Assembly: GCA_002529645.1 (NCBI GenBank)
Contig: NAEP01000023.1
Span: 124,001-188,000 of the forward strand
DNA from: Candidatus Lumbricidiphila eiseniae
GTDB taxonomy: Bacteria > Actinomycetota > Actinomycetes > Actinomycetales > Microbacteriaceae
Reading direction: 5' to 3'
Length of the DNA stretch: 64,000 nt
Positions 1 through 64,000 of the stretch are shown piece by piece. A program made the position numbers and the translations under genes. A model generated the notes under the pieces. The model was not told the origin of the DNA and made no database searches. It saw only the letters and a program-made list of their open reading frames with translations. The number at the start of each line of letters is the position of its first letter. Positions within the stretch are counted from its first letter, which is position 1.

Positions 1-684
1 GACGAGGCGCGCAAGCTTGGAATCCCCGTGATCGGTATTCTCGACACCAACTGCGATCCCGACGAGGTGCAATTCCCCATTCCCGGTAATGACGATGCGA
101 TCCGTTCCGTTGGTCTGCTCACTCGCATTATTGCGGATGCCGCGGCCGAGGGACTCATCGAGCGCCACAAGGCACCCGAGACCGAGGGCAACGTCTCTGC
201 GATTGAACCGCTTGCCGAGTGGGAGCAGGAACTCCTGCAGTCGAGCACGGATGTCCCGGCCACCGCGCCTGCCGTGGCGGTTGTTGAGCCTGCTGCGGAG
301 GTCGTTGAGCCTGCTGTGGTGGTCGTTGAGCCTGCTGTGGTGGTCGTTGAGCCTGCGGTGGCGGTTGTTGAGCCTGCTGCAGAGGTCATTGAGCCTGGGG
401 TGGCGGTTGTTGAGCCCGCTGTGGAGGTCGTTGAGCCCGCTGTGGAGACTGCTGAGCCTGTTGCAGAAACCGCTGAGAAACTGACACCAGCCCCCGTTGC
501 GCCCGGGCCTAAAAAGGCAGAACCGGTAGTAGCGCAGGCTGACAAGACCGAGTCGGCCAAGGCTGAACCCGCCACGCCTAAAGCTACAGCCGACTCCCCG
601 CAGGCTGAGGCCACGGAGCCTGCTGCTGAACTGAGGACACCCGACGCTGCGAAGGCAGATGCGCCGAAAGGAACGAAACTGTGA
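1..684 (+). CDS. rpsB: 30S ribosomal protein S2, C-terminal part (5' end outside window)
   Basis: The first codons continue a protein that starts upstream. The segment [20 protein letters not shown] followed by [10 protein letters not shown] and a helix rich in Ala is the conserved end of ribosomal protein S2, which sits on the 30S head and binds S1 in many bacteria. After about residue 60 of the visible part the protein runs into a long Val-Glu-Pro-Ala-rich tail that is not part of the S2 fold. The stop codon overlaps the tsf start by four bases (GTGA), so the two are translationally coupled, as is usual for rpsB-tsf. The identity is secure; the function of the tail is unknown. Confidence 0.95.
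280..468 (+). repeat. 21-bp coding tandem repeat in the rpsB tail
   Basis: About nine imperfect 21-nt units, each encoding a seven-residue VVEPA-type unit (Val-Val-Glu-Pro-Ala-Val/Ala-Glu/Val), lie in frame inside the S2 C-terminal extension. Units 2 and 3 are nearly identical at the DNA level and the last units are the most diverged. Such a tract can change copy number by slippage without breaking the frame. Confidence 0.8.
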
Positions 685-1526
685 CCGGAACCACCGCTAA
701 GGCTTTTTCGCTCGAAGACGTTAAGACGCTCCGCGAGCGCCTGGGCACCGGAATGATTGACACGAAGAACGCACTCGTGGAAGCCGGTGGCGACATAGAG
801 AAGGCCACCGAGATTCTCCGCCTCAAGGGTGCGAAAGGTAACGCAAAACGTGCTGATCGCTCGACCTCGGAGGGACTTGTCGCGGCCGTTGACAACGGTG
901 ACGGCTCTGCAACCCTCATCGAACTCGCGTGTGAGACCGACTTTGTCGCCAAGGGGGACAGGTTCGTTGGTCTAGCCGATCGCGTTCTCGCTGCAGTTGC
1001 CGCTGCGCGAGCAAAGACGGTGGATGTCGCGCTCGTCGCACCGGTCGGTGGTGGCACCGTTGCCGATCTCATCAGCGATGAGGCCGCAGTGCTCGGCGAA
1101 AAGATTGAACTCCGACGCATCCAGCTTGTGACGGGAGCAAAGTTCTCGATCTACCTGCACAAAACATCGAAAGATCTTCCCCCGCAGGTTGGTGTCGTGC
1201 TCGGTTATGACGGAGCCGACGAGGCAACGGCTCGCTCTGTCGCTCAGCACATCTCGTTTGCCAACCCGGAATACCTGGCACGTGAGGATATTCCCGCCGA
1301 GGCCGTGGCCAAGGAGCGCGCGCTCGTCGAGCAGATCTCTCGCGAGGAGAACCTGCCCGAAGCGGCACTTCCGAAGATCGTGGAGGGACGCGTTGGTCTC
1401 TTCTTCAAGCAGGTCGCTCTGCTTGAACAGGACTACGTGCGTGACAATAAGCTCACGGTTGGCAAGGTGCTCTCCGCTGCTGGTATCACTGTGAGCGCGT
1501 TCGCGCGCTTCAAGGTTGGCGCGTAA
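681..1526 (+). CDS. tsf: Elongation factor Ts
   Basis: EF-Ts exchanges GDP for GTP on EF-Tu. The N-terminal UBA-like region reads [19 protein letters not shown], followed by the family signature [10 protein letters not shown] and the paired core domains. The length of 281 aa is typical for actinobacteria. The GTG start overlaps the rpsB stop, giving the usual rpsB-tsf operon, and pyrH follows. Nothing unusual is seen in the sequence. Confidence 0.97.
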
Positions 1527-1642
1527 CGCCGCGCCTGACGGCAGACTGCACCGGCGACGAAATTGGATCAGAAGGGTCTGGGATGGAAACATCCCGGACC
1601 CTTCCCCCGGATCTCTTACTGTTGGAATCGGAAGGGAGCGTC

Positions 1643-2380
1643 ATGGAGCGCAGGCGGCGGGTACTACTAAAACTTTCGGGTGAGGCGTTTGGTGGTGGTC
1701 AGCTCGGTGTGAACCCCGACATCGTGAGTGCTATTGCTCGCGAGATTGCTGATGCGGTGCCCGATGTGGAGGTTGCAATTGTTGTCGGTGGTGGCAACTT
1801 CTTCCGTGGGGCAGAGCTCAGCCAGCGGGGGATGGATCGGGGCCGTGCCGACTACATGGGGATGCTCGGCACCGTTATGAACGCGCTCGCGCTACAAGAC
1901 TTTCTCGAACAGGCTGGTGCTGCCACTCGTGTGCAGTCTGCCATTTCGATGACACAGGTGGCGGAGCCATACATTCCGTTGCGCGCCGAACGACACCTCG
2001 AAAAGGGACGGGTGGTGATATTCGGTGCGGGTGCAGGACTACCCTACTTTTCCACCGATACGGTCTCCGCACAGCGTGCCCTGGAGATTGGCGCGGATGT
2101 CGTCCTGGTTGCGAAGAACGGCGTTGACGGGGTGTACAGCGATGATCCACGCACGAACCCCCGTGCCGAGAAAATCGATCACATTGGCTACGCTGATGCT
2201 CTTCGGCGTGGCCTAAAGGTGGTGGATTCCACCGCCTTTAGTCTCTGTATGGACAACGATATGCCGATGCGGGTGTTTGGGATGGAACCAGCAGGCAACG
2301 TGACCGCCGCAATTCTCGGAGCTACTCTCGGTACTCTCGTCAGTTCGGACTCGCCGTCTTCGGCGGCAAAGCGCGGGTAG
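1643..2380 (+). CDS. pyrH: Uridylate kinase (UMP kinase)
   Basis: PyrH phosphorylates UMP to UDP in pyrimidine nucleotide synthesis and belongs to the amino-acid-kinase fold. Key motifs are [12 protein letters not shown] at the N terminus, the glycine-rich [10 protein letters not shown], and the [10 protein letters not shown] segment near the end. The frame is open 60 nt further upstream, but ATG 1643 has a good ribosome binding site (GAAGGGAG) and gives the normal length of 245 aa. It lies between tsf and frr, the standard bacterial order. Confidence 0.96.
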
Positions 2381-2461
2381 CACCGCTGAACCGCCATCCG
2401 ACCGATCTGCCGTGTCGTGTCGCGCTCGGTAGAATGAACCTACAAAATGTGAGGAGTCACT

Positions 2462-3016
2462 GTGATCCCGGACGTGTTATCCGATGCCACCGCCCGAATG
2501 CACAAGGCAGTAGAGGTTGCGAAGGAGGATTTTTCTAGCGTTCGCACGGGGCGCGCCAACCCGCAACTTTTCCAGAAGATTCTCGTGAATTACTACGGCA
2601 CTCCGACACCACTGGCGCAACTGGCTTCTCTGCAAAACCCCGAGGCGCGCACACTGGTGGTGAGTCCCTACGACAAAGGTGCCCTGCGCGATATTGAACA
2701 GGCTATCCGTGACACCCCAAACCTCGGTGCCAACCCGACCAACGACGGCAGTATTATTCGGGTTACGCTCCCCGAATTGACGCAGGAGCGTCGCAGGGAA
2801 TTCGTTAAGATTGTGCGCAGCAAAGCCGAGGACGCTCGAGTCTCGGTGCGCAACATTCGCCGCAAAGCAAAAGATGACCTGGATGCGCTCAAGAGCGAGG
2901 TTGGTGATGACGAGGTTGCTCGCGCCGAAAAAGAGCTGGAGCAGCTAACAAAATCCAATGTTGATGCGATTGACGAGGCGGTGAAGCGCAAGGAAACCGA
3001 GCTTCTTGAGGTCTAG
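2462..3016 (+). CDS. frr: Ribosome recycling factor
   Basis: RRF works with EF-G to split the post-termination ribosome. The protein has 184 aa, the exact family size, with the hallmark [19 protein letters not shown] region and the C-terminal three-helix bundle segment [12 protein letters not shown]. The start is GTG preceded by GAGGAG. It follows pyrH by 81 nt and precedes cdsA by 9 nt, so it is probably in one operon with both. Confidence 0.97.
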
Positions 3017-3025
3017 GCAACGGCC

Positions 3026-4123
3026 ATGACAGGTATCCCACCGGATGCTCAGCCCGCTCCACGGAGTCATGATTTGTCCGTGGTTGGGTTCCCAGAACAG
3101 GCCGCTTCGGTGGAGGCTCGTGTTCGCAAACCTGCGAACCCGGACAAGCCCGAACGCTTGTCTTTCGCTGCGGCATGGCGGTGCAGTCGTGCGGCCCGTG
3201 CGGAGATTCAGCACCGGGTGGGGCTGCGTAGGGCGGAGCTGGAGCGGCAGTTCGAGGCATCCCGTGCTCACTTTGACGAGGCACAGGAGAGAATTCGGGA
3301 GCGTACCGGCCGCGACCTCATTGTCGCAATAATCATCGGCCTCGCGCTTGGCGGGCTTGTTACCGTGGGGTTGTTTTGCTTTAAACAGTGGTTTTTTGTG
3401 CTCGTTGCGATCACCGCGGGGCTGGGTAGTTACGAGCTGACGATCGCGTTGCGTAGGGTGGGAATTCGGATCCCGCTCATCTCCACCCTGGGTGTCACCG
3501 TGCTCGTGATCACTGCGACGCAATTCTGGGGTAGTCGCGGCCAGTTGCTTAGCATCCTTGGCGGGCTTATCATCATCGTGCTGTGCCGCGCCGTGCAGCA
3601 CCTGGTGTGGACACCGCGGGGCCGTGTTCTTGATCTCACTCGGGATATTGCGGCAGCCTGCCTCGTGCAGTTCTATGTTGCCCTGCTCTCTAGCTTTGCC
3701 GTATTGCTCACCGCGAAACCGCACGGCGAGTTCTGGTTTTTCGCTCTCATCACGACCGTTGTCGCCGCCGACACCGGAGCCTATGGGTTCGGACTGTTGT
3801 TCGGTAAACACCCCATGGCACCGATGATTAGCCCGAAGAAATCGTGGGAGGGAGGTGCCGGGGGACTGGTCAGCAGCGTTGTTGTTGCCTCACTGTTGAT
3901 GCAGTTTCTGCTGGGTTACCCCTGGTGGATCGGGCTTATCTTTGGTGTGTGCGTTGTGTTGGCAGCCACTCTCGGCGATCTCGTGGAATCTTTACTCAAG
4001 CGGGATATTGGGATCAAGGACATGAGCTCGCTGCTACCCGGTCACGGTGGGATTTTGGATCGGGTTGACTCGATTCTGCCGACAAGCGTGGTGGGATACA
4101 TCCTGTTTCATCTCCTCAGATAA
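3026..4123 (+). CDS. cdsA: Phosphatidate cytidylyltransferase (CDP-diglyceride synthase)
   Basis: CdsA converts phosphatidic acid and CTP into CDP-diacylglycerol, the precursor of phospholipids, at the cytoplasmic membrane. The C-terminal half carries the signature, with SPKKSWEGGAGG and later GDLVESLLKRDIGIKD and PGHGGILDRVDS, among about eight hydrophobic segments. The first roughly 95 residues form a hydrophilic, charged N-terminal extension before the first membrane segment, so the protein (365 aa) is longer than many relatives. An internal start is possible but no better ribosome site was found. Confidence 0.93.
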   Translation: MTGIPPDAQPAPRSHDLSVVGFPEQAASVEARVRKPANPDKPERLSFAAAWRCSRAARAEIQHRVGLRRAELERQFEASRAHFDEAQERIRERTGRDLIVAIIIGLALGGLVTVGLFCFKQWFFVLVAITAGLGSYELTIALRRVGIRIPLISTLGVTVLVITATQFWGSRGQLLSILGGLIIIVLCRAVQHLVWTPRGRVLDLTRDIAAACLVQFYVALLSSFAVLLTAKPHGEFWFFALITTVVAADTGAYGFGLLFGKHPMAPMISPKKSWEGGAGGLVSSVVVASLLMQFLLGYPWWIGLIFGVCVVLAATLGDLVESLLKRDIGIKDMSSLLPGHGGILDRVDSILPTSVVGYILFHLLR

Positions 4124-4203
4124 GTGGGTGACGCCGTCGAGTCAAGCACGCCTGTGGCGACCACTTCGGGGTAGCCGCGAGCAAACTTAGGGATAATGGA
4201 CGC

Positions 4204-4932
4204 GTGAGCATGACTTTTCCGCACGCACCGAAACACAGACCTGGCTACAAAATTGCCGAGGTTGATGCCTTTCTGGAAGTTGCCCATCGAGCATTCGATG
4301 GGACTTCGAGGCCGACTGATGTGCCCGTGACCAGTGCCGATATTCGCCGCACGGCGTTCGGCATGTCGAGGAAAGGGTATTCCACAGCCCATGTCGATGC
4401 GGCTCTCGAACGGTTGGAAGATGCTTTCGCCCAGCGGGAGCACAGTCTGATGCTCGGTCGAACAGCTCCCGGGATTGATACGAGTCAACTGCGCGAGGCG
4501 ATCTTCGCTCGATTGGCCCGTTCAAAAGGGAGCAGATTCGCCCGAACAGGTTTTATTGTTCGGGGCTATAGCGTGCGCGAGGTTGATCGATTCATGATCC
4601 GGATGGCTCGGTGCCTTCACAATGACACTCCGTGCGAGGTCAGCGAGGTGCGGGCGATCGTGTTTTCGACACAGCTGAGGGGATACTGTGAAACACAGGT
4701 TGATGCGTTCTGTGACGCGCTCGTTGAGGTGCTCCTCGCGCAGCGCCTGACGGAAGAGGAGGATGCCGTCTCACCACAGAGCACCGGTGAGCCTCGGACA
4801 CACCAGCAGCAGCCGGTTTCGACGCCCGTGACCGTGGACCAGCCGTCGCGGGTTGAGCCCATGGTCGTGGGTCAGCCGCCGCAGGTGGCACCGGTGTTGG
4901 GGCAACCACCACACCTGTCACCCAGCAGTTGA
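4204..4932 (+). CDS. DivIVA-domain repeat protein
   Basis: The 242-aa protein contains four copies of a short motif built around Gly-Tyr and Val-Asp: GYKIAEVDAFLE, GYSTAHVDAALE, GYSVREVDRFM and GYCETQVDAFCD. These match the N-terminal membrane- and curvature-sensing segment of DivIVA/Wag31-type proteins, repeated without a long coiled coil. The last 60 residues are low-complexity Pro/Gln/Val sequence. The likely role is in polar growth or cell-envelope organisation, inferred from the motif only. The start is GTG 4204; ATG 4210 is also possible. Confidence 0.75.
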   Translation: MSMTFPHAPKHRPGYKIAEVDAFLEVAHRAFDGTSRPTDVPVTSADIRRTAFGMSRKGYSTAHVDAALERLEDAFAQREHSLMLGRTAPGIDTSQLREAIFARLARSKGSRFARTGFIVRGYSVREVDRFMIRMARCLHNDTPCEVSEVRAIVFSTQLRGYCETQVDAFCDALVEVLLAQRLTEEEDAVSPQSTGEPRTHQQQPVSTPVTVDQPSRVEPMVVGQPPQVAPVLGQPPHLSPSS

Positions 4933-4968
4933 CGACCCTCGGGGGATCTCGACTAAACTGGCGAGATT

Positions 4969-5751
4969 GTGTTAGGCCGTGCGAAACATCGTCGATATAT
5001 GAGCTCTGAGCAGGTGTCCGCGCCAACCGGGGAGAGTCAAGTGGCGACGCGCGCGGCCCGTCGGCGTGCAGAACGCGCTGCCGGGCGGTGTAGATCCTCG
5101 GCACGCAGTGTCGGGTCATCCGGGTCAACACCGTCACAGAAAGCGCGAGTTTCCCAGCGGTCGGGCCGGGTGAAGCAGGTATTTACGCTCCTCTGCGCTT
5201 CCACCGCCGCGATCGGATTCTTTGCCGTTAATCTTGTGAGCCCGGCGACGTTAGTCACCGCGACGGCAACCGCCACACTCGATGACGGTGACCAGTTTGC
5301 CGGGGCAGTGTCCCAGAGCTACGTTGCCTCCGGGAGTTACGCGTTGAGCGTGGGTCGCGAGGGGTATCTCGCTGAGAAGAAGCCGGTCCCGCTCGCCCCC
5401 GCAGCAACGCATACCGGTTCGGGGTGGAGGCCGCCGGCTGTGACACCAGACCCGGGTTCTGCGCAGGCGATTGCTGCCGAACTTGTCGCCGCACGCGGGT
5501 GGTCCTCTGATGACTTCAACTGCCTTGTCGCACTCTGGTCCCGGGAATCGGGATGGCGCATCAACGCTCACAACCCCTCCGGCGCATACGGGATCCCGCA
5601 GGCGTTGCCCGGCTCCAAGATGGCATCGGCCGGAGCAGACTGGGCCACCAATCCCGAGACCCAGATCCGTTGGGGCTTGGGTTATATCGCCGGTCGCTAC
5701 GGCACGCCGTGCGGTGCCTGGAGTTACTCACAAAGTTCCGGCTGGTACTAA
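4969..5751 (+). CDS. Secreted or anchored lytic transglycosylase-like protein
   Basis: The C-terminal third has an SLT-type muramidase-like domain: FNCLVALWSRESGWRINAHN with the catalytic-type Glu in SRESGW, then NPSGAYGIPQALPGSKMA and a final YGTPCGAWSYSQ. Residues about 55-85 form one hydrophobic segment after an Arg-rich cytoplasmic stretch, consistent with a membrane anchor or uncleaved signal. Similar small proteins are common in Microbacteriaceae. Cys pairs in the domain may form a disulfide. GTG 4969 is the longest start; ATG 4999 is an alternative. Confidence 0.8.
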   Translation: MLGRAKHRRYMSSEQVSAPTGESQVATRAARRRAERAAGRCRSSARSVGSSGSTPSQKARVSQRSGRVKQVFTLLCASTAAIGFFAVNLVSPATLVTATATATLDDGDQFAGAVSQSYVASGSYALSVGREGYLAEKKPVPLAPAATHTGSGWRPPAVTPDPGSAQAIAAELVAARGWSSDDFNCLVALWSRESGWRINAHNPSGAYGIPQALPGSKMASAGADWATNPETQIRWGLGYIAGRYGTPCGAWSYSQSSGWY

Positions 5752-5889
5752 TAGCACTTTGTGAGAGGGGTGCTCGTTGCTGGCAGCGGGGTAGTACCCG
5801 AGATATACGGCGAGGACTTGTTTTTGGGGAGTGGGTGAGTCGTAGTCGGGTGATAGATGAGGTGGACGTCGGGTCCGTAGACTGGGCAG

Positions 5890-6189
5890 ATGCCATCGCA
5901 ACGATCACACGGTCGCGCCGCGCGGGCGCGGCGGGGACATCCTGAACTGGATGCCTCGGCGTTGACCTCTGGCCCGCGACGTCAGGAGACGCGGGCTGGC
6001 CGCGAGTGGAATGTCCAAGTAATTTCGCCGCAACAGACGGTCAAGAGCTACCTGTGCCCCGGCTGCGGCAACCGAATTGCGGTGGGAGTCTCCCACGTCG
6101 TGGCATGGCGGGCAGACGGTGTGCTCGGTGACACGGCGGATCTTGAGAACAGGCGCCACTGGCACACCCACTGCTGGCAGCTCTCGTGA
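5890..6189 (+). CDS. Small zinc-ribbon-like protein of unknown function
   Basis: The 99-aa protein has an Arg-rich N terminus and a conserved second half with CPGCGNRIAVGVSHVVAW and RRHWHTHCW. The CxxC plus His/Cys arrangement suggests a bound zinc. Proteins of this pattern are often labelled ATP/GTP-binding protein in actinobacterial genomes, without biochemical support that I know of. Its stop overlaps the start of the following hydrolase, so the two are co-translated. Confidence 0.7.
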   Translation: MPSQRSHGRAARARRGHPELDASALTSGPRRQETRAGREWNVQVISPQQTVKSYLCPGCGNRIAVGVSHVVAWRADGVLGDTADLENRRHWHTHCWQLS

Positions 6190-7067
6190 CGGGCGAGGCC
6201 GTTCCGGACGGCGTGGAACAGACCGGATGCCCCGGCCCCCACCGGTCTCACCCACAGGCCATTGCGCACGGTGTCGAACAGATTCGCTCCGGCACACTGT
6301 TACCGGCCCGCCGGGAAGAGATCACGCTCCACACCACCGATGGACTCGCGCTCGTGGGAGAACTGGCGCTGCCGCAAGATCGCGACCCGGTTGCCACGCT
6401 CGTTACGCTCCACCCGCTGCCGACGGCCGGAGGGTACATGGATTCGCACCTCATTCGGAAGGCGGCTGCTCGACTGCCCGCGCTCGCGGATATCGCCGTG
6501 CTGCGCTTCAACACGCGGGGTACGACTTCGCAGCGCGGCACGAGCGAGGGCGAGTTTGGGCACGGTGTCGCCGAGCGTGCGGATGTCGCGGCCGCGATGG
6601 CTCTCGTCGAGGCTCGGTCGCTCCCGCATCCGTGGCTCGTCGGGTGGTCGTTTGGCACGGAGCTTGCGTTGAAATTTGGCCTGGAGCATCCAATTGACGG
6701 CGCGATTCTGCTCTCACCACCGTTGCATCGCACGAGCGAGGACGAGCTGCGCGCATGGCAGAGTGCCCGCCCGATGCTTATCGCGCTCATCCCGGAGTGC
6801 GACGACTACCTGACGCCGGATGAGGCGCGCGTGCGTTTTGCGAGTGTGCCGCGGCTGCGACAGATCGATGTCGCGGGCGGGAAACACCTGTGGGTGGGGG
6901 AAACACAGGTGTACCGAGTCCTCAGCGAAATCGTGGCCGCCGTTAACCCTGCCGCGCTGCCGTTACCAACCGAGTTTTCAACGCCGGGTGGAGTGTCCGT
7001 GCGGCAGGGGCAGCTCGCAGCCGCGATCACCACAGCATCCTCGACCGCGGGAGTGTCTGTGCCCTAG
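6186..7067 (+). CDS. Alpha/beta hydrolase
   Basis: The N-terminal half shows the strand-turn pattern of alpha/beta hydrolases: LVTLHPLPTAGGYMDSHLIR, VLRFNTRGT and the nucleophile elbow LVGWSFGTELAL with Ser as nucleophile. The family includes small cytosolic esterases with the HPxPxxGG oxyanion motif. The GTG start overlaps the preceding gene by four bases. The C-terminal 40 residues are Ala/Thr-rich and probably outside the fold. The substrate is unknown. Confidence 0.82.
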   Translation: MTGEAVPDGVEQTGCPGPHRSHPQAIAHGVEQIRSGTLLPARREEITLHTTDGLALVGELALPQDRDPVATLVTLHPLPTAGGYMDSHLIRKAAARLPALADIAVLRFNTRGTTSQRGTSEGEFGHGVAERADVAAAMALVEARSLPHPWLVGWSFGTELALKFGLEHPIDGAILLSPPLHRTSEDELRAWQSARPMLIALIPECDDYLTPDEARVRFASVPRLRQIDVAGGKHLWVGETQVYRVLSEIVAAVNPAALPLPTEFSTPGGVSVRQGQLAAAITTASSTAGVSVP

Positions 7068-7144
7068 GGGCGACCCTGTCGGCGGCGCAGAGGTTGCTCG
7101 CAGAACGCTTCGTGCCGCAGACGTCGTGGCCGCGGGCGATAGGG

Positions 7145-8230
7145 CTACCGCGATTCCTGTCTGGGTACCACGACCTGCTTCACAATGAGCATGATCGCGG
7201 CCGCACAGGGGATGGCGATGAGTGCGCCGAGAATGCCGAGCAGGGTTCCGCCGGCGAGAGCCGCGATGACCACAACCGCACCGGGAACCTTGACAGTGTG
7301 CTGCATAATCCGCGGAGTGAGGATGTATGCCTCCACCTGCATATAGATGATGTAGTAGATCGCCGCAATGAGCGCGGTCAGCGGTGTGCCCAGCGTGGGA
7401 ATGAGACACGTCAACACAATGAGCACGGAGCCGGAGAGGGTTCCCACGAGCGGAATGAGCGAAAACAACCCGGCGATGACCGCGAGCGCAGCCGGGAAAG
7501 GAGCACTAATGATCGTGAGGAAGATGAAACTTGCCACCGCATTAATTGCGGCGAGCGACGCCTGCCCAAGCACATACCGGCCCACGGAATGGGTGATCTG
7601 CTCAGTAATGTCTGCAAACCGTTCCCGTTTTGACTTCGGAACCAGCAGGTACGCGGCCTGCTTAAAGGCCGTCAGCGACGCGGTGAAATAGATCGTGAGG
7701 ATGAACACGATGACGATGGAAAACAGCCCCCCTCCGACCGCGACTGCCACCTGCAGCACACCACCTGCTACCTCGCTCACTTTATCGGGCGTGAGCAGAC
7801 CGGTCGCCCAGGTGTTGAGTTGGCTGACCAGCTTGTCCACCGCGAGAAAAGGAAACTGTTGTTGCAGCGCGGTGAGCCAGGTGCCCGACACCACCTTCTC
7901 AAATATTTTGGGCAGCTGTCCACTGAACTGGGTGATCTGTGAGACAACGACCGGGATGACGATGAGCAGGATGGAGGTGAGGATCGCGGCGAGCACGATG
8001 ACAACCGTGAGGATCGCGACCCATCGAGGCATCCTGCGCTGTTCGAGCCAGCTGATACTGGGGTCAAGCCCGAGCGCAAGAAAAAGCGCGACCCCAACGT
8101 AGGTAATGACCGTGGCAAGATTGCCAATCGCGAGCAGGATGAACAGGCCCACACCGACGCCGAGTGTTCCGACAAGACCAAGTACGAAGGCATTGCGAAT
8201 CGTGAACGACTGCGGCCAGTTGAGGGACAC
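7145..8230 (-). CDS. AI-2E family transporter (PerM-type membrane protein)
   Basis: The 361-aa protein has about seven hydrophobic segments: two near the N terminus, a large soluble-looking loop around residues 100-170, then a cluster ending in a glycine-rich pair (AGGTLLGILGALIAIPCAA). This is the layout of the AI-2E/UPF0118 family of secondary transporters. Substrates in most members are unproven. It lies just downstream of the coiled-coil gene on the same strand, separated by only three bases, so the two are probably co-transcribed. Confidence 0.85.
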   Translation of the reverse strand: MSLNWPQSFTIRNAFVLGLVGTLGVGVGLFILLAIGNLATVITYVGVALFLALGLDPSISWLEQRRMPRWVAILTVVIVLAAILTSILLIVIPVVVSQITQFSGQLPKIFEKVVSGTWLTALQQQFPFLAVDKLVSQLNTWATGLLTPDKVSEVAGGVLQVAVAVGGGLFSIVIVFILTIYFTASLTAFKQAAYLLVPKSKRERFADITEQITHSVGRYVLGQASLAAINAVASFIFLTIISAPFPAALAVIAGLFSLIPLVGTLSGSVLIVLTCLIPTLGTPLTALIAAIYYIIYMQVEAYILTPRIMQHTVKVPGAVVVIAALAGGTLLGILGALIAIPCAAAIMLIVKQVVVPRQESR

Positions 8231-8233
8231 GGT

Positions 8234-9814
8234 TTACTGCTTTTCTGTGGTCAATTGCTCCGCTTGGGTGAGTGCACCGCGAAGATTCTCGAGGTAGGTC
8301 GCGACCGCTTCGCGCTCTTGACGCAGGTACGCGAGTCGCTGTTCAGCCTCGGCAACGAGGGAACGCGCCCGATGCTCGGCGTCGGAGACAAGCTTGCTTG
8401 CCTGCTCATGAGCCTCTGAAATTCGGGCGCGAGACTCCTGGTAGGCGTTTTCGCGCTGGTCACGGACCGCGTCGCGGGCTTCGGTGCTCAGTCGCTCGAG
8501 TTCAGCTCGGGATGCCGCGGTGCGCGCGTTGATCTCGGCGAGTTCGTTCTTCGCGTCCTCGAGCAGAGCCTGCGAGGATACGGCGGCCTCGGTGTGCACG
8601 GCAAGAAGCTCTTGGGCGGCAGCGTCCCGTTTGTGTGCCAACTCGATATCGAGGTCAATTCGTGCCTGCTCGCTAGCAGCCCGCTGCGCGGCAAGCTCTG
8701 ACTCGAGCGACCTACGCGACCGGGTGAGTTCTTTTTCCTGCGTTATCCGACGTTGTTCAATCTCAGCGGTGAGGTCTGCGGTTACCTGCTGGTGGTTGAT
8801 CTTCGCGTCTGATACCTCTTGCTCGATGGCCGCGAGCTGTGTCGCACGGTGTTCGGCCAGTTCAGCGGCAAGTGCCTGTCGTTGAGTCTCGGTTTCGTGC
8901 GCAAAGTTCAGGCGGTACTGCTCTTGTTCTTGCTCCCAGGCGGCACGGGTCGTGGCAATTTCTCTGTCAAGGTTGGTGCGCTGCGTCATAATTTTTGACT
9001 CGAGTTCTGCCTGCTGGTGCGTGGTTTCTGCCGAGACACGCAGTCGTAACTCTTCGGTGCTTCGCACGGTATCGATCCTGAGCTGCTCATTTTCGGTGGC
9101 GGTGATTGAGCGAGCCTCGTCTAGTTCAGCCGCCAGCTCAGCGCGGGCCTGCGCGGTTTCCTGCGCAAGACCGGTCGCCTCAGCACGAGCCTGCGTGGCT
9201 TCCTCGGCCGCGGTCGCAATAATCTCGGCCGCGGTTTTGTGGGCTTCCGCGATGATGGCCTCTGCTTCACGTCGAGCTCGCCCCTGCGCATCGGTGATAT
9301 CAGTGAGGGCTGAGCTGCGTAGCAGGGCGATCTCACGGTCGGCATCCATCCGGTTTGCGGCGACCGACTCCTGTGCGCGGGAGAGCATGTCATCAACCTC
9401 GGATCGGGCTGTGTCTACCAGGTATTTCGCCTGGGCCCGGGCATCTGCCGTGACCTTCTCGGCATGCTCGGATGCCTCGATGCGGACGCGCTGTGATTCT
9501 GCTACAGCAGTTCGTCGGAGAGTTTCGGCGTCGATATCTGCCTGCGCGATCAGTCGCGTTGACTGCTCTTCCGCGATGCGCAGTGTGTTCTCTAATTTTG
9601 TTCCCAAGCCGGAGAAAGTCGGGCTGCCGACCTCGTCTAACTCCGCGGTGAGTTCGTCAATTTGAGCGAGCAGGCGCTTGTTTTCTTTCGAGACATCCGC
9701 GAGTTTGGTGTTGGCCGTGATGATATCGCGCTGCAGGCTGGAGATAGCGTCAAGGACTTCATCTTTGTCATACCCGCGGAATACCTGTGTGAAGTCGGTC
9801 GTCTCGGCCGCCAT
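8234..9814 (-). CDS. Long coiled-coil DivIVA-type protein
   Basis: The N terminus FTQVFRGYDKDEVLDAISSLQ is a DivIVA-type domain. It is followed by about 450 residues of almost uninterrupted, Ala/Glu/Gln-rich heptads with no Pro or membrane segment, ending with RLAYLRQEREAVATYLENLR. This suggests a filamentous scaffold at the membrane or cell pole, possibly for growth or division. That role is inferred from architecture. The antisense strand carries several long open frames that are by-products of the biased codon use. Confidence 0.82.
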   Translation of the reverse strand: MAAETTDFTQVFRGYDKDEVLDAISSLQRDIITANTKLADVSKENKRLLAQIDELTAELDEVGSPTFSGLGTKLENTLRIAEEQSTRLIAQADIDAETLRRTAVAESQRVRIEASEHAEKVTADARAQAKYLVDTARSEVDDMLSRAQESVAANRMDADREIALLRSSALTDITDAQGRARREAEAIIAEAHKTAAEIIATAAEEATQARAEATGLAQETAQARAELAAELDEARSITATENEQLRIDTVRSTEELRLRVSAETTHQQAELESKIMTQRTNLDREIATTRAAWEQEQEQYRLNFAHETETQRQALAAELAEHRATQLAAIEQEVSDAKINHQQVTADLTAEIEQRRITQEKELTRSRRSLESELAAQRAASEQARIDLDIELAHKRDAAAQELLAVHTEAAVSSQALLEDAKNELAEINARTAASRAELERLSTEARDAVRDQRENAYQESRARISEAHEQASKLVSDAEHRARSLVAEAEQRLAYLRQEREAVATYLENLRGALTQAEQLTTEKQ

Positions 9815-10040
9815 TACGCTCCTCCAGTTCGCGCTCCAACTGCCGTGGAATCATTAGCGCGTTCCCATAATTCTAGAGCCGCCCGGTCAGCCTGTACTCA
9901 CTCGGTGTGAGGTTTCTTCCGCGACGATACTATATCTCGGACACAGAGTGTCGGTTTCGACTGGCAGTGTGCCGCGATCGTCGGTAGCCTGGGTGTTTCA
10001 GGTCACATGCCCGCCACCAGCGGCATGGGGAGGTTGGTTC

Positions 10041-11945
10041 GTGCGCTTTGTCTTGGCCATTGTGGCTTTTGTTGTCGCGGTTGTTCTCGTGGGGCTGGGA
10101 ATTGCTCAGCGCACGGTTTTTCATGAATCGGCGAAAAACAACCTGACGGTCGAACTCGATCAGGCAAACCCGTTTGTCGTTGTCGGTCCCGATGCGCTCA
10201 CTGCGCACCCGGGAACGCAGACCGTGTCTGTCTCTGGTTCGGCCGATGTCTACGTGGCCTACGGTCGCACGGCGGATATGAACGCGTGGCTCGGCGACGT
10301 TCCGCGCACGCTTGTGTCCTATAACAAGGACAAGGACCGGTTGACAACAGCCGGGACAGCGGGTGTGTACGCGACGAGGTCTCCGTCGCCTGCACCGCAG
10401 CGGAAGGATGGGTCAGCAACGGATGCTCCGAGCACCGCTGCTCCGACCGCGTCGGTAGCGCCGGCAGCAACCTCCGCCCCGGGCACCTCCGTCGCGAACG
10501 TGCCATCCCCGGTTGGTTCAGATCTCTGGCTGAACGAACTGACAGGACAACAGCTCGTCACGACAACACTGAGCCTCACGAGCGGTATTTCGCTGCTCAT
10601 CAGTGGTAACGGTGGCTCGGTGATGCCCTCGAAACTGACGCTGTCCTGGCCCGTTGATTCGAGGACACCGCTGGCGGGACCCTTCATTCTCGGTGGCATC
10701 ATCATGTTTGTTGCGGGTCTGGTTTTGTTACTCGTGGGATTTTTGCACTTCCGTCGTTCGCGCGGCCCACGTCGCGGTCGGCCGCGCGGCCTTCGCGGAC
10801 TGCTGCACGTGCCACCGCGGCCAGCGAAGGATGTGACGAGCACGGGTGAGGCCCGCAGCGGTCGCCGTCGCCGAGTCGCTGTTTCCGTGTCCGCTCTGCT
10901 CCTGTTATCCGGCTGCTCGCCCGACTATTGGCCTTCTCCCGCCAGCACCGAACCGGCCATTGAGACCCCGGACGCAACCGCCCCGGTAGCTGACCCAGCA
11001 GCCTCGGCAGCTCCCAAGCCCGGTGATCTGCAGGTCGAGCCCGCCGTCACCGTGCCACAGATGGAACGAATAATGCAGCGAGTGTCGGAGTTTGCGGCAA
11101 CCGTGGATTCTTCCCGCGACGCGAAGGCTGCCGAACAGCGATTCACCGGGCCTGCACTTGCGAACCGGGTCGCGAACTACACCATCCGCGGCACCCTCAC
11201 GAGCCAACCCGCGCCGCCGCCGATTCCCGCATCACCACTGACGTTGACTCTTCCGCAGCAGGTTACCGACTGGCCACGCGCGGTCCTGACCATCGCAAAG
11301 GACTCGGCAGCGCCAACGGTGGCACCGATGGCTCTCGTGCTCGTGCAAGATTCACCGCGGACAAACTATCGCATCGAGTACACCATGTCGCTCGCCCCCG
11401 ACGCACAGGTGCCCGAGGTTGCACCGGCCTCGATCGGGGCAGCACCCATCTCACCGGAGTTCAAAGGTCTCGTACTTCCGACCGGCCAAGTGGGTGCGGC
11501 CTACGCCGACATTCTCACAAGCGGGGATGCCTCCAAGTGGTACAACAGCTTCCACACCGGTGGTGACCAACTCGTGCAACAGCTCGGTGTTGAGGGGCAA
11601 AACACCGTGCGCAGCGGCCTGCCCAAGACCGCCTCCATCGAGTTCACCACCCGGGTCACGGCTAACCCGATCCTGGCACTTGCCACGAACAATGCGGGTG
11701 CACTCGTGGCTCTTGCTCTGCAACAAGAGGAAACGGTGACCCCGAACGACGGCGGAACAACCGGTTTTCAGACCGGAGCGGTTGCCGCGGCTCTCTCCGG
11801 GTTTACGGGCAAGAGCTCGAAGGGTGTGCAGCGAGTGACCAGCATCCAACTGCTGTTTTATGTTCCCAGTGTCAGCACGACCTCAGCGAAGGTACGGCTG
11901 TTGGGCTGGTCAGAGAGTCTTATTGGTGCATCAGAGTTGAAATGA
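10041..11945 (+). CDS. Large membrane protein with internal lipobox-like segment
   Basis: The chosen start, GTG 10041, has GGGGAGG upstream and places a membrane segment (VRFVLAIVAFVVAVVLVGLG) at the very N terminus; the open frame itself extends back to 9948. A second membrane segment lies near residues 215-235, followed by a basic Arg/Gly-rich stretch. Then comes a hydrophobic run ending LLLLSGCSPDYW, which resembles a lipoprotein signal although it is internal. The remaining 330 residues look extracytoplasmic, rich in Pro, Ala and Thr. The function is unknown. The gene is followed by the thioredoxin/TPR gene with a 15-nt gap. Confidence 0.7.
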   Translation: MRFVLAIVAFVVAVVLVGLGIAQRTVFHESAKNNLTVELDQANPFVVVGPDALTAHPGTQTVSVSGSADVYVAYGRTADMNAWLGDVPRTLVSYNKDKDRLTTAGTAGVYATRSPSPAPQRKDGSATDAPSTAAPTASVAPAATSAPGTSVANVPSPVGSDLWLNELTGQQLVTTTLSLTSGISLLISGNGGSVMPSKLTLSWPVDSRTPLAGPFILGGIIMFVAGLVLLLVGFLHFRRSRGPRRGRPRGLRGLLHVPPRPAKDVTSTGEARSGRRRRVAVSVSALLLLSGCSPDYWPSPASTEPAIETPDATAPVADPAASAAPKPGDLQVEPAVTVPQMERIMQRVSEFAATVDSSRDAKAAEQRFTGPALANRVANYTIRGTLTSQPAPPPIPASPLTLTLPQQVTDWPRAVLTIAKDSAAPTVAPMALVLVQDSPRTNYRIEYTMSLAPDAQVPEVAPASIGAAPISPEFKGLVLPTGQVGAAYADILTSGDASKWYNSFHTGGDQLVQQLGVEGQNTVRSGLPKTASIEFTTRVTANPILALATNNAGALVALALQQEETVTPNDGGTTGFQTGAVAAALSGFTGKSSKGVQRVTSIQLLFYVPSVSTTSAKVRLLGWSESLIGASELK

Positions 11946-11960
11946 CACAGTGGAGTTGAC

Positions 11961-12896
11961 ATGACACAGTTGATCCCCCCGGTCGGATTACGCGGCGCGG
12001 TTGATCTGACATCCCTCGTACAGCGGGCGGCACAGCCGAGAGAGGGCACGGACGCGGGCACACCCGTGACCCTCTCCGTGTTTGCCCTTGACGATCAGTC
12101 CTTTGGCGAGGCGGTGGAGCTCTCCCGCACCGTGCCGGTCATCGTCGTTGTGTGGACACCGCGCAGCGAGACATCCGTTGCGTTGACCGAGAGCCTGCGA
12201 CAACTCGTGTCTGGGCGCGACGGGCGGATGGCACTGGCCACCGTCGAGGCCGACACCAATCCGCAGATCGTCCGTGCGATGCAGGTTCAGGCCGCACCGA
12301 CGGTTGTGGCGATCATCGCCGGGCAGCCGGTGCCCCTGTTTCAGGGTGCGCAGCCCGCGGAGATACTGGCGGAACTGCTCGATCAGGTTGGCGAGTTGGC
12401 CGTGCAACACGGGGTCACCGGTCAGCTCGAGGTTGCCGTGTCGGAAACCGACGGTGCGGCGGCAGAGGCGGTTGCGGCGCCACGTCCGCCACTACACCAG
12501 GAAGCAGTGGACGCCCTCGACCGAGGAGACTTCGAGGCGGCGGTGACGAGCTACCGAACGGCGATCGCCCAGAACCCGCGTGATACCGAGGCGGTTGTGG
12601 GGCTGGCGCGTGCCGCACTGCTGGCACGGCTCGCGGGAAGCGATAAGGAGCAGATCCGATCGCGTGCGGCGACCGAGCCGCACGCGATTTCCGCGCAGCT
12701 GCTGGCGGCCGATCTGGATATCTCGGGCGGCCATATTGCCGACGGGTTCGACCGACTCCTCACGCTGTTCCCGAGTGCCGACACCGACGGGAAGAAGCTG
12801 TTGCGGGAGCGACTGATTGAGTACTTTGACCTGGTGGGGCCGGAAGATCCGCGCGTGTTGAGCGCACGACGGAGATTGACAGCGCTACTGTTCTGA
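11961..12896 (+). CDS. Thioredoxin-fold/TPR protein (CnoX/YbbN-like)
   Basis: Residues about 35-140 follow the thioredoxin fold (TVPVIVVVWTPRSETSVALTE, then ATVEADTNPQIVRAMQVQAAPTVVAI with the cis-Pro region). Residues 175-311 are TPR-like helices starting ALDRGDFEAAVTSYRTAI. The usual CxxC is replaced by the non-Cys sequence WTPRSETS, so it cannot be a dithiol oxidoreductase. E. coli CnoX, of the same architecture, acts as a chaperone or holdase; the same role here is an inference. Confidence 0.85.
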   Translation: MTQLIPPVGLRGAVDLTSLVQRAAQPREGTDAGTPVTLSVFALDDQSFGEAVELSRTVPVIVVVWTPRSETSVALTESLRQLVSGRDGRMALATVEADTNPQIVRAMQVQAAPTVVAIIAGQPVPLFQGAQPAEILAELLDQVGELAVQHGVTGQLEVAVSETDGAAAEAVAAPRPPLHQEAVDALDRGDFEAAVTSYRTAIAQNPRDTEAVVGLARAALLARLAGSDKEQIRSRAATEPHAISAQLLAADLDISGGHIADGFDRLLTLFPSADTDGKKLLRERLIEYFDLVGPEDPRVLSARRRLTALLF

Positions 12897-12922
12897 ACGC
12901 CCCGGCGGTCGCCTCGCATCAG

Positions 12923-13012
12923 GCTTGGTGCCACGCTGCGTCAGGCTGGGCGAACCGGTTGGTAACACGGCGACGGTGACACCGCTTGGTGCCACGCTGC
13001 GTCAGGCTGGGC
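12923..13012. repeat. Two 29-nt direct repeats 61 nt apart
   Basis: The sequence beginning GCTTGGTGCCACGCTGCG and ending TCAGGCTGGGC occurs at 12923-12951 and again, identical, at 12984-13012, in the 140-nt gap between two convergent genes. A shorter degenerate copy (GCATCAGGCTTGG) overlaps the first. It does not resemble a type I-E repeat. It may be a REP-like or terminator-associated repeat. Confidence 0.75.
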
Positions 13013-13036
13013 ACACCGCGGTGCGCCCGCGCACGA

Positions 13037-15271
13037 TCACTCCGGTACAAACCACAGGGTTCCCAGCGGCGGCAGGGTGAACGTGGCCGATGCGGGGAAT
13101 GGACCCCACGGGTCATCCACCGCCGTGATCGAGCCGAGGTTGCCGACGCCGGAACCGCCGAATTCGAGAGCGTCAGAGTTGAGAACCTCTCGCCACCGGC
13201 CGGCGGTCGGCACACCGAGTCGGACACTCTCGTGCGGGATACCCGCGAAGTTCACAATGCACAGCAGTGGGCTAGCACCGCGGTCAAATCTCAGAAAGGC
13301 GATGACGTTGGCCGCCCCCGCTCCGCCCTCCACCCAGGCGAAACCTGCGGGCTCGTCATCAAGCTGCCACAGCGCCGGTAGCGCACGGTACTGCTTATTC
13401 ACAGTGCCGAGGTAGTCCGCGACCTGTCGGTGCGGTTGCTGATCAAGGGCCCACCAGTCGAGCCCCTGCTCGTGACTCCACTCGGCTCGCTGCGCGAACT
13501 CCTGCCCCATGAACAGGAGCTTCTTGCCGGGATGGGCCCACATGAAACCGAGATACGCGCGCACCGTCGCGAACTGTTGCCAGCTATCTCCGGGCACTCG
13601 GCTCAGGAGTGACCCCTTGCCGTGGACGACCTCGTCATGACTGATCGGCAGCACAAAGTGCTCACTGAACGCGTACAGGAACGAGAAGGTCAACTCGTTG
13701 TGGTGGTACGAGCGGTGCATCGGATTGCGGCTCAGATACTCGAGTGAGTCGTGCATCCACCCCATGTTCCACTTGAACCCGAACCCGAGGCCGTTGTGTT
13801 CGGTCATGGCGGTCACCCCGGGCCAGCTCGTCGACTCTTCCGCAATCATGACAATTCCCGGATTCCGCTTGTAGGCGGTTGCGGACACCTCCTGCAGGAA
13901 CGAGATCGCCTCATAGTGTTCCCGACCCCCGTGCACATTGGGCAGCCATTCACCGGTCTCGCGCGAGTAGTCAAGATAGAGCATGGATGCCACGGCGTCC
14001 ACCCGCAATCCATCAACGTGCATCTCTTCCAGCCAGAAGAGCGCGTTCGCGACGAGGAAGTTCCGCACGCGGGGATTTCCGAAATCGGGCACGTAGGTGC
14101 CCCACTCTTTCTGCTCACCGCGCCGCGGATCAGAATGTTCGTACAGTGCCTCTCCGTCAAACCGCCCCAGCGCCCACTCGTCTTTGGGAAAATGCCCCGG
14201 TACCCAGTCCATGAGAACACCAATGCCCGCTCCGTGCAGGCGATCAATGAGGTACTTCAGGTCATCGGGGGAACCGAACCGACTTGTCACTGCGAAATAG
14301 CCCGTGACCTGGTATCCCCACGATCCGCTGAACGGATGCTCCGCCAGCGGCATGAACTCCACGTGCGTGTAACCGAGCCACTGCAGGTATTCGATGAGCT
14401 CATCAGCAATCTCTCGATAACCGTGGCCACCACCGACACGGTGCGGCCGCCATGACCCGAGGTGCAGTTCGTAAATGCTCATTGGCCGGGTGTGCGGGTT
14501 GGTCGCGGCGCGACGGGACATCCATTCGTCGTCATCCCAGGTGTAGTGCGACTGCCACACCACCGACGCCGTGCCGGGCGGAATCTCGGCGCGCGCCGCC
14601 ATCGGGTCGGCCTTCATAACCCAGTCACCGTGGGCGGTGAGGATCTCGTACTTGTAGACGGTGCCGAGTGGGATGCCGGAAATGAACAGTTCCCACACCC
14701 CGGATGAGCCCATCGTGCGCATGGCGTACGCGGCACTGTCCCACTGGTTGGCCTCACACGCGACTCGCACGGCGCGTGCGTGCGGTGCCCACACGGTGAA
14801 GGCCACGCCCGTGATATCCCCGTCAACACCGGGCATTGTGCGCGAGTGTGCACCCAGCACCTGCCACAGCTGTTCGTGCCTTCCCTCAGCGATGAGGTGG
14901 AGGTCGAGTTCCCCGATCGTCGGCGCGAAGCGGTATGGGTCGTCTGTGGTCCAGACGGATGCCTCGTGGCCCGTGCCGTAACGCGCGTGAATGCGATAGG
15001 GCGCAAACCTCACACCGCACACGCCCGACCAGATACCGTAACCGATGTGCTGCAGGGGGAACGACTGCCCGTTCGCGAACTCGGCGGACACACTCGTGGC
15101 GAGCGGGCAACGGGTGCGGATCATGGTGTGCGACTCAGCGCGGTGCAGCCCGGCACCGGTGAGTGGATGCTGCCCGAGCACCGAGTGCGGTGACGCGTGA
15201 TACCCCTCGGCCAGTGCTCGCAGTTCGTCGTCGGCGATGACGGGGGCGGGGGTGGCTCGGTGCTGTGTCAT
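13037..15271 (-). CDS. glgB: 1,4-alpha-glucan branching enzyme
   Basis: GlgB adds alpha-1,6 branches to glycogen. The protein carries an N-terminal glycogen-binding-like module, a CBM48 segment (FTVWAPHARAVRVA) and the GH13 barrel. The catalytic motifs are HVDGLRVDAVASMLY (nucleophile Asp), VMIAEESTSWPGV (acid Glu) and LPISHDEVVHGKGS. The start at 15271 overlaps the glgE stop (ATGA) and gives 744 aa, close to the family norm; the frame is open further upstream but without support. It forms the pair glgE-glgB, as in actinobacterial GlgE-pathway loci. Confidence 0.95.
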   Translation of the reverse strand: MTQHRATPAPVIADDELRALAEGYHASPHSVLGQHPLTGAGLHRAESHTMIRTRCPLATSVSAEFANGQSFPLQHIGYGIWSGVCGVRFAPYRIHARYGTGHEASVWTTDDPYRFAPTIGELDLHLIAEGRHEQLWQVLGAHSRTMPGVDGDITGVAFTVWAPHARAVRVACEANQWDSAAYAMRTMGSSGVWELFISGIPLGTVYKYEILTAHGDWVMKADPMAARAEIPPGTASVVWQSHYTWDDDEWMSRRAATNPHTRPMSIYELHLGSWRPHRVGGGHGYREIADELIEYLQWLGYTHVEFMPLAEHPFSGSWGYQVTGYFAVTSRFGSPDDLKYLIDRLHGAGIGVLMDWVPGHFPKDEWALGRFDGEALYEHSDPRRGEQKEWGTYVPDFGNPRVRNFLVANALFWLEEMHVDGLRVDAVASMLYLDYSRETGEWLPNVHGGREHYEAISFLQEVSATAYKRNPGIVMIAEESTSWPGVTAMTEHNGLGFGFKWNMGWMHDSLEYLSRNPMHRSYHHNELTFSFLYAFSEHFVLPISHDEVVHGKGSLLSRVPGDSWQQFATVRAYLGFMWAHPGKKLLFMGQEFAQRAEWSHEQGLDWWALDQQPHRQVADYLGTVNKQYRALPALWQLDDEPAGFAWVEGGAGAANVIAFLRFDRGASPLLCIVNFAGIPHESVRLGVPTAGRWREVLNSDALEFGGSGVGNLGSITAVDDPWGPFPASATFTLPPLGTLWFVPE

Positions 15272-17331
15272 GATCCGGTCACCCGAAGGATGTGCGCAAC
15301 GTGCACGGACGGGTCCAGCCGAACATAGTTCGTGTCGCTCCACTGCCAGAGATCGCCCGTCAGTAGGTCTTCGACCGTAAAGGGCGTGCCCGGGGCCATC
15401 CCCAGCGCCGTCAGATCGAGGTGCACTCTGCTGGTCACCGCGTTGTGCGGGTCGAGAGTGACAACGATGATGAGCGAATCCGGTGTGCCATCGGGTGTGA
15501 AGGCACCGTCAAGATGCTTCGTGTACACGAAGATCGACTCATCGTCGCTGTGGTGCGCCTGGAAGTTGCGGAGTTGCCCGAGCGCGGGGTGTTCGCGGCG
15601 GATGTGATTGAGAGTGCCCAGGTACCGCGACAACGATGTGCCCGCGGCATCTGCCGCCGCAAAATCGCGCGGTTTATACTCGTACTTCTCGTTGTCGATC
15701 GCCTCCTCAGATCCGGGGCGGGCAACGGCCTCACAGAGTTCAAAACCGGAGTAGACCCCCCACAGCGGAGCTGCCGTCGCGGCGAGGGTTGCGCGAATCG
15801 CAAAGGCCGCACGGCCGCCGTGCTGCAGATATTCGCTGAGAATGTCCGGGGTGTTAACGAAGAGGTTGGGGCGCATAAAGTCGGCGGTTTCCTGGGACAC
15901 CCGGGTGAAAAACTCTGCGAGGTCGGCACGAGTGTTCCGCCAGGTGAAATACGAGTACGACTGCTGGAACCCCACCGCCGCAAGCGCCTGCATGAGCGCG
16001 GGTCGGGTGAATGCCTCGGCGAGGAAGATAACACCCGGGTCATCCGCCCTGATCGTTGCAATGAGCCGTTCCCACATCGCGAGTGGTTTCGTGTGCGGGT
16101 TGTCAACACGGAAGATGCGCACGCCCTGCTTCAACCAGTGCCGAACAATGCGTACCACCTCGGCGAAGAGCCCCTCGGGGTCGTTATCGAAGTTGAGGGG
16201 GTAGATGTCCTGATATTTTTTCGGTGGGTTTTCGGCATACTGAATTGTGCCGTCCGGCAGGGTGGTGAACCACTCAGGATGCTCCCTGAGCCACGGGTGA
16301 TCGGGCGAAGCCTGTAGCGCAAGGTCGAGCGCCACCTCAATCCCGAGCTCGGCGGCGCGCCGCACGAACGTACGAAAGTCGGCGAGCGTGCCGAGGTCGG
16401 GGTGCACGGCATCGTGCCCACCGGCTGTGCCGTCGGGCAGCGGCCCTCCGATTGCCCACGGCGAGCCTGGCTCGCCCGGTAGCACCGTTGTGCTGTTATT
16501 GCGTCCTTTCCGATTGGTGAGCCCGATGGGGTGGATCGGTGGCAGGTAGACCACGTCGAATCCCATTGCCGCAATTGCGTCCAACCGCTGTGCGGCGGTT
16601 CGGAAGGTGCCGCTTTTCCACGAGCCATCCCGGCGCTGATGCGCTCCCTCGGAGCGGGGAAAAAACTCGTACCAGGAGCCCACCCCGGCGGCGCGGCGCT
16701 CAACGAGGAGGGTATGTTCGGGCGATTCGTGAGTGAGTGTTGTGAGCGGGCGGAGGGTGAACTCGTCAAACACGGGGCTGTCGATGAGCGCGCGACGGTG
16801 TGTTGCCTCGCACGCCGACAGTGGGGGGGTGCGCAGCTGGCGGGCAATCGCCGTCAGGGCGGTTCGGGCTGACAGCGGTCGGGATGTCTCGGCTGCTGCC
16901 CGCTCGCACAGGCGGGCGCCGATCTCGTACATGAGTTCCACGTCAGTGTCGGCGTCGATTTTCAGGGATGCATCGTGCTGCCAGGTGCTGATTTCGTCGT
17001 CAAAACCGGTTACCCGCCAGCGCCAGAGTCCCGTCTCGTTCACCTGTGTGAGGGCCTGCCACCGGTCGGTGCCGGGTGGGATCTGCTGCATTCGCAGGGT
17101 TTGGGTTGTGCCGACGGGGCTGGTCAGTGTGAGGAGCGCTCCAACCGCGCTGTGTCCTTCGCGAAACACGGTAGCCCGAAACGGCACCACTTCGTTCTCG
17201 TAGGCTTTGGGAAGGCATCCGGGTTCGGGTGCAGCGGGTGTGATCTGAACAACGGGGATTCGGCCCGTGTGCAGATGTCGAGTGCTCGCGGGGCAACCGG
17301 AGGATTCGCTCCTGTTCTTCGGCTCAGCCAC
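15268..17331 (-). CDS. glgE: Alpha-1,4-glucan:maltose-1-phosphate maltosyltransferase
   Basis: GlgE extends alpha-1,4-glucan from maltose 1-phosphate. The signatures are the N-terminal RIPVVQITPAAPEPGCLPKA, the motif DVVYLPPIHPIGLTNRKGRN, the nucleophile region GVRIFRVDNPHTKPL and the acid VIFLAEAFTRPALM. Its 687 aa are typical. No trehalose synthase or maltokinase gene lies nearby, so the source of maltose 1-phosphate (TreS/Pep2 or GlgM) must be encoded elsewhere. Its start overlaps the upstream lipoprotein gene by 8 nt. Confidence 0.96.
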   Translation of the reverse strand: MAEPKNRSESSGCPASTRHLHTGRIPVVQITPAAPEPGCLPKAYENEVVPFRATVFREGHSAVGALLTLTSPVGTTQTLRMQQIPPGTDRWQALTQVNETGLWRWRVTGFDDEISTWQHDASLKIDADTDVELMYEIGARLCERAAAETSRPLSARTALTAIARQLRTPPLSACEATHRRALIDSPVFDEFTLRPLTTLTHESPEHTLLVERRAAGVGSWYEFFPRSEGAHQRRDGSWKSGTFRTAAQRLDAIAAMGFDVVYLPPIHPIGLTNRKGRNNSTTVLPGEPGSPWAIGGPLPDGTAGGHDAVHPDLGTLADFRTFVRRAAELGIEVALDLALQASPDHPWLREHPEWFTTLPDGTIQYAENPPKKYQDIYPLNFDNDPEGLFAEVVRIVRHWLKQGVRIFRVDNPHTKPLAMWERLIATIRADDPGVIFLAEAFTRPALMQALAAVGFQQSYSYFTWRNTRADLAEFFTRVSQETADFMRPNLFVNTPDILSEYLQHGGRAAFAIRATLAATAAPLWGVYSGFELCEAVARPGSEEAIDNEKYEYKPRDFAAADAAGTSLSRYLGTLNHIRREHPALGQLRNFQAHHSDDESIFVYTKHLDGAFTPDGTPDSLIIVVTLDPHNAVTSRVHLDLTALGMAPGTPFTVEDLLTGDLWQWSDTNYVRLDPSVHVAHILRVTGS

Positions 17332-17776
17332 GGCGGAGCGTGCCGATCACTGAGTCGGTGCTGTCATAGACCGTGAGGGTGTCGCCGGACACCCGGGCTG
17401 TTCCGATCTTGCTGAGCCAGGTGTCTACCCCGGTGCACGCTTTGAGAGTGTCCAATCCGCGCGACACCTGTAGCACGCCGCCAACCACCGTCGCCGAGCC
17501 GGTGACCGCGTTACAGCCATCATGCCCCGTCACCGATCCGTCGGAGGCGACCCGGAGAAAGGCCGTCGTGGGAGAGGTCGCTACCCAGTGCCCAACGAAC
17601 GCAGAGAGCTCCGGTTGCTGTGGCTCGGTGGAAGATGGCGGTGTGTTCGCCGGGGTGCAGCCGGTAAAGAGCAGGACAACAGCGCCCAGGAGGAGGGCTC
17701 CTGCTCCTCGCGCCACGGACACCCTGTGTCTCTGCCGACCCGAGCGAGGGCACCGTATCTGCGTTCCTCGTGTCAT
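17324..17776 (-). CDS. META/HslJ-domain lipoprotein
   Basis: After a basic N terminus comes the hydrophobic run LLLGAVVLLFTGCTPAN, with a lipobox Cys near residue 40. The mature part has the META-domain pattern LSAFVGHWVA, GSVTGHDGCNAVTG and LKACTGVDTWL. META/HslJ domains occur in secreted heat- or stress-related proteins of unclear function. The gene overlaps glgE by 8 nt and is the first gene of the minus-strand trio with glgE-glgB. Confidence 0.8.
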   Translation of the reverse strand: MTRGTQIRCPRSGRQRHRVSVARGAGALLLGAVVLLFTGCTPANTPPSSTEPQQPELSAFVGHWVATSPTTAFLRVASDGSVTGHDGCNAVTGSATVVGGVLQVSRGLDTLKACTGVDTWLSKIGTARVSGDTLTVYDSTDSVIGTLRRG

Positions 17777-17909
17777 GGTCGCCCCTTTCCGACTGCGCGC
17801 CAGTCGTAGCGTGCAACGTGCGCGTCCTAGCCTACATTTGTAGTCAGCGCGTAAGACCGGTTAGCGCGGTGTATGATTCCGTGGTTCGAGATTCAAGGAG
17901 TTACCCAGA

Positions 17910-19850
17910 GTGGTTGACGGCTTTGCACGTTTCAAGGATCGATCAGTGGTTGCGATGCGCGTGAACGGTGAGGTGACCGATCTTGCCACCTCGATCACCG
18001 ACGATGATGTGGTGGAGCCGGTCACAATCGAATCACCCGCGGGCCTGAGCATTCTGCGTCACTCTGCGGCGCATGTCATTGCGCAGGCGGTGCAGCGAGT
18101 AAACCCGGAGGCCAAGCTCGGGATTGGCCCGCCCATTACCGACGGCTTCTACTACGACTTCGATGTCGTGACACCGTTTACGCCGGAGGACCTCGCTGCG
18201 ATCACGAAGGAGGCCGGTCGAATCGTGCAGGCCGGGCAGCGATTCATCCGGCGGGTTGTGACCGAGGAGCAGGCACGTGCCGAATTGGTGAGCGAGCCGT
18301 ACAAGCTGGAGCTCATCGGTCTGAAAGGTGCCGCCGCAACCGGCGATGACAACGAGAACGTTGAGGTCGGTGGTGGCGAACTGACGATCTACGACAACGT
18401 TAATCCGGCCACCGGTGAGGTGGTGTGGAAGGACCTCTGTCGGGGGCCGCACCTTCCGAATACCCGCATGATCGGTCACGGCTGGGCGCTGACCCGCTCG
18501 GCCGCCGCCTACTGGCGGGGATCGGAGAAAAACCCACAGCTGCAGCGAATCTACGGCACCGCGTGGCCGAGCAAGGATCAGTTGCGCGAGTATCAGCTCC
18601 AGCAGGAAGAGGCCGCGAAGCGCGATCACCGCAGACTCGGGGCTGAGCTTGACCTGTTCTCATTTCCAGAGGAGATTGGGTCTGGTCTGCCGGTGTTTCA
18701 CCCCAGGGGCGGGGTCATCAAGCGCGAGATGGAAGACTACGTGCGGCGGCGGCACATTGAAGAAGGCTTCGAGTATGTCTCCACGCCGCACGTGTCGAAG
18801 GCGACACTTTTCGAGACATCCGGTCACCTGCCGTACTACGCCGACACGATGTTCCCACCGATGAGGCTCGAAAACAGCGAGTACTACCTCAAGGCAATGA
18901 ACTGTCCCATGCAGAACCTAATTTTCTCTTCTCGGGGGCGTTCGTATCGAGAGCTGCCGCTGCGGTTTTTTGAGTTCGGCACTGTCTACCGATACGAAAA
19001 ATCGGGTGTCGTGCAGGGCCTCACCCGGGTGCGCGGTCTTACCCAGGACGACTCGCACAGCTACGTCACCGAGGAACAGGCTCCCGGTGAAGTGGAACAC
19101 CTGCTCAATTTTGTGCTGAGCCTGCTGCGCGACTTTGGCCTCGAGGACTTTTATCTGGAACTGTCAACCCGCGGTTCCTCTGACAAGTTCATCGGCACCG
19201 ACCGGGAATGGGATGACGCGACTACCGTGCTGCGGAGGGTGGCCGAGGCATCCGGACTGGAACTGGTGCCTGACCCGGGCGGTGCGGCCTTTTACGGACC
19301 GAAGATATCGGTACAGGCACGTGACGCGATCGGGCGCACCTGGCAGATGTCAACCATTCAGTATGACTTTAACCAGCCGGCCCGGTTCGGGTTGGAATAC
19401 ACCGCAGCCGATGGCAGCAGACAGCAACCGGTCATGATTCACTCCGCAAAGTTTGGGTCGCTTGAACGATTCTTCGGGGTGCTGATCGAGCACTACGCGG
19501 GTGCATTCCCGCTGTGGCTCTCACCCGTGCAGGTTGTGGGAATTCCGGTTGCTCAAGAATACGAGCCCTACCTGCACGACATCATCGACCGACTGCGGCG
19601 ATCCGGCGTGCGGGCCGAACTCGACACCAGTGATGATCGGATGCAGAAAAAAATCCGCACGCACACGAAGCAGAAGGTGCCGCTGTTGCTCATTGCGGGC
19701 GAGAATGATCGTGCCGCCGGTACGGTGAGTTTCCGCTACCGTGACGGCAGTCAGGAGAACGGTGTGGCGCTCGCTAACGCGGCGCGGCGCATCCAGGCGG
19801 CCATCGCCGGTCGGTTGCAGGTTGTCTCGAGGGGAGATTTGCCGGCATGA
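17910..19850 (+). CDS. thrS: Threonyl-tRNA synthetase
   Basis: ThrS charges tRNA-Thr. Visible are the editing-domain HxxxH ([12 protein letters not shown]) and the class II core motifs: NCPMQNLIF with the zinc-site Cys, [17 protein letters not shown] and [17 protein letters not shown]. An anticodon-binding domain ends the protein. The 646-aa length is normal for actinobacteria; the N-terminal TGS part is short, so the exact start (GTG 17910) is the least certain point. The stop overlaps the HIT gene by four bases. Confidence 0.96.
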
Positions 19851-20437
19851 CCGAACAACGCGGTGAGGCGCGGGATGCTGCGCCCGAGGGGGTGGATGAG
19901 TTTGCCGCGGGTGTTGTGTCCGACGGGTCGGCGCGATTTGGAGGCATCCCGGACGCCTTTCAGCGGCTGTGGACCCCCCACCGACTCGTGTACCTGCAGG
20001 ATGGACAAGACCCGGATGACTGCCCGTTTTGCGGGGCTCCCGACATGACCGATGAGCAAGCGCTCATCGTGCACCGCGGGGTGCACGCTTACGTGCTGCT
20101 CAATCTCTACCCGTACAACAGCGGCCATATTCTTGTGTGTCCGTACCGCCACATTTCCCTCTATTCCGACGCACACATGACCGAGGTTGCCGAGATTGGC
20201 GAACTCACCCAGACCGCCATGCGGGTGATCCAGCAGGTGTCGCACTGTGACGGGTTCAATATCGGAATGAACCAGGGCAAGATTGCGGGTGCCGGGATCG
20301 CGGAACACCTTCACCAGCACATTGTTCCGCGCTGGGCACAGGATGCGAACTTCTTCCCGATCATCGCCCGGACCAAGGCGATTCCCCGGTTGTTGGGGGA
20401 TGTCCGTGCGGCTTTCGCTGCGGCGTGGCCGATGTAG
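19847..20437 (+). CDS. HIT-domain nucleotide hydrolase or phosphorylase
   Basis: The histidine triad is [11 protein letters not shown]. The body carries [21 protein letters not shown] and [12 protein letters not shown], matching the actinobacterial HIT proteins related to Ap4A phosphorylase. The CxxC in CPFC may hold zinc. It is overlapped with thrS, the usual actinobacterial neighbour, followed by the PLP pathway genes. The substrate is unproven but is likely a dinucleoside polyphosphate. Confidence 0.9.
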
Positions 20438-20494
20438 GTGTGGGCGGAATATTTGGGCGTCGAATAACCCGATTGCCGGAATAGGATGGTGACT

Positions 20495-21406
20495 ATGGCA
20501 ACAGCATCAGACCCCTCCACCACCGCTCACACCGGTTCCACCCGCGTGAAACGCGGCCTGGCTGACATGCTCAAGGGCGGTGTCATTATGGACGTTGTCA
20601 CCGCTGAGCAGGCTCGAATCGCGGAGGATGCCGGCGCGGTCGCGGTCATGGCGCTCGAGCGGGTGCCCGCGGATATTCGGGCCCAGGGTGGTGTCGCGCG
20701 AATGAGCGACCCCGACCTCATCGACTCGATTATCGCCGAGGTCTCCATCCCGGTTATGGCAAAGGCGCGCATCGGACACTTTGTTGAGGCACAGGTGTTG
20801 CAGGCGCTCAACGTTGACTACATCGACGAATCCGAGGTGCTCTCGCCCGCCGACTTCGCCAACCACATCGACAAGTGGCAGTTCACGACACCGTTTGTCT
20901 GTGGTGCCACCAACCTGGGAGAGGCACTGCGGCGCGTCACCGAGGGAGCCGCGATGATTCGTTCCAAGGGTGAAGCCGGCACGGGGGACGTCTCGGAAGC
21001 AACCAAGCATATTCGCACCATCACCGCCGAGATTCGCGCGCTCACCGCGAAGAGTCCTGACGAGCTGTACGTTGCCGCGAAAGAACTGCAAGCGCCCTAC
21101 GAGCTGGTGCGCGAGGTCGCAGAGCTGGGTGCCCTCCCGGTCGTGCTCTTCACCGCGGGCGGAGTCGCAACCCCGGCGGATGCCGCAATGATGATGCAGC
21201 TCGGTGCCGACGGTGTCTTTGTTGGTTCGGGGATCTTCAAGTCTGGCAACCCGCAGGCGCGGGCGGCGGCGATTGTTAAAGCAACAACGTTCTACGACGA
21301 TCCGACGGTCATCGCCGAGGTGTCTCGCGGACTCGGTGAGGCAATGGTTGGCATTAACGTTGCTGATCTGGCGGCTCCGCACCGGCTTGCTGACCGCGGA
21401 TGGTGA
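20495..21406 (+). CDS. pdxS: Pyridoxal 5'-phosphate synthase, PdxS subunit
   Basis: PdxS condenses ribose 5-phosphate, glyceraldehyde 3-phosphate and ammonia into PLP. The conserved core includes [40 protein letters not shown] and the C-terminal [17 protein letters not shown] 20495 is preferred over ATG 20486 because AGGA lies 8 nt before it. It overlaps pdxT, its glutaminase partner, so ammonia is channelled within the complex. Confidence 0.97.
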
Positions 21407-22143
21407 CGGGTGCTCACACTCTGCGTCGTGACCGGGTCATGACAGAGCATCGAGACGGAGTCGCCGCGACCGGGTGGCCGGGTGTTGTCGCGACCGATGA
21501 GAGCCCGGATGCTCCGCGCATCGGTGTGCTCGCGCTCCAGGGCGACTTTCGAGAGCACGCCCGAATGCTCACAGAGCTCGGCGCTCGGGTCATCCGTGTG
21601 CGTCGCCCCGAAGACCTCAGCGGGATCGCCGGACTCGTGCTGCCCGGTGGCGAATCGACCGTCATGGACAAGCTTGCCCGGATGTCTGGACTCGTTACGT
21701 CGCTGCGGGTGGCGATCGCGGCGGGAATGCCCGCCTACGGTACCTGTGCCGGACTCATCCTGCTCGCTGATCGGGTGCTCGACGGGCTCACCGACCAGCA
21801 GACTCTCGGCGGGTTCGACATCACCGTGCGCCGTAACGCCTTCGGTTCGCAAAACGAGTCCTTTGAGACCGACCTGGATATCCCCCTACTCGGCGCACCT
21901 CCCGTGCACGCCGTGTTTATTCGCGCTCCGGTGGTGGAATCGCTCGGACCGGCGGTGACTGCGCTCGCCCGGCTCGAAGACGGTCGGGTCGTTGCCGTAG
22001 AACAGGGACACCTGCTCGGCACGAGCTTCCACCCCGAGATAATGGGGGACTACCGATTCCACGAGTACTTTCTCGCGAAGGTGCAGAAATCTGTTGCCGG
22101 TGGGCACAGCGGTGTGGCGAGCGTGGGGCGGCCCGCCCAATGA
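21400..22143 (+). CDS. pdxT: Pyridoxal 5'-phosphate synthase, PdxT glutaminase subunit
   Basis: PdxT is a class I glutaminase that feeds ammonia to PdxS. Motifs are [33 protein letters not shown], the nucleophile [14 protein letters not shown] and the catalytic His of [18 protein letters not shown]. At 247 aa it is longer than the usual about 200. The first 40 residues look non-conserved, so translation may begin at an internal codon such as ATG 21439; the overlap with pdxS supports 21400. Confidence 0.95.
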
Positions 22144-22829
22144 ACACGCAGTCACCCCAGTCACCGGTCGTGCCGCTCGGGCCCCGCATCACGACTCGAC
22201 GGGCCCGAGCACGGGCGGCACTATCGGTTGTGCTCGGAGCTGTGCTCGTGTTCGCCCCGGCGACAGGTGCGAGCGCTCACGCCCAGTTGCAGGAGAGTTC
22301 ACCGGCACCCGGGTCGGTGAGCACAGAGCCGCTGAGCCGCGTGAGTCTAAGCTTCAACGAACCGGTGCTTATCCTGTCGGAGGATGTCTCTGCGATCGTG
22401 GAGGTTATCGGACCGGATCAGCATCACTATGAAACCGGCTGTCCCACCGCCCGCGATCAGGTTGTGAGCGTGCCCGTTACGCTCGGGGCCACCGGTACCT
22501 ACACCGTCAACTGGCAGGTCGTCTCCGACGACGGTCATCCGGTGTCTGGAACATACACCTTCAGCTACCACCCCACCGCGACGGCCACTACCGCGACCGG
22601 TACCCTGTCTCGACCCTCGTGCTCGGCGGCGGCCTCGAATGCACCGGCGTTGGCACCAGCATCAACCCCGGCCACCGATGCCACACCCCTGCTGACAGGA
22701 TTCGCGCTGGTGATCGGCGTGCTTCTTGCGGTCGGAGCGGTGGCCTGGATCATGGCCGCCCGGCACCGACGCCGGGAGGCTGGGAGTGCCGGTGTGTCGG
22801 AGTCAGTGCCTCGGAATGGCGGCGAGTAG
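22140..22829 (+). CDS. CopC-domain secreted/membrane protein
   Basis: A signal peptide (ALSVVLGAVLVFAPATGASAHA) precedes the CopC-type beta-sandwich, with the N-terminal His after cleavage followed by QLQESSPAPGS, and the conserved VSDDGHPVSGTYTFSYH. A C-terminal membrane helix (FALVIGVLLAVGAVAWIMA) anchors it. CopC domains bind copper; the His after the signal peptide and the DGH motif are the usual ligands. It begins on the pdxT stop (ATGA). The 3' end overlaps the convergent ABC gene by 27 nt. Confidence 0.85.
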   Translation: MNTQSPQSPVVPLGPRITTRRARARAALSVVLGAVLVFAPATGASAHAQLQESSPAPGSVSTEPLSRVSLSFNEPVLILSEDVSAIVEVIGPDQHHYETGCPTARDQVVSVPVTLGATGTYTVNWQVVSDDGHPVSGTYTFSYHPTATATTATGTLSRPSCSAAASNAPALAPASTPATDATPLLTGFALVIGVLLAVGAVAWIMAARHRRREAGSAGVSESVPRNGGE

Positions 22830-24410
22830 TTCCCGCGTGTAGGTGTTCCGTGGTGAGCCGAAGATCTGGCCGGGCGTGCCGCTTTCCACGATCCGCCCGC
22901 GCTGCATGACGTGAACCTCGTCGGAGATCAGTCGCACGACGGCGAGATCGTGGCTGATAAAAAGATAGGTGAGCCCGAGCCGCTGCTGCAGATCGGCGAG
23001 CAGGTCAAGAATTTGCGCCTGCACGATCACATCGAGAGCCGATACGGCCTCGTCGAGGATAACAAGGTCTGGTTTCAGCGCGAGCGCCCGGGCAATCGCG
23101 ACGCGCTGCCGCTGGCCGCCCGAGAGAGCGTGCGGGAGCCGGGAGGCCAGCTCCCTCGGCAAGGCCACCTGGTCGAGAAGCTCACAGACACGCTCTCGTC
23201 GGGATGCCGCAGAGCCCACCCGGTGCACTCGCAACGGTTCCGTGATCGACTGTTCGATCGTGTACCGCGGGTCAAGTGAGGCATACGGGTTTTGGAACAC
23301 CGGCTGCACTCGACGTCTCAGCGCAAACATGTCACGCCGACTGAGTGCGGCAAGATCGACCCCGTCAACGAGAATGGAGCCACTGCTCGGGGCATCCAGG
23401 CCCAGGATGAGGTTTGCGGTCGTGGACTTACCAGAACCAGATTCGCCGACAATGGAGGTGGTCGTTCCGCGGGGGATGGTGAAACTCACACCGTCGACCG
23501 CGGTGAAGGTGGTGGGTTCACCGACTCTGGCTGAACGCAAAGGGTAAACCTTGCCCAGGTGGCGTACCTCAACGAGCGGAGCCGCCGCGGTGACAGGCCG
23601 TGGCACCGGAGTTGTCTGCAAGCTTGGTGCCGCCGCGATGAGCCGCCGCGTGTAGTCGTGCTGCGGGTCGGTCAGCACCTGCCGCGAACTGCCCGTTTCC
23701 ACGATCCGACCGCGAAACATGACGACGATCCGGTCGGCACGCTCGGCCGCGAGACCGAGGTCGTGAGTGATGAGCAGCACCGCGGTTCCCAGCTCCGAGG
23801 TGAGCGTATCCAACTGATCAAGGATGCGTCGCTGCACCGTCACATCCAGTGCCGATGTCGGCTCGTCTGCAATGAGCAGCCTCGGGCCGCAGGCGAGCCC
23901 CATCGCGATGAGAACCCGCTGACGCATACCCCCGGAAAACTCGTGCGGATACTGCCGCGCGCGCCGCGGGGCATCTGAAATTCCCACCGTCTCGAGCAGC
24001 TCAATGACCCGAGCCTGCGTTGCCTTACCCGAGGTGCGACCGTGAACATCGAGCGCTTCACCAATCTGGTGACCGATGCGGATAAGCGGATTGAGGTTGG
24101 ACATGGGATCCTGCGGCACCATCCCAATTTCCGCGCCGCGCAGCCGGATGAGCTCATTCACGGGCAGGGTCGTAAGATCGCGCCCGTCAAACCGGATGCT
24201 ACCACCCGTGATGTGACCGTTCTCCGGCAGTAGCCGAGTGATGGCGGCCGCGGTGGTTGACTTACCGGAACCGGATTCACCGACGATTGCGACGGTTTCC
24301 CCGGCCGCAACGTCAATGGAGACATCCTCGACGGCGGGCACCAGTGTCGATGCGCTCTGGAAACCGACCGAGAGGTTGCTGATGCGCAGGATCGGCGTTG
24401 TCGTTGTCAT
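22803..24410 (-). CDS. Duplicated ABC transporter ATPase (oligopeptide/dipeptide type)
   Basis: Two complete ABC ATPase domains are fused. Each has a Walker A (GESGSGKSTT) and a signature: FSGGMRQRV in domain 1 and LSGGQRQRVAIARAL in domain 2. Each also has a Walker B. This is the DppD-DppF type that powers peptide importers. ATG 24410 gives 535 aa; an upstream extension in the same frame lacks support. It is the last gene of the murein-recovery operon whose permeases and binding protein lie upstream (28.3-31.8 kb). Confidence 0.92.
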   Translation of the reverse strand: MTTTTPILRISNLSVGFQSASTLVPAVEDVSIDVAAGETVAIVGESGSGKSTTAAAITRLLPENGHITGGSIRFDGRDLTTLPVNELIRLRGAEIGMVPQDPMSNLNPLIRIGHQIGEALDVHGRTSGKATQARVIELLETVGISDAPRRARQYPHEFSGGMRQRVLIAMGLACGPRLLIADEPTSALDVTVQRRILDQLDTLTSELGTAVLLITHDLGLAAERADRIVVMFRGRIVETGSSRQVLTDPQHDYTRRLIAAAPSLQTTPVPRPVTAAAPLVEVRHLGKVYPLRSARVGEPTTFTAVDGVSFTIPRGTTTSIVGESGSGKSTTANLILGLDAPSSGSILVDGVDLAALSRRDMFALRRRVQPVFQNPYASLDPRYTIEQSITEPLRVHRVGSAASRRERVCELLDQVALPRELASRLPHALSGGQRQRVAIARALALKPDLVILDEAVSALDVIVQAQILDLLADLQQRLGLTYLFISHDLAVVRLISDEVHVMQRGRIVESGTPGQIFGSPRNTYTRELLAAIPRH

Positions 24411-24447
24411 GTCCACTCTCTTCAGTGTGTGCTGTGTCGTGTCTGGT

Positions 24448-25608
24448 TTAGGGTGCCGACACGGGCCGCGCGGATGTCGTGTGGGCTGTTGCGCCCAACA
24501 ACCCGGCACAGACCCTCTGCCAGAGTTCATCGGTCGGAACGGGGCGGGGAGTAAGCAGCCGGTTTGTCAACATGACAAGAGCAATATCGGCATCCGGGAT
24601 GAAGCCCACGGCAACACCCGTGAATCCGGGATGCCAGAGCAGCCGGTGAACACCGTCCGGCAGCAGGATGTCACGGCTGCGCCACCCGAGTGCTTGGCCG
24701 AGGTCCGGGCCATCCCTGCACGTATCGACGGTCAGTGCCCTCGACCAGAGTTCTGGGGCACCCGATCGTGCAGTGGTCGCACGATCGGGGGGTGCTGCGG
24801 CTGTGGCGAGCGCCGATGCGAGCACGAGCAGGTCATTCGCGGTGCCGAACAGCCCCGCGTGTCCGGCGACACCGCCGAAGGCGTGAGCACAATTACCGTC
24901 GTTGACCTCGCCGATCAGCTCTTGCTCACGCCACGGAAACTCGGCCTGCCTGAGTGTCGCACCGCTGAGCACCATCGGATACGGGGAACCGGAGGCCACC
25001 ATCTCGCGTTCACTCGCATCACCGCACGAACTCGCCGCGACAGGACCTCGAACCGGCCCGTATCCGGTGTGGGACATCCCGAGCGGCTCTGTCAGAAACT
25101 GCGTCATCGCATCGGCAAGGTGCGTGCCGGTGACCTTTTCGATGACGCGCCCGGCCAACAAGAATCCGAGGTCGGAGTAGTGGCGGGCGGTGCGCGGGCG
25201 ATAGCGCAGCGGTAGCCGGGTCAGCGCGCACCACGGATCGTCGTTCGCGAGATAGAGAGGCTGCCATTCCCAGAGACCCGCGCGGTGCGTGAGAAGGTCC
25301 CGCAGTGTGGTGTCTGGATGGCACGCCGTGCCGGGTAGGTAGTCACCGAGCAGATCATCCCACCGCAGTGAGCCGAGGGTGGCGAGTCGGAGGAGTGTGG
25401 TTGTCACGGCGATCTTTGTGAGCGAGGCCAGATCAAAGATCGTCTCGGTGGTCAGTGGGTCGCCACTGCTGTTACAGGCTCCGGTTGCGGCCAAAACCGT
25501 GCGGTTACGGTGCCGGATGCCCACGAGGGACCCGGGCGGGCCGTTCGGCGTGGCGATGAGCGCCTCGGCGGTGGCGGTGGCACGGGTGCTATCCAGGAGC
25601 GCTGTCAC
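24448..25608 (-). CDS. Serine beta-lactamase-fold hydrolase (class C/EstB-like)
   Basis: The SxxK motif lies at residues 62-65 (FDLASLTKIAV), with a Tyr-Ser-Asp (HYSDLGFLLAG) second element, the pattern of class C beta-lactamase-fold hydrolases and D-amino acid amidases or esterases. No signal peptide is seen, so it should be cytosolic. Its place between the GNAT gene and the ABC ATPase in an operon with murQ and anmK suggests processing of imported muropeptide material, but the substrate is inferred from context only. Confidence 0.82.
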   Translation of the reverse strand: MTALLDSTRATATAEALIATPNGPPGSLVGIRHRNRTVLAATGACNSSGDPLTTETIFDLASLTKIAVTTTLLRLATLGSLRWDDLLGDYLPGTACHPDTTLRDLLTHRAGLWEWQPLYLANDDPWCALTRLPLRYRPRTARHYSDLGFLLAGRVIEKVTGTHLADAMTQFLTEPLGMSHTGYGPVRGPVAASSCGDASEREMVASGSPYPMVLSGATLRQAEFPWREQELIGEVNDGNCAHAFGGVAGHAGLFGTANDLLVLASALATAAAPPDRATTARSGAPELWSRALTVDTCRDGPDLGQALGWRSRDILLPDGVHRLLWHPGFTGVAVGFIPDADIALVMLTNRLLTPRPVPTDELWQRVCAGLLGATAHTTSARPVSAP

Positions 25609-26201
25609 GGGGCATCCTGATCGTGGTGCGAGAGCACCTTCTGCAACCGGAGTTCGGGCACACCAAACTCAAGCTGGCTGCGGCTCGTACCGTCGGGCAT
25701 CCATCCGTGATGCCGGTAGAAGCCGAGTGCCGGATCGTTGGCGGCAAACACCCACAGCACGGCGGAGGTGAATCCCCACACACCCATGTCGGCCTCCGCC
25801 CGTCGCAACAGCGCGGATCCGGCACCTGTTCCCTGCGCCCGTGGCGAGACGTACAGGGAATGCACGAACCCGGTGCGCGGGCTGCGATCGTTGCGAGAAT
25901 ACCGGGTCACTCCCAGCACATCAGAACCGCGCGCCGCGACCAGAACCACCACGGGATTCGGGTTGTCGTCAGTGGCCACCGAGCCAGCCGACTCGCGGTA
26001 CCTCTGATCAGCGGATTCTCCCTCGGTGCGGCCGTCGTTGACAAAACGAGCAGCCCACAGCTCGCGCGCCCGAACCTCGGTCATCGCGGTAATGGTTGCG
26101 GCCGGAAGAAGGCTGCGGTAGCTGTTGTGCCAGCACGCGAGGAAGACCGTGACGATACTGTCGAGATCACGACGGGTTGCCACACGGATCTGCAGGGTCA
26201 T
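25605..26201 (-). CDS. GNAT-family N-acetyltransferase
   Basis: The 198-aa protein starts MTLQIRVATRRDLDSIVTVF and has the acetyl-CoA-binding signature VSPRAQGTGAGSALLRRAE, followed by VLWVFAANDPALGFYRHHGW. ATG 26201 overlaps the anmK stop (ATGA), which decides against the longer open frame. Its stop overlaps the next gene in the same way. The substrate is unknown; the operon suggests an amino-sugar or a peptide derivative. Confidence 0.88.
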   Translation of the reverse strand: MTLQIRVATRRDLDSIVTVFLACWHNSYRSLLPAATITAMTEVRARELWAARFVNDGRTEGESADQRYRESAGSVATDDNPNPVVVLVAARGSDVLGVTRYSRNDRSPRTGFVHSLYVSPRAQGTGAGSALLRRAEADMGVWGFTSAVLWVFAANDPALGFYRHHGWMPDGTSRSQLEFGVPELRLQKVLSHHDQDAP

Positions 26202-27364
26202 TGCGAGGCTGTGAGCGTCAGTGAGGTTATGGCGGTGACCGGGGTTGGCATGATCAGCGGCCCAGCACCGGGTGTAATGGTGCCAAGAATTCGGGCCACG
26301 CGGGCACCCGTCGCGCTGGGCACGATCGCGGGAACCCCGTGCAGCGTGCACCAGCCAATGAGGGCAAACAGAATTGCCTCTTTGCTCTCGGTCGGCACCC
26401 CGAGTTCATCGCTCAGCACGACCTCGACGCCGGGAAGCCCTTGTCGTAGACCCTGCAGCATGAGGGGGTTGCGGCAACCGCCGCCTGACACGACCAGGAA
26501 GCTCACCCCCTGCTGCACAACCTGAGCGATGATCGTTCGCACGGTCAACTCGGTGAGGGTTGCGACAAGGTCCACGGTGTCCACCGGATGCCCCAGCACA
26601 GCAAGCTGCTCCTGCACGTATCCGAGGTGAAAGTGTTCCTTGCCCGTGCTCTTTGGTGTCGGTCGTGCGTAGTACGGATCGCTGAGAAGCTGCGTGAGCA
26701 GCGCGTCATCCACTCGGCCTGATTGCGCGATGCGGGCACCATCGTCATAACCGTGCGGGGTGAGGTGGTGGGCGACGATCACCGCGTCAATGAGCGCATT
26801 GGCTGGACCAATGTCATAGGCGGTGACGTGATCACCGGTGATCACCGTCATATTGGAAATGCCACCGAGGTTGAGCGCGGCCGCTGTTCCTGCGTGACCG
26901 CGCAAGAGCAGATCATCGAGGAACGACACGAGGGGGGCACCGTGTCCACCCGCCGTGATGTCGCGGATTCGGGCATCCGACACCACCGGGGCCTGGATCC
27001 GTTCCGCGATCCACGCGGGTTGCCCGATTTGCAGGGTTCCGCGCGCGCGGTCACCGTCGACCCAGTGGTACACCGTCTGACCGTGCGAAGACACGGCATC
27101 CACGCCACCTACCGCTGTTGTTGCAGCCTCCGCGGCATCCGCGAATGCCTGACCGATGAGCGTGTCGAGCTGGCATATTTCGCTGAGCGTTGTGGGTGTC
27201 GGCGGCAACGCGGCACTGAGTCGTTTTCGCAGCTCTGGCCTGTAGGGCACGGATGTCTCGTACCGGAGCGTGCCCGTCACGGCACCGTTCTGCTCGGTGA
27301 ACTCGACGACGGCACAGTCGATCCCGTCGTGCGAGGTGCCGGAGATCATTCCCAGAATGCGCAT
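26198..27364 (-). CDS. anmK: Anhydro-N-acetylmuramic acid kinase
   Basis: AnmK opens 1,6-anhydroMurNAc while phosphorylating it, giving MurNAc 6-phosphate. The N terminus MRILGMISGTSHDGIDCAVV carries the ATP-binding signature. Further motifs are SHGQTVYHW, ALNLGGISNMTVI, YDIGPANALIDAV and LVVSGGGCRNPLM. The length of 388 aa fits. It lies 2 nt after murQ, which uses its product, so the pair forms consecutive steps of MurNAc recovery. Confidence 0.95.
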   Translation of the reverse strand: MRILGMISGTSHDGIDCAVVEFTEQNGAVTGTLRYETSVPYRPELRKRLSAALPPTPTTLSEICQLDTLIGQAFADAAEAATTAVGGVDAVSSHGQTVYHWVDGDRARGTLQIGQPAWIAERIQAPVVSDARIRDITAGGHGAPLVSFLDDLLLRGHAGTAAALNLGGISNMTVITGDHVTAYDIGPANALIDAVIVAHHLTPHGYDDGARIAQSGRVDDALLTQLLSDPYYARPTPKSTGKEHFHLGYVQEQLAVLGHPVDTVDLVATLTELTVRTIIAQVVQQGVSFLVVSGGGCRNPLMLQGLRQGLPGVEVVLSDELGVPTESKEAILFALIGWCTLHGVPAIVPSATGARVARILGTITPGAGPLIMPTPVTAITSLTLTASQ

Positions 27365-27366
27365 GA

Positions 27367-28278
27367 TTAGTCCTCCTCCAGGGCGCGGCGAAGGTATCCG
27401 CCCGTCTTTTCCAAACGCTGCGTCGCGGCCGCGAGGTCATCACCGCGAACAAGGGTCACGCACGCAATTTTGACGTCGTATCCGGATGCCTCCAGGGCGG
27501 CGCGCGCGGCCTTCGGCGTGACGTGCGCAATGCTCGCGACGATTCGTGTCGCCCGTTCTCGAAGCTTGTGGTTGCTCGGTTTCAGATCAACCATGAGGTT
27601 GCCATAGGCCTTGCCCTGTCGCACCATCACGATTGTCGAGAACATGTTCAGCACCAGTTTTTGCGCCGTTCCTGATTTCAGGCGGGTTGAGCCCGCAAGT
27701 ACCTCCGGTCCGACGTTGACCTCAATGCCGTGCTCGGCAGTGTCGCTGAGGAGGGTGTCAATATTGCACGAGAGCCCGATGGTGAGCGCACCGCGGCTCC
27801 GGGCGCGTGCAACCGCGGCCACAACAAACGGGGTGCGGCCACTGGAGGCGATTCCGATGACGGTATCCTGTGGTTCAACCTGCACCCGGTCGATGGCGGC
27901 CGCACCGGCTTCGGCATCGTCTTCTGCGCCCTCGACGGGTGATTCAATCGCAGTTGGACCGCCGGCCATGATGGCGAATACCCGGTCGGGGGGGGTATTG
28001 AAGGTTGGCGGGCACTCCGAGGCATCCAACACCCCCATTCGGCCGGCCGTGCCCGCACCGACATAGATGAGTCGCCCGCCGCCCGCCATCCGTTCGGAGG
28101 CTGCCTCAATGGCGGGCACGATGGTGGTGAAGGCGGCGGCAACCGCATACGACACCGTGTGATCGGCGGTGTTCATAAGAATCGCAAGCTCCGCGACGCT
28201 CAGGGTGTCGAGGTTCGCGAATCGGGGATCGCTCGCCTCGGTGGCGAGCAGACCGAGGTCTTCGGCAGTGTGGCTCAT
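27367..28278 (-). CDS. murQ: N-acetylmuramic acid 6-phosphate etherase
   Basis: MurQ cleaves the lactyl ether of MurNAc 6-phosphate to yield GlcNAc 6-phosphate and lactate. The SIS-domain motifs RLIYVGAGTAGRMGVLDASE and FNTPPDRVFAIMAGG, and the LKSGTAQKLVLNMFST segment, are characteristic. The 303-aa length is normal. Its start overlaps the permease gene by four bases, which ties the enzyme directly to the importer. Confidence 0.95.
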   Translation of the reverse strand: MSHTAEDLGLLATEASDPRFANLDTLSVAELAILMNTADHTVSYAVAAAFTTIVPAIEAASERMAGGGRLIYVGAGTAGRMGVLDASECPPTFNTPPDRVFAIMAGGPTAIESPVEGAEDDAEAGAAAIDRVQVEPQDTVIGIASSGRTPFVVAAVARARSRGALTIGLSCNIDTLLSDTAEHGIEVNVGPEVLAGSTRLKSGTAQKLVLNMFSTIVMVRQGKAYGNLMVDLKPSNHKLRERATRIVASIAHVTPKAARAALEASGYDVKIACVTLVRGDDLAAATQRLEKTGGYLRRALEED

Positions 28279-29156
28279 TGATTTCCTCGATTTCGGGGAT
28301 CAAAAACATCACGGAGACCGTCGCCCAGCAGGTTGAGCCCCACGACGAGCAGAACGACGATGGCACCGGGCGCGACCATGGTCCACGGTGCCACGGTGAC
28401 GAGGGCGCGGGCCTCGTACACCATCGACCCCAGGGATGCGGTGGGGGGTGGTGCCCCCAGACCCAGAAAGCTGAGGGATGCCTCGGTGAGCACCGCCCAC
28501 GAGAGCGACAGGGTCACCTGCACGATGATGATCGGTGCAATGTTGGGCAGTACGTGCCGGAACATGATCGCGGAGGGTCGTTGACCGATACTCGTGGCGG
28601 CACGCACGTAGTCCATCTCACGGAGCGCAAGCACGGGGCCGCGTGTGACTCGGATGAAGATCGGGACATAGACAACCGCGATGGCGATGGCGATGGTGAA
28701 CCAGTTGCGGGCAAACACGGAAGCCAATGACAGCGCGAGCAGTAGGGGTGGGAACGCAAAAAGCACATTCGCGACACCGGAGATGGCACCGTCAGACGGG
28801 CCACGGAAGAAACCAGCCGTCACTCCGCTGAGTGTTCCGACAAGCGTGGCAAAGCCAACCGCGACCACCGCGATGAGCATCGAACTGGCTGTTCCAGACA
28901 TGACACGCGAGAAGACATCCCGACCAAACTGATCCGTCCCAAACAGGTGGCCTCCGGACGGCGCCCGGAGGCGAACCGCGGGGTTTTGCGCGATGGGGTC
29001 GTAGGGGAGAAGACCGAACGCGGATGCCAGGCTGAACAGAAGTAAAAGACCAACGAGGATGGTTCCGATGAGCCCACTCCGGCTGCGGAAGATCAGTAGG
29101 AGTCGACGAAGGACGGTGCTGTCGGCGGTCGCGGTCGGTGTCATTATCGCGGTCAT
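28275..29156 (-). CDS. ABC transporter permease (DppC type)
   Basis: The 293-aa protein has an N-terminal membrane segment, a periplasmic loop with HLFGTDQFGRDVFSRVMSGT (the classic DppC/OppC sequence), and five more segments with the EAA loop RAATSIGQRPSAIMFRHVLPN. It pairs with the DppB-type permease, overlapped by four bases. The likely substrates are muropeptides or MurNAc-peptides, inferred from murQ and anmK in the same transcript. Confidence 0.92.
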   Translation of the reverse strand: MTAIMTPTATADSTVLRRLLLIFRSRSGLIGTILVGLLLLFSLASAFGLLPYDPIAQNPAVRLRAPSGGHLFGTDQFGRDVFSRVMSGTASSMLIAVVAVGFATLVGTLSGVTAGFFRGPSDGAISGVANVLFAFPPLLLALSLASVFARNWFTIAIAIAVVYVPIFIRVTRGPVLALREMDYVRAATSIGQRPSAIMFRHVLPNIAPIIIVQVTLSLSWAVLTEASLSFLGLGAPPPTASLGSMVYEARALVTVAPWTMVAPGAIVVLLVVGLNLLGDGLRDVFDPRNRGNQ

Positions 29157-30124
29157 TCTGCACGAACCCTTGGGTCGATCATCCGATAGAGAAGGTCAGT
29201 CACAAGATTCACAATGACAAACAGCACCGCAATGACAAGCACAGTGCTTTGCACGACGGCATACTCCTTGTGTTGAATGCCGATGAGAACCTGACGACCA
29301 ATGCCCGGGAGGGAGAAGATTTGCTCGACAACGACCGCACCACCGAGCAGGTAGCCGAATTGCAAGCCGGTCATGGTGATGATCGGCAGCAGGGCATTGC
29401 CGAGTACGTGTACGAACTGAAGTCGTCGCGGTGGTACTCCCTTGGCCCGGGCGGTACGGACGAAGTCGAGCGACCGCACATCCAGCACAGCGGTGCGGGT
29501 TGTGCGCATGATGGGGGCTGCGATTCCGAATCCCAACACGAGTGCGGGTAGCAGCATCTGTTTCAGGTTGAGCTCGGGATTCTCCGTGAGAGTAGCGTAG
29601 CCCGCGCCGTTCGGGTTGAACCCTAGCGAGGAGGAGAGCCAACTCAACAGGGCGGTTGCGAGCAAGAATGACGGGATGGACAGTCCGGCGAGGCCGATCA
29701 CCTGCCCAGTGGCATCCCGAATTGAATCGGGTTTTGAGGCCGAAAACATGCCCAGCGGGACACCAATGAGGAAGGCGATGACAATCGAGATGAGGGCGAG
29801 TTCGAGGGTGACCGGAAGCGAGTGAGCGGTCAGCTCCAACACGCTGTGATTGGCGCTCGCCGAGTAGCCCAGGTTACCGGTGACCACTCCGCCAATCCAG
29901 GTGAAAAATTGCACAATGAGTGGTTTGTCGAGACCGTAGTACGCCTCTAATGCGGTTCGTTGGGCAGGGGTGAGGGCGGCAGCTTCGGTTCCAAAACCCG
30001 CGATTATCTGGTTGCCGGGCAGTGCTCGGAGCATGACGAACACGAAGACTGCGACACCACAGACGGTGCCGAGCGAGGTGAGGGTTCGCCGCACGAGACG
30101 GTTTCTCAGCAGGTGTGGTAGCAA
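29153..30124 (-). CDS. ABC transporter permease (DppB type)
   Basis: The 323-aa protein begins with a membrane helix after LVRRTLTSLGT. Features of the DppB/OppB family include the periplasmic ALPGNQIIAGFG and DKPLIVQFFTWIGGVVTGNLGYS. The EAA loop is VRTARAKGVPPRRLQFVHVL and the last loop FSLPGIGRQVLIG. It is the first permease gene, 107 nt after the binding protein gene on the same strand. Confidence 0.92.
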   Translation of the reverse strand: MLPHLLRNRLVRRTLTSLGTVCGVAVFVFVMLRALPGNQIIAGFGTEAAALTPAQRTALEAYYGLDKPLIVQFFTWIGGVVTGNLGYSASANHSVLELTAHSLPVTLELALISIVIAFLIGVPLGMFSASKPDSIRDATGQVIGLAGLSIPSFLLATALLSWLSSSLGFNPNGAGYATLTENPELNLKQMLLPALVLGFGIAAPIMRTTRTAVLDVRSLDFVRTARAKGVPPRRLQFVHVLGNALLPIITMTGLQFGYLLGGAVVVEQIFSLPGIGRQVLIGIQHKEYAVVQSTVLVIAVLFVIVNLVTDLLYRMIDPRVRAE

Positions 30125-30231
30125 CGTTGGTCCCGAGGTCTAGGCCGGTGGGTGGGGGTGTGGCCGGTGGATGTCCCGGACCGGGTTGGCCGGTGGCGCG
30201 ACCGCGATGATCGTGCCACCGGCCGCTGCAA

Positions 30232-31785
30232 CTAGTTTGTGGTTAACCAGAGGTACTGTAGCGAGCCGTTTGCCATGGGGATGAATCCTCGCACTCCCGA
30301 GGTGGTTGCGGTGTAGCTGTAGCTGGTAAACATCCAGATCCACGCTGCATTGTTTTCGAGTTCGGCAGACACCTTGGTGTAGATGTCTTTGCGCACCGCC
30401 GGATCGGTTGTGCTCTTGCCCTGGGCGAACAGGGCGTCCAGCGCAGGAGAACTGTAGCCCGCGACCTTGTTGAGGTTGCCGGTGCTTGTGAAGTAGCGAC
30501 CGTACATGCCGTCCGGGTCTGGACGTCCACCGTTCAAAGCGACTGCCGCGTCAAAATCGGCTGCGACCCAGCTTTTGACATAGGCGTCAGAGTCGAGCAC
30601 CTCGAGGTTGAGCGTGATTTTCGCGTCGGCGAGCTGAGCCTTGAGGTTCTGCGCCTCGTTGACCGAGGTGGCGTACTCGCCCTGCGACACGATGGTGTTG
30701 ACGGTAACCCCCGCGGACTTACCCGCTTTTGCGAGATAGTCCGCTGCCTTCGTGAGGTCACGGGTTGGGCAGGGGCGTGCCTTCGGGTCGGAGAGGTATG
30801 CCGGTGAGGTGATCGGACCCGTGACGGTGCCTTCGCTGAGCGCTGCTGTATCGATAACCTGTTGGCGATCGATCGCGCACTGAATGGCGAGCCGAACGTT
30901 TACATCAGACAGGACACCTCGGCTCGCATTGAGCTGGAGTGCGTGGTAGCTCAACTGTGGCGTTTTGCTGACAGAGATCTTGTCACTCCGGGCGGTCTTG
31001 GCCACGAGCGGGTCGTTGAGAACCGCGAATTGCACGTTTCCGGACTGCATTGCCGACACGATGGAGGACTCATCCGGGATGATTCGGTATTCAACCCTGG
31101 TCAACTTTGGTGCGCCACTCCAGTGCGTGGGGTTCGCCGCGAGCGTGATTGACTGGCTCGGCTTGCGGTCGCTGAGGGTGAAGGCTCCCGTGCCATCCGG
31201 CTTTGTGCTGATGGACTGTTCGGTCGCTCCTGGTGGCAGAATCGCCATGTTGATGCTTGCGAGGTTTGCGGGCAGCGCGGCGTCCGGTGCCGACAGGGTC
31301 AGCGTGACGGTGTGTGCGTCTGTCGCCGTGATCGCGGTGACCGAGGCGAGCGAGCTCCGCGCGACAGCCGCCGTGGCCTGGTCATTGATGGTGTCGAGTG
31401 AGTATTTCACAGCGGCGGAGTCGAAGGGTGCGCCGCTGGCAAAGGTGGCGCCGGTGCGCAGGTGGAAGGTTATGGTCTTGCCGTCTGCTGAGGTATCCCA
31501 CGACTGGGCAAGGCCCGGCACAACATTGAGGTCTCTGTCGAACTCCGTGAGTGTGCCGTACAGGTTCTGAGCGATATTGACGGCCTGGAACTGTGTCGCC
31601 TTCCAGGGGAAGAGGGTGTCGGGGTCGGTGGTAATTCCGACAACGAGTGATCCCGTGGAGGTACCCGCGTTGGGGGTTGTGGACGATGTGCTTGACGGGC
31701 CGCAGGCCGTGAGGGTGAGGGCGATCGTCGTTGTCAATCCGACAGTGCTGATGACGCTGCGTAGGTGCCGACTACTACTTTTCAC
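30232..31785 (-). CDS. Peptide/muropeptide ABC substrate-binding lipoprotein (family 5)
   Basis: The start GTG 31785 is set by GGAGGTTCTT just upstream; the frame is open for 17 more codons. The lipobox LTLTACGPS is followed by a Ser/Thr linker and the SBP family 5 fold, including LVVGITTDPDTLFPWKATQ, VVPGLAQSWDTSADGKTITF and the C-terminal NAAWIWMFTSYSY. It delivers substrate to the DppB/DppC permeases downstream. With murQ and anmK in the operon, the ligand is probably a murein fragment. It is divergent from the RpiR-type regulator. Confidence 0.9.
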   Translation of the reverse strand: MKSSSRHLRSVISTVGLTTTIALTLTACGPSSTSSTTPNAGTSTGSLVVGITTDPDTLFPWKATQFQAVNIAQNLYGTLTEFDRDLNVVPGLAQSWDTSADGKTITFHLRTGATFASGAPFDSAAVKYSLDTINDQATAAVARSSLASVTAITATDAHTVTLTLSAPDAALPANLASINMAILPPGATEQSISTKPDGTGAFTLSDRKPSQSITLAANPTHWSGAPKLTRVEYRIIPDESSIVSAMQSGNVQFAVLNDPLVAKTARSDKISVSKTPQLSYHALQLNASRGVLSDVNVRLAIQCAIDRQQVIDTAALSEGTVTGPITSPAYLSDPKARPCPTRDLTKAADYLAKAGKSAGVTVNTIVSQGEYATSVNEAQNLKAQLADAKITLNLEVLDSDAYVKSWVAADFDAAVALNGGRPDPDGMYGRYFTSTGNLNKVAGYSSPALDALFAQGKSTTDPAVRKDIYTKVSAELENNAAWIWMFTSYSYTATTSGVRGFIPMANGSLQYLWLTTN

Positions 31786-32010
31786 AAGAACCTCCGGGCT
31801 GGGATGTCTCGGCCAGCTGTGACAGGTCAAGAGCATCGTTGATCTGGGTGTGTATGTGCGGGTGGGTGTGTATACGCAGGTCTCGCAGTGCGTACTAAAT
31901 GTACACTAATTGCCACAGGTATGTAATAAAATTCTATACGCACGTGTGGTGCCCGCGTGAGCAGCAACATACATGCGCGCGTGGCCGACTACGCGCGTGA
32001 GGGAGCGACA
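31786..32010. promoter_or_regulatory. Divergent promoter region with repeated TATACGCA motifs
   Basis: The 225-nt region between the binding-protein gene and the regulator is AT-rich in its middle. TATACGCA occurs at 31871-31878 and 31935-31942, with a reverse-oriented TGCGTA at 31889-31894, and GTAC-TAAAT-GTAC forms a small palindrome at 31892-31904. A possible plus-strand promoter is TTGCCA (31910) with TCTATA (31933), 17 nt apart. These are candidate operator half-sites for the adjacent SIS-domain regulator; no binding is shown. Confidence 0.45.
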
Positions 32011-32928
32011 GTGTCACACCAAGAACACCGAGAGACCTCTGCCCGCGCCATCCTCGTAGAAATTAGGGACCAGGCCCCGTCTCTGCAGCCGAGTGAGCGA
32101 CTGGTCGCCGACCTTTTTCTTCGTGACCCGGGCACGGCATCCACCCTGTCTATCGCGCAGATGGCCCAGCGGTGCGGGGTTTCAACAACGTCGGTCGTGC
32201 GTTTCTGCAAGCGACTCGGTTACCAACACGTGCGTGACCTGCGTAATGCGGTGCTTCGTGAGGTGGAGCGTGAGTCCATCACGACAGCAGGTTTGCCGAC
32301 TGTTGCCGCGGAGATCGACCGTGACGATTCGCTTGAGGATATCGTCGCAAAGATCTCGCTGTCTGAGACGCTCTCGATTGCTGACACGGCAAAAACGCTG
32401 GATATCGCTCAGCTTCGAACGGCGGTTAGTGCGGTGGATGCCGCGAGCCAAATCGTGAGTTTCGGTGTCGGCGCTGGTTCGTTTATAAGCCTCGACCTGC
32501 AGCAGAAACTGACCCGCATCGGGCGAACCGCCATACACTGGTCGGACCCGCACGCAGCGTGGACCTCGGCCGCGACCCTGCGGCAGGATTCGGTGGCTGT
32601 CGCGGTCTCACACTCCGGAGAAACGACCGACACGATTGATTTTCTCGACGTTGCCCAGCAGTCCGGTGCCGTGACGATTGCCATTACCAACCACAGAGGA
32701 TCTCGACTGGCGAGCACAGCGGACATTGTGCTCTCGACCGCTGCGCGTGAAACACGATTTCGTTCCGGTGCGCTGGGCAGCAGAATCGCTCAACTCATGA
32801 TCGTGGACTGTCTCTTTATTGGCGTTGTGCAGGCTAGCTTCGATCGTTCAGTCGAGTCGCTGCGCAATACGTACACGGTGGTGCACGAAGGGCGGCGGAC
32901 CGCGGGGCCTCGTGTGGCGCGTGAGTAG
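32011..32928 (+). CDS. RpiR/MurR-family transcriptional regulator
   Basis: An N-terminal RpiR helix-turn-helix (STLSIAQMAQRCGVSTTSVVRFCKR) is joined to a C-terminal SIS domain (VSFGVGAGSFISLDLQQKL, then VAVSHSGETTDTIDF). SIS domains of this family bind phosphosugars; MurR of E. coli binds MurNAc 6-phosphate. GTG 32011 is preferred to GTG 31957 because GAGGGAG precedes it by about 7 nt. Its divergent position to the importer-murQ-anmK operon makes that operon its likely target. Confidence 0.9.
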   Translation: MSHQEHRETSARAILVEIRDQAPSLQPSERLVADLFLRDPGTASTLSIAQMAQRCGVSTTSVVRFCKRLGYQHVRDLRNAVLREVERESITTAGLPTVAAEIDRDDSLEDIVAKISLSETLSIADTAKTLDIAQLRTAVSAVDAASQIVSFGVGAGSFISLDLQQKLTRIGRTAIHWSDPHAAWTSAATLRQDSVAVAVSHSGETTDTIDFLDVAQQSGAVTIAITNHRGSRLASTADIVLSTAARETRFRSGALGSRIAQLMIVDCLFIGVVQASFDRSVESLRNTYTVVHEGRRTAGPRVARE

Positions 32929-32939
32929 CGTCTGTGCTG

Positions 32940-33130
32940 TGGGTTTCGGCGGGGTCTAAAATGACGGCTGAGATGGTGGTTTCGGCGGTGTTAGCGTGCA
33001 ACAGGTGGTGCGTTCGGCGTAGTGGGTGGTGAGCTGGTTGAGTTGCTTGATGCAGCGCTTGATGTTGTTGCGGCGGCCGTATCACCAAATACGCATCCCC
33101 TTGTCGACGAGCACTCGGCCCGCCGGAATC
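32940..33130 (-). pseudogene. IS5-family transposase C-terminal remnant
   Basis: On the minus strand GRRNNIKRCIKQLNQLTTHY is followed by AERTT, and then, after a frame change, by TAETTISAVIL. This matches the end of IS5-family (IS427-like) transposases, where a GRRNxIERCINxLKQ motif with the catalytic Glu is followed by ATRYDKR. An in-frame stop lies just before the motif. Only the tail survives. It marks the left edge of the accessory island just after the regulator gene. Confidence 0.5.
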
Positions 33131-33204
33131 AGGTAGCCGCGAGCCGTGAAGCCCTTGAAATGGAATGGCGGATTGCACACCCCGGCCAGGAGCCGGGGCC
33201 GCGT

Positions 33205-33288
33205 CAGTGACAGGCGTGGGCTACGCGCCCTCGGCCCGCTCATTTCGGGGTTGCAGGTGGCCGTGCCAGTGACAGGCGTGGGCTACGC
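33205..33288. repeat. 22-nt direct repeat in degenerate DNA
   Basis: The sequence CAGTGACAGGCGTGGGCTAC followed by GC occurs at 33205-33226 and 33267-33288, 62 nt apart. It probably reflects a short duplication or recombination junction in the decaying segment. Confidence 0.6.
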
Positions 33289-34185
33289 ACGCCTGAACGC
33301 AGGAGCGGCCTACGAAGAAGCCCGTCGCCGAGCTGACCCCCGAGGGCCTGGCCCACACTATCGGTGCCGTTGCCCCGCAGAACGTCGACCGGACTCTGTA
33401 CGGGCAGGCCGTAGAACAGATCGACCCGGCCGTGATCGGTGCCGGAGTGCTCAATGATCTCGGCCGTCAGCGTTCCCCGCGGTCGCTGGCTGATGTGCGC
33501 GGCCGTCGATAGGCGCCTCGAATCGCTCGTGTTCTCCGGTGATGCGGCACAGCTCGCGGGCGTCTCCCTAGACTTCGCCGACGTTCGCCGATTCCGCACC
33601 CCGGACGGCGGGATCGACGAGGGCCACGCCGAACTGTCGCTGAGGATGCGCGACTGCGACGATCCCGGCCAGATATTCGACGAACTGCACGCGCGCGGCC
33701 TGATCTACCCGGTACCAGCTCCGAGAAGGTGGTGGTGCGACGAACTGCGCGCACGGCCTGATCCAGACTGCCACCCCCGACGAGGTACGGGGCAGGTTGG
33801 CCGAGACTCGCGCGCTCGAGCAGCAGGCAGGCCGCAGCACCATCGCCGTCACGTCGATGAACGCGGCCGCGCACCAGACAACCACGCCGTGCATGAGCAT
33901 CTGGTCGACACCGGAGTGATCGACGCCTGTACCGTCACGCATGGGCGTGAGTCTTCCGCGGCCTCGACGAAGCTCGTAAGCAGGTCGAGCACGACATGCA
34001 CGGGATCGTCATCGGCAACGCGGCGATTGTGGCCGCAGAGGTTGACCAGATCACCCGCCAAGCTGCGCGCGCTGAGCAGCAGGCTGCCGTCTGGGATGAT
34101 GGTGCCAGCAAGTTTGCACGGCTGAGCCAGAAGCAGGCGGCGAACTGCACCGCTCGAACAAGCCGCGGAGACGGCACAGGCGTCC

Positions 34186-34692
34186 GTGTGTGAGGCACAC
34201 ACCGAAGCCATCGCTGCGCTGTGCGATCAGGCACAGCAGGCTGGGGCCGAGGTTGCCCGACTGCGCGAGGTCACCACAAACGCCCACCAAGAGCTACAGC
34301 GCGCCGGAATGTTCGGGCGACGCTGTGCCGCACACGGCTATCAGGCAACCTTGCGGAAGTGGGAGCAGGCCCGTGGCCGCACCGAGCAAGACTGGGACAG
34401 CGCACCCTGGGGCGCGCACGATGTCACGCAATGGGTTGAACGAGTAAGCAAGCAGCGCACCGGACAAGCCCCCCTCAAAAAACACGAGACGCGAGCAAGG
34501 TTGCGGCCCCGGCAAAGATTAAACTGCACACCGCCAGAGAACGGCAACCCCTCGAAGCACCAGGCCACAGCCGATTGCGTATCCCGTGAGAAGATCACCC
34601 AGGAACGTGCAGACAAACTCCGGCAGGAACAGCCCTACTGCTCACCAATCCACCAGCCAAGCCAGCACCGAGGCCCAAGCATAAGTCGGTAA
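34186..34692 (+). pseudogene. Remnant ORF of mobile-element character
   Basis: The frame encodes a helical, charged segment (HTEAIAALCDQAQQAGAEVA, then DSAPWGAHDVTQWVERVSKQ) resembling coiled-coil tails of plasmid mobilisation or phage structural proteins. The second half turns into low-complexity Arg/Gln/Pro sequence with no domain. Neighbouring upstream pieces of similar composition lie in other frames, so this is probably the end of a larger broken gene. The family is not recognised. Confidence 0.35.
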
Positions 34693-34771
34693 CAGTTTGA
34701 TGAGCTCGGTGCAAAAACATTGCTCTTGGATGCTGCGCCATGCTACACTCTTCATAAATTCTGAGGAACAA

Positions 34772-35247
34772 ATGGGGATAGATATGTCAAAGCGAAACAC
34801 CGGAAATCTGTTTTTCTCGGCTGGTGGGTCGATCGCGCTGACAGCAACGTTTGCCTCACCTGCTTACGCGATCGAAGCGAATGACAGCAGTTCAGATGCT
34901 GTGGACGCGGTAGCGCTTTCCGTTGAACGTTTTCGGGACATAGATCCGGACCGAGTTGCGGTGCCTGCTGCCAGTGCGCAGAGTACCGCACTGGGGGTGC
35001 AATCGCTTTGAGTGAAGGCTTGATAACTATTCTCAGCGACCAGGGAACTCCGCTAGTTCTGACTGCGCCTTCCGGGGACAGTCTTGAAATATCATTGCCC
35101 GCTAATGATGTACTAGGTCCAACGGTGCAACTTTCTGATGGATCAGCAGTTTTACCCGGACAAGATAGTTCGACCACTGTCATTCCGGTCGATTCTAGTG
35201 TTCAACTAATTTCTACAGCTGCTCTTGCATGCGCTTTAGGTCGGTGA
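34772..35247 (+). pseudogene. Secreted protein gene split by a frameshift
   Basis: ATG 34772 has GAGGA upstream and starts a signal peptide (LFFSAGGSIALTATFASPAYA) followed by an acidic Ser/Asp region. The frame stops at 35011, but the neighbouring frame continues at once with EGLITILSDQGTPLVL and later DSLEISLPANDV and LSDGSAVLPGQDSST. That beta-rich pattern is seen in secreted actinobacterial proteins of unknown function. A one-base shift near 35008 would join the halves, so this is either a recent pseudogene or a sequencing error. It is transcribed with the next small gene. Confidence 0.55.
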
Positions 35248-35252
35248 ACAAA

Positions 35253-35525
35253 ATGAATCGTGACGTAGCGCTGCGTCTGTACCTAGACAAAATTGAGACT
35301 GCTATCGCTGCGCATCCCTTAGCTTCCGAACCTGTGTTGCAAAGCTTCGAAGTTATCAAGCGGATCGGCCAAGAAAACGCTGAACTAATTTCAGAAGAGC
35401 TAGAAGCTCGTGGTTTACCAAGCCTCGATGAACTCGGGAAGCTTCAGGTGCGTCATGGTTTTAGTTGGGCTCGGCTTCACCGTAAACGGAAAAGATTGCG
35501 GAACAAGCTGCATTTAGAAATCTGA
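35253..35525 (+). CDS. Small helical protein of unknown function
   Basis: The 90-aa product MNRDVALRLYLDKIETAIAA continues as an amphipathic, probably four-helix protein with a very basic end (RLHRKRKRLRNKLHLEI). It begins 6 nt after the upstream secreted-protein frame and is followed by a strong terminator, so the two form a short operon. No family is recognised. A partner or immunity-like role for the secreted product is only speculation. Confidence 0.55.
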   Translation: MNRDVALRLYLDKIETAIAAHPLASEPVLQSFEVIKRIGQENAELISEELEARGLPSLDELGKLQVRHGFSWARLHRKRKRLRNKLHLEI

Positions 35526-35527
35526 CC

Positions 35528-35581
35528 AGAAGCGTGCTGGCTGCCTGATGTTTTCTAATGTCAGACAGCCAGCACGCTTCT
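35528..35581 (+). terminator. Long hairpin terminator
   Basis: A perfect 16-bp inverted repeat (AGAAGCGTGCTGGCTG at 35528-35543 against 35566-35581), extended inward by CTGA/TCAG, starts 3 nt after the preceding stop codon. There is no long T run on the plus strand, so the mode of termination is uncertain, but position and stem strength fit a transcription end. Confidence 0.7.
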
Positions 35582-35808
35582 GCGCCATAGCTTTACATCA
35601 GATGGGGCTCCAGCAATAATATGGAAAGAATCATTCGTGCTCAACATCTCCAAAAGAACTCAGTCAGCTCAACATGGGAACCAGTATTTTCCTGTTTTGA
35701 GTGAGTCGATTTTCCATTTTGAGTTCAGCCCGCTTCTTGTTTTTATTGCGAGCGTCCCCGGCTCGTATACTCCAAGTATTTTGACTTGACCACTCAACGC
35801 TGTGGTTA

Positions 35809-36063
35809 CTAGTGTCGCCATATCAATGAGGCGTGCAGCCAAACGAGACGTAGTATTCGGCAGGAGAGCTGAATCGCAGATATTTCATTCCACTCGATTG
35901 CGCCCTCATCCTGTCTGTTGTCTCGATACAAAAGCCCAACGGCCGTAACTACTGCGTGACTGCCAAGAGGGTCCCCCAGGAGAGTTTCTCCATTGACGCA
36001 ATGAAGAGGTCCATATCGCCACTCAGGCGGGATGTATGGCAAATATTTTCGCGCTTCGAGCAT
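35809..36063 (-). CDS. Hypothetical protein, possibly truncated
   Basis: The 84-aa frame starts MLEARKYLPYIPPEWRYGPL and contains GETLLGDPLGSHAVVTAVGL and IEWNEISAIQLS, which look like a folded beta-strand protein. The end (RLVWLHASLIWRH) looks less natural and may follow a frame change. A GGGGAACCCCATG context upstream gives a plausible ribosome site. There is no recognisable family. It is the last possible gene before the left IS30 copy. Confidence 0.35.
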   Translation of the reverse strand: MLEARKYLPYIPPEWRYGPLHCVNGETLLGDPLGSHAVVTAVGLLYRDNRQDEGAIEWNEISAIQLSCRILRLVWLHASLIWRH

Positions 36064-36324
36064 GGGGTTCCCCTCTGGACTTCATATCTGCAGATGGTGC
36101 ACACTCGCGAGTGAATGGGAGCAAGCTCACGGTCGCGTCGATCGGGACTGTTGACAAACACGCATGCCATCAAGCGTGCATATCTACATGTTGGTTTTGA
36201 TGTGCCCGTGTTCAGGGTAGAAGCGCAGCACTTGGTGATGTTCGTGTTCGCTGAGTCAGGGGCTGTGTTTCTATGGGTATACATGACGATCATTTGTTGT
36301 TGGTTGGGTGGGTTCAGGTCGAGA

Positions 36325-37729
36325 AGGGTGCGGAGTGCGGGGTAGTCTGTTCGGCAGATCGCTGTGGTGTTGGGTCGGTCTGTGTCCACGGTGTTGCGGG
36401 AGATACGTCTGGAATAAGTTGGGTGCCGTTGAACGAAAACGAGTCGTATCGTCTGTTCCGGGATATGCGGTTGCATATCTGGCCCGGTGGCCACAACGCG
36501 GTACCGGGTAGAACGGGCAGAGCACCGGTGCCGGAAACGAGCATCCAACTCCCACCGGCCACGAGTGTTTGCGCAGGATCGGATGGTCGGGGTGGGTGAT
36601 AGACAGGCTCCGGGCGGGGTGGACACTCCCGGATGATTCGCAGGCAGGTCTCGGCTCGAGTTTCCGGACCAGTCGCGAATGTGGGTGAGTTGCGACATGA
36701 TTTACCAGTGGATCTGCCACTTCCACCAGCGTCACCGTCAGTTGTGGCAGTACCTGCCCCGTGCACGCGCGATACCGATTGCCGCCACCGACGACGAGCA
36801 CCTCAACCTCGTACCTGCCCCGTGCACGCGCGATACCGATCCAGGCGCTGTGGGCGCCGAGGGCTCGCATCCGACCTGCCCCGTGCACGCGCGATACCGA
36901 TCTGGACCCAGTTTCCGAACTATCCCCGGCTCAGACCTGCCCCGTGCACGCGCGATACCGTTTCAACGGTGGCAATAACGCCGGTCACACGGTTACCTGC
37001 TCCGTGCACGCGCGATACCGTCTGTCCTCAAAAAGACGTGCGTAAAGCCCGTAGGACCTGCTCCGTGCACGCGCGATACCGTCCTCCGAACACCGCGCGG
37101 GAGAGAGTGAGTCCCGACCTGCCCCGTGCACGCGCGATGCCGTCGTACATTCCGGGGTAGACAGGTGCGAAGATCGCGTACCCTGTTCCGGGTGTCTATC
37201 CATGAACGCCCTGCACACATCAACGACCGCTCCGTGTTTGGGCGCGGGGAGTCAGACTCTATCGTGGGAGCAAGGTCGGTGGATGATGGGATTCATACCG
37301 AGGTGGAACGAGCAAGCCGGTTCATTATCACCCAAAAATCAGACGTTCTGACTGCTGAGTGACAGATCACAGCACAGCACTCGATCTTCAGCGCCCTGCC
37401 TCCTCACGCGCGACGGCCCGTGACGATGGACAACGGGGACACTTAACGGTATACAGCCGCTACGAGCTGAGAGTCCAGGGGGTATGGACACGTACTTCGC
37501 TGACCCCTGCGCGGCATGGCAACGCGGAACTAACGAGCACCACAACGCTCGGAACCGACACTACCTACCTATACGCACCGACTTCCGAACCACAACCGAG
37601 GAAGAACTTCAAGAGATCATCACCGGGATCAACAACCAACCCCGAAAATACCTCGGCTGGGCAACACCAGCAGAAATCTACCAGCAACACACACAATTAC
37701 ACGACCACAGTGTTGCACTTCAGACTTGA
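36325..37729 (+). pseudogene. IS30-family transposase, broken
   Basis: Recognisable pieces in different frames are the helix-turn-helix SVRQIAVVLGRSVSTVLREI, the segment WVSCDMIYQWIC, FRVSIHERPAHINDRSVFGR, GIHTEVERASRFII, and the C-terminal MDTYFADPCAAWQRGTNEHH with PRKYLGWATPAEIYQQ. The order is that of IS30 transposases (HTH, then DDE domain). Frameshifts, stops and the insertion of the repeat array between the IYQW segment and the DDE domain make it a pseudogene. Confidence 0.8.
36752..37142 (+). CRISPR. CRISPR-like array of seven repeats, 61-nt period, inside IS30
   Basis: Seven repeats begin at 36752, 36813, 36874, 36935, 36995, 37056 and 37117. The conserved part is 26 nt, starting ACCTGC, with centre CCCCGTGCACGCGCG and ending ATACCG. 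The first four are identical, two have CTGCTCCG and the last has ATGCCG. The six intervening sequences are unrelated in base sequence and about 34-35 nt long. The 61-nt period and the ..CCCCG..CACGCG..GAT..CCG layout resemble type I-E arrays, and degeneracy is greatest at the right end, as at a trailer end. No cas genes are in the window. Confidence 0.7.
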
Positions 37730-37739
37730 ACACGGGGTC

Positions 37740-37769
37740 TTGACACCAATACGGTGCCTGTGTTAGCGT
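37740..37769 (+). promoter_or_regulatory. Probable promoter of the RiPP cluster at the IS30 edge
   Basis: A perfect -35 hexamer TTGACA (37740-37745) stands 18 nt before TAGCGT (37764-37769), which is preceded by TGTGT like an extended -10. It lies 4 nt outside the right inverted repeat of the left IS30 copy. Transcription would start about 30 nt before the first small ORF of the cluster. It is a sequence match only. Confidence 0.5.
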
Positions 37770-37808
37770 ACTGGCACCGCGCTGGAGCGGTTGTCGAAAG
37801 GACAGCTA

Positions 37809-37904
37809 ATGAAGACTGATTTGGTTTGCACGAGACCACAGGTGGGCCAGATGGGCGATGCGGATAATCGGTCTAGTCAACTGGTTTTCTCTCTGATCGG
37901 CTGA
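37809..37904 (+). CDS. 31-aa small ORF heading the cluster
   Basis: ATG 37809 has a good ribosome site (AAAGGA, 7 nt upstream) and encodes 31 residues starting MKTDLVCTRPQVGQMGDADN and ending FSLIG. The stop lies 3 nt before the GTG of the sulfur-carrier gene, so it may couple translation to that gene, which has no clear ribosome site of its own. It has one Cys and no resemblance to the three precursor peptides. It could be a regulatory leader or an additional small peptide. Confidence 0.45.
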   Translation: MKTDLVCTRPQVGQMGDADNRSSQLVFSLIG

Positions 37905-37907
37905 TTT

Positions 37908-38192
37908 GTGGGTGCCGAGGTCGTTACATACACAGTCCTTGTTTCCCAGTCAATCTGGTCCCAGGCGGGTGTTCCTCCATCGTTCCAATGTAGAGGTGTG
38001 ACCTACCGCGAGATTCTCGACGACGCGGCTGGTCAGTATCCGCCGCTTCTCCCCTACGTAGGCGGTGGACAGATTCCACTCGCTGCCTCTGTGGTGCTCT
38101 TCGCAGACGGACGTCAGGTTGAGGACGTGACTGCGGCCGTACCCGGTCCCATCGCAGAGTTACGCATCGTCCTGCCCTCATCGGGAGGATGA
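37908..38192 (+). CDS. ThiS/MoaD-like sulfur-carrier protein
   Basis: The 94-aa protein has the MoaD/ThiS layout: an N-terminal strand (VVTYTVLVSQSIWS), a central helix (YREILDDAAGQYPPLLPYV), a strand with FADGRQVEDVTAA, and the diagnostic end ELRIVLPSSGG, where the terminal Gly-Gly would be adenylated and thiocarboxylated by an E1-like enzyme. The ThiF-rhodanese gene at the far end of the cluster is the obvious partner, and TfuA the likely consumer. GTG 37908 lies 3 nt after the small ORF. The family call rests on length, pattern and the Gly-Gly end. Confidence 0.72.
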   Translation: MGAEVVTYTVLVSQSIWSQAGVPPSFQCRGVTYREILDDAAGQYPPLLPYVGGGQIPLAASVVLFADGRQVEDVTAAVPGPIAELRIVLPSSGG

Positions 38193-38328
38193 TCCATATG
38201 TAAGTATCCTGGGTGATATTTGGTGAATAAAAGTTGGTACGTGCGTAGCACTTCGGCGGGTCAGTTCAGTCTCGCCGAGATAGAGAATCACATCGCGAAA
38301 GTGATCCGCAACCGGAGAAGGGAAGCAG

Positions 38329-38481
38329 GTGAGCAAATTGGAACAAAGTCTGGTGCGAGAGTCCATCGTTGACGATCTCATTATCGAAGATCTGGATGAG
38401 CGCAGCGAACTGGTCGGTGGGGTGTGCGCATGCACGTGCAGCTGCGGTTGCACCTCCACATGCTGCGTCGCTTGGGCGTAA
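38329..38481 (+). CDS. RiPP precursor peptide 1 (Cys-alternating core)
   Basis: GTG 38329 with GGAGAAGGGAAG upstream gives a 50-aa peptide. The acidic leader (residues 1-31) ends IEDLDERSELVGG, a double-Gly cleavage-type site. The 19-residue core VCACTCSCGCTSTCCVAWA has seven Cys, with Cys at every second position for the first five, plus one Ser and three Thr before and between. This is an ideal substrate for azoline formation. Leader and core are strongly similar to peptide 3. It is too short to appear in ordinary gene prediction. Confidence 0.85.
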   Translation: MSKLEQSLVRESIVDDLIIEDLDERSELVGGVCACTCSCGCTSTCCVAWA

Positions 38482-38518
38482 GAAAAATAATAGTGAGGGA
38501 ATTAGGGAGCGAAGACAC

Positions 38519-38656
38519 ATGGATCATGGACCTGAAATCGTCGAAGATTTTTTGACCATAGAGTTACTGGAAAGCCGCGAATCTCCCGGCAGTTGGGGTT
38601 GTGGCTGTTCGTGTTCGTGTTCGTGCACGAGTTGCACCTGCGTTTACACCTGGTAG
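38519..38656 (+). CDS. RiPP precursor peptide 2 (divergent leader)
   Basis: ATG 38519 with AGGGAG upstream gives 45 aa. The leader is acidic (IVEDFLTIELLESRESPG) but lacks the LVGG end of the other two peptides. The C-terminal part is GCGCSCSCSCTSCTCVYTW, with seven Cys and again an alternating Cys-x-Cys register. Compared with peptides 1 and 3 the core is longer by about two residues and ends Tyr-Thr-Trp. It probably uses the same modifying enzymes but may be cut differently. Confidence 0.85.
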   Translation: MDHGPEIVEDFLTIELLESRESPGSWGCGCSCSCSCTSCTCVYTW

Positions 38657-38703
38657 GTGGCAGAAGTGGCGACGCTAATAGTGAGGAAGGGAGGTGGATC
38701 ATA

Positions 38704-38823
38704 ATGGAGATCGATTTGCTCGAAATTGAAGACCTTGAGGAGCGCAATGAGCTGGTGGGTGGCGCATGTGCCTGTACCTGCAGCTGCGGGTGCAGTTCCT
38801 CTAGTTGCATCGTCTGGTTCTAG
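38704..38823 (+). CDS. RiPP precursor peptide 3
   Basis: ATG 38704 follows an excellent ribosome site (GGAAGGGAGG) and gives only 39 aa. The leader MEIDLLEIEDLEERNELVGG is 20 residues and shares the (I/L)EDL(D/E)ER(S/N)ELVGG block with peptide 1. The 19-residue core ACACTCSCGCSSSSCIVWF has six Cys and five Ser. The frame is open upstream to 38593 but that part overlaps peptide 2 and has no ribosome site. The E1-like gene follows. Confidence 0.85.
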   Translation: MEIDLLEIEDLEERNELVGGACACTCSCGCSSSSCIVWF

Positions 38824-38910
38824 CGGAGCAGGTCGCCTGCTCCATCCTCCTAGCCGTAGGAGAGCGGATGGGGCAGGCGATGAAATCAAATTCAAATCGG
38901 AGAAGATCGA

Positions 38911-40065
38911 ATGGAATCGAAGGTCGAGCGCGAGTCCGAAAAAAGACTCCGTCTAGCCGAGGTTTACCTTGTCCCCACGTCTGATGGAGGGCTTACCCTG
39001 CGTACCCCGCGGCGCAGCTCAATTCTGCGCGGGGTTCTTGTCTCACAGGTATTTCCACTGATGCTTCCCCTTCTTGATGGAACTCGTTTTCGCCGGGATA
39101 TCATGAGTGAGCTGAGCACGAGCGTTGATGAGAAAGCACTTAGACGTGCTATCGACCGGCTAATTGAATACGGGATGATTGACGAGGTCGAGGAGGATAT
39201 CTCGGACAAATGGGATCCGGATTTGCGCGGCCGCCTCACACCTCAGATTCGGTTCTTGTCCCAGTACGGTGGTGATTCGAGCACAGTCGCCAGAATTGTC
39301 GACAGCACCGTCGCTGTCATCGGAGACGGACCGCTCATTCCTTCTCTCGCACGAGATCTTGCCGCGAGCGGGGTACGGGTGCTGCGCTTCGTCACTCGTC
39401 GTCTCATCAACGGAGCTGACGTCGCACAAAACGGTGCGCTTCGTCGATCCGACATTGGTACCTCCTACGCCAACGCTGCTCGCCGCTTGATCGTTGAGGG
39501 CGCACTTCCGACAACCGTGGCTGAGGTTGTTGATGTCCCGACTTCGATGCTCGAGTGGAGGACCGTGCTCGGTGGTGTCGCGGTAGCCGTCGTTGCTACC
39601 GATCTCCCTGTCGTCTCGGCACCTTGGCTCGCGGAACTGAATAAAGCGGCGCTGGCGCTTGGTGTACCGTGGACGATCGGTACGCTACTGCAGCGTGCCG
39701 TCGCGCACGTGGGGCCCTCCGTGATTCCGAAGCAAACCTCGTGCTGGAAATGCTTCGAACACCGGTTCAAGAGCAATCTCGATGCCACCGACCGTTACGA
39801 GGAATTCGAGACGTACGTTCGTGATACCGCTGAGTACGTTGATCACGGTGGACTTCCCGGAATCAGCGAGTATGTCGCCGGTGTCGTAAGCGTCGAAGCG
39901 CTCCGCCTGATCACCGCGGACACGGTTGACGTACGCACTGCGGGGCAGCTCCTCACGATTGACCTCTGGGACTACACGATGGAACTACATCCCGTGTTGA
40001 AGCTCCCACGATGTTCGCACTGCAGTCCGACCACCCTCATCCCGCAGGAGCGGGTCTGGAGCTGA
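38911..40065 (+). CDS. Ocin-ThiF-like (E1-like) cyclodehydratase partner protein
   Basis: The 384-aa protein has an N-terminal winged-helix-like region (FRRDIMSELSTSVDEKALRR) that may act as the leader-recognition element. It is followed by a ThiF-like Rossmann segment (STVAVIGDGPLIPSLARDLA). Two CxxC pairs (SCWKCFEH near residue 278 and RCSHCSP near 370) form the tetra-Cys zinc site of azole-type C proteins. It lacks the full GxGGxG of active E1 enzymes. Such proteins bind the leader and activate a YcaO partner. ATG 38911 has GGAGAAG upstream. Confidence 0.82.
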   Translation: MESKVERESEKRLRLAEVYLVPTSDGGLTLRTPRRSSILRGVLVSQVFPLMLPLLDGTRFRRDIMSELSTSVDEKALRRAIDRLIEYGMIDEVEEDISDKWDPDLRGRLTPQIRFLSQYGGDSSTVARIVDSTVAVIGDGPLIPSLARDLAASGVRVLRFVTRRLINGADVAQNGALRRSDIGTSYANAARRLIVEGALPTTVAEVVDVPTSMLEWRTVLGGVAVAVVATDLPVVSAPWLAELNKAALALGVPWTIGTLLQRAVAHVGPSVIPKQTSCWKCFEHRFKSNLDATDRYEEFETYVRDTAEYVDHGGLPGISEYVAGVVSVEALRLITADTVDVRTAGQLLTIDLWDYTMELHPVLKLPRCSHCSPTTLIPQERVWS

Positions 40066-40068
40066 CGT

Positions 40069-41370
40069 ATGCTTGCACGGACAAAGTCTCTCGGTTCTTT
40101 GGACCAGTTTGTTGGCTCGACGTCGATTGTGCGTTCGCTGCGGACCATCCTCAACGAACCGGGAGAACCGCGGCTGTTCAGCCTCGCTAGCGTGCCCAAT
40201 TCTTTCCTTGAAATTTCCGGGGTGGAGATGGCCGGCAGCACCGGGGCGATGGCGGAGACTTGGGAGAACGCGGCGATCAGCGCTGTAGGTGAGTGTGTCG
40301 AACGCTACTGTTGCGCGGTCCAACCGCCCGACCTGATCTTCGCCTCCGCAGCTGAACTCGGTGCGCGAGCCTACCCGCTGGAAACCTTCGAGTTGTTCGC
40401 GGAGCAACAGTACTCGCATCCGGATTTTCCATTCGTCCGTCAGACCGAGTCGCTCTCCATCCCATGGGTCGAGATGACTAGACTATCGGACGGTGAGAAG
40501 CGCTACGTTCCGGCTTGCCTCATCTATATCCCGTATACCCCAGTGCGCGAGGATGGGCAGGACATGCTTGCTCTCTCCGTGTCTTCCGGGCAGGCTTGTC
40601 ATTCGGATCGCGACTTGGCCGTCTTGTCGGGTTTGTGCGAAGTCGTCGAACGGGATGCCTTCATGCTCACTTGGATCCGTCGACTTATTCCAGAACGTCT
40701 TGACCTCAGCTCGTCCCCGATGCTTTCAGCTTGGTTTGAGCAATACTTCGGCGGCTGCACACTCACTTTCGCCTTGTTTCGGCTTCCGTCCGACATCAAT
40801 CTCCCGACGGTGCTGTGCGTCGTCCGCGGGAACGACCTCGACGGCCCGTTTGCCTGCGTGGGTGCGTCGTGTCGACTCAATGAAGAAGACGCCGTGCGCA
40901 AGGCGATCATCGAAGCGGCGCAAGGTGCCGTGTGGGTCCGGGATCTGATCAGGACGAAGCGAGACTGGCGGCCCGAGGAAAACTACTCAAACGTGCGTGA
41001 TTTCTCAGACCACGTACGATTATTCGGCCTGCCGGAGATGTTGCAGCATCTCGATTTCCTCTACGAAGGACCGATTGTGCCGGTGCGTCCTTCCCACCAG
41101 TACGACGATGCACGCCTCACGCTCGAAGAGTGTATCCGCCGCGTCGAGGCTGTCGGGTTGGAACCGTTGGTCTGTGATATCACAACGCCGGATGTGGTCG
41201 ATGGTGGTCTCTGTGTTGTTCGCGTGCTCATTCCGGGGAGCGTCCAGCTCTCAGCGGTGCACGGCCTGCCCAATTTTGGTGCGAGTCGTTACGGTACTGT
41301 GCCCGAAACACTTGGCTTCACCCACGAGATCCATCGTGAATTCAACCGCATTCCGCACCCATTCCCGTAG
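40069..41370 (+). CDS. YcaO cyclodehydratase (azoline-forming), catalytic copy
   Basis: YcaO enzymes use ATP to activate the peptide amide during Cys/Ser/Thr cyclisation. The nucleotide- and Mg-binding signatures are intact: SAVGECVERY (SxxxExxER), LCEVVERDAF and IIEAAQGAV (ExxQ). The protein ends IPHPFP, the Pro-rich C terminus seen in azole-forming YcaO proteins. It starts 3 nt after the E1-like gene, which should be its partner. It is paralogous to the second YcaO at 42283 (shared FA(E/D)(Q/E)QY..P.FPF block). Confidence 0.9.
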   Translation: MLARTKSLGSLDQFVGSTSIVRSLRTILNEPGEPRLFSLASVPNSFLEISGVEMAGSTGAMAETWENAAISAVGECVERYCCAVQPPDLIFASAAELGARAYPLETFELFAEQQYSHPDFPFVRQTESLSIPWVEMTRLSDGEKRYVPACLIYIPYTPVREDGQDMLALSVSSGQACHSDRDLAVLSGLCEVVERDAFMLTWIRRLIPERLDLSSSPMLSAWFEQYFGGCTLTFALFRLPSDINLPTVLCVVRGNDLDGPFACVGASCRLNEEDAVRKAIIEAAQGAVWVRDLIRTKRDWRPEENYSNVRDFSDHVRLFGLPEMLQHLDFLYEGPIVPVRPSHQYDDARLTLEECIRRVEAVGLEPLVCDITTPDVVDGGLCVVRVLIPGSVQLSAVHGLPNFGASRYGTVPETLGFTHEIHREFNRIPHPFP

Positions 41371-41419
41371 GTAGTTCAGTTCAGACAACACACACCAGAT
41401 ACTCGAAAGGACTGTCAGC

Positions 41420-42286
41420 ATGAGTAAACGCCTGAGTGAGATCAGTTATTCACTGATTGATTTTTTTGAGGATGACGACCACTCCGAGACAGAGACGTTT
41501 CACGAGTACACGAAGCTGAACCGAACGAACGCCATGCTGATCGCGCGGCGCGTCGAGGCGATCATGTCGGATCGTGCATTGGTCGGAATGATGGCTCGAA
41601 GTTGGAAGACCTACCCTGGCGCACCGCGGGTTCAGCTACCCGCTTTTGTTCCCCCAGAGGTCAGTTACGCTGATGTTGTTCTTCGTCGACGGTCAGTTAG
41701 CTCTCTCGGTAGAAACTTCGTGGAAGGTCCGATCACGTTGGAGCAACTCTCTGCCCTTTTTCGCTTGGCGTACGCACCAACTACCACTCTTTCTTCGCCC
41801 AACGGCGAGACCCAGCAACTCCGTTCGACGGTGTCGGCTGGTGCTCTCTACCCCACAGAATTGTATGTTGCAGCATTCGACACCGAAGGGCTGGAGAAGG
41901 GGCTTTACCACTACCGACCCGTTGACCACGCGCTCGAGTTCATCCGCGCTGGAGACTTGCGCAACGAGTTCTCAAACGTGAGTTCATACACGGACTTGTG
42001 TCGCTCGGCTTCTGCGGCAATAATCATGACCAGCGTGCTCAAGCGCACGCTGTCGAAGTATCTCCATCGCGGGTATCGGTTCGCGATGTACGATTGTGGT
42101 GCGCTTATCCAGTCGCTCTATCTCGCTGGTACCGCGATGAATATGGACACCTGTGCCGTTGGCGGTATCTATGACGACGAACTCGCAGCGTTCATTGGGA
42201 CGAGTCCGGTTGATGAACCTGTACAACTTGCTTTTCTCGTGGGTCCGTACGGTGGTCGTCTGGCAGCTGCCGGAGGCCCACAATGA
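41420..42286 (+). CDS. SagB/McbC-type azoline dehydrogenase
   Basis: The 288-aa nitroreductase-fold protein should use FMN to oxidise azolines to azoles. Typical segments are YADVVLRRRSVSSLGRNF, TLEQLSALFRLAYA, RSTVSAGALYPTELYVAAF, KGLYHYRPVDHALEFI and FAMYDCGALIQSLYLAGTAM. It lies between the two YcaO genes and its stop overlaps the next start (ATGA). The presence of a dehydrogenase means the final rings are probably aromatic thiazoles/oxazoles. Confidence 0.9.
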   Translation: MSKRLSEISYSLIDFFEDDDHSETETFHEYTKLNRTNAMLIARRVEAIMSDRALVGMMARSWKTYPGAPRVQLPAFVPPEVSYADVVLRRRSVSSLGRNFVEGPITLEQLSALFRLAYAPTTTLSSPNGETQQLRSTVSAGALYPTELYVAAFDTEGLEKGLYHYRPVDHALEFIRAGDLRNEFSNVSSYTDLCRSASAAIIMTSVLKRTLSKYLHRGYRFAMYDCGALIQSLYLAGTAMNMDTCAVGGIYDDELAAFIGTSPVDEPVQLAFLVGPYGGRLAAAGGPQ

Positions 42287-43587
42287 CGGCGACGCTGGTA
42301 TCCGATACCGACTTTGATCGCGTACGGAGCTTGCTGAGGACCCTCGTGTCGCCTCGGGTTGGCATCCTCCGCCGGACGTTGTTACTTCCGACGACGGGTG
42401 GACAGATCCCGTGCGCACACTTTACTGCGGCAGTCTCGAAGTATGACGCCCTTCCCACAGGCGGTGTCATAGCCAATCCTGGTGCCAGCTCCTGGGATCC
42501 TCGGCATGCCGTCACACAGGTGACGTTCGAGGCGATCGAGCGTTACTGTGCGGCTTTCGTTGACTACGGTGCACTCGCGCGGTCCAAGCCAGAGGGACCA
42601 GCATTCAAGGCGGGAATGCAGATCCAACGGTTTGCTGACGAACAATACACGTCCCCGGGCTTTCCCTTTACGCCGATCACGGCGGAGTCGGATATTCATT
42701 GGACCACAGGTCGCTCGCTCCTGACCGGAGATCGCCGGTTCATCCCGGCCGTGTTGACCTACCTCCCGTACCTACCCTCGTCACCGGCCGAGGTCGTCGG
42801 TCCGTCGTTCTCAACGGGTATGGCGGCGTCTTGGTCGCGCGATGCAGCGTGTCTCAATGGCCTGCTGGAGTTGATCGAGCGCGATGCTTTCATGCTCAAG
42901 TGGATGAACCATGCGTCCGGCGATGTTTTGGTACCCGGTGACGGAACCTCACTCGCCGAACATGTAGAGACGGTTGAACGAGACGGGCGTACACGCGTGA
43001 CGTTCACCGACATGACGAGCGACATTGGCATACCAGTCGTCTGCTGTTTGCTTGAACGCACCTTGTTCGGGTGCCGCATCATGAACATTGGTCTGTCCTG
43101 CAAGCTCGATTACGCCGTCGCCTGCGAAAAGGCGCTCTGCGAGGCGATCTCGGACTACGAACGGATCCGCGTTAGCCTCGAAGACGGCACCGCTGACGAC
43201 TGGGAACCTGGCGACGACTTTATCAATGTTACTGACTTCGAGTGGCACGGTTTTCTGTACTCCCGTGAAGAGTACCAAGATGCGCTGAAGCCGCTCCGCG
43301 GCAACGGCAATATCCGGGAGATCAAGACCCTACCCGATCTGCGCACGGCCAGCGAACACCTCAATGAAGTCCTTCTGCTCGTGAAGCCGCACGTCAGCGA
43401 CGTGCTTGCAGTTGATCTCACCACGCGGGACATGGAGGCACTCGGGGTCTGCGTAGTGAAGGTCTTCGCGCCCGAGCTGGTGCCCCTCAATGCGGATCAT
43501 AGGTACCCGTACTTGGGACACGCTCGTCTGAAATCTGCGATAAACGAGAAGTCGACTTTCAATACTCACCCGCATCCATTTTCATGA
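42283..43587 (+). CDS. Second YcaO protein with altered metal/ATP motif
   Basis: This 434-aa paralogue of the first YcaO keeps FEAIERYCA and LLELIERDAF and ends HPHPFS. The SxxxExxER motif has Gln in place of Ser (QVTFEAIER), and the ExxQ motif is EAIS, so the conserved Gln is missing. It may be a non-catalytic or specialised partner, or it may form an oligomer with the intact copy. Starts overlap on both sides (ATGA) show tight co-translation with the dehydrogenase and the protease. Confidence 0.85.
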   Translation: MTATLVSDTDFDRVRSLLRTLVSPRVGILRRTLLLPTTGGQIPCAHFTAAVSKYDALPTGGVIANPGASSWDPRHAVTQVTFEAIERYCAAFVDYGALARSKPEGPAFKAGMQIQRFADEQYTSPGFPFTPITAESDIHWTTGRSLLTGDRRFIPAVLTYLPYLPSSPAEVVGPSFSTGMAASWSRDAACLNGLLELIERDAFMLKWMNHASGDVLVPGDGTSLAEHVETVERDGRTRVTFTDMTSDIGIPVVCCLLERTLFGCRIMNIGLSCKLDYAVACEKALCEAISDYERIRVSLEDGTADDWEPGDDFINVTDFEWHGFLYSREEYQDALKPLRGNGNIREIKTLPDLRTASEHLNEVLLLVKPHVSDVLAVDLTTRDMEALGVCVVKVFAPELVPLNADHRYPYLGHARLKSAINEKSTFNTHPHPFS

Positions 43588-44834
43588 GTGACAAGAACGA
43601 GTCAGTGATCGTGGCCGGGAGCATCTATGAATTCCGTTCGGACCTTATTGTTGGGGAGCCGAGTAACGACGAGAGGGTCGTTATTTTTGACCCCACCAAC
43701 AATCGGGTTTATCGCGTCTCTGCGGTGACACTGCACGCCCTTCGCATTTTTGACGGGAAGAGAGAAACTCAAGCTGTTTGCGAGGTACTCGCTGGTGAGG
43801 GATTTATAATCTCACTTGACACACTCACAACCATGATCGAGCGAGCCAAAACAACGAATTTCTTCGTGGGTGAGCAAGTGTCACCACCTGCCGCTGATAT
43901 TGCGCACCTACGGGGGCCGAGTCGGCGGAATCCGCTCTTCTTCTGCATTTTTGAGATCGATCCGCGACCGATGCTTTACCGCGTTGAGCCAGTGTTCCGC
44001 CGGCTATTTTCACCACTCGGCGTTACCAGTTTCATACTACTTTTCATTGCCGCAATGATGTCAATAGCATTGAATAGTGAACACTACGTGGCGTCTCTCT
44101 ACAATTTCAGCAACATTTTCGCCTGGATCATAACCTACGTTCTGGTGACAATTCTCACTTGTCTCCATGAGATCGGGCACGCCACCGCAGTCATGAAATA
44201 CGGTGGGGAGTGTCGAAAGATGGGACTTTCACTCTACTTGTTGAGCCCGGCAGCGTACGCGGATACCTCGGATGCATATCGATTCTCCCGCACGAGAGAA
44301 AAGGTAATCGTCTCGCTCGGAGGAATCTACGTCGAAACTTATGTTCTCACAATTTCAATTATTTTATGGACTCTAGACATTTTTCCGAACCTCATTACCG
44401 CAGGTCTTTTTATATTCGCTCATTATATTCTCGCCAGAGTCATCGTTAACCTCAACCCGTTCTTGCGATTTGACGGCTACTGGATTCTCGCGGATCTGTT
44501 ACATATCAGCAATCTTCGTTCTAAATCATTTGCATATGTCATAGCTCTGATCTCGCCATTTTATACTGACAGGAGCATGGCGCACGTGGCAACTTCACGT
44601 AAAGAAAGAGTATTCTTCTTTCTTTACGGCCTGACAGCGTTCATTGTCGCAACTTTATCGATTATTAGCGCTTTCTACCTGTTCAACCAATTCCTCGGCC
44701 ACAATACTTCCTTTCCTGCTGCGGTGATAATGACAGGGCTTATGTTCGCCATGGGGAGTTTTGTGCTTTACGGCGGTATGAAATATGTGCGTTCACTTCG
44801 CCTTGGATATGGAAGATCGAAGAGAGAGGACTAA
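43584..44834 (+). CDS. M50-type membrane metalloprotease-like protein with N-terminal PqqD-like region
   Basis: The hydrophobic core carries HEIGH at residues 195-199 and NLNPFLRFDGYW near 290, the zinc and second-metal-ligand motifs of site-2-type M50 proteases. About eight membrane segments are visible. Residues 1-90 (VVIFDPTNNRVYRVSAVTLH and onward) resemble the small winged-helix PqqD-like domains that bind RiPP leaders. The likely role is leader removal at the membrane, or immunity. It resembles peptide zinc metalloproteases found in other RiPP loci. Confidence 0.8.
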   Translation: MSDKNESVIVAGSIYEFRSDLIVGEPSNDERVVIFDPTNNRVYRVSAVTLHALRIFDGKRETQAVCEVLAGEGFIISLDTLTTMIERAKTTNFFVGEQVSPPAADIAHLRGPSRRNPLFFCIFEIDPRPMLYRVEPVFRRLFSPLGVTSFILLFIAAMMSIALNSEHYVASLYNFSNIFAWIITYVLVTILTCLHEIGHATAVMKYGGECRKMGLSLYLLSPAAYADTSDAYRFSRTREKVIVSLGGIYVETYVLTISIILWTLDIFPNLITAGLFIFAHYILARVIVNLNPFLRFDGYWILADLLHISNLRSKSFAYVIALISPFYTDRSMAHVATSRKERVFFFLYGLTAFIVATLSIISAFYLFNQFLGHNTSFPAAVIMTGLMFAMGSFVLYGGMKYVRSLRLGYGRSKRED

Positions 44835-44839
44835 CGGTC

Positions 44840-45547
44840 ATGTACGGCGAGCTACTGATTGACTCAGTGTCAGCGAAGGTTGGACGCTTCTCAATCGAGG
44901 ACATTGGCCTCTCCGTTGGCATGGGAGAAGTGGTCGGACTCCTCGGCCACAACGGTGCCGGGAAGAGCACGACTTTCCGTGTGATCTCCGACTTGGTGCG
45001 CCCGACGTTCGGTTCTGTATGGTTCGGCGATCGGAACCACCGGATCAATGAGCGCGCCTTCAAGCGTTGTGTTGCATTTATAGGCGATAACCAAAATATC
45101 TACAAGAGCATGAGAGTTCACGAAGCCATCGCCTTCGCTCGGCGTTTCTACACCACCTGGGACGATACATGGTGCGCTCAATCCTGCGTGCGACTGCGCC
45201 TGCCCACTGACACTCGCGTTGGTCATCTCTCAACCGGGATGCGCGCAAAACTCGCACTCATCCTCGGTTTCGCTTTTCAACCCAAGATTGTGATCATGGA
45301 CGAGGCAACGTCGAATTTGGATGTGGATTCGCGCGAGTGGTTCTGGGAATACATTGAATCACAGGTTTCCGCGGGCACGCTAGGTGTTCTCATTTCATCT
45401 CATTCTCGTGCCGAGATTGTTCATCGATGCGATCGGGCAATTATTCTCGAGGACGGACTCATCTGCGCCGAAATGGATTTAAAAGGTGATCCTGAGACTC
45501 TTGACTCTCAACTGGTTATGCTACTTGGCATGGAGAGATCAGCATGA
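44840..45547 (+). CDS. ABC transporter ATPase (export or immunity)
   Basis: The 235-aa protein has a Walker A (GLLGHNGAGKSTTF), a signature in the form LSTGMRAKLAL and a Walker B KIVIMDEATSNLDVDS. This pattern belongs to the ATPases of bacteriocin export and self-protection ABC systems with a separate permease. Its stop overlaps the permease start by four bases. It lies in the middle of the cluster, between the protease and the thioamide genes. Confidence 0.9.
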   Translation: MYGELLIDSVSAKVGRFSIEDIGLSVGMGEVVGLLGHNGAGKSTTFRVISDLVRPTFGSVWFGDRNHRINERAFKRCVAFIGDNQNIYKSMRVHEAIAFARRFYTTWDDTWCAQSCVRLRLPTDTRVGHLSTGMRAKLALILGFAFQPKIVIMDEATSNLDVDSREWFWEYIESQVSAGTLGVLISSHSRAEIVHRCDRAIILEDGLICAEMDLKGDPETLDSQLVMLLGMERSA

Positions 45548-46227
45548 GCATTGATCTGCGGAGTATGCTTTTCCTAATTCGAAAGGACCTACGACTCCAT
45601 TGGGTGGCCTTTATCATCCTAGTAGTTTTCCAGCTTGCCACCTTCGTCACATTCGAAGCCCAGTTTCCGCCTGTTATGCAGCCGATGGGAGCAGTGTTTC
45701 TCCAAGGTATCGCATCCATTGGTACGTTTGTCATGGCCTACCGTGTTACCGCTGCCGAGGAAGCAAATAATTCGATTCGTTTCCTCAAATCACTGCCACT
45801 CACAACTATCGAAATCTTCGGAGCAAAGTATCTTTACATGACGATGTACGTCGTGGTTAATCTCGTGGTGTTGAATTTGTTTCTGAGCCTCTTTGGTAAC
45901 CTCATGCCCGGAGAGAAAATTGATGCCCCCACAGTCGAAACCCTTGGCATTGGGTTCGTCATTCAGTTTGCATTCGGCGTTCTACTTGTTTCCGTTGCCT
46001 CATTATTCAATTCGGAGAAGGCGATTTGGGTACCATTTCCTCTCGTCGTATTACTTCTCAATGGATACGCGCAGCTGACTTCCAATAATGGACCCATCGC
46101 AACACTTCGCCTGTGGGCTTACATCAACGAAAATTGGCTGTGGATGTCTGCTGGCGTGGTGGCAGAACTTCTTATCCTTGTTTGGTTGGGGCTACGTGCG
46201 CTCACCATCAAACGATCTCTAATCTGA
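45544..46227 (+). CDS. ABC transporter permease subunit
   Basis: The 227-aa protein has about six hydrophobic segments (for example LHWVAFIILVVFQLATFVTF and YLYMTMYVVVNLVVLNLFL) and a short cytoplasmic loop with RFLKSLPLTTIEIFGAKYLY, the pattern of ABC-2 type permeases. With the ATPase it should export the modified peptide or protect the producer. It is followed by the thioamide YcaO after 11 nt. Confidence 0.85.
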   Translation: MSIDLRSMLFLIRKDLRLHWVAFIILVVFQLATFVTFEAQFPPVMQPMGAVFLQGIASIGTFVMAYRVTAAEEANNSIRFLKSLPLTTIEIFGAKYLYMTMYVVVNLVVLNLFLSLFGNLMPGEKIDAPTVETLGIGFVIQFAFGVLLVSVASLFNSEKAIWVPFPLVVLLLNGYAQLTSNNGPIATLRLWAYINENWLWMSAGVVAELLILVWLGLRALTIKRSLI

Positions 46228-46238
46228 CCCGGGGAACT

Positions 46239-47477
46239 ATGGAAACCGATCTCATCCATTGCAATGCGCCAAGTCCCAAACGATTTGTTCAGGGCACCCA
46301 TCGAATGTGCGCTCCAGGCGAAACTTTCGAACGCTTCTCACCCTTTTTGGGACGTTGCGGTATCACGCGGTTGGCGAACGTGACCAATCTGGACACAATC
46401 GGCCTTCCGGTATATGTAGCGATACGCCCCAATTCTCGTGGCCTTTCTACTTCCCAGGGCAAGGGGATTACCCGTGACGCCGCGCGTGTGTCGGCGATGA
46501 TGGAATCTTTCGAGGGATGGCACGGCGAGAATATCGTCGTGACCGGACCGTACGCCAGACGTCGAGAAGCCGAGGATTTGAGCGGCATTCGGGCCGTTGA
46601 CGTCGCCGGCCTGTATCGCCGGGGGGAATCGTCGGCCTGGAGCGAGCGTCGACGCTTGCCGTGGTGCGTTGGCCGCGACCTCCTAACTGACTCAGCTGTG
46701 CTGGTGCCGTACGACGCTGTCTCGACGGATTTCACCGAGACAGTGATGCCGACGCCGATCATTCGGACGACGAATGGACTCGCTAGCGGGAATTTGCAGT
46801 TGGAAGCGGAGCTTCACGGACTCTACGAAGTACTTGAGCGCGACTCCGTTGGCCGTTGGACCAAGCAAAATCCGGACTGGAGCGATGTTGTTGATCCTTC
46901 GACGCTCGATGACGAGAATCGCGAGATCATTGCCGCAGTGCGAGAAGCGGGTCTGGTCGTCGCTGTCCGGCAGCTTCCCTCGTGGTGCGGTCTTCCGGTG
47001 TTCGCTGCCATGATCGCGCCGAGCCTGGCGCAGCCTTCGCTCCCACGCGCCACCTTTTCTGGTTATGGTGCCCATCTTGACCCGAAAGTGGCAGTGAGCC
47101 GTGCGCTCACCGAGGCCGTGCAGAGTCGGCTCGCGTTGATCAGCGGAAACCGGGACGATCTCTGGCCCTCCGAATACGCACGTGTCCTCGATCACCGTGC
47201 TGCCGACGAATGGTCGCGAAGCATCGCTGCCGCACCACTCTCGGTCAATTTTACCGACGTCCGCGACCTCTCCACGAGCACGCTTGACGAAGATCTCGAT
47301 CTTCTGCTCGCTCGGCTCCGGGATCACGTTGATTTCGTCGTCGCTGTCGATCTACGCCACGAGGAACTTGGGATCCCGGTAACAAAGATCGTAGTATCTG
47401 GGATGCATGGCATCCCCTTCGACGAACGTCGTCGATTCGGGATCTCAGAGTCAATTTCGGAGGTACCTAAACTATGA
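46239..47477 (+). CDS. TfuA-associated YcaO (peptide thioamide-forming)
   Basis: ATG 46239 is preferred (GGGGA upstream); the longer frame overlaps the permease gene. The protein is distant from the other two YcaO proteins. The block GLSTSQGKGITRDAARVSAM and MESFEGWHGE is the form seen in YcaO proteins that work with TfuA, and the ExxQ motif is present (TEAVQSRLAL). The last ER of SxxxExxER is EG here. There is no Pro-rich C terminus. It overlaps TfuA by four bases. The activity is backbone amide-to-thioamide conversion by analogy with characterised YcaO/TfuA pairs. Confidence 0.85.
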   Translation: METDLIHCNAPSPKRFVQGTHRMCAPGETFERFSPFLGRCGITRLANVTNLDTIGLPVYVAIRPNSRGLSTSQGKGITRDAARVSAMMESFEGWHGENIVVTGPYARRREAEDLSGIRAVDVAGLYRRGESSAWSERRRLPWCVGRDLLTDSAVLVPYDAVSTDFTETVMPTPIIRTTNGLASGNLQLEAELHGLYEVLERDSVGRWTKQNPDWSDVVDPSTLDDENREIIAAVREAGLVVAVRQLPSWCGLPVFAAMIAPSLAQPSLPRATFSGYGAHLDPKVAVSRALTEAVQSRLALISGNRDDLWPSEYARVLDHRAADEWSRSIAAAPLSVNFTDVRDLSTSTLDEDLDLLLARLRDHVDFVVAVDLRHEELGIPVTKIVVSGMHGIPFDERRRFGISESISEVPKL

Positions 47478-48796
47478 GCGCCCCCACCGCTGTTTTCCTT
47501 GGACCTTCGCTGCCCCTTGCCGAGGCGCGCGCGATCCTGCCCCATGCGGACTACTACGGCCCCGCGCGCGCCGGCGATATCTACCGGGCGGTTGCCTTCA
47601 ACCAAGCGAAGATAATTGTGCTCATTGACGGTTTCTTCGGTTCCGTACCTTCTGTCTGGCACAAGGAAATCCTCGCTGCCTTGTCTGACGGATGTGTCGT
47701 TTTCGGCGCATCCAGTATGGGCGCGCTCCGCGCCGCCGAGTGTGATTCCTTCGGTATGGTCGGCTACGGCTGGGTCTACGAGCAGTACGCCTCTGGAGCG
47801 CTTGAGGACGACGACGAAGTAGCCCTTCTGCATCACGGATCAGATCAAGGCTATTCTCCGGTAACAGTTCCAATGATTGTGCTTCGACGCGGCATCGAGC
47901 TGGCGGTCCTCTGCGACCCCTTTCACAAGGAGGCGGGACAGCGACTACTTCATACGGCCAAGCACTTTGCATATCAAGAACGTAGCTGGACTGCCCTAGC
48001 GGACACTCTCACCCCGACTGATCCTGCTGCAGGAGATCTCCTCGAAGTTGTTCGTGCGAGCGGGACCGATGTAAAGGCCGACGACGCACGCATGGCTCTT
48101 CAGGCCGCAGCACAGCATGCTGGCTTCCAGATCCAGGATCCCGCCGCAACTCCCGTTATTGTGGAAGACACCGCGTTCTGGCGCCGTCTCCGCGCCGAGG
48201 TTGGTGGATCTCGCATCGAGCCGTTGACTAATGAGAGACAGCCGCCTGCGCCTGTCCTGGCAACGATGGACAGACCTCTAGCGGATGCGCTTCGGACACC
48301 GTCCGATCATCAGGTCGGACTCGAAGCGCGCCTTTTTGCTCAACTCGTCAACGATACCGCTGAGGTACTGGGAGTGATACCCAGCAGTGAAGCGCTGCAG
48401 ATCCGGGCCAATGAATTCCGGCGGGTAAACAGCCTCCACTCGGGCGAGGCCATGAAGCAATGGCTGCAGGAGCGCGGCCTTAGCGTCGCTAGCTGGATAG
48501 CCGCGCTCCGGTTCGACCTCTTGGTTGATCGGCTAGAAGACGAATACGCTAGCAGCCTCCGCAACTATCTGCCAATGCTTCTTGCACGTGCGGCACGTCC
48601 GCTCTCCAAGGAACGCAGTGTCACGCTGACCTTGGAAGCCGATGAACCAGGCGATCTACTCTACAGTGCACTCGCCAATCTCGCGCAGAGTGAAGGCGTA
48701 CCGCGCGCGGCGAGCTATGACTCACTGGCCCGACGGCTTGGTTTCGACTCCCTCTCCGAACTCATCGAGATGGCACGGTGCTCGCCATCGGCCTGA
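47474..48796 (+). CDS. TfuA-like protein
   Basis: The first 150 residues are a clear TfuA core: AVFLGPSLPLAEARAILPHA, ARAGDIYRAVAFNQAK, VLIDGFFGSVPSVWHKEILA, FGASSMGALRAAECDSFGMV and LEDDDEVALLHH. Work on a methanogen TfuA showed a Ser-Lys hydrolase that releases sulfide from thiocarboxylated ThiS for the YcaO enzyme. The candidate Ser (SSMGALRAAE) and Lys (WHKEIL) are both present. The 440-aa length includes a long C-terminal domain of unknown function. The gene end overlaps the convergent E1 gene by 82 nt. Confidence 0.9.
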   Translation: MSAPTAVFLGPSLPLAEARAILPHADYYGPARAGDIYRAVAFNQAKIIVLIDGFFGSVPSVWHKEILAALSDGCVVFGASSMGALRAAECDSFGMVGYGWVYEQYASGALEDDDEVALLHHGSDQGYSPVTVPMIVLRRGIELAVLCDPFHKEAGQRLLHTAKHFAYQERSWTALADTLTPTDPAAGDLLEVVRASGTDVKADDARMALQAAAQHAGFQIQDPAATPVIVEDTAFWRRLRAEVGGSRIEPLTNERQPPAPVLATMDRPLADALRTPSDHQVGLEARLFAQLVNDTAEVLGVIPSSEALQIRANEFRRVNSLHSGEAMKQWLQERGLSVASWIAALRFDLLVDRLEDEYASSLRNYLPMLLARAARPLSKERSVTLTLEADEPGDLLYSALANLAQSEGVPRAASYDSLARRLGFDSLSELIEMARCSPSA

Positions 48797-49923
48797 CACC
48801 GACGTTCCTTCGCCCAACCGAGGAACCCGCCGTCTAGGTAACGCAACCGGCCGACGGTGCCGAGAGGAAGCGCCTGCGCTGCTTGCATCGAACGAATGCC
48901 AGAGTGGCAGTAGAGGACGACATCGTCGGCCGGATTGAGTAGCGCGGACGCTTCACCCAATAGGAAGAGGCCGAGCGGGATTAGTTCGTCGCCGAGGATT
49001 GCCGCCTCGTCGTGCTCGACGGTCTCGCGAACGTCAACCAAACGGAAACCCGCGGGCGGATCATTGAGAAGTGCATCGAGTTCGGCGGGGCTCAGGGCCT
49101 CAAGTGTTGAGGTCAGCGAGATATCGCATGCAGCGCCGATGTAGTCGGGTGAGTCCTCCAGCACGCGCATCGTGCGTGTTCCGCAGGTCGGGCAATCTTC
49201 TCGTTTGACGGGAGCCATTGACGCCCACTCACCACTCAGGGCATCGAAGATACGCAGTCGGCCAACATAGGTGTGACCGGCACCAAGAATGAGTGCAATT
49301 GCAGCGCTCGCCTGCGTGGTTCCGATGGCACCGCAGACAGCACCGACAACACCGGCCTCGGTGCAAGAAGGTACTTGGGCGCTTGCTGCCGAGGGAAAGA
49401 CACACCGATAGCACGGGCCGATCACTGCCGGCCACCACACGCATACCTGCCCTTCGAACTGGAAGACGGAGCCCCATACATGCGGTTTGCCGACAAGTGC
49501 GCACGCGTCGGAGAGGAGATAGCGCGTGCCGTAGTTGTCCGTCCCGTCAACGATGACGTCATAGTTCGCGAGGAGGGCGAGAGCGTTTTCCGGGGTGATC
49601 CGAGTCCGGTGTTCCACAACGGAAATGTCTGAATTCAGTGAGCGGAGCCGCCGCGCCGCAACATCGACTTTGGAAAACCCAATGTCTGCCTCGGAGTACA
49701 GCACCTGACGCTGCAGGTTCGAGAGTTCAACCCTGTCGTCATCCACAAGTCCGATGACTCCCACGCCAGCGGCAGCAAGGTACAGAGCGATAGGCGAACC
49801 AAGACCACCAGCACCAACGACAAGGACATGCGCGCGAGCGAGTTTTTCCTGCCCTGCTCTCCCGACATTCGGCAAAATCATTTGCCGTTCATAGCGCCCG
49901 AAATTCAGTACCTCATCACCCAC
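48715..49923 (-). CDS. ThiF/MoeB-type activating enzyme with rhodanese domain
   Basis: GTG 49923 (GAGGT upstream) gives 402 aa. The N-terminal E1 domain has RYERQMILPNVGRAGQEKLA, VVGAGGLGSPIAL, NLQRQVLY, DGTDNYGTRYLLSD, the Cys pairs CYRC and CPTC for zinc, and CTEAGVVGAVCG. The C-terminal rhodanese domain carries its persulfide Cys in YCHSGIRSMQ (near residue 339). This is the MoeZ-like design that adenylates a Gly-Gly carrier and transfers sulfur to it. The natural partner is the ThiS/MoaD-like protein at 37908. It is read from the opposite strand to the rest of the cluster. Confidence 0.92.
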   Translation of the reverse strand: MGDEVLNFGRYERQMILPNVGRAGQEKLARAHVLVVGAGGLGSPIALYLAAAGVGVIGLVDDDRVELSNLQRQVLYSEADIGFSKVDVAARRLRSLNSDISVVEHRTRITPENALALLANYDVIVDGTDNYGTRYLLSDACALVGKPHVWGSVFQFEGQVCVWWPAVIGPCYRCVFPSAASAQVPSCTEAGVVGAVCGAIGTTQASAAIALILGAGHTYVGRLRIFDALSGEWASMAPVKREDCPTCGTRTMRVLEDSPDYIGAACDISLTSTLEALSPAELDALLNDPPAGFRLVDVRETVEHDEAAILGDELIPLGLFLLGEASALLNPADDVVLYCHSGIRSMQAAQALPLGTVGRLRYLDGGFLGWAKERRCQADGEHRAISMSSERESKPSRRASES

Positions 49924-50143
49924 CCTTGACCTCTTTCCTCGGTCGAGAGCGAACCCGCGAACGCCCAAGGAAGTGCAGTACTCCCAAAACGGTGGCTGCA
50001 AGAACCAGAATCACACCCATCCACGGCACGTCAGTCCAGAACCATCGTATTCCCTTGTCGGACGCGTTGAATCCGATACCAAGCAAGAGTGCCAAAATTG
50101 CCGACACTAGAAGCAGTGAGCGGCGAGTAGTCTTTTCTTTCAT
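49916..50143 (-). CDS. Small two-helix membrane protein ending in Gly-Gly
   Basis: The 75-aa protein has two hydrophobic segments (LLLVSAILALLLGIGF and MGVILVLAATVLGVLHFLG) and a basic end (RSRPRKEVKGG). ATG 50143 has AGAGGA upstream. Its stop overlaps the start of the ThiF-rhodanese gene by eight bases, so the two are translated together. The terminal Gly-Gly resembles a carrier end but the protein is not a beta-grasp type, so this may be chance. It could be an immunity or assembly factor. Confidence 0.6.
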   Translation of the reverse strand: MKEKTTRRSLLLVSAILALLLGIGFNASDKGIRWFWTDVPWMGVILVLAATVLGVLHFLGRSRVRSRPRKEVKGG

Positions 50144-50331
50144 ATCTAGAGATCCTCTTCAATCGCTAGTTAGAACAGCTCACGGAAGCCCGTGAGAGCT
50201 GTATGTAGTAAGTGTCTCAGATTCTAAGGATACAACAGCTGGCCAAGAGGGTGCCCGTGTTCAAGGTAGAAGCGCAACACTTGGTGATCTTCATGTTCAC
50301 TGAGTCAAGGGTTGCGCTTCTATGGGTATAC

Positions 50332-51472
50332 ATGGCGATTATGTGTCGTGAGGTTGAGCAGATCCAGATCGAGAAGAGTGTAGATGCTGGGTGGTCTGTT
50401 CGGCAGATCGCTGTGGTGTTGGGTCAGTCTGTGTCCATGGTGTCGCGGGAGATTCGCCGGAACAAGTGGGTGGCGTGGAATGAAAACGAGTCATATCGTC
50501 CGTTCCGGGATGTTTGGTTACATACCTGGTCCGGTGACCACGGTTCAGTGCCGGGCGGAACGGGCAGAGCACCGGCGCCGGAAGCAAGCATCCAACTTGC
50601 ACCGGCCACGTGTGTTTGTTCAGGATCGGATGGTGGCTTGGATGATAGACAGACTCCGGGCGGGGTGGACGCCCCCGGATGATCGCAGGTAGGTCTCGGA
50701 TCGAGTTCCGAAGAGGGATCCGCGAATGTGGGTGAGTTGCGACACGATCTACCAGTGGATCTACCGTCCGGGACCTGCACCACCGTCAGTTGTGGCAGTA
50801 TCTGCCCCGTGCGTACGTGATACCGGCCACCACCAGCCGGGGTATGCTCCATGCGGTGGTATTTGTCCCGTGTGTACGCGATACCGTCGTAAGCTCCGGG
50901 GTAGATTGGGTGCGTTTTGACCGTATCTTGTTCCGGGTGTCTATCCGTGAACGCCCGACACACAGCAACGACCGCTCGGTGTTTGGACACCTGGGAGTCA
51001 GACTCTATCGTAGGGGCAAAAACTGTGGGTGAGGGGATTCATACCGAGGTGGAACGAGTAAGCCGGTTCATTATCGTCCGGAAAATAGACGCTCTGACCG
51101 CTGAGCGTGGGATCACAGCACAACACTCGATCTTCAGTGCCCTGCCTCCTCATACGCGGTTGTCTGTGACGATAGACAACGGTATCAAGGTGTACCGCCA
51201 CTATGAGCTGAGAGTCGAGTGGGGTATGGACACGTACTTCGTTGATCCCTACGCGGCATGTTAACACAGGAACTAACGAGCATCACGGCGGTCGGATCCG
51301 ACGCTACCTACCCACACGCACCGACTTTCGAACCATAGCCGACAAAGGAACTCTAGGAGATCATCCCCGAGATCAACAGCCAACCCCGAAAACACCTTGA
51401 CCAGGCAACACCAACAGAAATCTACCAACACCGCATAGGATCACACCACCACAGTGTTGCACTTCAGACTTG
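50332..51472 (+). pseudogene. IS30-family transposase, broken (right copy)
   Basis: Pieces in order are the HTH (SVRQIAVVLGQSVSMVSREI), the segment KQASNLHRPRVFVQDRMVAW, MWVSCDTIYQWIYRPG, LFRVSIRERPTHSNDRSVFG, GIHTEVERVSRFIIVRK and SVTIDNGIKVYRHYEL with a DDE-type Asp. In-frame stops (for example at 51261) and frameshifts are present. It is better preserved than the left copy around the second Asp, but is also non-functional. Confidence 0.8.
50800..50886 (+). CRISPR. Two CRISPR-like repeats inside the right IS30 copy
   Basis: Repeats at 50800-50825 (ATCTGCCCCGTGCG then TACGTGATACCG) and 50861-50886 (ATTTGTCCCGTG then TGTACGCGATACCG) are related to those of the left array and start exactly 61 nt apart, with one intervening sequence. 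They occupy the same place in the transposase gene. On its own this would be too little to call an array; it matters because it matches the seven-repeat array in the left copy. Confidence 0.5.
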
Positions 51473-51482
51473 AACACGGGAT

Positions 51483-51698
51483 GTGGGCCTCGGCCTTAGC
51501 ATCGGACTGGGAGGTTTCGACGTTCGCTTGATGCGCACGGCGCACCCGGACATCGACTTCACTGCGGTGCAAGTGCCAGGTGCGGTCTGCACGGTCTGCC
51601 ACAGGACGGGCGATCTTCCGGTCGTGCGACGGGGTTCTCTCACCGTCGCTGAGGTGGCAGCAGGAGCAGAGACCGATCGAAAGGAGCGGAAGGAATGA
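51483..51698 (+). pseudogene. 3' fragment of an enzyme gene cut by IS30
   Basis: The frame starts directly at the IS30 right end with LGLSIGLGGFDVRLMRTAHP and continues to a normal stop that abuts the next gene start (GGAATGATC). The glycine-rich opening resembles the end of a beta-ketoacyl synthase or chain-length factor (SIGLGGFN), which would fit the ketoreductase and thioesterase pieces downstream, but the match is short. The 5' part is missing. Confidence 0.35.
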
Positions 51699-52885
51699 TC
51701 AAGATCGCTTTGCACGACCTCACCCACTATCGCCGTGAGTCCGTCGGGATGGTTGGGCAGATAAGCTGTCGGCATCGCACTGTTCATCGTCGCTTTGTCA
51801 TTCGTCGGCTCGATTGGACAGAACGCCGATCGGTTGTTGTTCGGGACCGTCGGCGCGCCGTGGCTCGTCCAGCTCGCGACCACGGGAGACACGTGTTCGC
51901 TCGACGCTGATGTGCAGCAGAGGCTGCGGCAAGGATCTGGCGCCGAGTCGGTCCGCTCGCGGCTCGACATCAGCGCCAACCTCGCGAATTCCTCGGCTCC
52001 CACAGACCGTCCGGAGAGCGTGTCTGTCTCGCTCGTCGGCGTGGACCTGAGCGCAGAGAGCAGTCTTGCCGCAAACTTCGGCCTCCCTAGTAAACGTCTG
52101 AGCGCCGACTCCATCGTGCTGGCCGACAAAGTCGCCCGTCAGCTGGGTGTCACCGAGGGCCAGAGCATCGAACTCGTCGTCGGCACGAGGCAGCTGAGCT
52201 ATCAGATCGACAAGATCGTTTCGCCCGTCACACCAGATTTTCTCCTCGACAGTTGGGTGATCGTCGATTGAGGGACGCTGGCGCAGTCGCTTTATTCGGA
52301 CCGGAACCGAAGCAACACTGTGCTGGTGGAGGCTCCACAGACCAACGCCGCCCGCTCGGCGATCGAGTCAACCCTCGCCAATCTCGGCGTCAACCGAACG
52401 GTTTCGCTCTGGTCGGACACGAGCTGGTTGTCTCTGATGCTCGGGTCGCAGATCTGGGGCATCGTGCTCATAGCCGTATCCACGTTCACGTTCATGATCA
52501 TCTGTATCGGGCTAACGTCGCTGGTCTACTCGGCGATGCTTTCTCGAGTCCGCGACTTCGCCGTGCTGAAAACGGTCGGTGCATCCGCCGGATCGCTCCG
52601 GTGGATGCACCTCGGTGATCTCCTCGTGCAATACGCCATCGGATACCTCGCCGGGGTGATACTCGCGATGGCTGTGGTCGGCGCGGTGAACCTCCTTTCG
52701 ATCACCTCCACCAACGCGGCCTTCACCTTCGTGGTCGGCAGCACGATGCTGTCGTTTGTACCGACCTGGTGAGCGTTCGTCGCGCCCCTCGGCATCGGGC
52801 TGGTGCTCACCTGCGGGGTGCTCTGGTTCCCGATTCGTACCGTCTGCTCTCAGCCCGTTCTCGATCTCCTGGAGATCCGTTGATG
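51695..52885 (+). pseudogene. FtsX-like ABC permease, broken
   Basis: The start MIKIALHDLTHYRRESVGM is followed by a frame change near 51757. A long frame then reads SVSLVGVDLSAESSLAANFG and QLGVTEGQSIELVVGTRQLS. A TGA interrupts at 52269 and another at 52770, in frame with SLMLGSQIWGIVLIAVSTFT, SRVRDFAVLKTVGASAGSLR and the end PLGIGLVLTCGVLWFPIRTV. The architecture is a MacB/FtsX-type permease with four membrane segments and a large extracytoplasmic domain. The second TGA sits where a Trp codon would fit. Confidence 0.7.
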
Positions 52886-53160
52886 TTCACATCGACATCC
52901 ACCGCACTCAACGAGACCCATGTTCTTGATCCGCTTCAGCGAGACGGACATGGCCAGTGTGTTCCACCACAGCAGCATGCTCGTGTGGTTCGCGCTGATC
53001 GGGGCGATGGCCGGGGGAGAGTCGACAATCAGGGTCGACGATAAGCCGATCTCCGCCCCCGTCGGACTGCGCCGCAAGCAGAGGTTTAGCCAGATTGCGA
53101 TGGCGGCGGCAGTCGATGCCTTCGACCACGCGCGTTTCTCCAAAATCACCCGCGGACCTC
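52883..53160 (+). pseudogene. Hotdog-fold thioesterase-like fragment
   Basis: After the permease remnant, HVLIRFSETDMASVFHHSSM and LVWFALIGAMAG match the N-terminal signature of 4-hydroxybenzoyl-CoA-type thioesterases (RFSETDxxGVxHxxxYLxWF). The remainder (STIRVDDKPISAPVGLRRKQ) does not follow the family and runs into the next broken gene. It is a truncated remnant. Confidence 0.45.
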
Positions 53161-53560
53161 GAGCGGGTCAAGCAGGCGGCGTGGCTGATGGCCTCGCGCA
53201 AGAGCGGGACGATCGTGAACATCTCCTCTTCACCAGCCTTGTCGGACAAGCGAACTATACCGCTGCCAAGGCGGGGGTGCTTGCGTTTACCAGGACCCCG
53301 GCCAAGGAATTGGCGGCGATGAACATCCGTGTGTAAATGCCGTGGCACCAGGTTTCATCGACACCGACACGCTCGAGGCGCTGCCGGTAGCCATGCGCGA
53401 AGAATACCTCGCTCTCATTCTGGAGGGTAGGCTCGGACGTGCGACACAGATCGCGGATGCGGTCCACTTCCTCGTGAGCCCCGCCGCCTCATACGTGAAT
53501 GGCTACACGGTAGTCAGCACTGAAATCACCTACAGTTTCGTGGATGGAGGCCCGCGATAA
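53090..53560 (+). pseudogene. Short-chain dehydrogenase/ketoreductase, broken
   Basis: Pieces of an SDR (FabG-like) protein lie in three frames: KQAAWLMASRKSGTIVNISS, then LVGQANYTAAKAGVLAFTRT with the catalytic YxxxK (YTAAK). After a 2-nt frame change at about 53333 come NAVAPGFIDTDTLEALPVAM and FLVSPAASYVNGYTVVSTEI. The 5' part with the NAD(P) site is missing. Confidence 0.65.
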
Positions 53561-54253
53561 TCGACCTCGAAAGACTCACCAGGACCTATGGCGACGGACC
53601 GAATATCGTGCTCGCGAACCCGAGATATCTCACTGCAGATCGGCCGGAGCGAGTTTGTCGTGCTAGCTGGGCCGTCGGGCTCTGGGAAGACGACGCTGCT
53701 GAACCTGATCGGCGGCCTCGACGCCGCTACTTCTGGTTCGATCCGCGTCAACGGTGTCGAGCTCACTACGCTGTCGCCCAAGGCTCTCGCCGACTTCCGA
53801 CGCGATCACGTCGGCTACGTGTTTCAACGGTCGAATCTGGTCGCATCGTTATCGGTGTATGAGAACGCCGTTCTGCAACTGCGCCTGTAGCGGAGACTGA
53901 CTCGGGCCGCGAAGGAGCGCACGCGGCGTCTGCTTAACGACATCGGCTTGGGTACCAAACTGGACGCGCTTCCCGCGCAGCTTTCGAGTGGTCAGCAGTA
54001 GCGTGCTGCCATCATCCGTGCAGTCGTCGGCGAGACCGCCCTCGTGGTTGCCGACGAACCGATGGCCAGCCTCGACTCGGCGAATGCCGACGGTGTGCTC
54101 GCCCTGATGCACCGACTGAACGAAGAGAGCGGCACGACGATCATCGTCTCGTCGGACGATGAGAGGGTCATCGCCGCAGGGCGTCGTGTCGTACATCTGG
54201 TCGACGGCGCAATGGCCTCGGAATCCGCGGAAGGGTTGACCTTCCGCTGCCTC
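53556..54253 (+). pseudogene. MacB-type ABC ATPase, broken
   Basis: IDLERLTRTYGDGPN starts the gene, and a frame change precedes RDISLQIGRSEFVVLAGPSG with an intact Walker A (GPSGSGKTTLL) and the Q-loop VGYVFQRSNL. TAG codons at 53888 and 53998 interrupt the frame where Gln codons would be expected (the second in the signature SSGQQxRAAI). The Walker B is LVVADEPMASLDSANAD. It pairs with the permease remnants on both sides. Confidence 0.75.
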
Positions 54254-55446
54254 GTACACATGGCGCTCGCCATGATCCGGACCAACCCGCGTACCGTTCG
54301 AACATTTCCCAGCGTCGCTATCGCGACGTTTGGCCTGTTGCTCTCGTTGGCGGCCATCAACGCGGTGGGAACGATGATGGCACAGTCCGCTCACGACATC
54401 ATTAGCGGTGACGTCTCAGGGTTTGCCGAGGGCTACGATTATTCGATGCTGAATCAGCAGAGTGACGTGGTGCACTACCTTGAGGGTGGACAAAAGCTCC
54501 CCTCGAAACTGAAGGCATCGCCCGGTGTTGCGACCGTTCGACCGCGGATCACGGCCGGTGCACAGCTCTCGACGGGGACCCACGATTCTGGTGTGGTTAT
54601 CGTCGGCTCGGATGTGCGAGGGGAGGGGTATCAGCTTCTCGATGGATTCGCTCCCAGCGGTGCGGGCGAGATTTGCGTGAATGCCGAGCAGCACGACGAA
54701 CGTGACCTTGTCGTTGGCGACAAGGTCACGCTTGCCGTCGCGGGGGCACCCGTGGCGAATGCGATCACGGAAGCCCGAGTTGTCTGTGTGTACGACAGCA
54801 GTCGATTCGGGCTGTTCCGCTCGAGTTTCGTTGTTATGGATGTCGCCGGGATGCAGAGGATTCTCGACTGACCGGACGCGCTCACCCAGGTGCTGCTGGC
54901 GGTGCGGCCGGGCACAGACGCGAACGCCGCCGTCTCCGATCTTGAGGCCAGAATCCCTGGCGTGCGGTTCTCGACGGCACGCGACACTGCTGGCTTGACT
55001 TTCACCATTCTCGACGGCCAGCGAGTCGTGATGTGGGTGCTGGTAGTCGTCGCGGCACTGATCTGCGCGATTCTCATCGGCAACGTCATCGCGTTCTTGA
55101 TTCGAAGACAGCGGGGGGAAAAAAAGAGAGAGACGATGCGCACTATGGGCTTCGATGCGAAGGCGATACGCATCGTCTACGCGGTGCAGGCGGTGCTGGT
55201 CGCTGTGTTCATGATCGTCATCGGAACTGTGGTCGCGGCCGTGAGCGTACTCATCTGCGGCGCGGTCGGGATCCCGACCGGCGGCACGCAGCAACTCTTC
55301 GGCGATAGCATTCTCCACCCTTGGCTCGGCGTCGGGGATGTGGCCATCACTGCGGCTCTGATGCTCGTCGCTCTCGTCGCGGCGAACCTGCTGGCCACGT
55401 GATCGATGCTCCGACTCACGCCCATTGAGATGACGGGGACGCCTGA
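54254..55446 (+). pseudogene. Second FtsX-like ABC permease, broken by nonsense mutations
   Basis: MALAMIRTNPRTVRTFPSVA opens a permease with a first membrane segment and a large extracytoplasmic domain (GVATVRPRITAGAQLSTGTH and VVIVGSDVRGEGYQLLDGFA). A TGA at 54868 interrupts after AGMQRILD. The frame continues with the last membrane segments (VLVVVAALICAILIGNVIAF, RETMRTMGFDAKAIRIVYAV) and a further TGA at 55400, just before SMLRLTPIEM, the usual end of such permeases. Both TGA codons fit lost Trp codons. Confidence 0.75.
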
Positions 55447-55763
55447 GTGGTGCCCGCAACCGCTGGGCGCGCCAAGCCTCGGTTTCGCGGGTGCTGCGCG
55501 AGCTGCGGCGTGCCTACAGCGTGCTCGGGGGTCTGAGCGCGGCGTCGAACACCAGTGTGATCGGCCACGCCGACCGCACCCCTTTGCTCACACTTCTGCC
55601 GCGCGGGAGCGGAACGGAAGTGCCGCTCTGATTCGAGATCGATCCGATCTGCACCTACCATACTTTGAGCACGGGAATCGCCCGGGGTTTTGTTCCTCGG
55701 CTACACTGAGGAAGCCACCGGGAACCTCAGTCCGCGTGTGCGCAAACCGGTCTCAGGAGTTTT
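55447..55763. other. Gap between decayed genes and yebC
   Basis: About 315 nt with no intact gene. A short plus-strand frame (RNRWARQASVSRVLRELRRA, ending EVPL) may be one more decayed fragment. The last 60 nt before yebC are the probable promoter and leader of that gene (CAGGAG precedes its ATG), which marks the return to the core chromosome. Confidence 0.5.
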
Positions 55764-56522
55764 ATGTCAGGGCATTCCAAGTGGGCGACGACCAAGCACA
55801 AGAAGGCGATCATTGACTCCCGTCGTGCTAAGTCGTTTGCGAAACTCATCAAAAACATTGAGGTTGCCGCGAAGCTCGGTGGGGCCGATCTCTCGGGCAA
55901 CCCCACGCTTGTCGATGCCGTGCAGAAGGCCAAGAAGACCTCCGTCCCCAATGACAACATCGATCGGGCGATTAAACGGGGTGCCGGGCTGACCGGAGAG
56001 TCCATCGACTACACGACAATCATGTACGAGGGGTATGCGCCCAACGGTGTGGCCCTGCTCATCGAGTGCCTCACCGACAACAAGAACCGCGCGGCCGCCG
56101 AGGTGCGCACCGCGATGAATCGCAACGCGGGCACCATGGCCGACCCCGGCTCGGTGGCCTACAACTTCGCCCGCAAGGGCATCATTGTCGTCGCGAAGAC
56201 CGGCGGTCTCACCGAAGACGACGTACTCGCCGCTGTGCTCGATGCCGGTGCAGAGGAGGTCACCGACGAGGGAGACACGTTTGAGGTTGTGACCGAGGCA
56301 TCCGATATGGTCGGTGCACGGACCGCACTGCAGAACGCGGGTATTGACTACGACTCAGCAGATGCCGTGTTTGTGCCATCCCTCAAAGTAGACATCGACG
56401 CCGGTACCGCCCGTCGGGTCTTCAAACTCATCGACGCACTCGAAGACCTGGACGATGTGCAGAACGTCTACAGCAACTTCGGTCTGTCGGCCGAGGCGCA
56501 GGCCGAACTCGAGGCGGAGTAG
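55764..56522 (+). CDS. YebC/PmpR-family regulatory protein
   Basis: The protein starts [20 protein letters not shown], the family signature, followed by [15 protein letters not shown] and [20 protein letters not shown]. At 252 aa it is of normal length. YebC proteins act as transcription regulators or, as shown for some members, as factors that relieve ribosome stalling. In actinobacteria the gene commonly precedes ruvC, as here. Confidence 0.96.
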
Positions 56523-56526
56523 CCCG

Positions 56527-57159
56527 GTGCGGGTGCTCGGCATTGATCCGGGTCTCACCCGCTGTGGGATTGGGGTGGTGGATGTCGCGGGCAACCGCCG
56601 TGCAACCCTCGTAGATGTTGTCGTGCTGCGCTCGTCCGCCAAACTTGACACCCCGGAACGCCTCGTGCGAATCGCGGATGGCCTGGAAGCGATCTTCGAC
56701 GAACACCGCCCGCACGCGGTCGCCCTGGAACGGGTGTTTGCGCGCAGCGACGTGTCGACGATCATGGGCACAGCCCAGATTTCCGGGGTCGCGATGCTGC
56801 TGGCCTCGCGGCGCTCGCTGCCGGTGACCCTGCACACTCCGAGCGAAGTGAAGGCCGCCATTACCGGGTACGGTGGTGCCGACAAGCGCCAGGTTGGACA
56901 TATGGTCGCGCGCATTCTCGGCCTGGCCGAGGTGCCGAAACCAGCGGATGCTGCCGATGCTCTTGCCCTTGCTATTTGCCACGCCTGGCGTACGGGCGGT
57001 GTCGCCGGCGCTGCGATTCGGGATGCCGCCGCCGGAGGCGCTTCCGCCCGTGCGCTCACAGACGAGGCGGGATCGTCGCTGACCCCGGCGCAGCGCGCGT
57101 GGCGCGCCGCCGAGCGTTCCGCGGGAGTGTCGGGAGCGACCCGTAGGCTGAGGAAATGA
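56527..57159 (+). CDS. ruvC: Holliday junction resolvase RuvC
   Basis: GTG 56527 gives the canonical start VRVLGIDPGLTRCGIGVVD with the first catalytic Asp. ALERVFARSDVST follows, with a second acidic residue, and the end carries DAADALALAICHAW with the last Asp pair. The longer open frame overlaps yebC and is not used. RuvC cuts Holliday junctions after RuvAB branch migration. Its 210 aa include a basic C-terminal extension. It overlaps ruvA by four bases. Confidence 0.96.
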   Translation: MRVLGIDPGLTRCGIGVVDVAGNRRATLVDVVVLRSSAKLDTPERLVRIADGLEAIFDEHRPHAVALERVFARSDVSTIMGTAQISGVAMLLASRRSLPVTLHTPSEVKAAITGYGGADKRQVGHMVARILGLAEVPKPADAADALALAICHAWRTGGVAGAAIRDAAAGGASARALTDEAGSSLTPAQRAWRAAERSAGVSGATRRLRK

Positions 57160-57851
57160 TTTCCTCGCTCCGTGGTCGTGTGCTCGCCGCCACGGGTGGT
57201 GCCGTTGTTATTGAGGTCGGTGGGGTAGGGCTCGAGGTCAACACCACCCCGGCGTTTGCGCTTGCGTGCCGGGAAGGGCACGAGGCATCCGTGCAGACAA
57301 GCCTCATCGTGCGCGAGGACGCGCTCACCCTGTTCGGGTTCGCCACCCGCGACGAACTGCACGTTTTTGAACTGCTTATCGGGGTGACCGGCGTGGGCCC
57401 GAAATCTGCGCTCGGTGTGCTCGCGGTGCTGTCGCCCGATCAGGTCGCGGCCGCGGTGCACGCCGACGATGACGCTGTGTTCCGCAGGGTGACCGGCATC
57501 GGGCCGAAGACCGCGAAGCTCATTACCGTGTCACTCGCGGGCAAGCTGTTTGCCCCCGAGCCTGGTGCGGGCTCCGCGTCTTCTACTCCGCCGCGGGCCT
57601 CCCAGGCTTCCCAGAGCGTGCTCGCCGCGCTCACTGGCCTGGGGTACCCCGAGAAAGTGGCTGCTGATGCGATTGAGCGTGCCACTGTGGCAGCTGGCAT
57701 CGGCGCTGAGGGAATGCCCGTCGCCGCTCTGCTGCGCGCAAGCCTCGTACTGCTCGGCCCCTCACACTCGGGTTTGGCGGGGTCAGTTGCGGAGGCAACC
57801 GCATCCGGTCGGGCCCCAACCTCGCAGCCGAGTCCGGCGGAGTCGGTATGA
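57156..57851 (+). CDS. ruvA: Holliday junction DNA helicase subunit RuvA
   Basis: The start [20 protein letters not shown] is followed by the helix-hairpin-helix region ([20 protein letters not shown] and [20 protein letters not shown]) and a C-terminal domain III that contacts RuvB. It is 231 aa, slightly longer than average because of a Ser/Ala-rich linker and tail. It overlaps ruvB by four bases. Confidence 0.96.
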
Positions 57852-58906
57852 CCACCGCGGTGGAGCCCGGCCGTGCCGACGGTGAGAACCTCACCGACCC
57901 GACCCTCGCATCGGAGGCGGAGCTTGACTACGAGGGTGCGCTGCGCCCTCGCACTCTCAGCGAGTTCGTCGGGCAGACAAAGGTGCGAGGGCAACTGCAG
58001 CTGTTGCTCACGGCGGCTATGTTGCAGCAGCGTACTCCCGATCACATTCTGTTGGCGGGTCCACCCGGGCTCGGCAAGACGACGCTCGCGATGATCGTCG
58101 CGCACGAGGGGGGGCGGCCGTTGCGCATGTCGAGCGGTCCGGCTATCCAGCACGCGGGTGACCTTGCCGCGGTCCTCAGTTCCCTTGTCCCCGGGGAGGT
58201 GCTGTTTATTGATGAGATTCACCGGATGGCCCGCTCCGCGGAGGAGATGCTCTACCTTGCGATGGAGGATTTTCGGATCGACATTATGGTCGGCAAAGGA
58301 GCGGGTGCGACATCCGTGCCGTTGGAGCTGGCACCGTTCACTCTCGTCGGTGCGACTACCCGCTCGGGTCTGCTGCCCAACCCGCTGCGTGACCGGTTCG
58401 GATTCACCGCCCACCTGGAGTTTTACGACACGGATGAGCTCGAACAGGTGCTCGTGCGCGCCGCAGAACGGCTGCCACTCGACATTGAGCACGATGCCGT
58501 TGCCGAAATCGCGGGACGGTGCCGAGGCACCCCTCGTATTGCGCACCGTCTTCTGCGTCGAGTGCGTGACTACGCTCTTGTGCACGGTGGACGGGCCGAT
58601 CTGGAGATTGTCAATGCGGCGCTTGAGCTTTACGACGTTGACCCGATCGGCCTTGATCGGCTCGACCGCGCGGTGATAACCATTTTGCTCGAGCGGTTTG
58701 CCGGTGGCCCGGTTGGTCTTAGTACGCTCGCGGTGTCGGTGGGGGAGGAGGCTGAAACCGTTGCGGCGGTGGTAGAACCCTTCCTTGTGCGCATTGGTAT
58801 GATGACGCGAACCCCGCGCGGGCGGGTGGCGACGCCCGCGGCGTGGGCACACTTCGGGATGGCTCCGCGTGCCGCCCAACCGGCGCTGCTGATCGATGAC
58901 CTATAA
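57848..58906 (+). CDS. ruvB: Holliday junction DNA helicase motor RuvB
   Basis: RuvB is the AAA+ motor of branch migration. Motifs are [20 protein letters not shown], Walker [21 protein letters not shown], Walker [21 protein letters not shown] and the sensor [20 protein letters not shown]. The 352 aa end with the winged-helix domain ([18 protein letters not shown]). It completes the ruvCAB operon. Confidence 0.97.
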
Positions 58907-59001
58907 TCACTAGAGCTAAACCGCAGGGAATAACCGAAGCTGAGCGCAATCGCCCGGCTTTCGTGCTGCGTTGCTCACCGGAAAGGTACACGGCCCATCT
59001 C

Positions 59002-59448
59002 ATGGATTTTATGACAATTATCCTCGTTGTCTTGCTCGGCGTCATGATTATTTTTATGTTCCGCAGCTCTCGGAAGCGGCAGGCTGAGGCTGCGAAGCTG
59101 CAGGAACAGGTGGTGACGGGGGCGCAGGTCATGACCAGCAACGGGATCTTCGGTACCATCCTCGACATTGATGAGGAGACGAAGAAGGTTCTGCTCGAGA
59201 CGACACCGGGCACGGTGCTGACGGTGCACCGTCAGACGATCACGAGGGTAGACGAGCCCACCGCAGACGATGACGCTGACGAGGAGTCAGCCTCGGAGAC
59301 CGAGCCGGGGGAGCCAGAGTTCGGTGTGCGCGTGGCCGACTCGGTTGATAACTCGGAGGCAGAGGACTCCGGTGCCGTTGATTCGGCTGTCGGCACTGCG
59401 AAACCGGCCAGGTCAGCCAAGGCTGCCAAGGCTACCGACGAGAAGTAG
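59002..59448 (+). CDS. yajC: Preprotein translocase subunit YajC
   Basis: The protein has one N-terminal membrane segment (MTIILVVLLGVMIIFMFRSS), the charged SRKRQAEAAKLQEQVVTGAQ and the conserved VMTSNGIFGTILDIDEETKK. A highly acidic, Ala-rich C-terminal tail extends it to about 148 aa. It lies upstream of secD-secF as in most bacteria and belongs to the SecDF-YajC complex. ATG 59011 is an alternative start; the ribosome site is not obvious. Confidence 0.92.
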   Translation: MDFMTIILVVLLGVMIIFMFRSSRKRQAEAAKLQEQVVTGAQVMTSNGIFGTILDIDEETKKVLLETTPGTVLTVHRQTITRVDEPTADDDADEESASETEPGEPEFGVRVADSVDNSEAEDSGAVDSAVGTAKPARSAKAAKATDEK

Positions 59449-59548
59449 TCCCGGGGTTTTCTTCCTCGCGGAGCAAAGAACCAGCAAACAGACCCAGCCA
59501 GGCGCGTCCGAAAGATGAGCCGGGCGCCATCCACAGAAGGCAGAACAC

Positions 59549-61354
59549 GTGGCTGCATCGCCCAAGCGCTCGTCTCGACCCACGCCCGTCCGCAAAGCTT
59601 GGCGTTCGCTGGGCTTGCTCGGTGCCCTCATTGTCCTCCTCGCCGGAATCAACCTGGCCGGAGTGCTGTGGGCGAACGGGTCGTGGACTCCTAAACTAGG
59701 GCTTGACCTTGAGGGCGGAACAGAGATCGTTCTCGCGCCCAAGCTCGAGTCGGGCCAGACAGCGACGGCCGATCAGCTAAATCAGGCCGTGTCGATTATT
59801 CGCCAGCGGGTGGATGCCTCCGGCGTCAGCGAAGCCGAAATTGTCACCCAGGGCAATAATGTCGTGGTCAGCATGGCGGGCAAACTGGATGACGAGACCC
59901 GCAACCGGATCGAGTCCTCCGCGAAACTCGAACTGCGTGCGGTGATTCTCACGAGCGCTGCGACGAGTACGGCCGTGACGGGAACCCCGTCACCGGGCGC
60001 AACATCGACTCCGTCACCGGGTGCAACATCAACCCCGTCATCGGATGCGACAGTGACTCCGACACCAACCGCAGCTCCCGTTACCATCCCGCCCTACGTG
60101 CCGCCCACCCCACCACCGACCGATGCGTCCGACAAGGCCTGGGTGACCGCTGACCTGCAGAGGCGTTACGACAGTTTCGACTGTTCGACACTCGGGCAGG
60201 CGACAACCAATGTGGCCCCGGCGAGCGATCCGCTTGTCACGTGCGATGCGACGCGGACAGCAAAGTTTTTGCTCGGCCCCGTAGAACTTACTGGCGAGGA
60301 GATCACCGACGCGACCAACGGTCAGGTCACGACCCAAACCGGTTCCGGCACCGGCCAGTGGGCGGTGAATCTCGTCTTTAACAACAAGGGAACGCAAACC
60401 TTCACCGCGGTCAGTACTCGGTTGTATGGGCTGACCAGTCAGAGCCCCCGTGACCAGTTCGCGTTTGTGCTTGACGGCTCTGTGCTCTCGGCTCCGCGAA
60501 TGCAGGGAGTGATTTCTGACGGTAAGCCGCAGATTACCGGCAGCTTCACTCAGGCAACATCCCAGTCGCTTGCTGACCAACTAAAATTCGGTGCTCTGCC
60601 GATTAGCTTTTCGGTACAGTCATCCGACACCGTCTCGCCCACGCTCGGTGCGTCGCAGCTTCGCAATGGTTTGCTCGCAGGCCTTATCGGGCTCATTCTC
60701 GTTGTGGTTTACACGCTCTTCCAGTATCGGGTGCTCGGCCTCGTGACGATTGCGTCACTTGCGATTGCTGCGGTTGTCACCTACCTCATGATTACGATCC
60801 TGTCGTGGGAGCAGGGCTACCGCCTCTCACTCGCGGGTATCGCCGGTCTGATCGTGGCGATCGGGTTTACCGCCGACTCGTTTATCGTCTACTTCGAACG
60901 TGTCCGCGATGAGTTGCGCGAGGGGCGTCTGCTCGTGAGTGCTGTGGAAGCGGGGTGGAAGCGGGCGTTCCGCACCGTGCTTGCGTCGAAGGGTGTCAAC
61001 CTGCTCGCGGCGGTTGTGCTCTACGTGCTCGCCGTGGGAAGCGTCAAGGGCTTCGCCTACACGCTCGGGCTTACGACGATCATTGACGTCATCATCGTCA
61101 TCATGTTCACCCACCCGATGCTGCAGTTGTTGGCGCAAACCCGCTTTTTCTCGAGTGGAAAACCGGCGTCTGGGCTCGATCCGACCGCGCTCGGTGCGGT
61201 GTACCGAGGTCGGGCCGAATTCCGTCCGCGAACCGAGGTCTCGGAGGCTAAGCTCGCCACGAGCCAGAAAGAAGCTGCTCGTCGCCAAACGATCGCAGAG
61301 CGTAAAGCACAGGCCGCCGGGCAGAATACCGACTCCGAGGGGAAGGGCAAGTAA
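59549..61354 (+). CDS. secD: Protein translocase subunit SecD
   Basis: SecD with SecF uses the proton gradient to help protein export. The first membrane segment lies at about residues 18-40. It is followed by the large P1 domain (LGLDLEGGTEIVLAPKLESG) and a Pro/Thr-rich insertion with repeated PSPGATST near residues 145-175. The last third holds the membrane bundle with LAGIAGLIVAIGFTADSFIV and FERVRDELREG. The 601-aa length is normal. Its stop overlaps the secF start. Confidence 0.95.
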   Translation: MAASPKRSSRPTPVRKAWRSLGLLGALIVLLAGINLAGVLWANGSWTPKLGLDLEGGTEIVLAPKLESGQTATADQLNQAVSIIRQRVDASGVSEAEIVTQGNNVVVSMAGKLDDETRNRIESSAKLELRAVILTSAATSTAVTGTPSPGATSTPSPGATSTPSSDATVTPTPTAAPVTIPPYVPPTPPPTDASDKAWVTADLQRRYDSFDCSTLGQATTNVAPASDPLVTCDATRTAKFLLGPVELTGEEITDATNGQVTTQTGSGTGQWAVNLVFNNKGTQTFTAVSTRLYGLTSQSPRDQFAFVLDGSVLSAPRMQGVISDGKPQITGSFTQATSQSLADQLKFGALPISFSVQSSDTVSPTLGASQLRNGLLAGLIGLILVVVYTLFQYRVLGLVTIASLAIAAVVTYLMITILSWEQGYRLSLAGIAGLIVAIGFTADSFIVYFERVRDELREGRLLVSAVEAGWKRAFRTVLASKGVNLLAAVVLYVLAVGSVKGFAYTLGLTTIIDVIIVIMFTHPMLQLLAQTRFFSSGKPASGLDPTALGAVYRGRAEFRPRTEVSEAKLATSQKEAARRQTIAERKAQAAGQNTDSEGKGK

Positions 61355-62355
61355 TGGCAAACCGTCTCACGAAGTTTGGCAATGACCTCTACACCGGAGC
61401 CCGCTCGATCGACTTTGTTGGCGGCCGGAAACTGTGGTACATCATTGCGTCTATTGTGACCGTCGCGTCCATCGTGATTCCCCTTATTGGCGGTATTAGG
61501 TTCAGCATTGAGTTCCGTGGTGGTTCGCAGTTCCAGATCACGAGCGTGAAGAATGCGACAACTGAGCCCGCAATAAAAGCCGTCGCGCAGGTGGTATCAA
61601 ACATCGTGCCGCAGGTGACCACCGTTGGTCAGAGTGGTGTGCGGGTTCAGACCGATCAGCTCACGAGCGAGGAAACCCGTAGTCTCACGACCGCGCTGGC
61701 GTCGGCGTATCAGGTGCAAGAGACCGACGTGGCATCCACGTTCATCGGACCCAGCTGGGGAACGGATGTCACGCGGCAGGCGATCGTTGGCCTTGTGGCG
61801 TTTGTCGTGCTTGCCGCCATCACTATGGCGCTGTATTTCCGCACCTGGAAGATGTCTCTTGCGGCCATTATTGCCCTCATGGGCGACCTTATTATTACCG
61901 CGGGAGTGTACGAGAGCGTTGGGTTCGAGGTGAGTCCTGCCGCCATCATCGGTATCCTCACGATCCTCAGCTATTCGCTCTACGACACGGTCGTCGTGTT
62001 CGATAAAATCCGCGAAAATACGGGCGCCGACACGTGGGAAACCCGTCGAACTTTCGCGGAGTCGGTCAATCTGGCGGTCAACCAGACCCTCGTTCGTTCA
62101 ATCAACACGAGCGTTGTTGCGGCACTGCCGGTGGCATCCATTCTCTTTATTGGTGCGGGTGTGCTCGGGGCTGATACGCTGCGGGATATCTCGTTGTCGC
62201 TGCTCATCGGTATTATCGTGGGCACGTGGTCAACGGTATTCATTGCGGCACCCTTGTATTCGCAGTTGCGCGAGCCCGAGACCTCGATTCGTCGACGCGA
62301 CCAGAAGGTGCTGAAAAATCGCGCGCACGATGCCGAAGCCGTGGCCGTGAGCTAA
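61354..62355 (+). CDS. secF: Protein translocase subunit SecF
   Basis: The 333-aa protein has the N-terminal membrane segment, the FSIEFRGGSQFQIT strand of the P1-like domain, and the five-segment bundle with the conserved SYSLYDTVVVFDKIRENTGA. The start overlaps secD by one base. It is the normal partner of SecD; rel follows after 102 nt. Confidence 0.96.
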   Translation: MANRLTKFGNDLYTGARSIDFVGGRKLWYIIASIVTVASIVIPLIGGIRFSIEFRGGSQFQITSVKNATTEPAIKAVAQVVSNIVPQVTTVGQSGVRVQTDQLTSEETRSLTTALASAYQVQETDVASTFIGPSWGTDVTRQAIVGLVAFVVLAAITMALYFRTWKMSLAAIIALMGDLIITAGVYESVGFEVSPAAIIGILTILSYSLYDTVVVFDKIRENTGADTWETRRTFAESVNLAVNQTLVRSINTSVVAALPVASILFIGAGVLGADTLRDISLSLLIGIIVGTWSTVFIAAPLYSQLREPETSIRRRDQKVLKNRAHDAEAVAVS

Positions 62356-62457
62356 ATAACCACGGGTCAGCGCTAGGGTTGGGTCATACGTCAGATTCAA
62401 TGGTGTCGGTGAGGTGGGCCTTGTGGGCATAGTGCACGGCAGCAGGATGGCTCTGCG

Positions 62458-64000
62458 GTGACAGAGACGGGCCAAAGCCAAACCCAGACGCTGCGTCGAC
62501 TTGTGCCGAGAATCTTTTCGCGCGCCCAACCCTCGGGTGCAATGGATACGCTGCTGCGCACGGTGCGGACGAATCATCCCAAAGCTGATCTTGCGACCAT
62601 TGTGCGGGCGCACGCGGTTGCACAACGGTCGCACGAGGGACAGACCCGCCGCAGCGGCGAACCCTATATCAGCCATCCCATTGCGGTGGCTCAGATTCTC
62701 GCTGATCTGGGGATCGGTGTCAAGACGGTCGCCGCGGCACTGCTGCACGACACCGTTGAGGACACCCCGTATACGCTCGAGCAGCTGGCCGCCGACTTTG
62801 GTGACGAAATTGCGATGCTTGTTGACGGTGTCACCAAGCTTGACAAGGTCACGTATGGAGACTCTGCGCAGGCCGAAACCGTGCGGAAGATGATCGTGGC
62901 AATGTCGAAGGATATTCGGGTGCTTGTTATTAAGCTCGCCGATCGGTTGCACAATGCTCGAACCTGGGGTTTTGTGGCGGAGGAATCAGCAAAACGCAAG
63001 GCCACCGAGACACTTGAAATTTACACGCCGCTCGCGCACCGGCTCGGTATCCAAACCATGAAGTGGGAGCTGGAGGACCTCTCGTTTGCGGTGCTGCATC
63101 CGAAGATTTACGCCGAGATTGAGAGCCTCGTGCGGCGGCGGACACCGCAGCGGGAAGAGTTTGTGCAGTCCGTCATCGACCTTGTGACGGAAGATTTGCG
63201 GGCCTCGAAGATTCGCGGCAAGGTTGTTGGCCGGCCAAAACAGTATTATTCGATCTACCAGAAAATGGTTGTGCGGGGGCGCGAATTCAACGATATTTAT
63301 GACCTCATTGGAATTCGCGTGCTTGTCAACAGCGTGCGTGACTGCTACGCGGTGCTTGGTTCAATTCACGCGCGATGGACACCGTTGCCGGGCCGATTCA
63401 AAGACTACATCGCAACTCCAAAATTCAACCTCTATCAGTCACTGCACACGACGGTGCTCGGCCCGCAGGGTCGGGCGGTGGAAATTCAGATTCGCACCCA
63501 CGACATGGACCAGCGCGCCGAGTTTGGTGTCGCTGCGCACTGGAAATACAAGGAGCGGATGGCGAGCGGACGCTCGAGCACAGAAGAGCCGGCCCAGAGT
63601 GAAACCGATATGGCGTGGTTGGCGCACATTTCCGACTGGCAGGCCGAGACAACCGATCCCGGTGAGTTCCTCGATTCACTGCGGTTTGAGATCGGTGCAA
63701 AAGAGGTTTATGTCTTTTCCCCGAAGGGGCGGGTTGTGGGGCTGCCCACCGGGGCAACCCCGGTGGACTTCGCGTACGCCGTGCACACCGAAGTAGGTCA
63801 CCGTGCGATGGGTGCAAAGGTCAACGGTCGGCTCGTGCCCTTGGAGTCGCAACTGACCAGCGGCGATGTCGTTGAGATTTTCACCTCCAAGAATCCCGAT
63901 GCCGGGCCGAGCCAAGACTGGTTGGGTTTTGTTAAGAGCACCCGGGCACGCAGCAAGATCCGGCAGTGGTTCACAAAGGAACGACGCGATGAGGCGATCG
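62458..64000 (+). CDS. relA: Bifunctional (p)ppGpp synthetase/hydrolase, N-terminal part
   Basis: The gene runs off the window end after 514 codons. The HD hydrolase domain is intact (SGEPYISHPIAVAQILADLG, LLHDTVEDTPYTLEQLAADF, IKLADRLHNART). The synthetase follows (KQYYSIYQKMVVRGREFNDI, DLIGIRVLVNSVRDCYAVLG, KDYIATPKFNLYQSLHTTVL), and the TGS domain begins (VFSPKGRVVGLPTGATPVDF). With both activities it is the actinobacterial Rel type. GTG 62458 is the likely start. It follows secDF as in many actinobacteria. Confidence 0.95.
   Translation, partial: MTETGQSQTQTLRRLVPRIFSRAQPSGAMDTLLRTVRTNHPKADLATIVRAHAVAQRSHEGQTRRSGEPYISHPIAVAQILADLGIGVKTVAAALLHDTVEDTPYTLEQLAADFGDEIAMLVDGVTKLDKVTYGDSAQAETVRKMIVAMSKDIRVLVIKLADRLHNARTWGFVAEESAKRKATETLEIYTPLAHRLGIQTMKWELEDLSFAVLHPKIYAEIESLVRRRTPQREEFVQSVIDLVTEDLRASKIRGKVVGRPKQYYSIYQKMVVRGREFNDIYDLIGIRVLVNSVRDCYAVLGSIHARWTPLPGRFKDYIATPKFNLYQSLHTTVLGPQGRAVEIQIRTHDMDQRAEFGVAAHWKYKERMASGRSSTEEPAQSETDMAWLAHISDWQAETTDPGEFLDSLRFEIGAKEVYVFSPKGRVVGLPTGATPVDFAYAVHTEVGHRAMGAKVNGRLVPLESQLTSGDVVEIFTSKNPDAGPSQDWLGFVKSTRARSKIRQWFTKERRDEAI

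Follow-up and report, generated by a model that had tools for sequence, protein, structure and literature searches.

A Cys-rich peptide gene cluster that joins azole-forming enzymes, a YcaO-TfuA pair and a putative sulfur relay, and probably makes thioamidated linear polyazoles

Linear azol(in)e peptides of the plantazolicin, streptolysin S and microcin B17 types are made by B, C and D enzymes from a precursor with leader and core, with a protease and ABC export; to our knowledge, none of the known members has a YcaO-TfuA pair or a sulfur relay. In archaea, TfuA-YcaO thioamidates a protein, MCR (PMC5589413), and an archaeal TfuA is reported to hydrolyse the ThiS thiocarboxylate and so to feed thioamidation; a 2021 paper (PMC8153245) asks whether bacterial RiPP TfuAs share this hydrolysis. 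Clusters that combine azole genes with YcaO-TfuA, and ThiS or MoeB beside TfuA, already appear in genome-mining papers (PMC8120280, PMC6511847, PMC9576775). The TfuA-linked linear-azole clusters of Malit et al. 2021 (PMC8120280, Fig. 5C) likewise hold YcaO-TfuA, an azole YcaO and a flavin dehydrogenase, and the figure legends of that paper name ThiS and MoeB among TfuA-cluster genes. Most of these clusters have a fused YcaO-cyclodehydratase and split lanthipeptide dehydratases, whereas the locus described here has separate C and D proteins, two D proteins and no dehydratase that we could find. The TfuA clusters of Proteobacteria with azole genes (Paracoccus aminophilus pAMI4, or L100, and L096-L098) share with our locus ThiS, MoeB-rhodanese and YcaO-TfuA, as well as azole YcaO, an RRE protein, a nitroreductase, an M50 protease and ABC genes. 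Unlike our locus, they carry a Lant_dehydr_C protein (PF14028 in L100, relatives in L096-L098) and a canonical PF02597 ThiS, and the core found in L097, L098 and L100 (SDCxSSASSASCCTCTGSFGSxGSVxSCG; none was found in L096) is unrelated to the core of our precursors.

The stretch of DNA analysed (64,000 nucleotides from Candidatus Lumbricidiphila eiseniae; hereafter the window) contains, at 37908-50143, 15 genes that make up a RiPP-type set with predicted azole, YcaO-TfuA, sulfur-relay, protease and export functions, and that appear to make sulfur-rich, ring-bearing molecules from three small Cys-rich peptides. The genes for the ThiF-rhodanese and a small membrane protein lie on the minus strand and the other 13 on the plus strand. 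The original prediction had named three Cys-rich precursors, an E1-like C protein, two azole-type YcaOs, a SagB-type dehydrogenase, an M50 protease, an ABC exporter, a YcaO/TfuA pair, a ThiS/MoaD-like Gly-Gly protein and a ThiF-rhodanese; each gene was found where it had been placed, and the Pfam/NCBIfam scans bore the list out, with a predicted sulfur-carrier fold for the Gly-Gly protein. With linear azol(in)e peptides the cluster shares the B/C/D, leader/core precursor, protease and ABC genes; with archaeal MCR thioamidation (YcaO, TfuA, ThiS-COSH) it shares the TfuA family (6xp8), an MJ1094-type YcaO and the sulfur-carrier logic, but the archaeal substrate is a protein glycine and that of the window is presumably a RiPP precursor. 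Promoter and terminator scans gave results at the level of shuffles.

The precursor peptides are encoded at 38329..38481 (precursor 1, 50 aa, GTG start), 38519..38656 (precursor 2, 45 aa, SWGCGCSCSCSC type) and 38704..38823 (precursor 3, 39 aa), all on the plus strand, and their presumed cores of 20-22 residues hold 6-7 Cys and 5-8 Ser/Thr. A core of the GACACTCSCxCTSCSCVxW type is conserved, and a second core type stands beside it in the window and in L005, an actinobacterial MAG. Among stop-to-stop frames 30 or more codons long, five in the window carry six or more Cys in their last 25 residues, namely the three precursors and two frames unrelated to them; 30 first-order shuffles of the window gave eight such frames in total. 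A stricter count (at least 7 Cys) gave three frames, two precursors and one unrelated. A precursor profile had 89 database matches, with a functional name on none among the matches listed, and four of these 89 homologs carry the tag PF19409, which we take to be a thiopeptide precursor family. The precursors do not reach the streptolysin/listeriolysin cytolysins: the top score against the listeriolysin S family NF033222, that of precursor 3, was 18.7 bits (E 0.0011), below the cut-off of 33. No plasmid matched the precursor queries, which a low-complexity filter may have masked, and plasmids held no close DNA match to 33400-50400 or to 37300-37800; on viral contigs, no relatives were confirmed.

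The azole genes follow on the plus strand. The E1-like C protein with its leader-binding region (38911..40065) scores 35 bits for ThiF and 52 bits for TOMM leader binding (TIGR03882, cut-off 36.9), matches TruD/LynD, and keeps its CxxC pairs in an alignment of orthologs. Two azole-type YcaOs of the SagD family, YcaO 1 (40069..41370, ending PHPFP, with LynD, MusD and TruD as relatives) and YcaO 2 (42283..43587, ending PHPFS), score 292 and 229 bits for TIGR03604 (cut-off 219.25), and the SagB-type dehydrogenase (41420..42286) scores 140 bits for TIGR03605 (cut-off 78.4). We had considered YcaO 2 to be a degenerate partner without catalytic activity, as the motif-1 Ser and motif-3 Gln seemed to be lacking in 3/3 orthologs. 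We dropped this idea because, with three more azole YcaOs aligned, both positions vary elsewhere too (the Ser is also absent from YcaO 1 of L005 and of L004, a Polyangium MAG, and a Paracoccus azole YcaO lacks both residues), while the shared Glu/Arg positions are retained.

Directly 3' of the permease gene lies the ycaO3-tfuA pair, also on the plus strand, in which the start of tfuA (47474..48796) overlaps the stop of ycaO (46239..47477). The closest solved sequence relative of this YcaO is MJ1094. TfuA-linked YcaOs are reported to prefer Met, His and Ala in their ATP-binding motifs (PMC8120280), and these residues are present in SAMMESFEGW, LHGLYEVLERD and RALTEAVQS of the window protein (motifs assigned by our own reading); this resemblance agrees with the original prediction that the YcaO is of the thioamide type. 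TfuA (PF07812, 136 bits, cut-off 30) is a relative of the solved TfuA 6xp8, and its Ser81 occurs in 82/82 aligned rows, two of them from the window itself. For the archaeal Lys partner of this Ser no counterpart was mapped in the window TfuA; Lys64, considered for the role, aligns with Arg in 6xp8, and the Lys was left unassigned.

The putative sulfur carrier, a protein ending Gly-Gly (37908..38192, plus strand, GTG start), has no match in Pfam/NCBIfam, and none to PF02597 at E up to 10; we therefore call it sulfur-carrier-like and do not class it as a PF02597 member. Its AlphaFold2 model (mean pLDDT 73, from three sequences, two of them nearly identical) predicts a beta-grasp fold with a free C-terminal Gly-Gly, and the top Foldseek matches of the model are SAMP1, MoaD and CysO, none of which reached E 0.001; the counterpart in L005 is 31% identical. 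The ThiF-rhodanese (MoeZ/MoeB-like; 48715..49923, minus strand) scores 261 bits for ThiF and 46 bits for rhodanese and carries a CHSGIRS loop, NLQRQ and two CxxC, features by which we assign it as the putative carrier-activating and sulfurtransferase enzyme. Its gene is overlapped by 8 bases by that of the small membrane protein (49916..50143, minus strand), which is related to a protein in L005 adjoining the carrier gene (L005:765-971, phmmer E 4e-10) and might be an immunity or export accessory; a reading of it as a ThiS-like protein, given its GG end, was ruled out, as it is a hydrophobic membrane protein.

The remaining genes are on the plus strand. The M50-like membrane metalloprotease (43584..44834), which has a HEIGH motif, falls below the cut-offs both of its top NCBIfam match, the daptide protease NF041824 (196 bits, cut-off 300), and of Pfam M50 (19.8 bits, cut-off 27.2); HExGHA and PFLRxDGY are retained in 3/3 sequences, and it is likely the leader protease. 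An ABC transporter ATPase (PF00005, 44840..45547) and an ABC-2 type permease (PF13346, 45544..46227) make up the exporter.

Counterparts of 15/15 cluster genes are found in L005. In L004, YcaO-TfuA is present together with the azole genes and three precursors; the piece of L004 that was read, from a contig that stops just past TfuA, gave no match to the ABC ATPase, ThiF-rhodanese, carrier or membrane protein. Clusters of this kind were found here in Actinomycetota and, through one MAG, in Myxococcota. Across loci, carrier and azole genes were associated in strict tables (5/7 vs 2/32, Fisher p 0.0007) and with Pfam-only carriers (4/7 vs 2/32, Fisher p 0.006), in both cases among loci that are not phylogenetically independent; the strict tables count L006 as not azole-type, its azole YcaO being visible only in the wider stretch L094, which was chosen for its ThiS. 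The compared clusters were all found through YcaO, a search that would miss precursor-bearing clusters without TfuA.

On the basis of gene content, family membership, the predicted carrier fold and conservation in two other bacteria, we propose that the cluster probably makes linear poly-thiazole/oxazole peptides with at least one backbone thioamide, and does so with a dedicated protein sulfur relay. The individual reactions and their sequence, the presence and position of the thioamide, and the export step are all inferred from published chemistry. The E1-like protein would hold the leader (LxIEDLEER) while the SagD-type YcaOs cyclise Cys, Ser and Thr, and SagB would oxidise the azolines to azoles. 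The ThiF-rhodanese would adenylate the Gly-Gly end of the carrier and then make the thiocarboxylate, which TfuA would hydrolyse, passing the sulfide to the third YcaO for the exchange of O for S at a non-heterocyclised backbone amide. The M50-like protease would cut off the leader, and the ABC pair would export the product.

The B, C and D enzymes, protease and ABC genes form a complete linear azol(in)e peptide set, and precursor 3 weakly matches the listeriolysin S family, as would fit an azole-only, streptolysin/listeriolysin-like peptide; YcaO-TfuA and the relay would then thioamidate another host protein, much as archaeal TfuA-YcaO acts on MCR (PMC5589413), or be passengers. We regard this as unlikely, because the overlapping YcaO-TfuA genes directly 3' of the permease keep this order in both L005 and L004, and because none of 59 other genomes of the same genus yielded a match to the YcaO at E 1e-10, so that it does not resemble a housekeeping modifier. 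A thiopeptide-like cluster, with dehydratase and cycloaddition genes elsewhere in the genome, would recall the dehydratase C-terminal protein of the proteobacterial clusters, the thiopeptide-looking core of three of them and the four PF19409-tagged homologs. It is highly improbable, however, given that the window core differs from the proteobacterial one and that a Pfam scan of 54 window proteins found no lanthipeptide-type dehydratase, as originally predicted, and none was seen in L005 or L004 with Paracoccus proteins as queries. Nor did any Pfam match among the scanned window proteins point to a [4+2] pyridine-forming enzyme.

The carrier and ThiF-rhodanese are the sole ThiS/MoaD-like and MoeB-like genes detected in the host draft genome, where neither MoaE nor a housekeeping ThiF/MoeB nor any further ThiS/MoaD was found, and they could on that account function in the general sulfur metabolism of the host (thiamin, molybdopterin, cysteine) and adjoin the cluster by chance. 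This seems quite improbable to us: both genes also occur in the L005 cluster, despite a PF02597 gene outside the cluster in that genome; a ThiS-MoeB pair stands adjacent in TfuA neighbourhoods L095-L098 and L100; and MoaE, a usual client, is missing from the host genome. A ThiF-rhodanese match is also lacking in 2/24 other genomes of the same genus, and its loss is therefore not unique to the host.

The original prediction had also named no described linear azole peptide family with this full gene set, and had left the novelty unverified. The combination is partly precedented, since genome-mining papers already contain azole plus YcaO-TfuA clusters and ThiS/MoeB beside TfuA; we found no description of the precursor family or of the dehydratase-free set, and the two, with their own sulfur supply, are apparently new. 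We see about an even chance that they represent an undescribed RiPP class of dehydratase-free thioamidated polyazoles, with the conserved core type given above and a captive, divergent ThiS/ThiF-rhodanese/TfuA relay that replaces the missing carrier system of the host. A product of the proposed kind would have a linear polyazole-thioamide scaffold, built on cores in which Cys, Ser and Thr number twelve or more. As the cluster encodes a complete putative relay alongside its precursors and no other carrier system was found in the draft genome, the question of what bacterial TfuA does becomes directly testable.

A search with an alignment of 13 TfuA-type YcaOs in a collection of species genomes, from which the best 80 of 413 places were kept, shows that two of these best 80 carry the same kind of cluster as the window. 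L005, from the MAG Actinobacteria bacterium 69-20, comprises a membrane protein, carrier, three precursors, E1-like C, SagD-type D, SagB-type B, a further D, M50, ABC, permease, YcaO, TfuA and ThiF-rhodanese; L004, from the MAG Polyangium sp., comprises three precursors, C, D, B, D, M50, permease, YcaO and TfuA, with the ATPase unmatched and the contig stopping just beyond TfuA. Because both are MAGs, the assignment of either contig could be wrong. The precursors of all three clusters have a common leader (approximately LxIEDLExR) and a common core (approximately GACACTCSCxCTSCSCVxW), and a second precursor type (SWxCGCSCSCSCTSCTCVY) occurs once each in the window and L005; in the window's three precursors, presumed cores of 20-22 residues contain 6-7 Cys along with 5-8 Ser/Thr. 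A precursor profile returned 89 proteins at E ≤ 1 out of 2,925 candidates, among them the peptides of L004 and L005 and a handful of weak hits, and the core and leader regular expressions, composed after inspection of the data, fit 83/89 and 87/89 of them, respectively; none of the 89 is listed under a functional name. Within sampled genomes the profile found the source genomes only (1/396 in the phylum, 1/396 in the order and 1/282 in the phylum of L004), counts in which short precursors may be missed because many genomes had only part of their first-look candidates scored. The precursor family looks rare in sampled genomes, yet has many metagenome-derived hits.

The window is bases 124001-188000 of contig 1 in the host's draft assembly (2.85 Mb, 73 contigs, 97.4% complete). 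Of the 15 cluster genes, those between 38911 and 48796 lie on one strand; gaps between them do not exceed 49 bases, starts and stops overlap in four places, and Shine-Dalgarno-like stretches stand upstream of precursors 2 and 3. On the opposite strand, the small membrane-protein and ThiF-rhodanese genes share 8 bases, and the end of the latter overlaps the oppositely oriented end of tfuA by 82 bases. A CRISPR-like array (36747-37147; seven repeats spaced at 60-61 bases) is found directly upstream of the cluster. G+C is 0.563 in the cluster versus 0.625 (1-34000) and 0.617 (52001-64000) in the flanks, which carry pdxST (20.5-22.1 kb) on one side and yebC-secDF (55.8-62.4 kb) on the other. The third, thioamide-type YcaO (46239-47477) has no match in 59 other same-genus genomes sampled (E 1e-10); matches occur in 3/100 genomes, namely its own and two weak ones (28 and 32% identity). 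This would fit a horizontal arrival of the cluster.

Both SagD-type YcaOs exceed the SagD family cut-off, and their sequence relatives with solved structures include LynD and TruD for both and MusD for the first only. The leader-binding and CxxC regions of the E1-like protein can be aligned with TruD, and the protease motifs HExGHA and PFLRxDGY are kept in 3/3 orthologs. The ThiF-rhodanese has a CHSGIRS loop, two CxxC pairs and an NLQRQ stretch, which we take to be its functional motifs. Among solved structures, MJ1094 is by sequence the closest relative of the third YcaO, which carries Met, His and Ala residues described as preferred in a survey of 2,422 TfuA-linked YcaOs (PMC8120280). Residues 5-211 of TfuA (47474-48796) match the solved TfuA 6xp8 (E 2e-27), and Ser81 is present in 82/82 aligned TfuA sequences, two of them the window's own. 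Past the part matching 6xp8, TfuA continues at its C-terminus for about 225 residues, and many relatives are of similar length. PMC13185837, after Liu et al. 2021, states that the TfuA Ser-Lys pair hydrolyses ThiS-COSH, with sulfide delivered to YcaO; according to PMC8153245, whether bacterial RiPP TfuAs act like archaeal TfuA is still to be determined. Archaeal ycaO-tfuA neighbours noted in PMC5589413 include thiF, moaD, moeB and rhodanese-domain genes. For the predicted linear polyazole with at least one backbone thioamide, the step order of the proposed pathway (carrier thiocarboxylate, hydrolysis by TfuA, then the third YcaO) and the thioamide position are guesses.

A profile search with PF02597 gave no match in the host genome; the 39 other genomes that it covered all had a match (in 37 above the cut-off), and all 24 same-genus genomes tested have a ThiS-family match. 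The best score of a MoaD-like profile, made from nine same-genus proteins, was 13.8 bits (E 0.25) in the host genome, where neither MoaE (present in 9/9 same-genus genomes tested) nor a housekeeping MoeB was detected. Since MoaE, MoaD/ThiS and housekeeping MoeB went undetected, though same-genus genomes tested have MoaE and a ThiS-family match, this pattern suggests a loss of molybdenum cofactor synthesis in the host. Relatives of the ThiF-rhodanese occur in 36/39 other genomes and are missing also from 2/24 same-genus genomes. The host's four ThiF-domain proteins are two in the cluster, one RRE-ThiF-like and one CBASS Cap2-like; with these accounted for and no other carrier matched, the carrier (37908-38192) and ThiF-rhodanese of the cluster are therefore the only such pair detected in this draft assembly by searches that covered ThiS/MoaD-like, MoaE and ThiF-domain proteins. 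On host contig 16 (L118, 4630-8940), ABC transporter genes precede the gene of a protein that joins an RRE-like N-terminal part to a ThiF domain and resembles MccB/PaaA-type peptide-modifying enzymes; this is possibly a second RiPP locus. On host contig 67 (L114, 1575-3982), a CBASS cyclase adjoins the Cap2-like E1 protein.

TfuA clusters with azole enzymes are already known, mostly with a fused YcaO and split dehydratases, and figure legends on TfuA clusters name ThiS and MoeB (PMC8120280). Other papers describe actinobacterial TfuA with adjacent ThiS-like proteins (PMC6511847) and, in Nakamurella, an azole-plus-dehydratase cluster with YcaO-TfuA (PMC10676384); TfuA-linked YcaOs are set aside in PMC4603692 and PMC7136475. 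Full-text searches for the gene combination or core strings, in a literature collection with few subscription papers, gave no recognised description of this family, and one string match fell in a fungal NRPS/PKS paper; given that coverage, a prior description is possible.

Carrier-TfuA proximity was assessed in 39 hand-chosen genomes of the 80 retained loci. In 6/39 locus genomes a PF02597 match is found no more than 20 kb from TfuA (at about 20, 7, 17, 17, 17 and 17 kb), where gene number and genome size would lead one to expect 0.68. A carrier is found at 5/7 loci with azole genes in the first-read stretch, one being the divergent L005 type, versus 2/32 without (p 0.0007), and with Pfam-only carriers at 4/7 versus 2/32 (p 0.006), p values that are optimistic given the relatedness of the loci. 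In L095-L098 and on the annotated Paracoccus aminophilus plasmid pAMI4 (L100), thiS adjoins moeB; azole genes were not seen at L095. Plasmid pAMI4 encodes a lanthipeptide dehydratase C-terminal protein (PF14028), with relatives in L096-L098. At 280-299 kb of the pAMI4 record, the TfuA cluster combines azole genes and dehydratase-type genes with a ThiS and a MoeB-rhodanese of its own. The core SDCxSSASSASCCTCTGSFGSxGSVxSCG is common to L100, L097 and L098, and the precursor-like peptides of L095, L097, L098 and L100, whose cores differ from those of the window, appear thiopeptide-like by look alone. Given the side-by-side thiS and moeB and the carrier proximity at other TfuA loci, the sulfur module therefore recurs beside TfuA, and the window cluster forms a branch of its own in which no dehydratase was detected.
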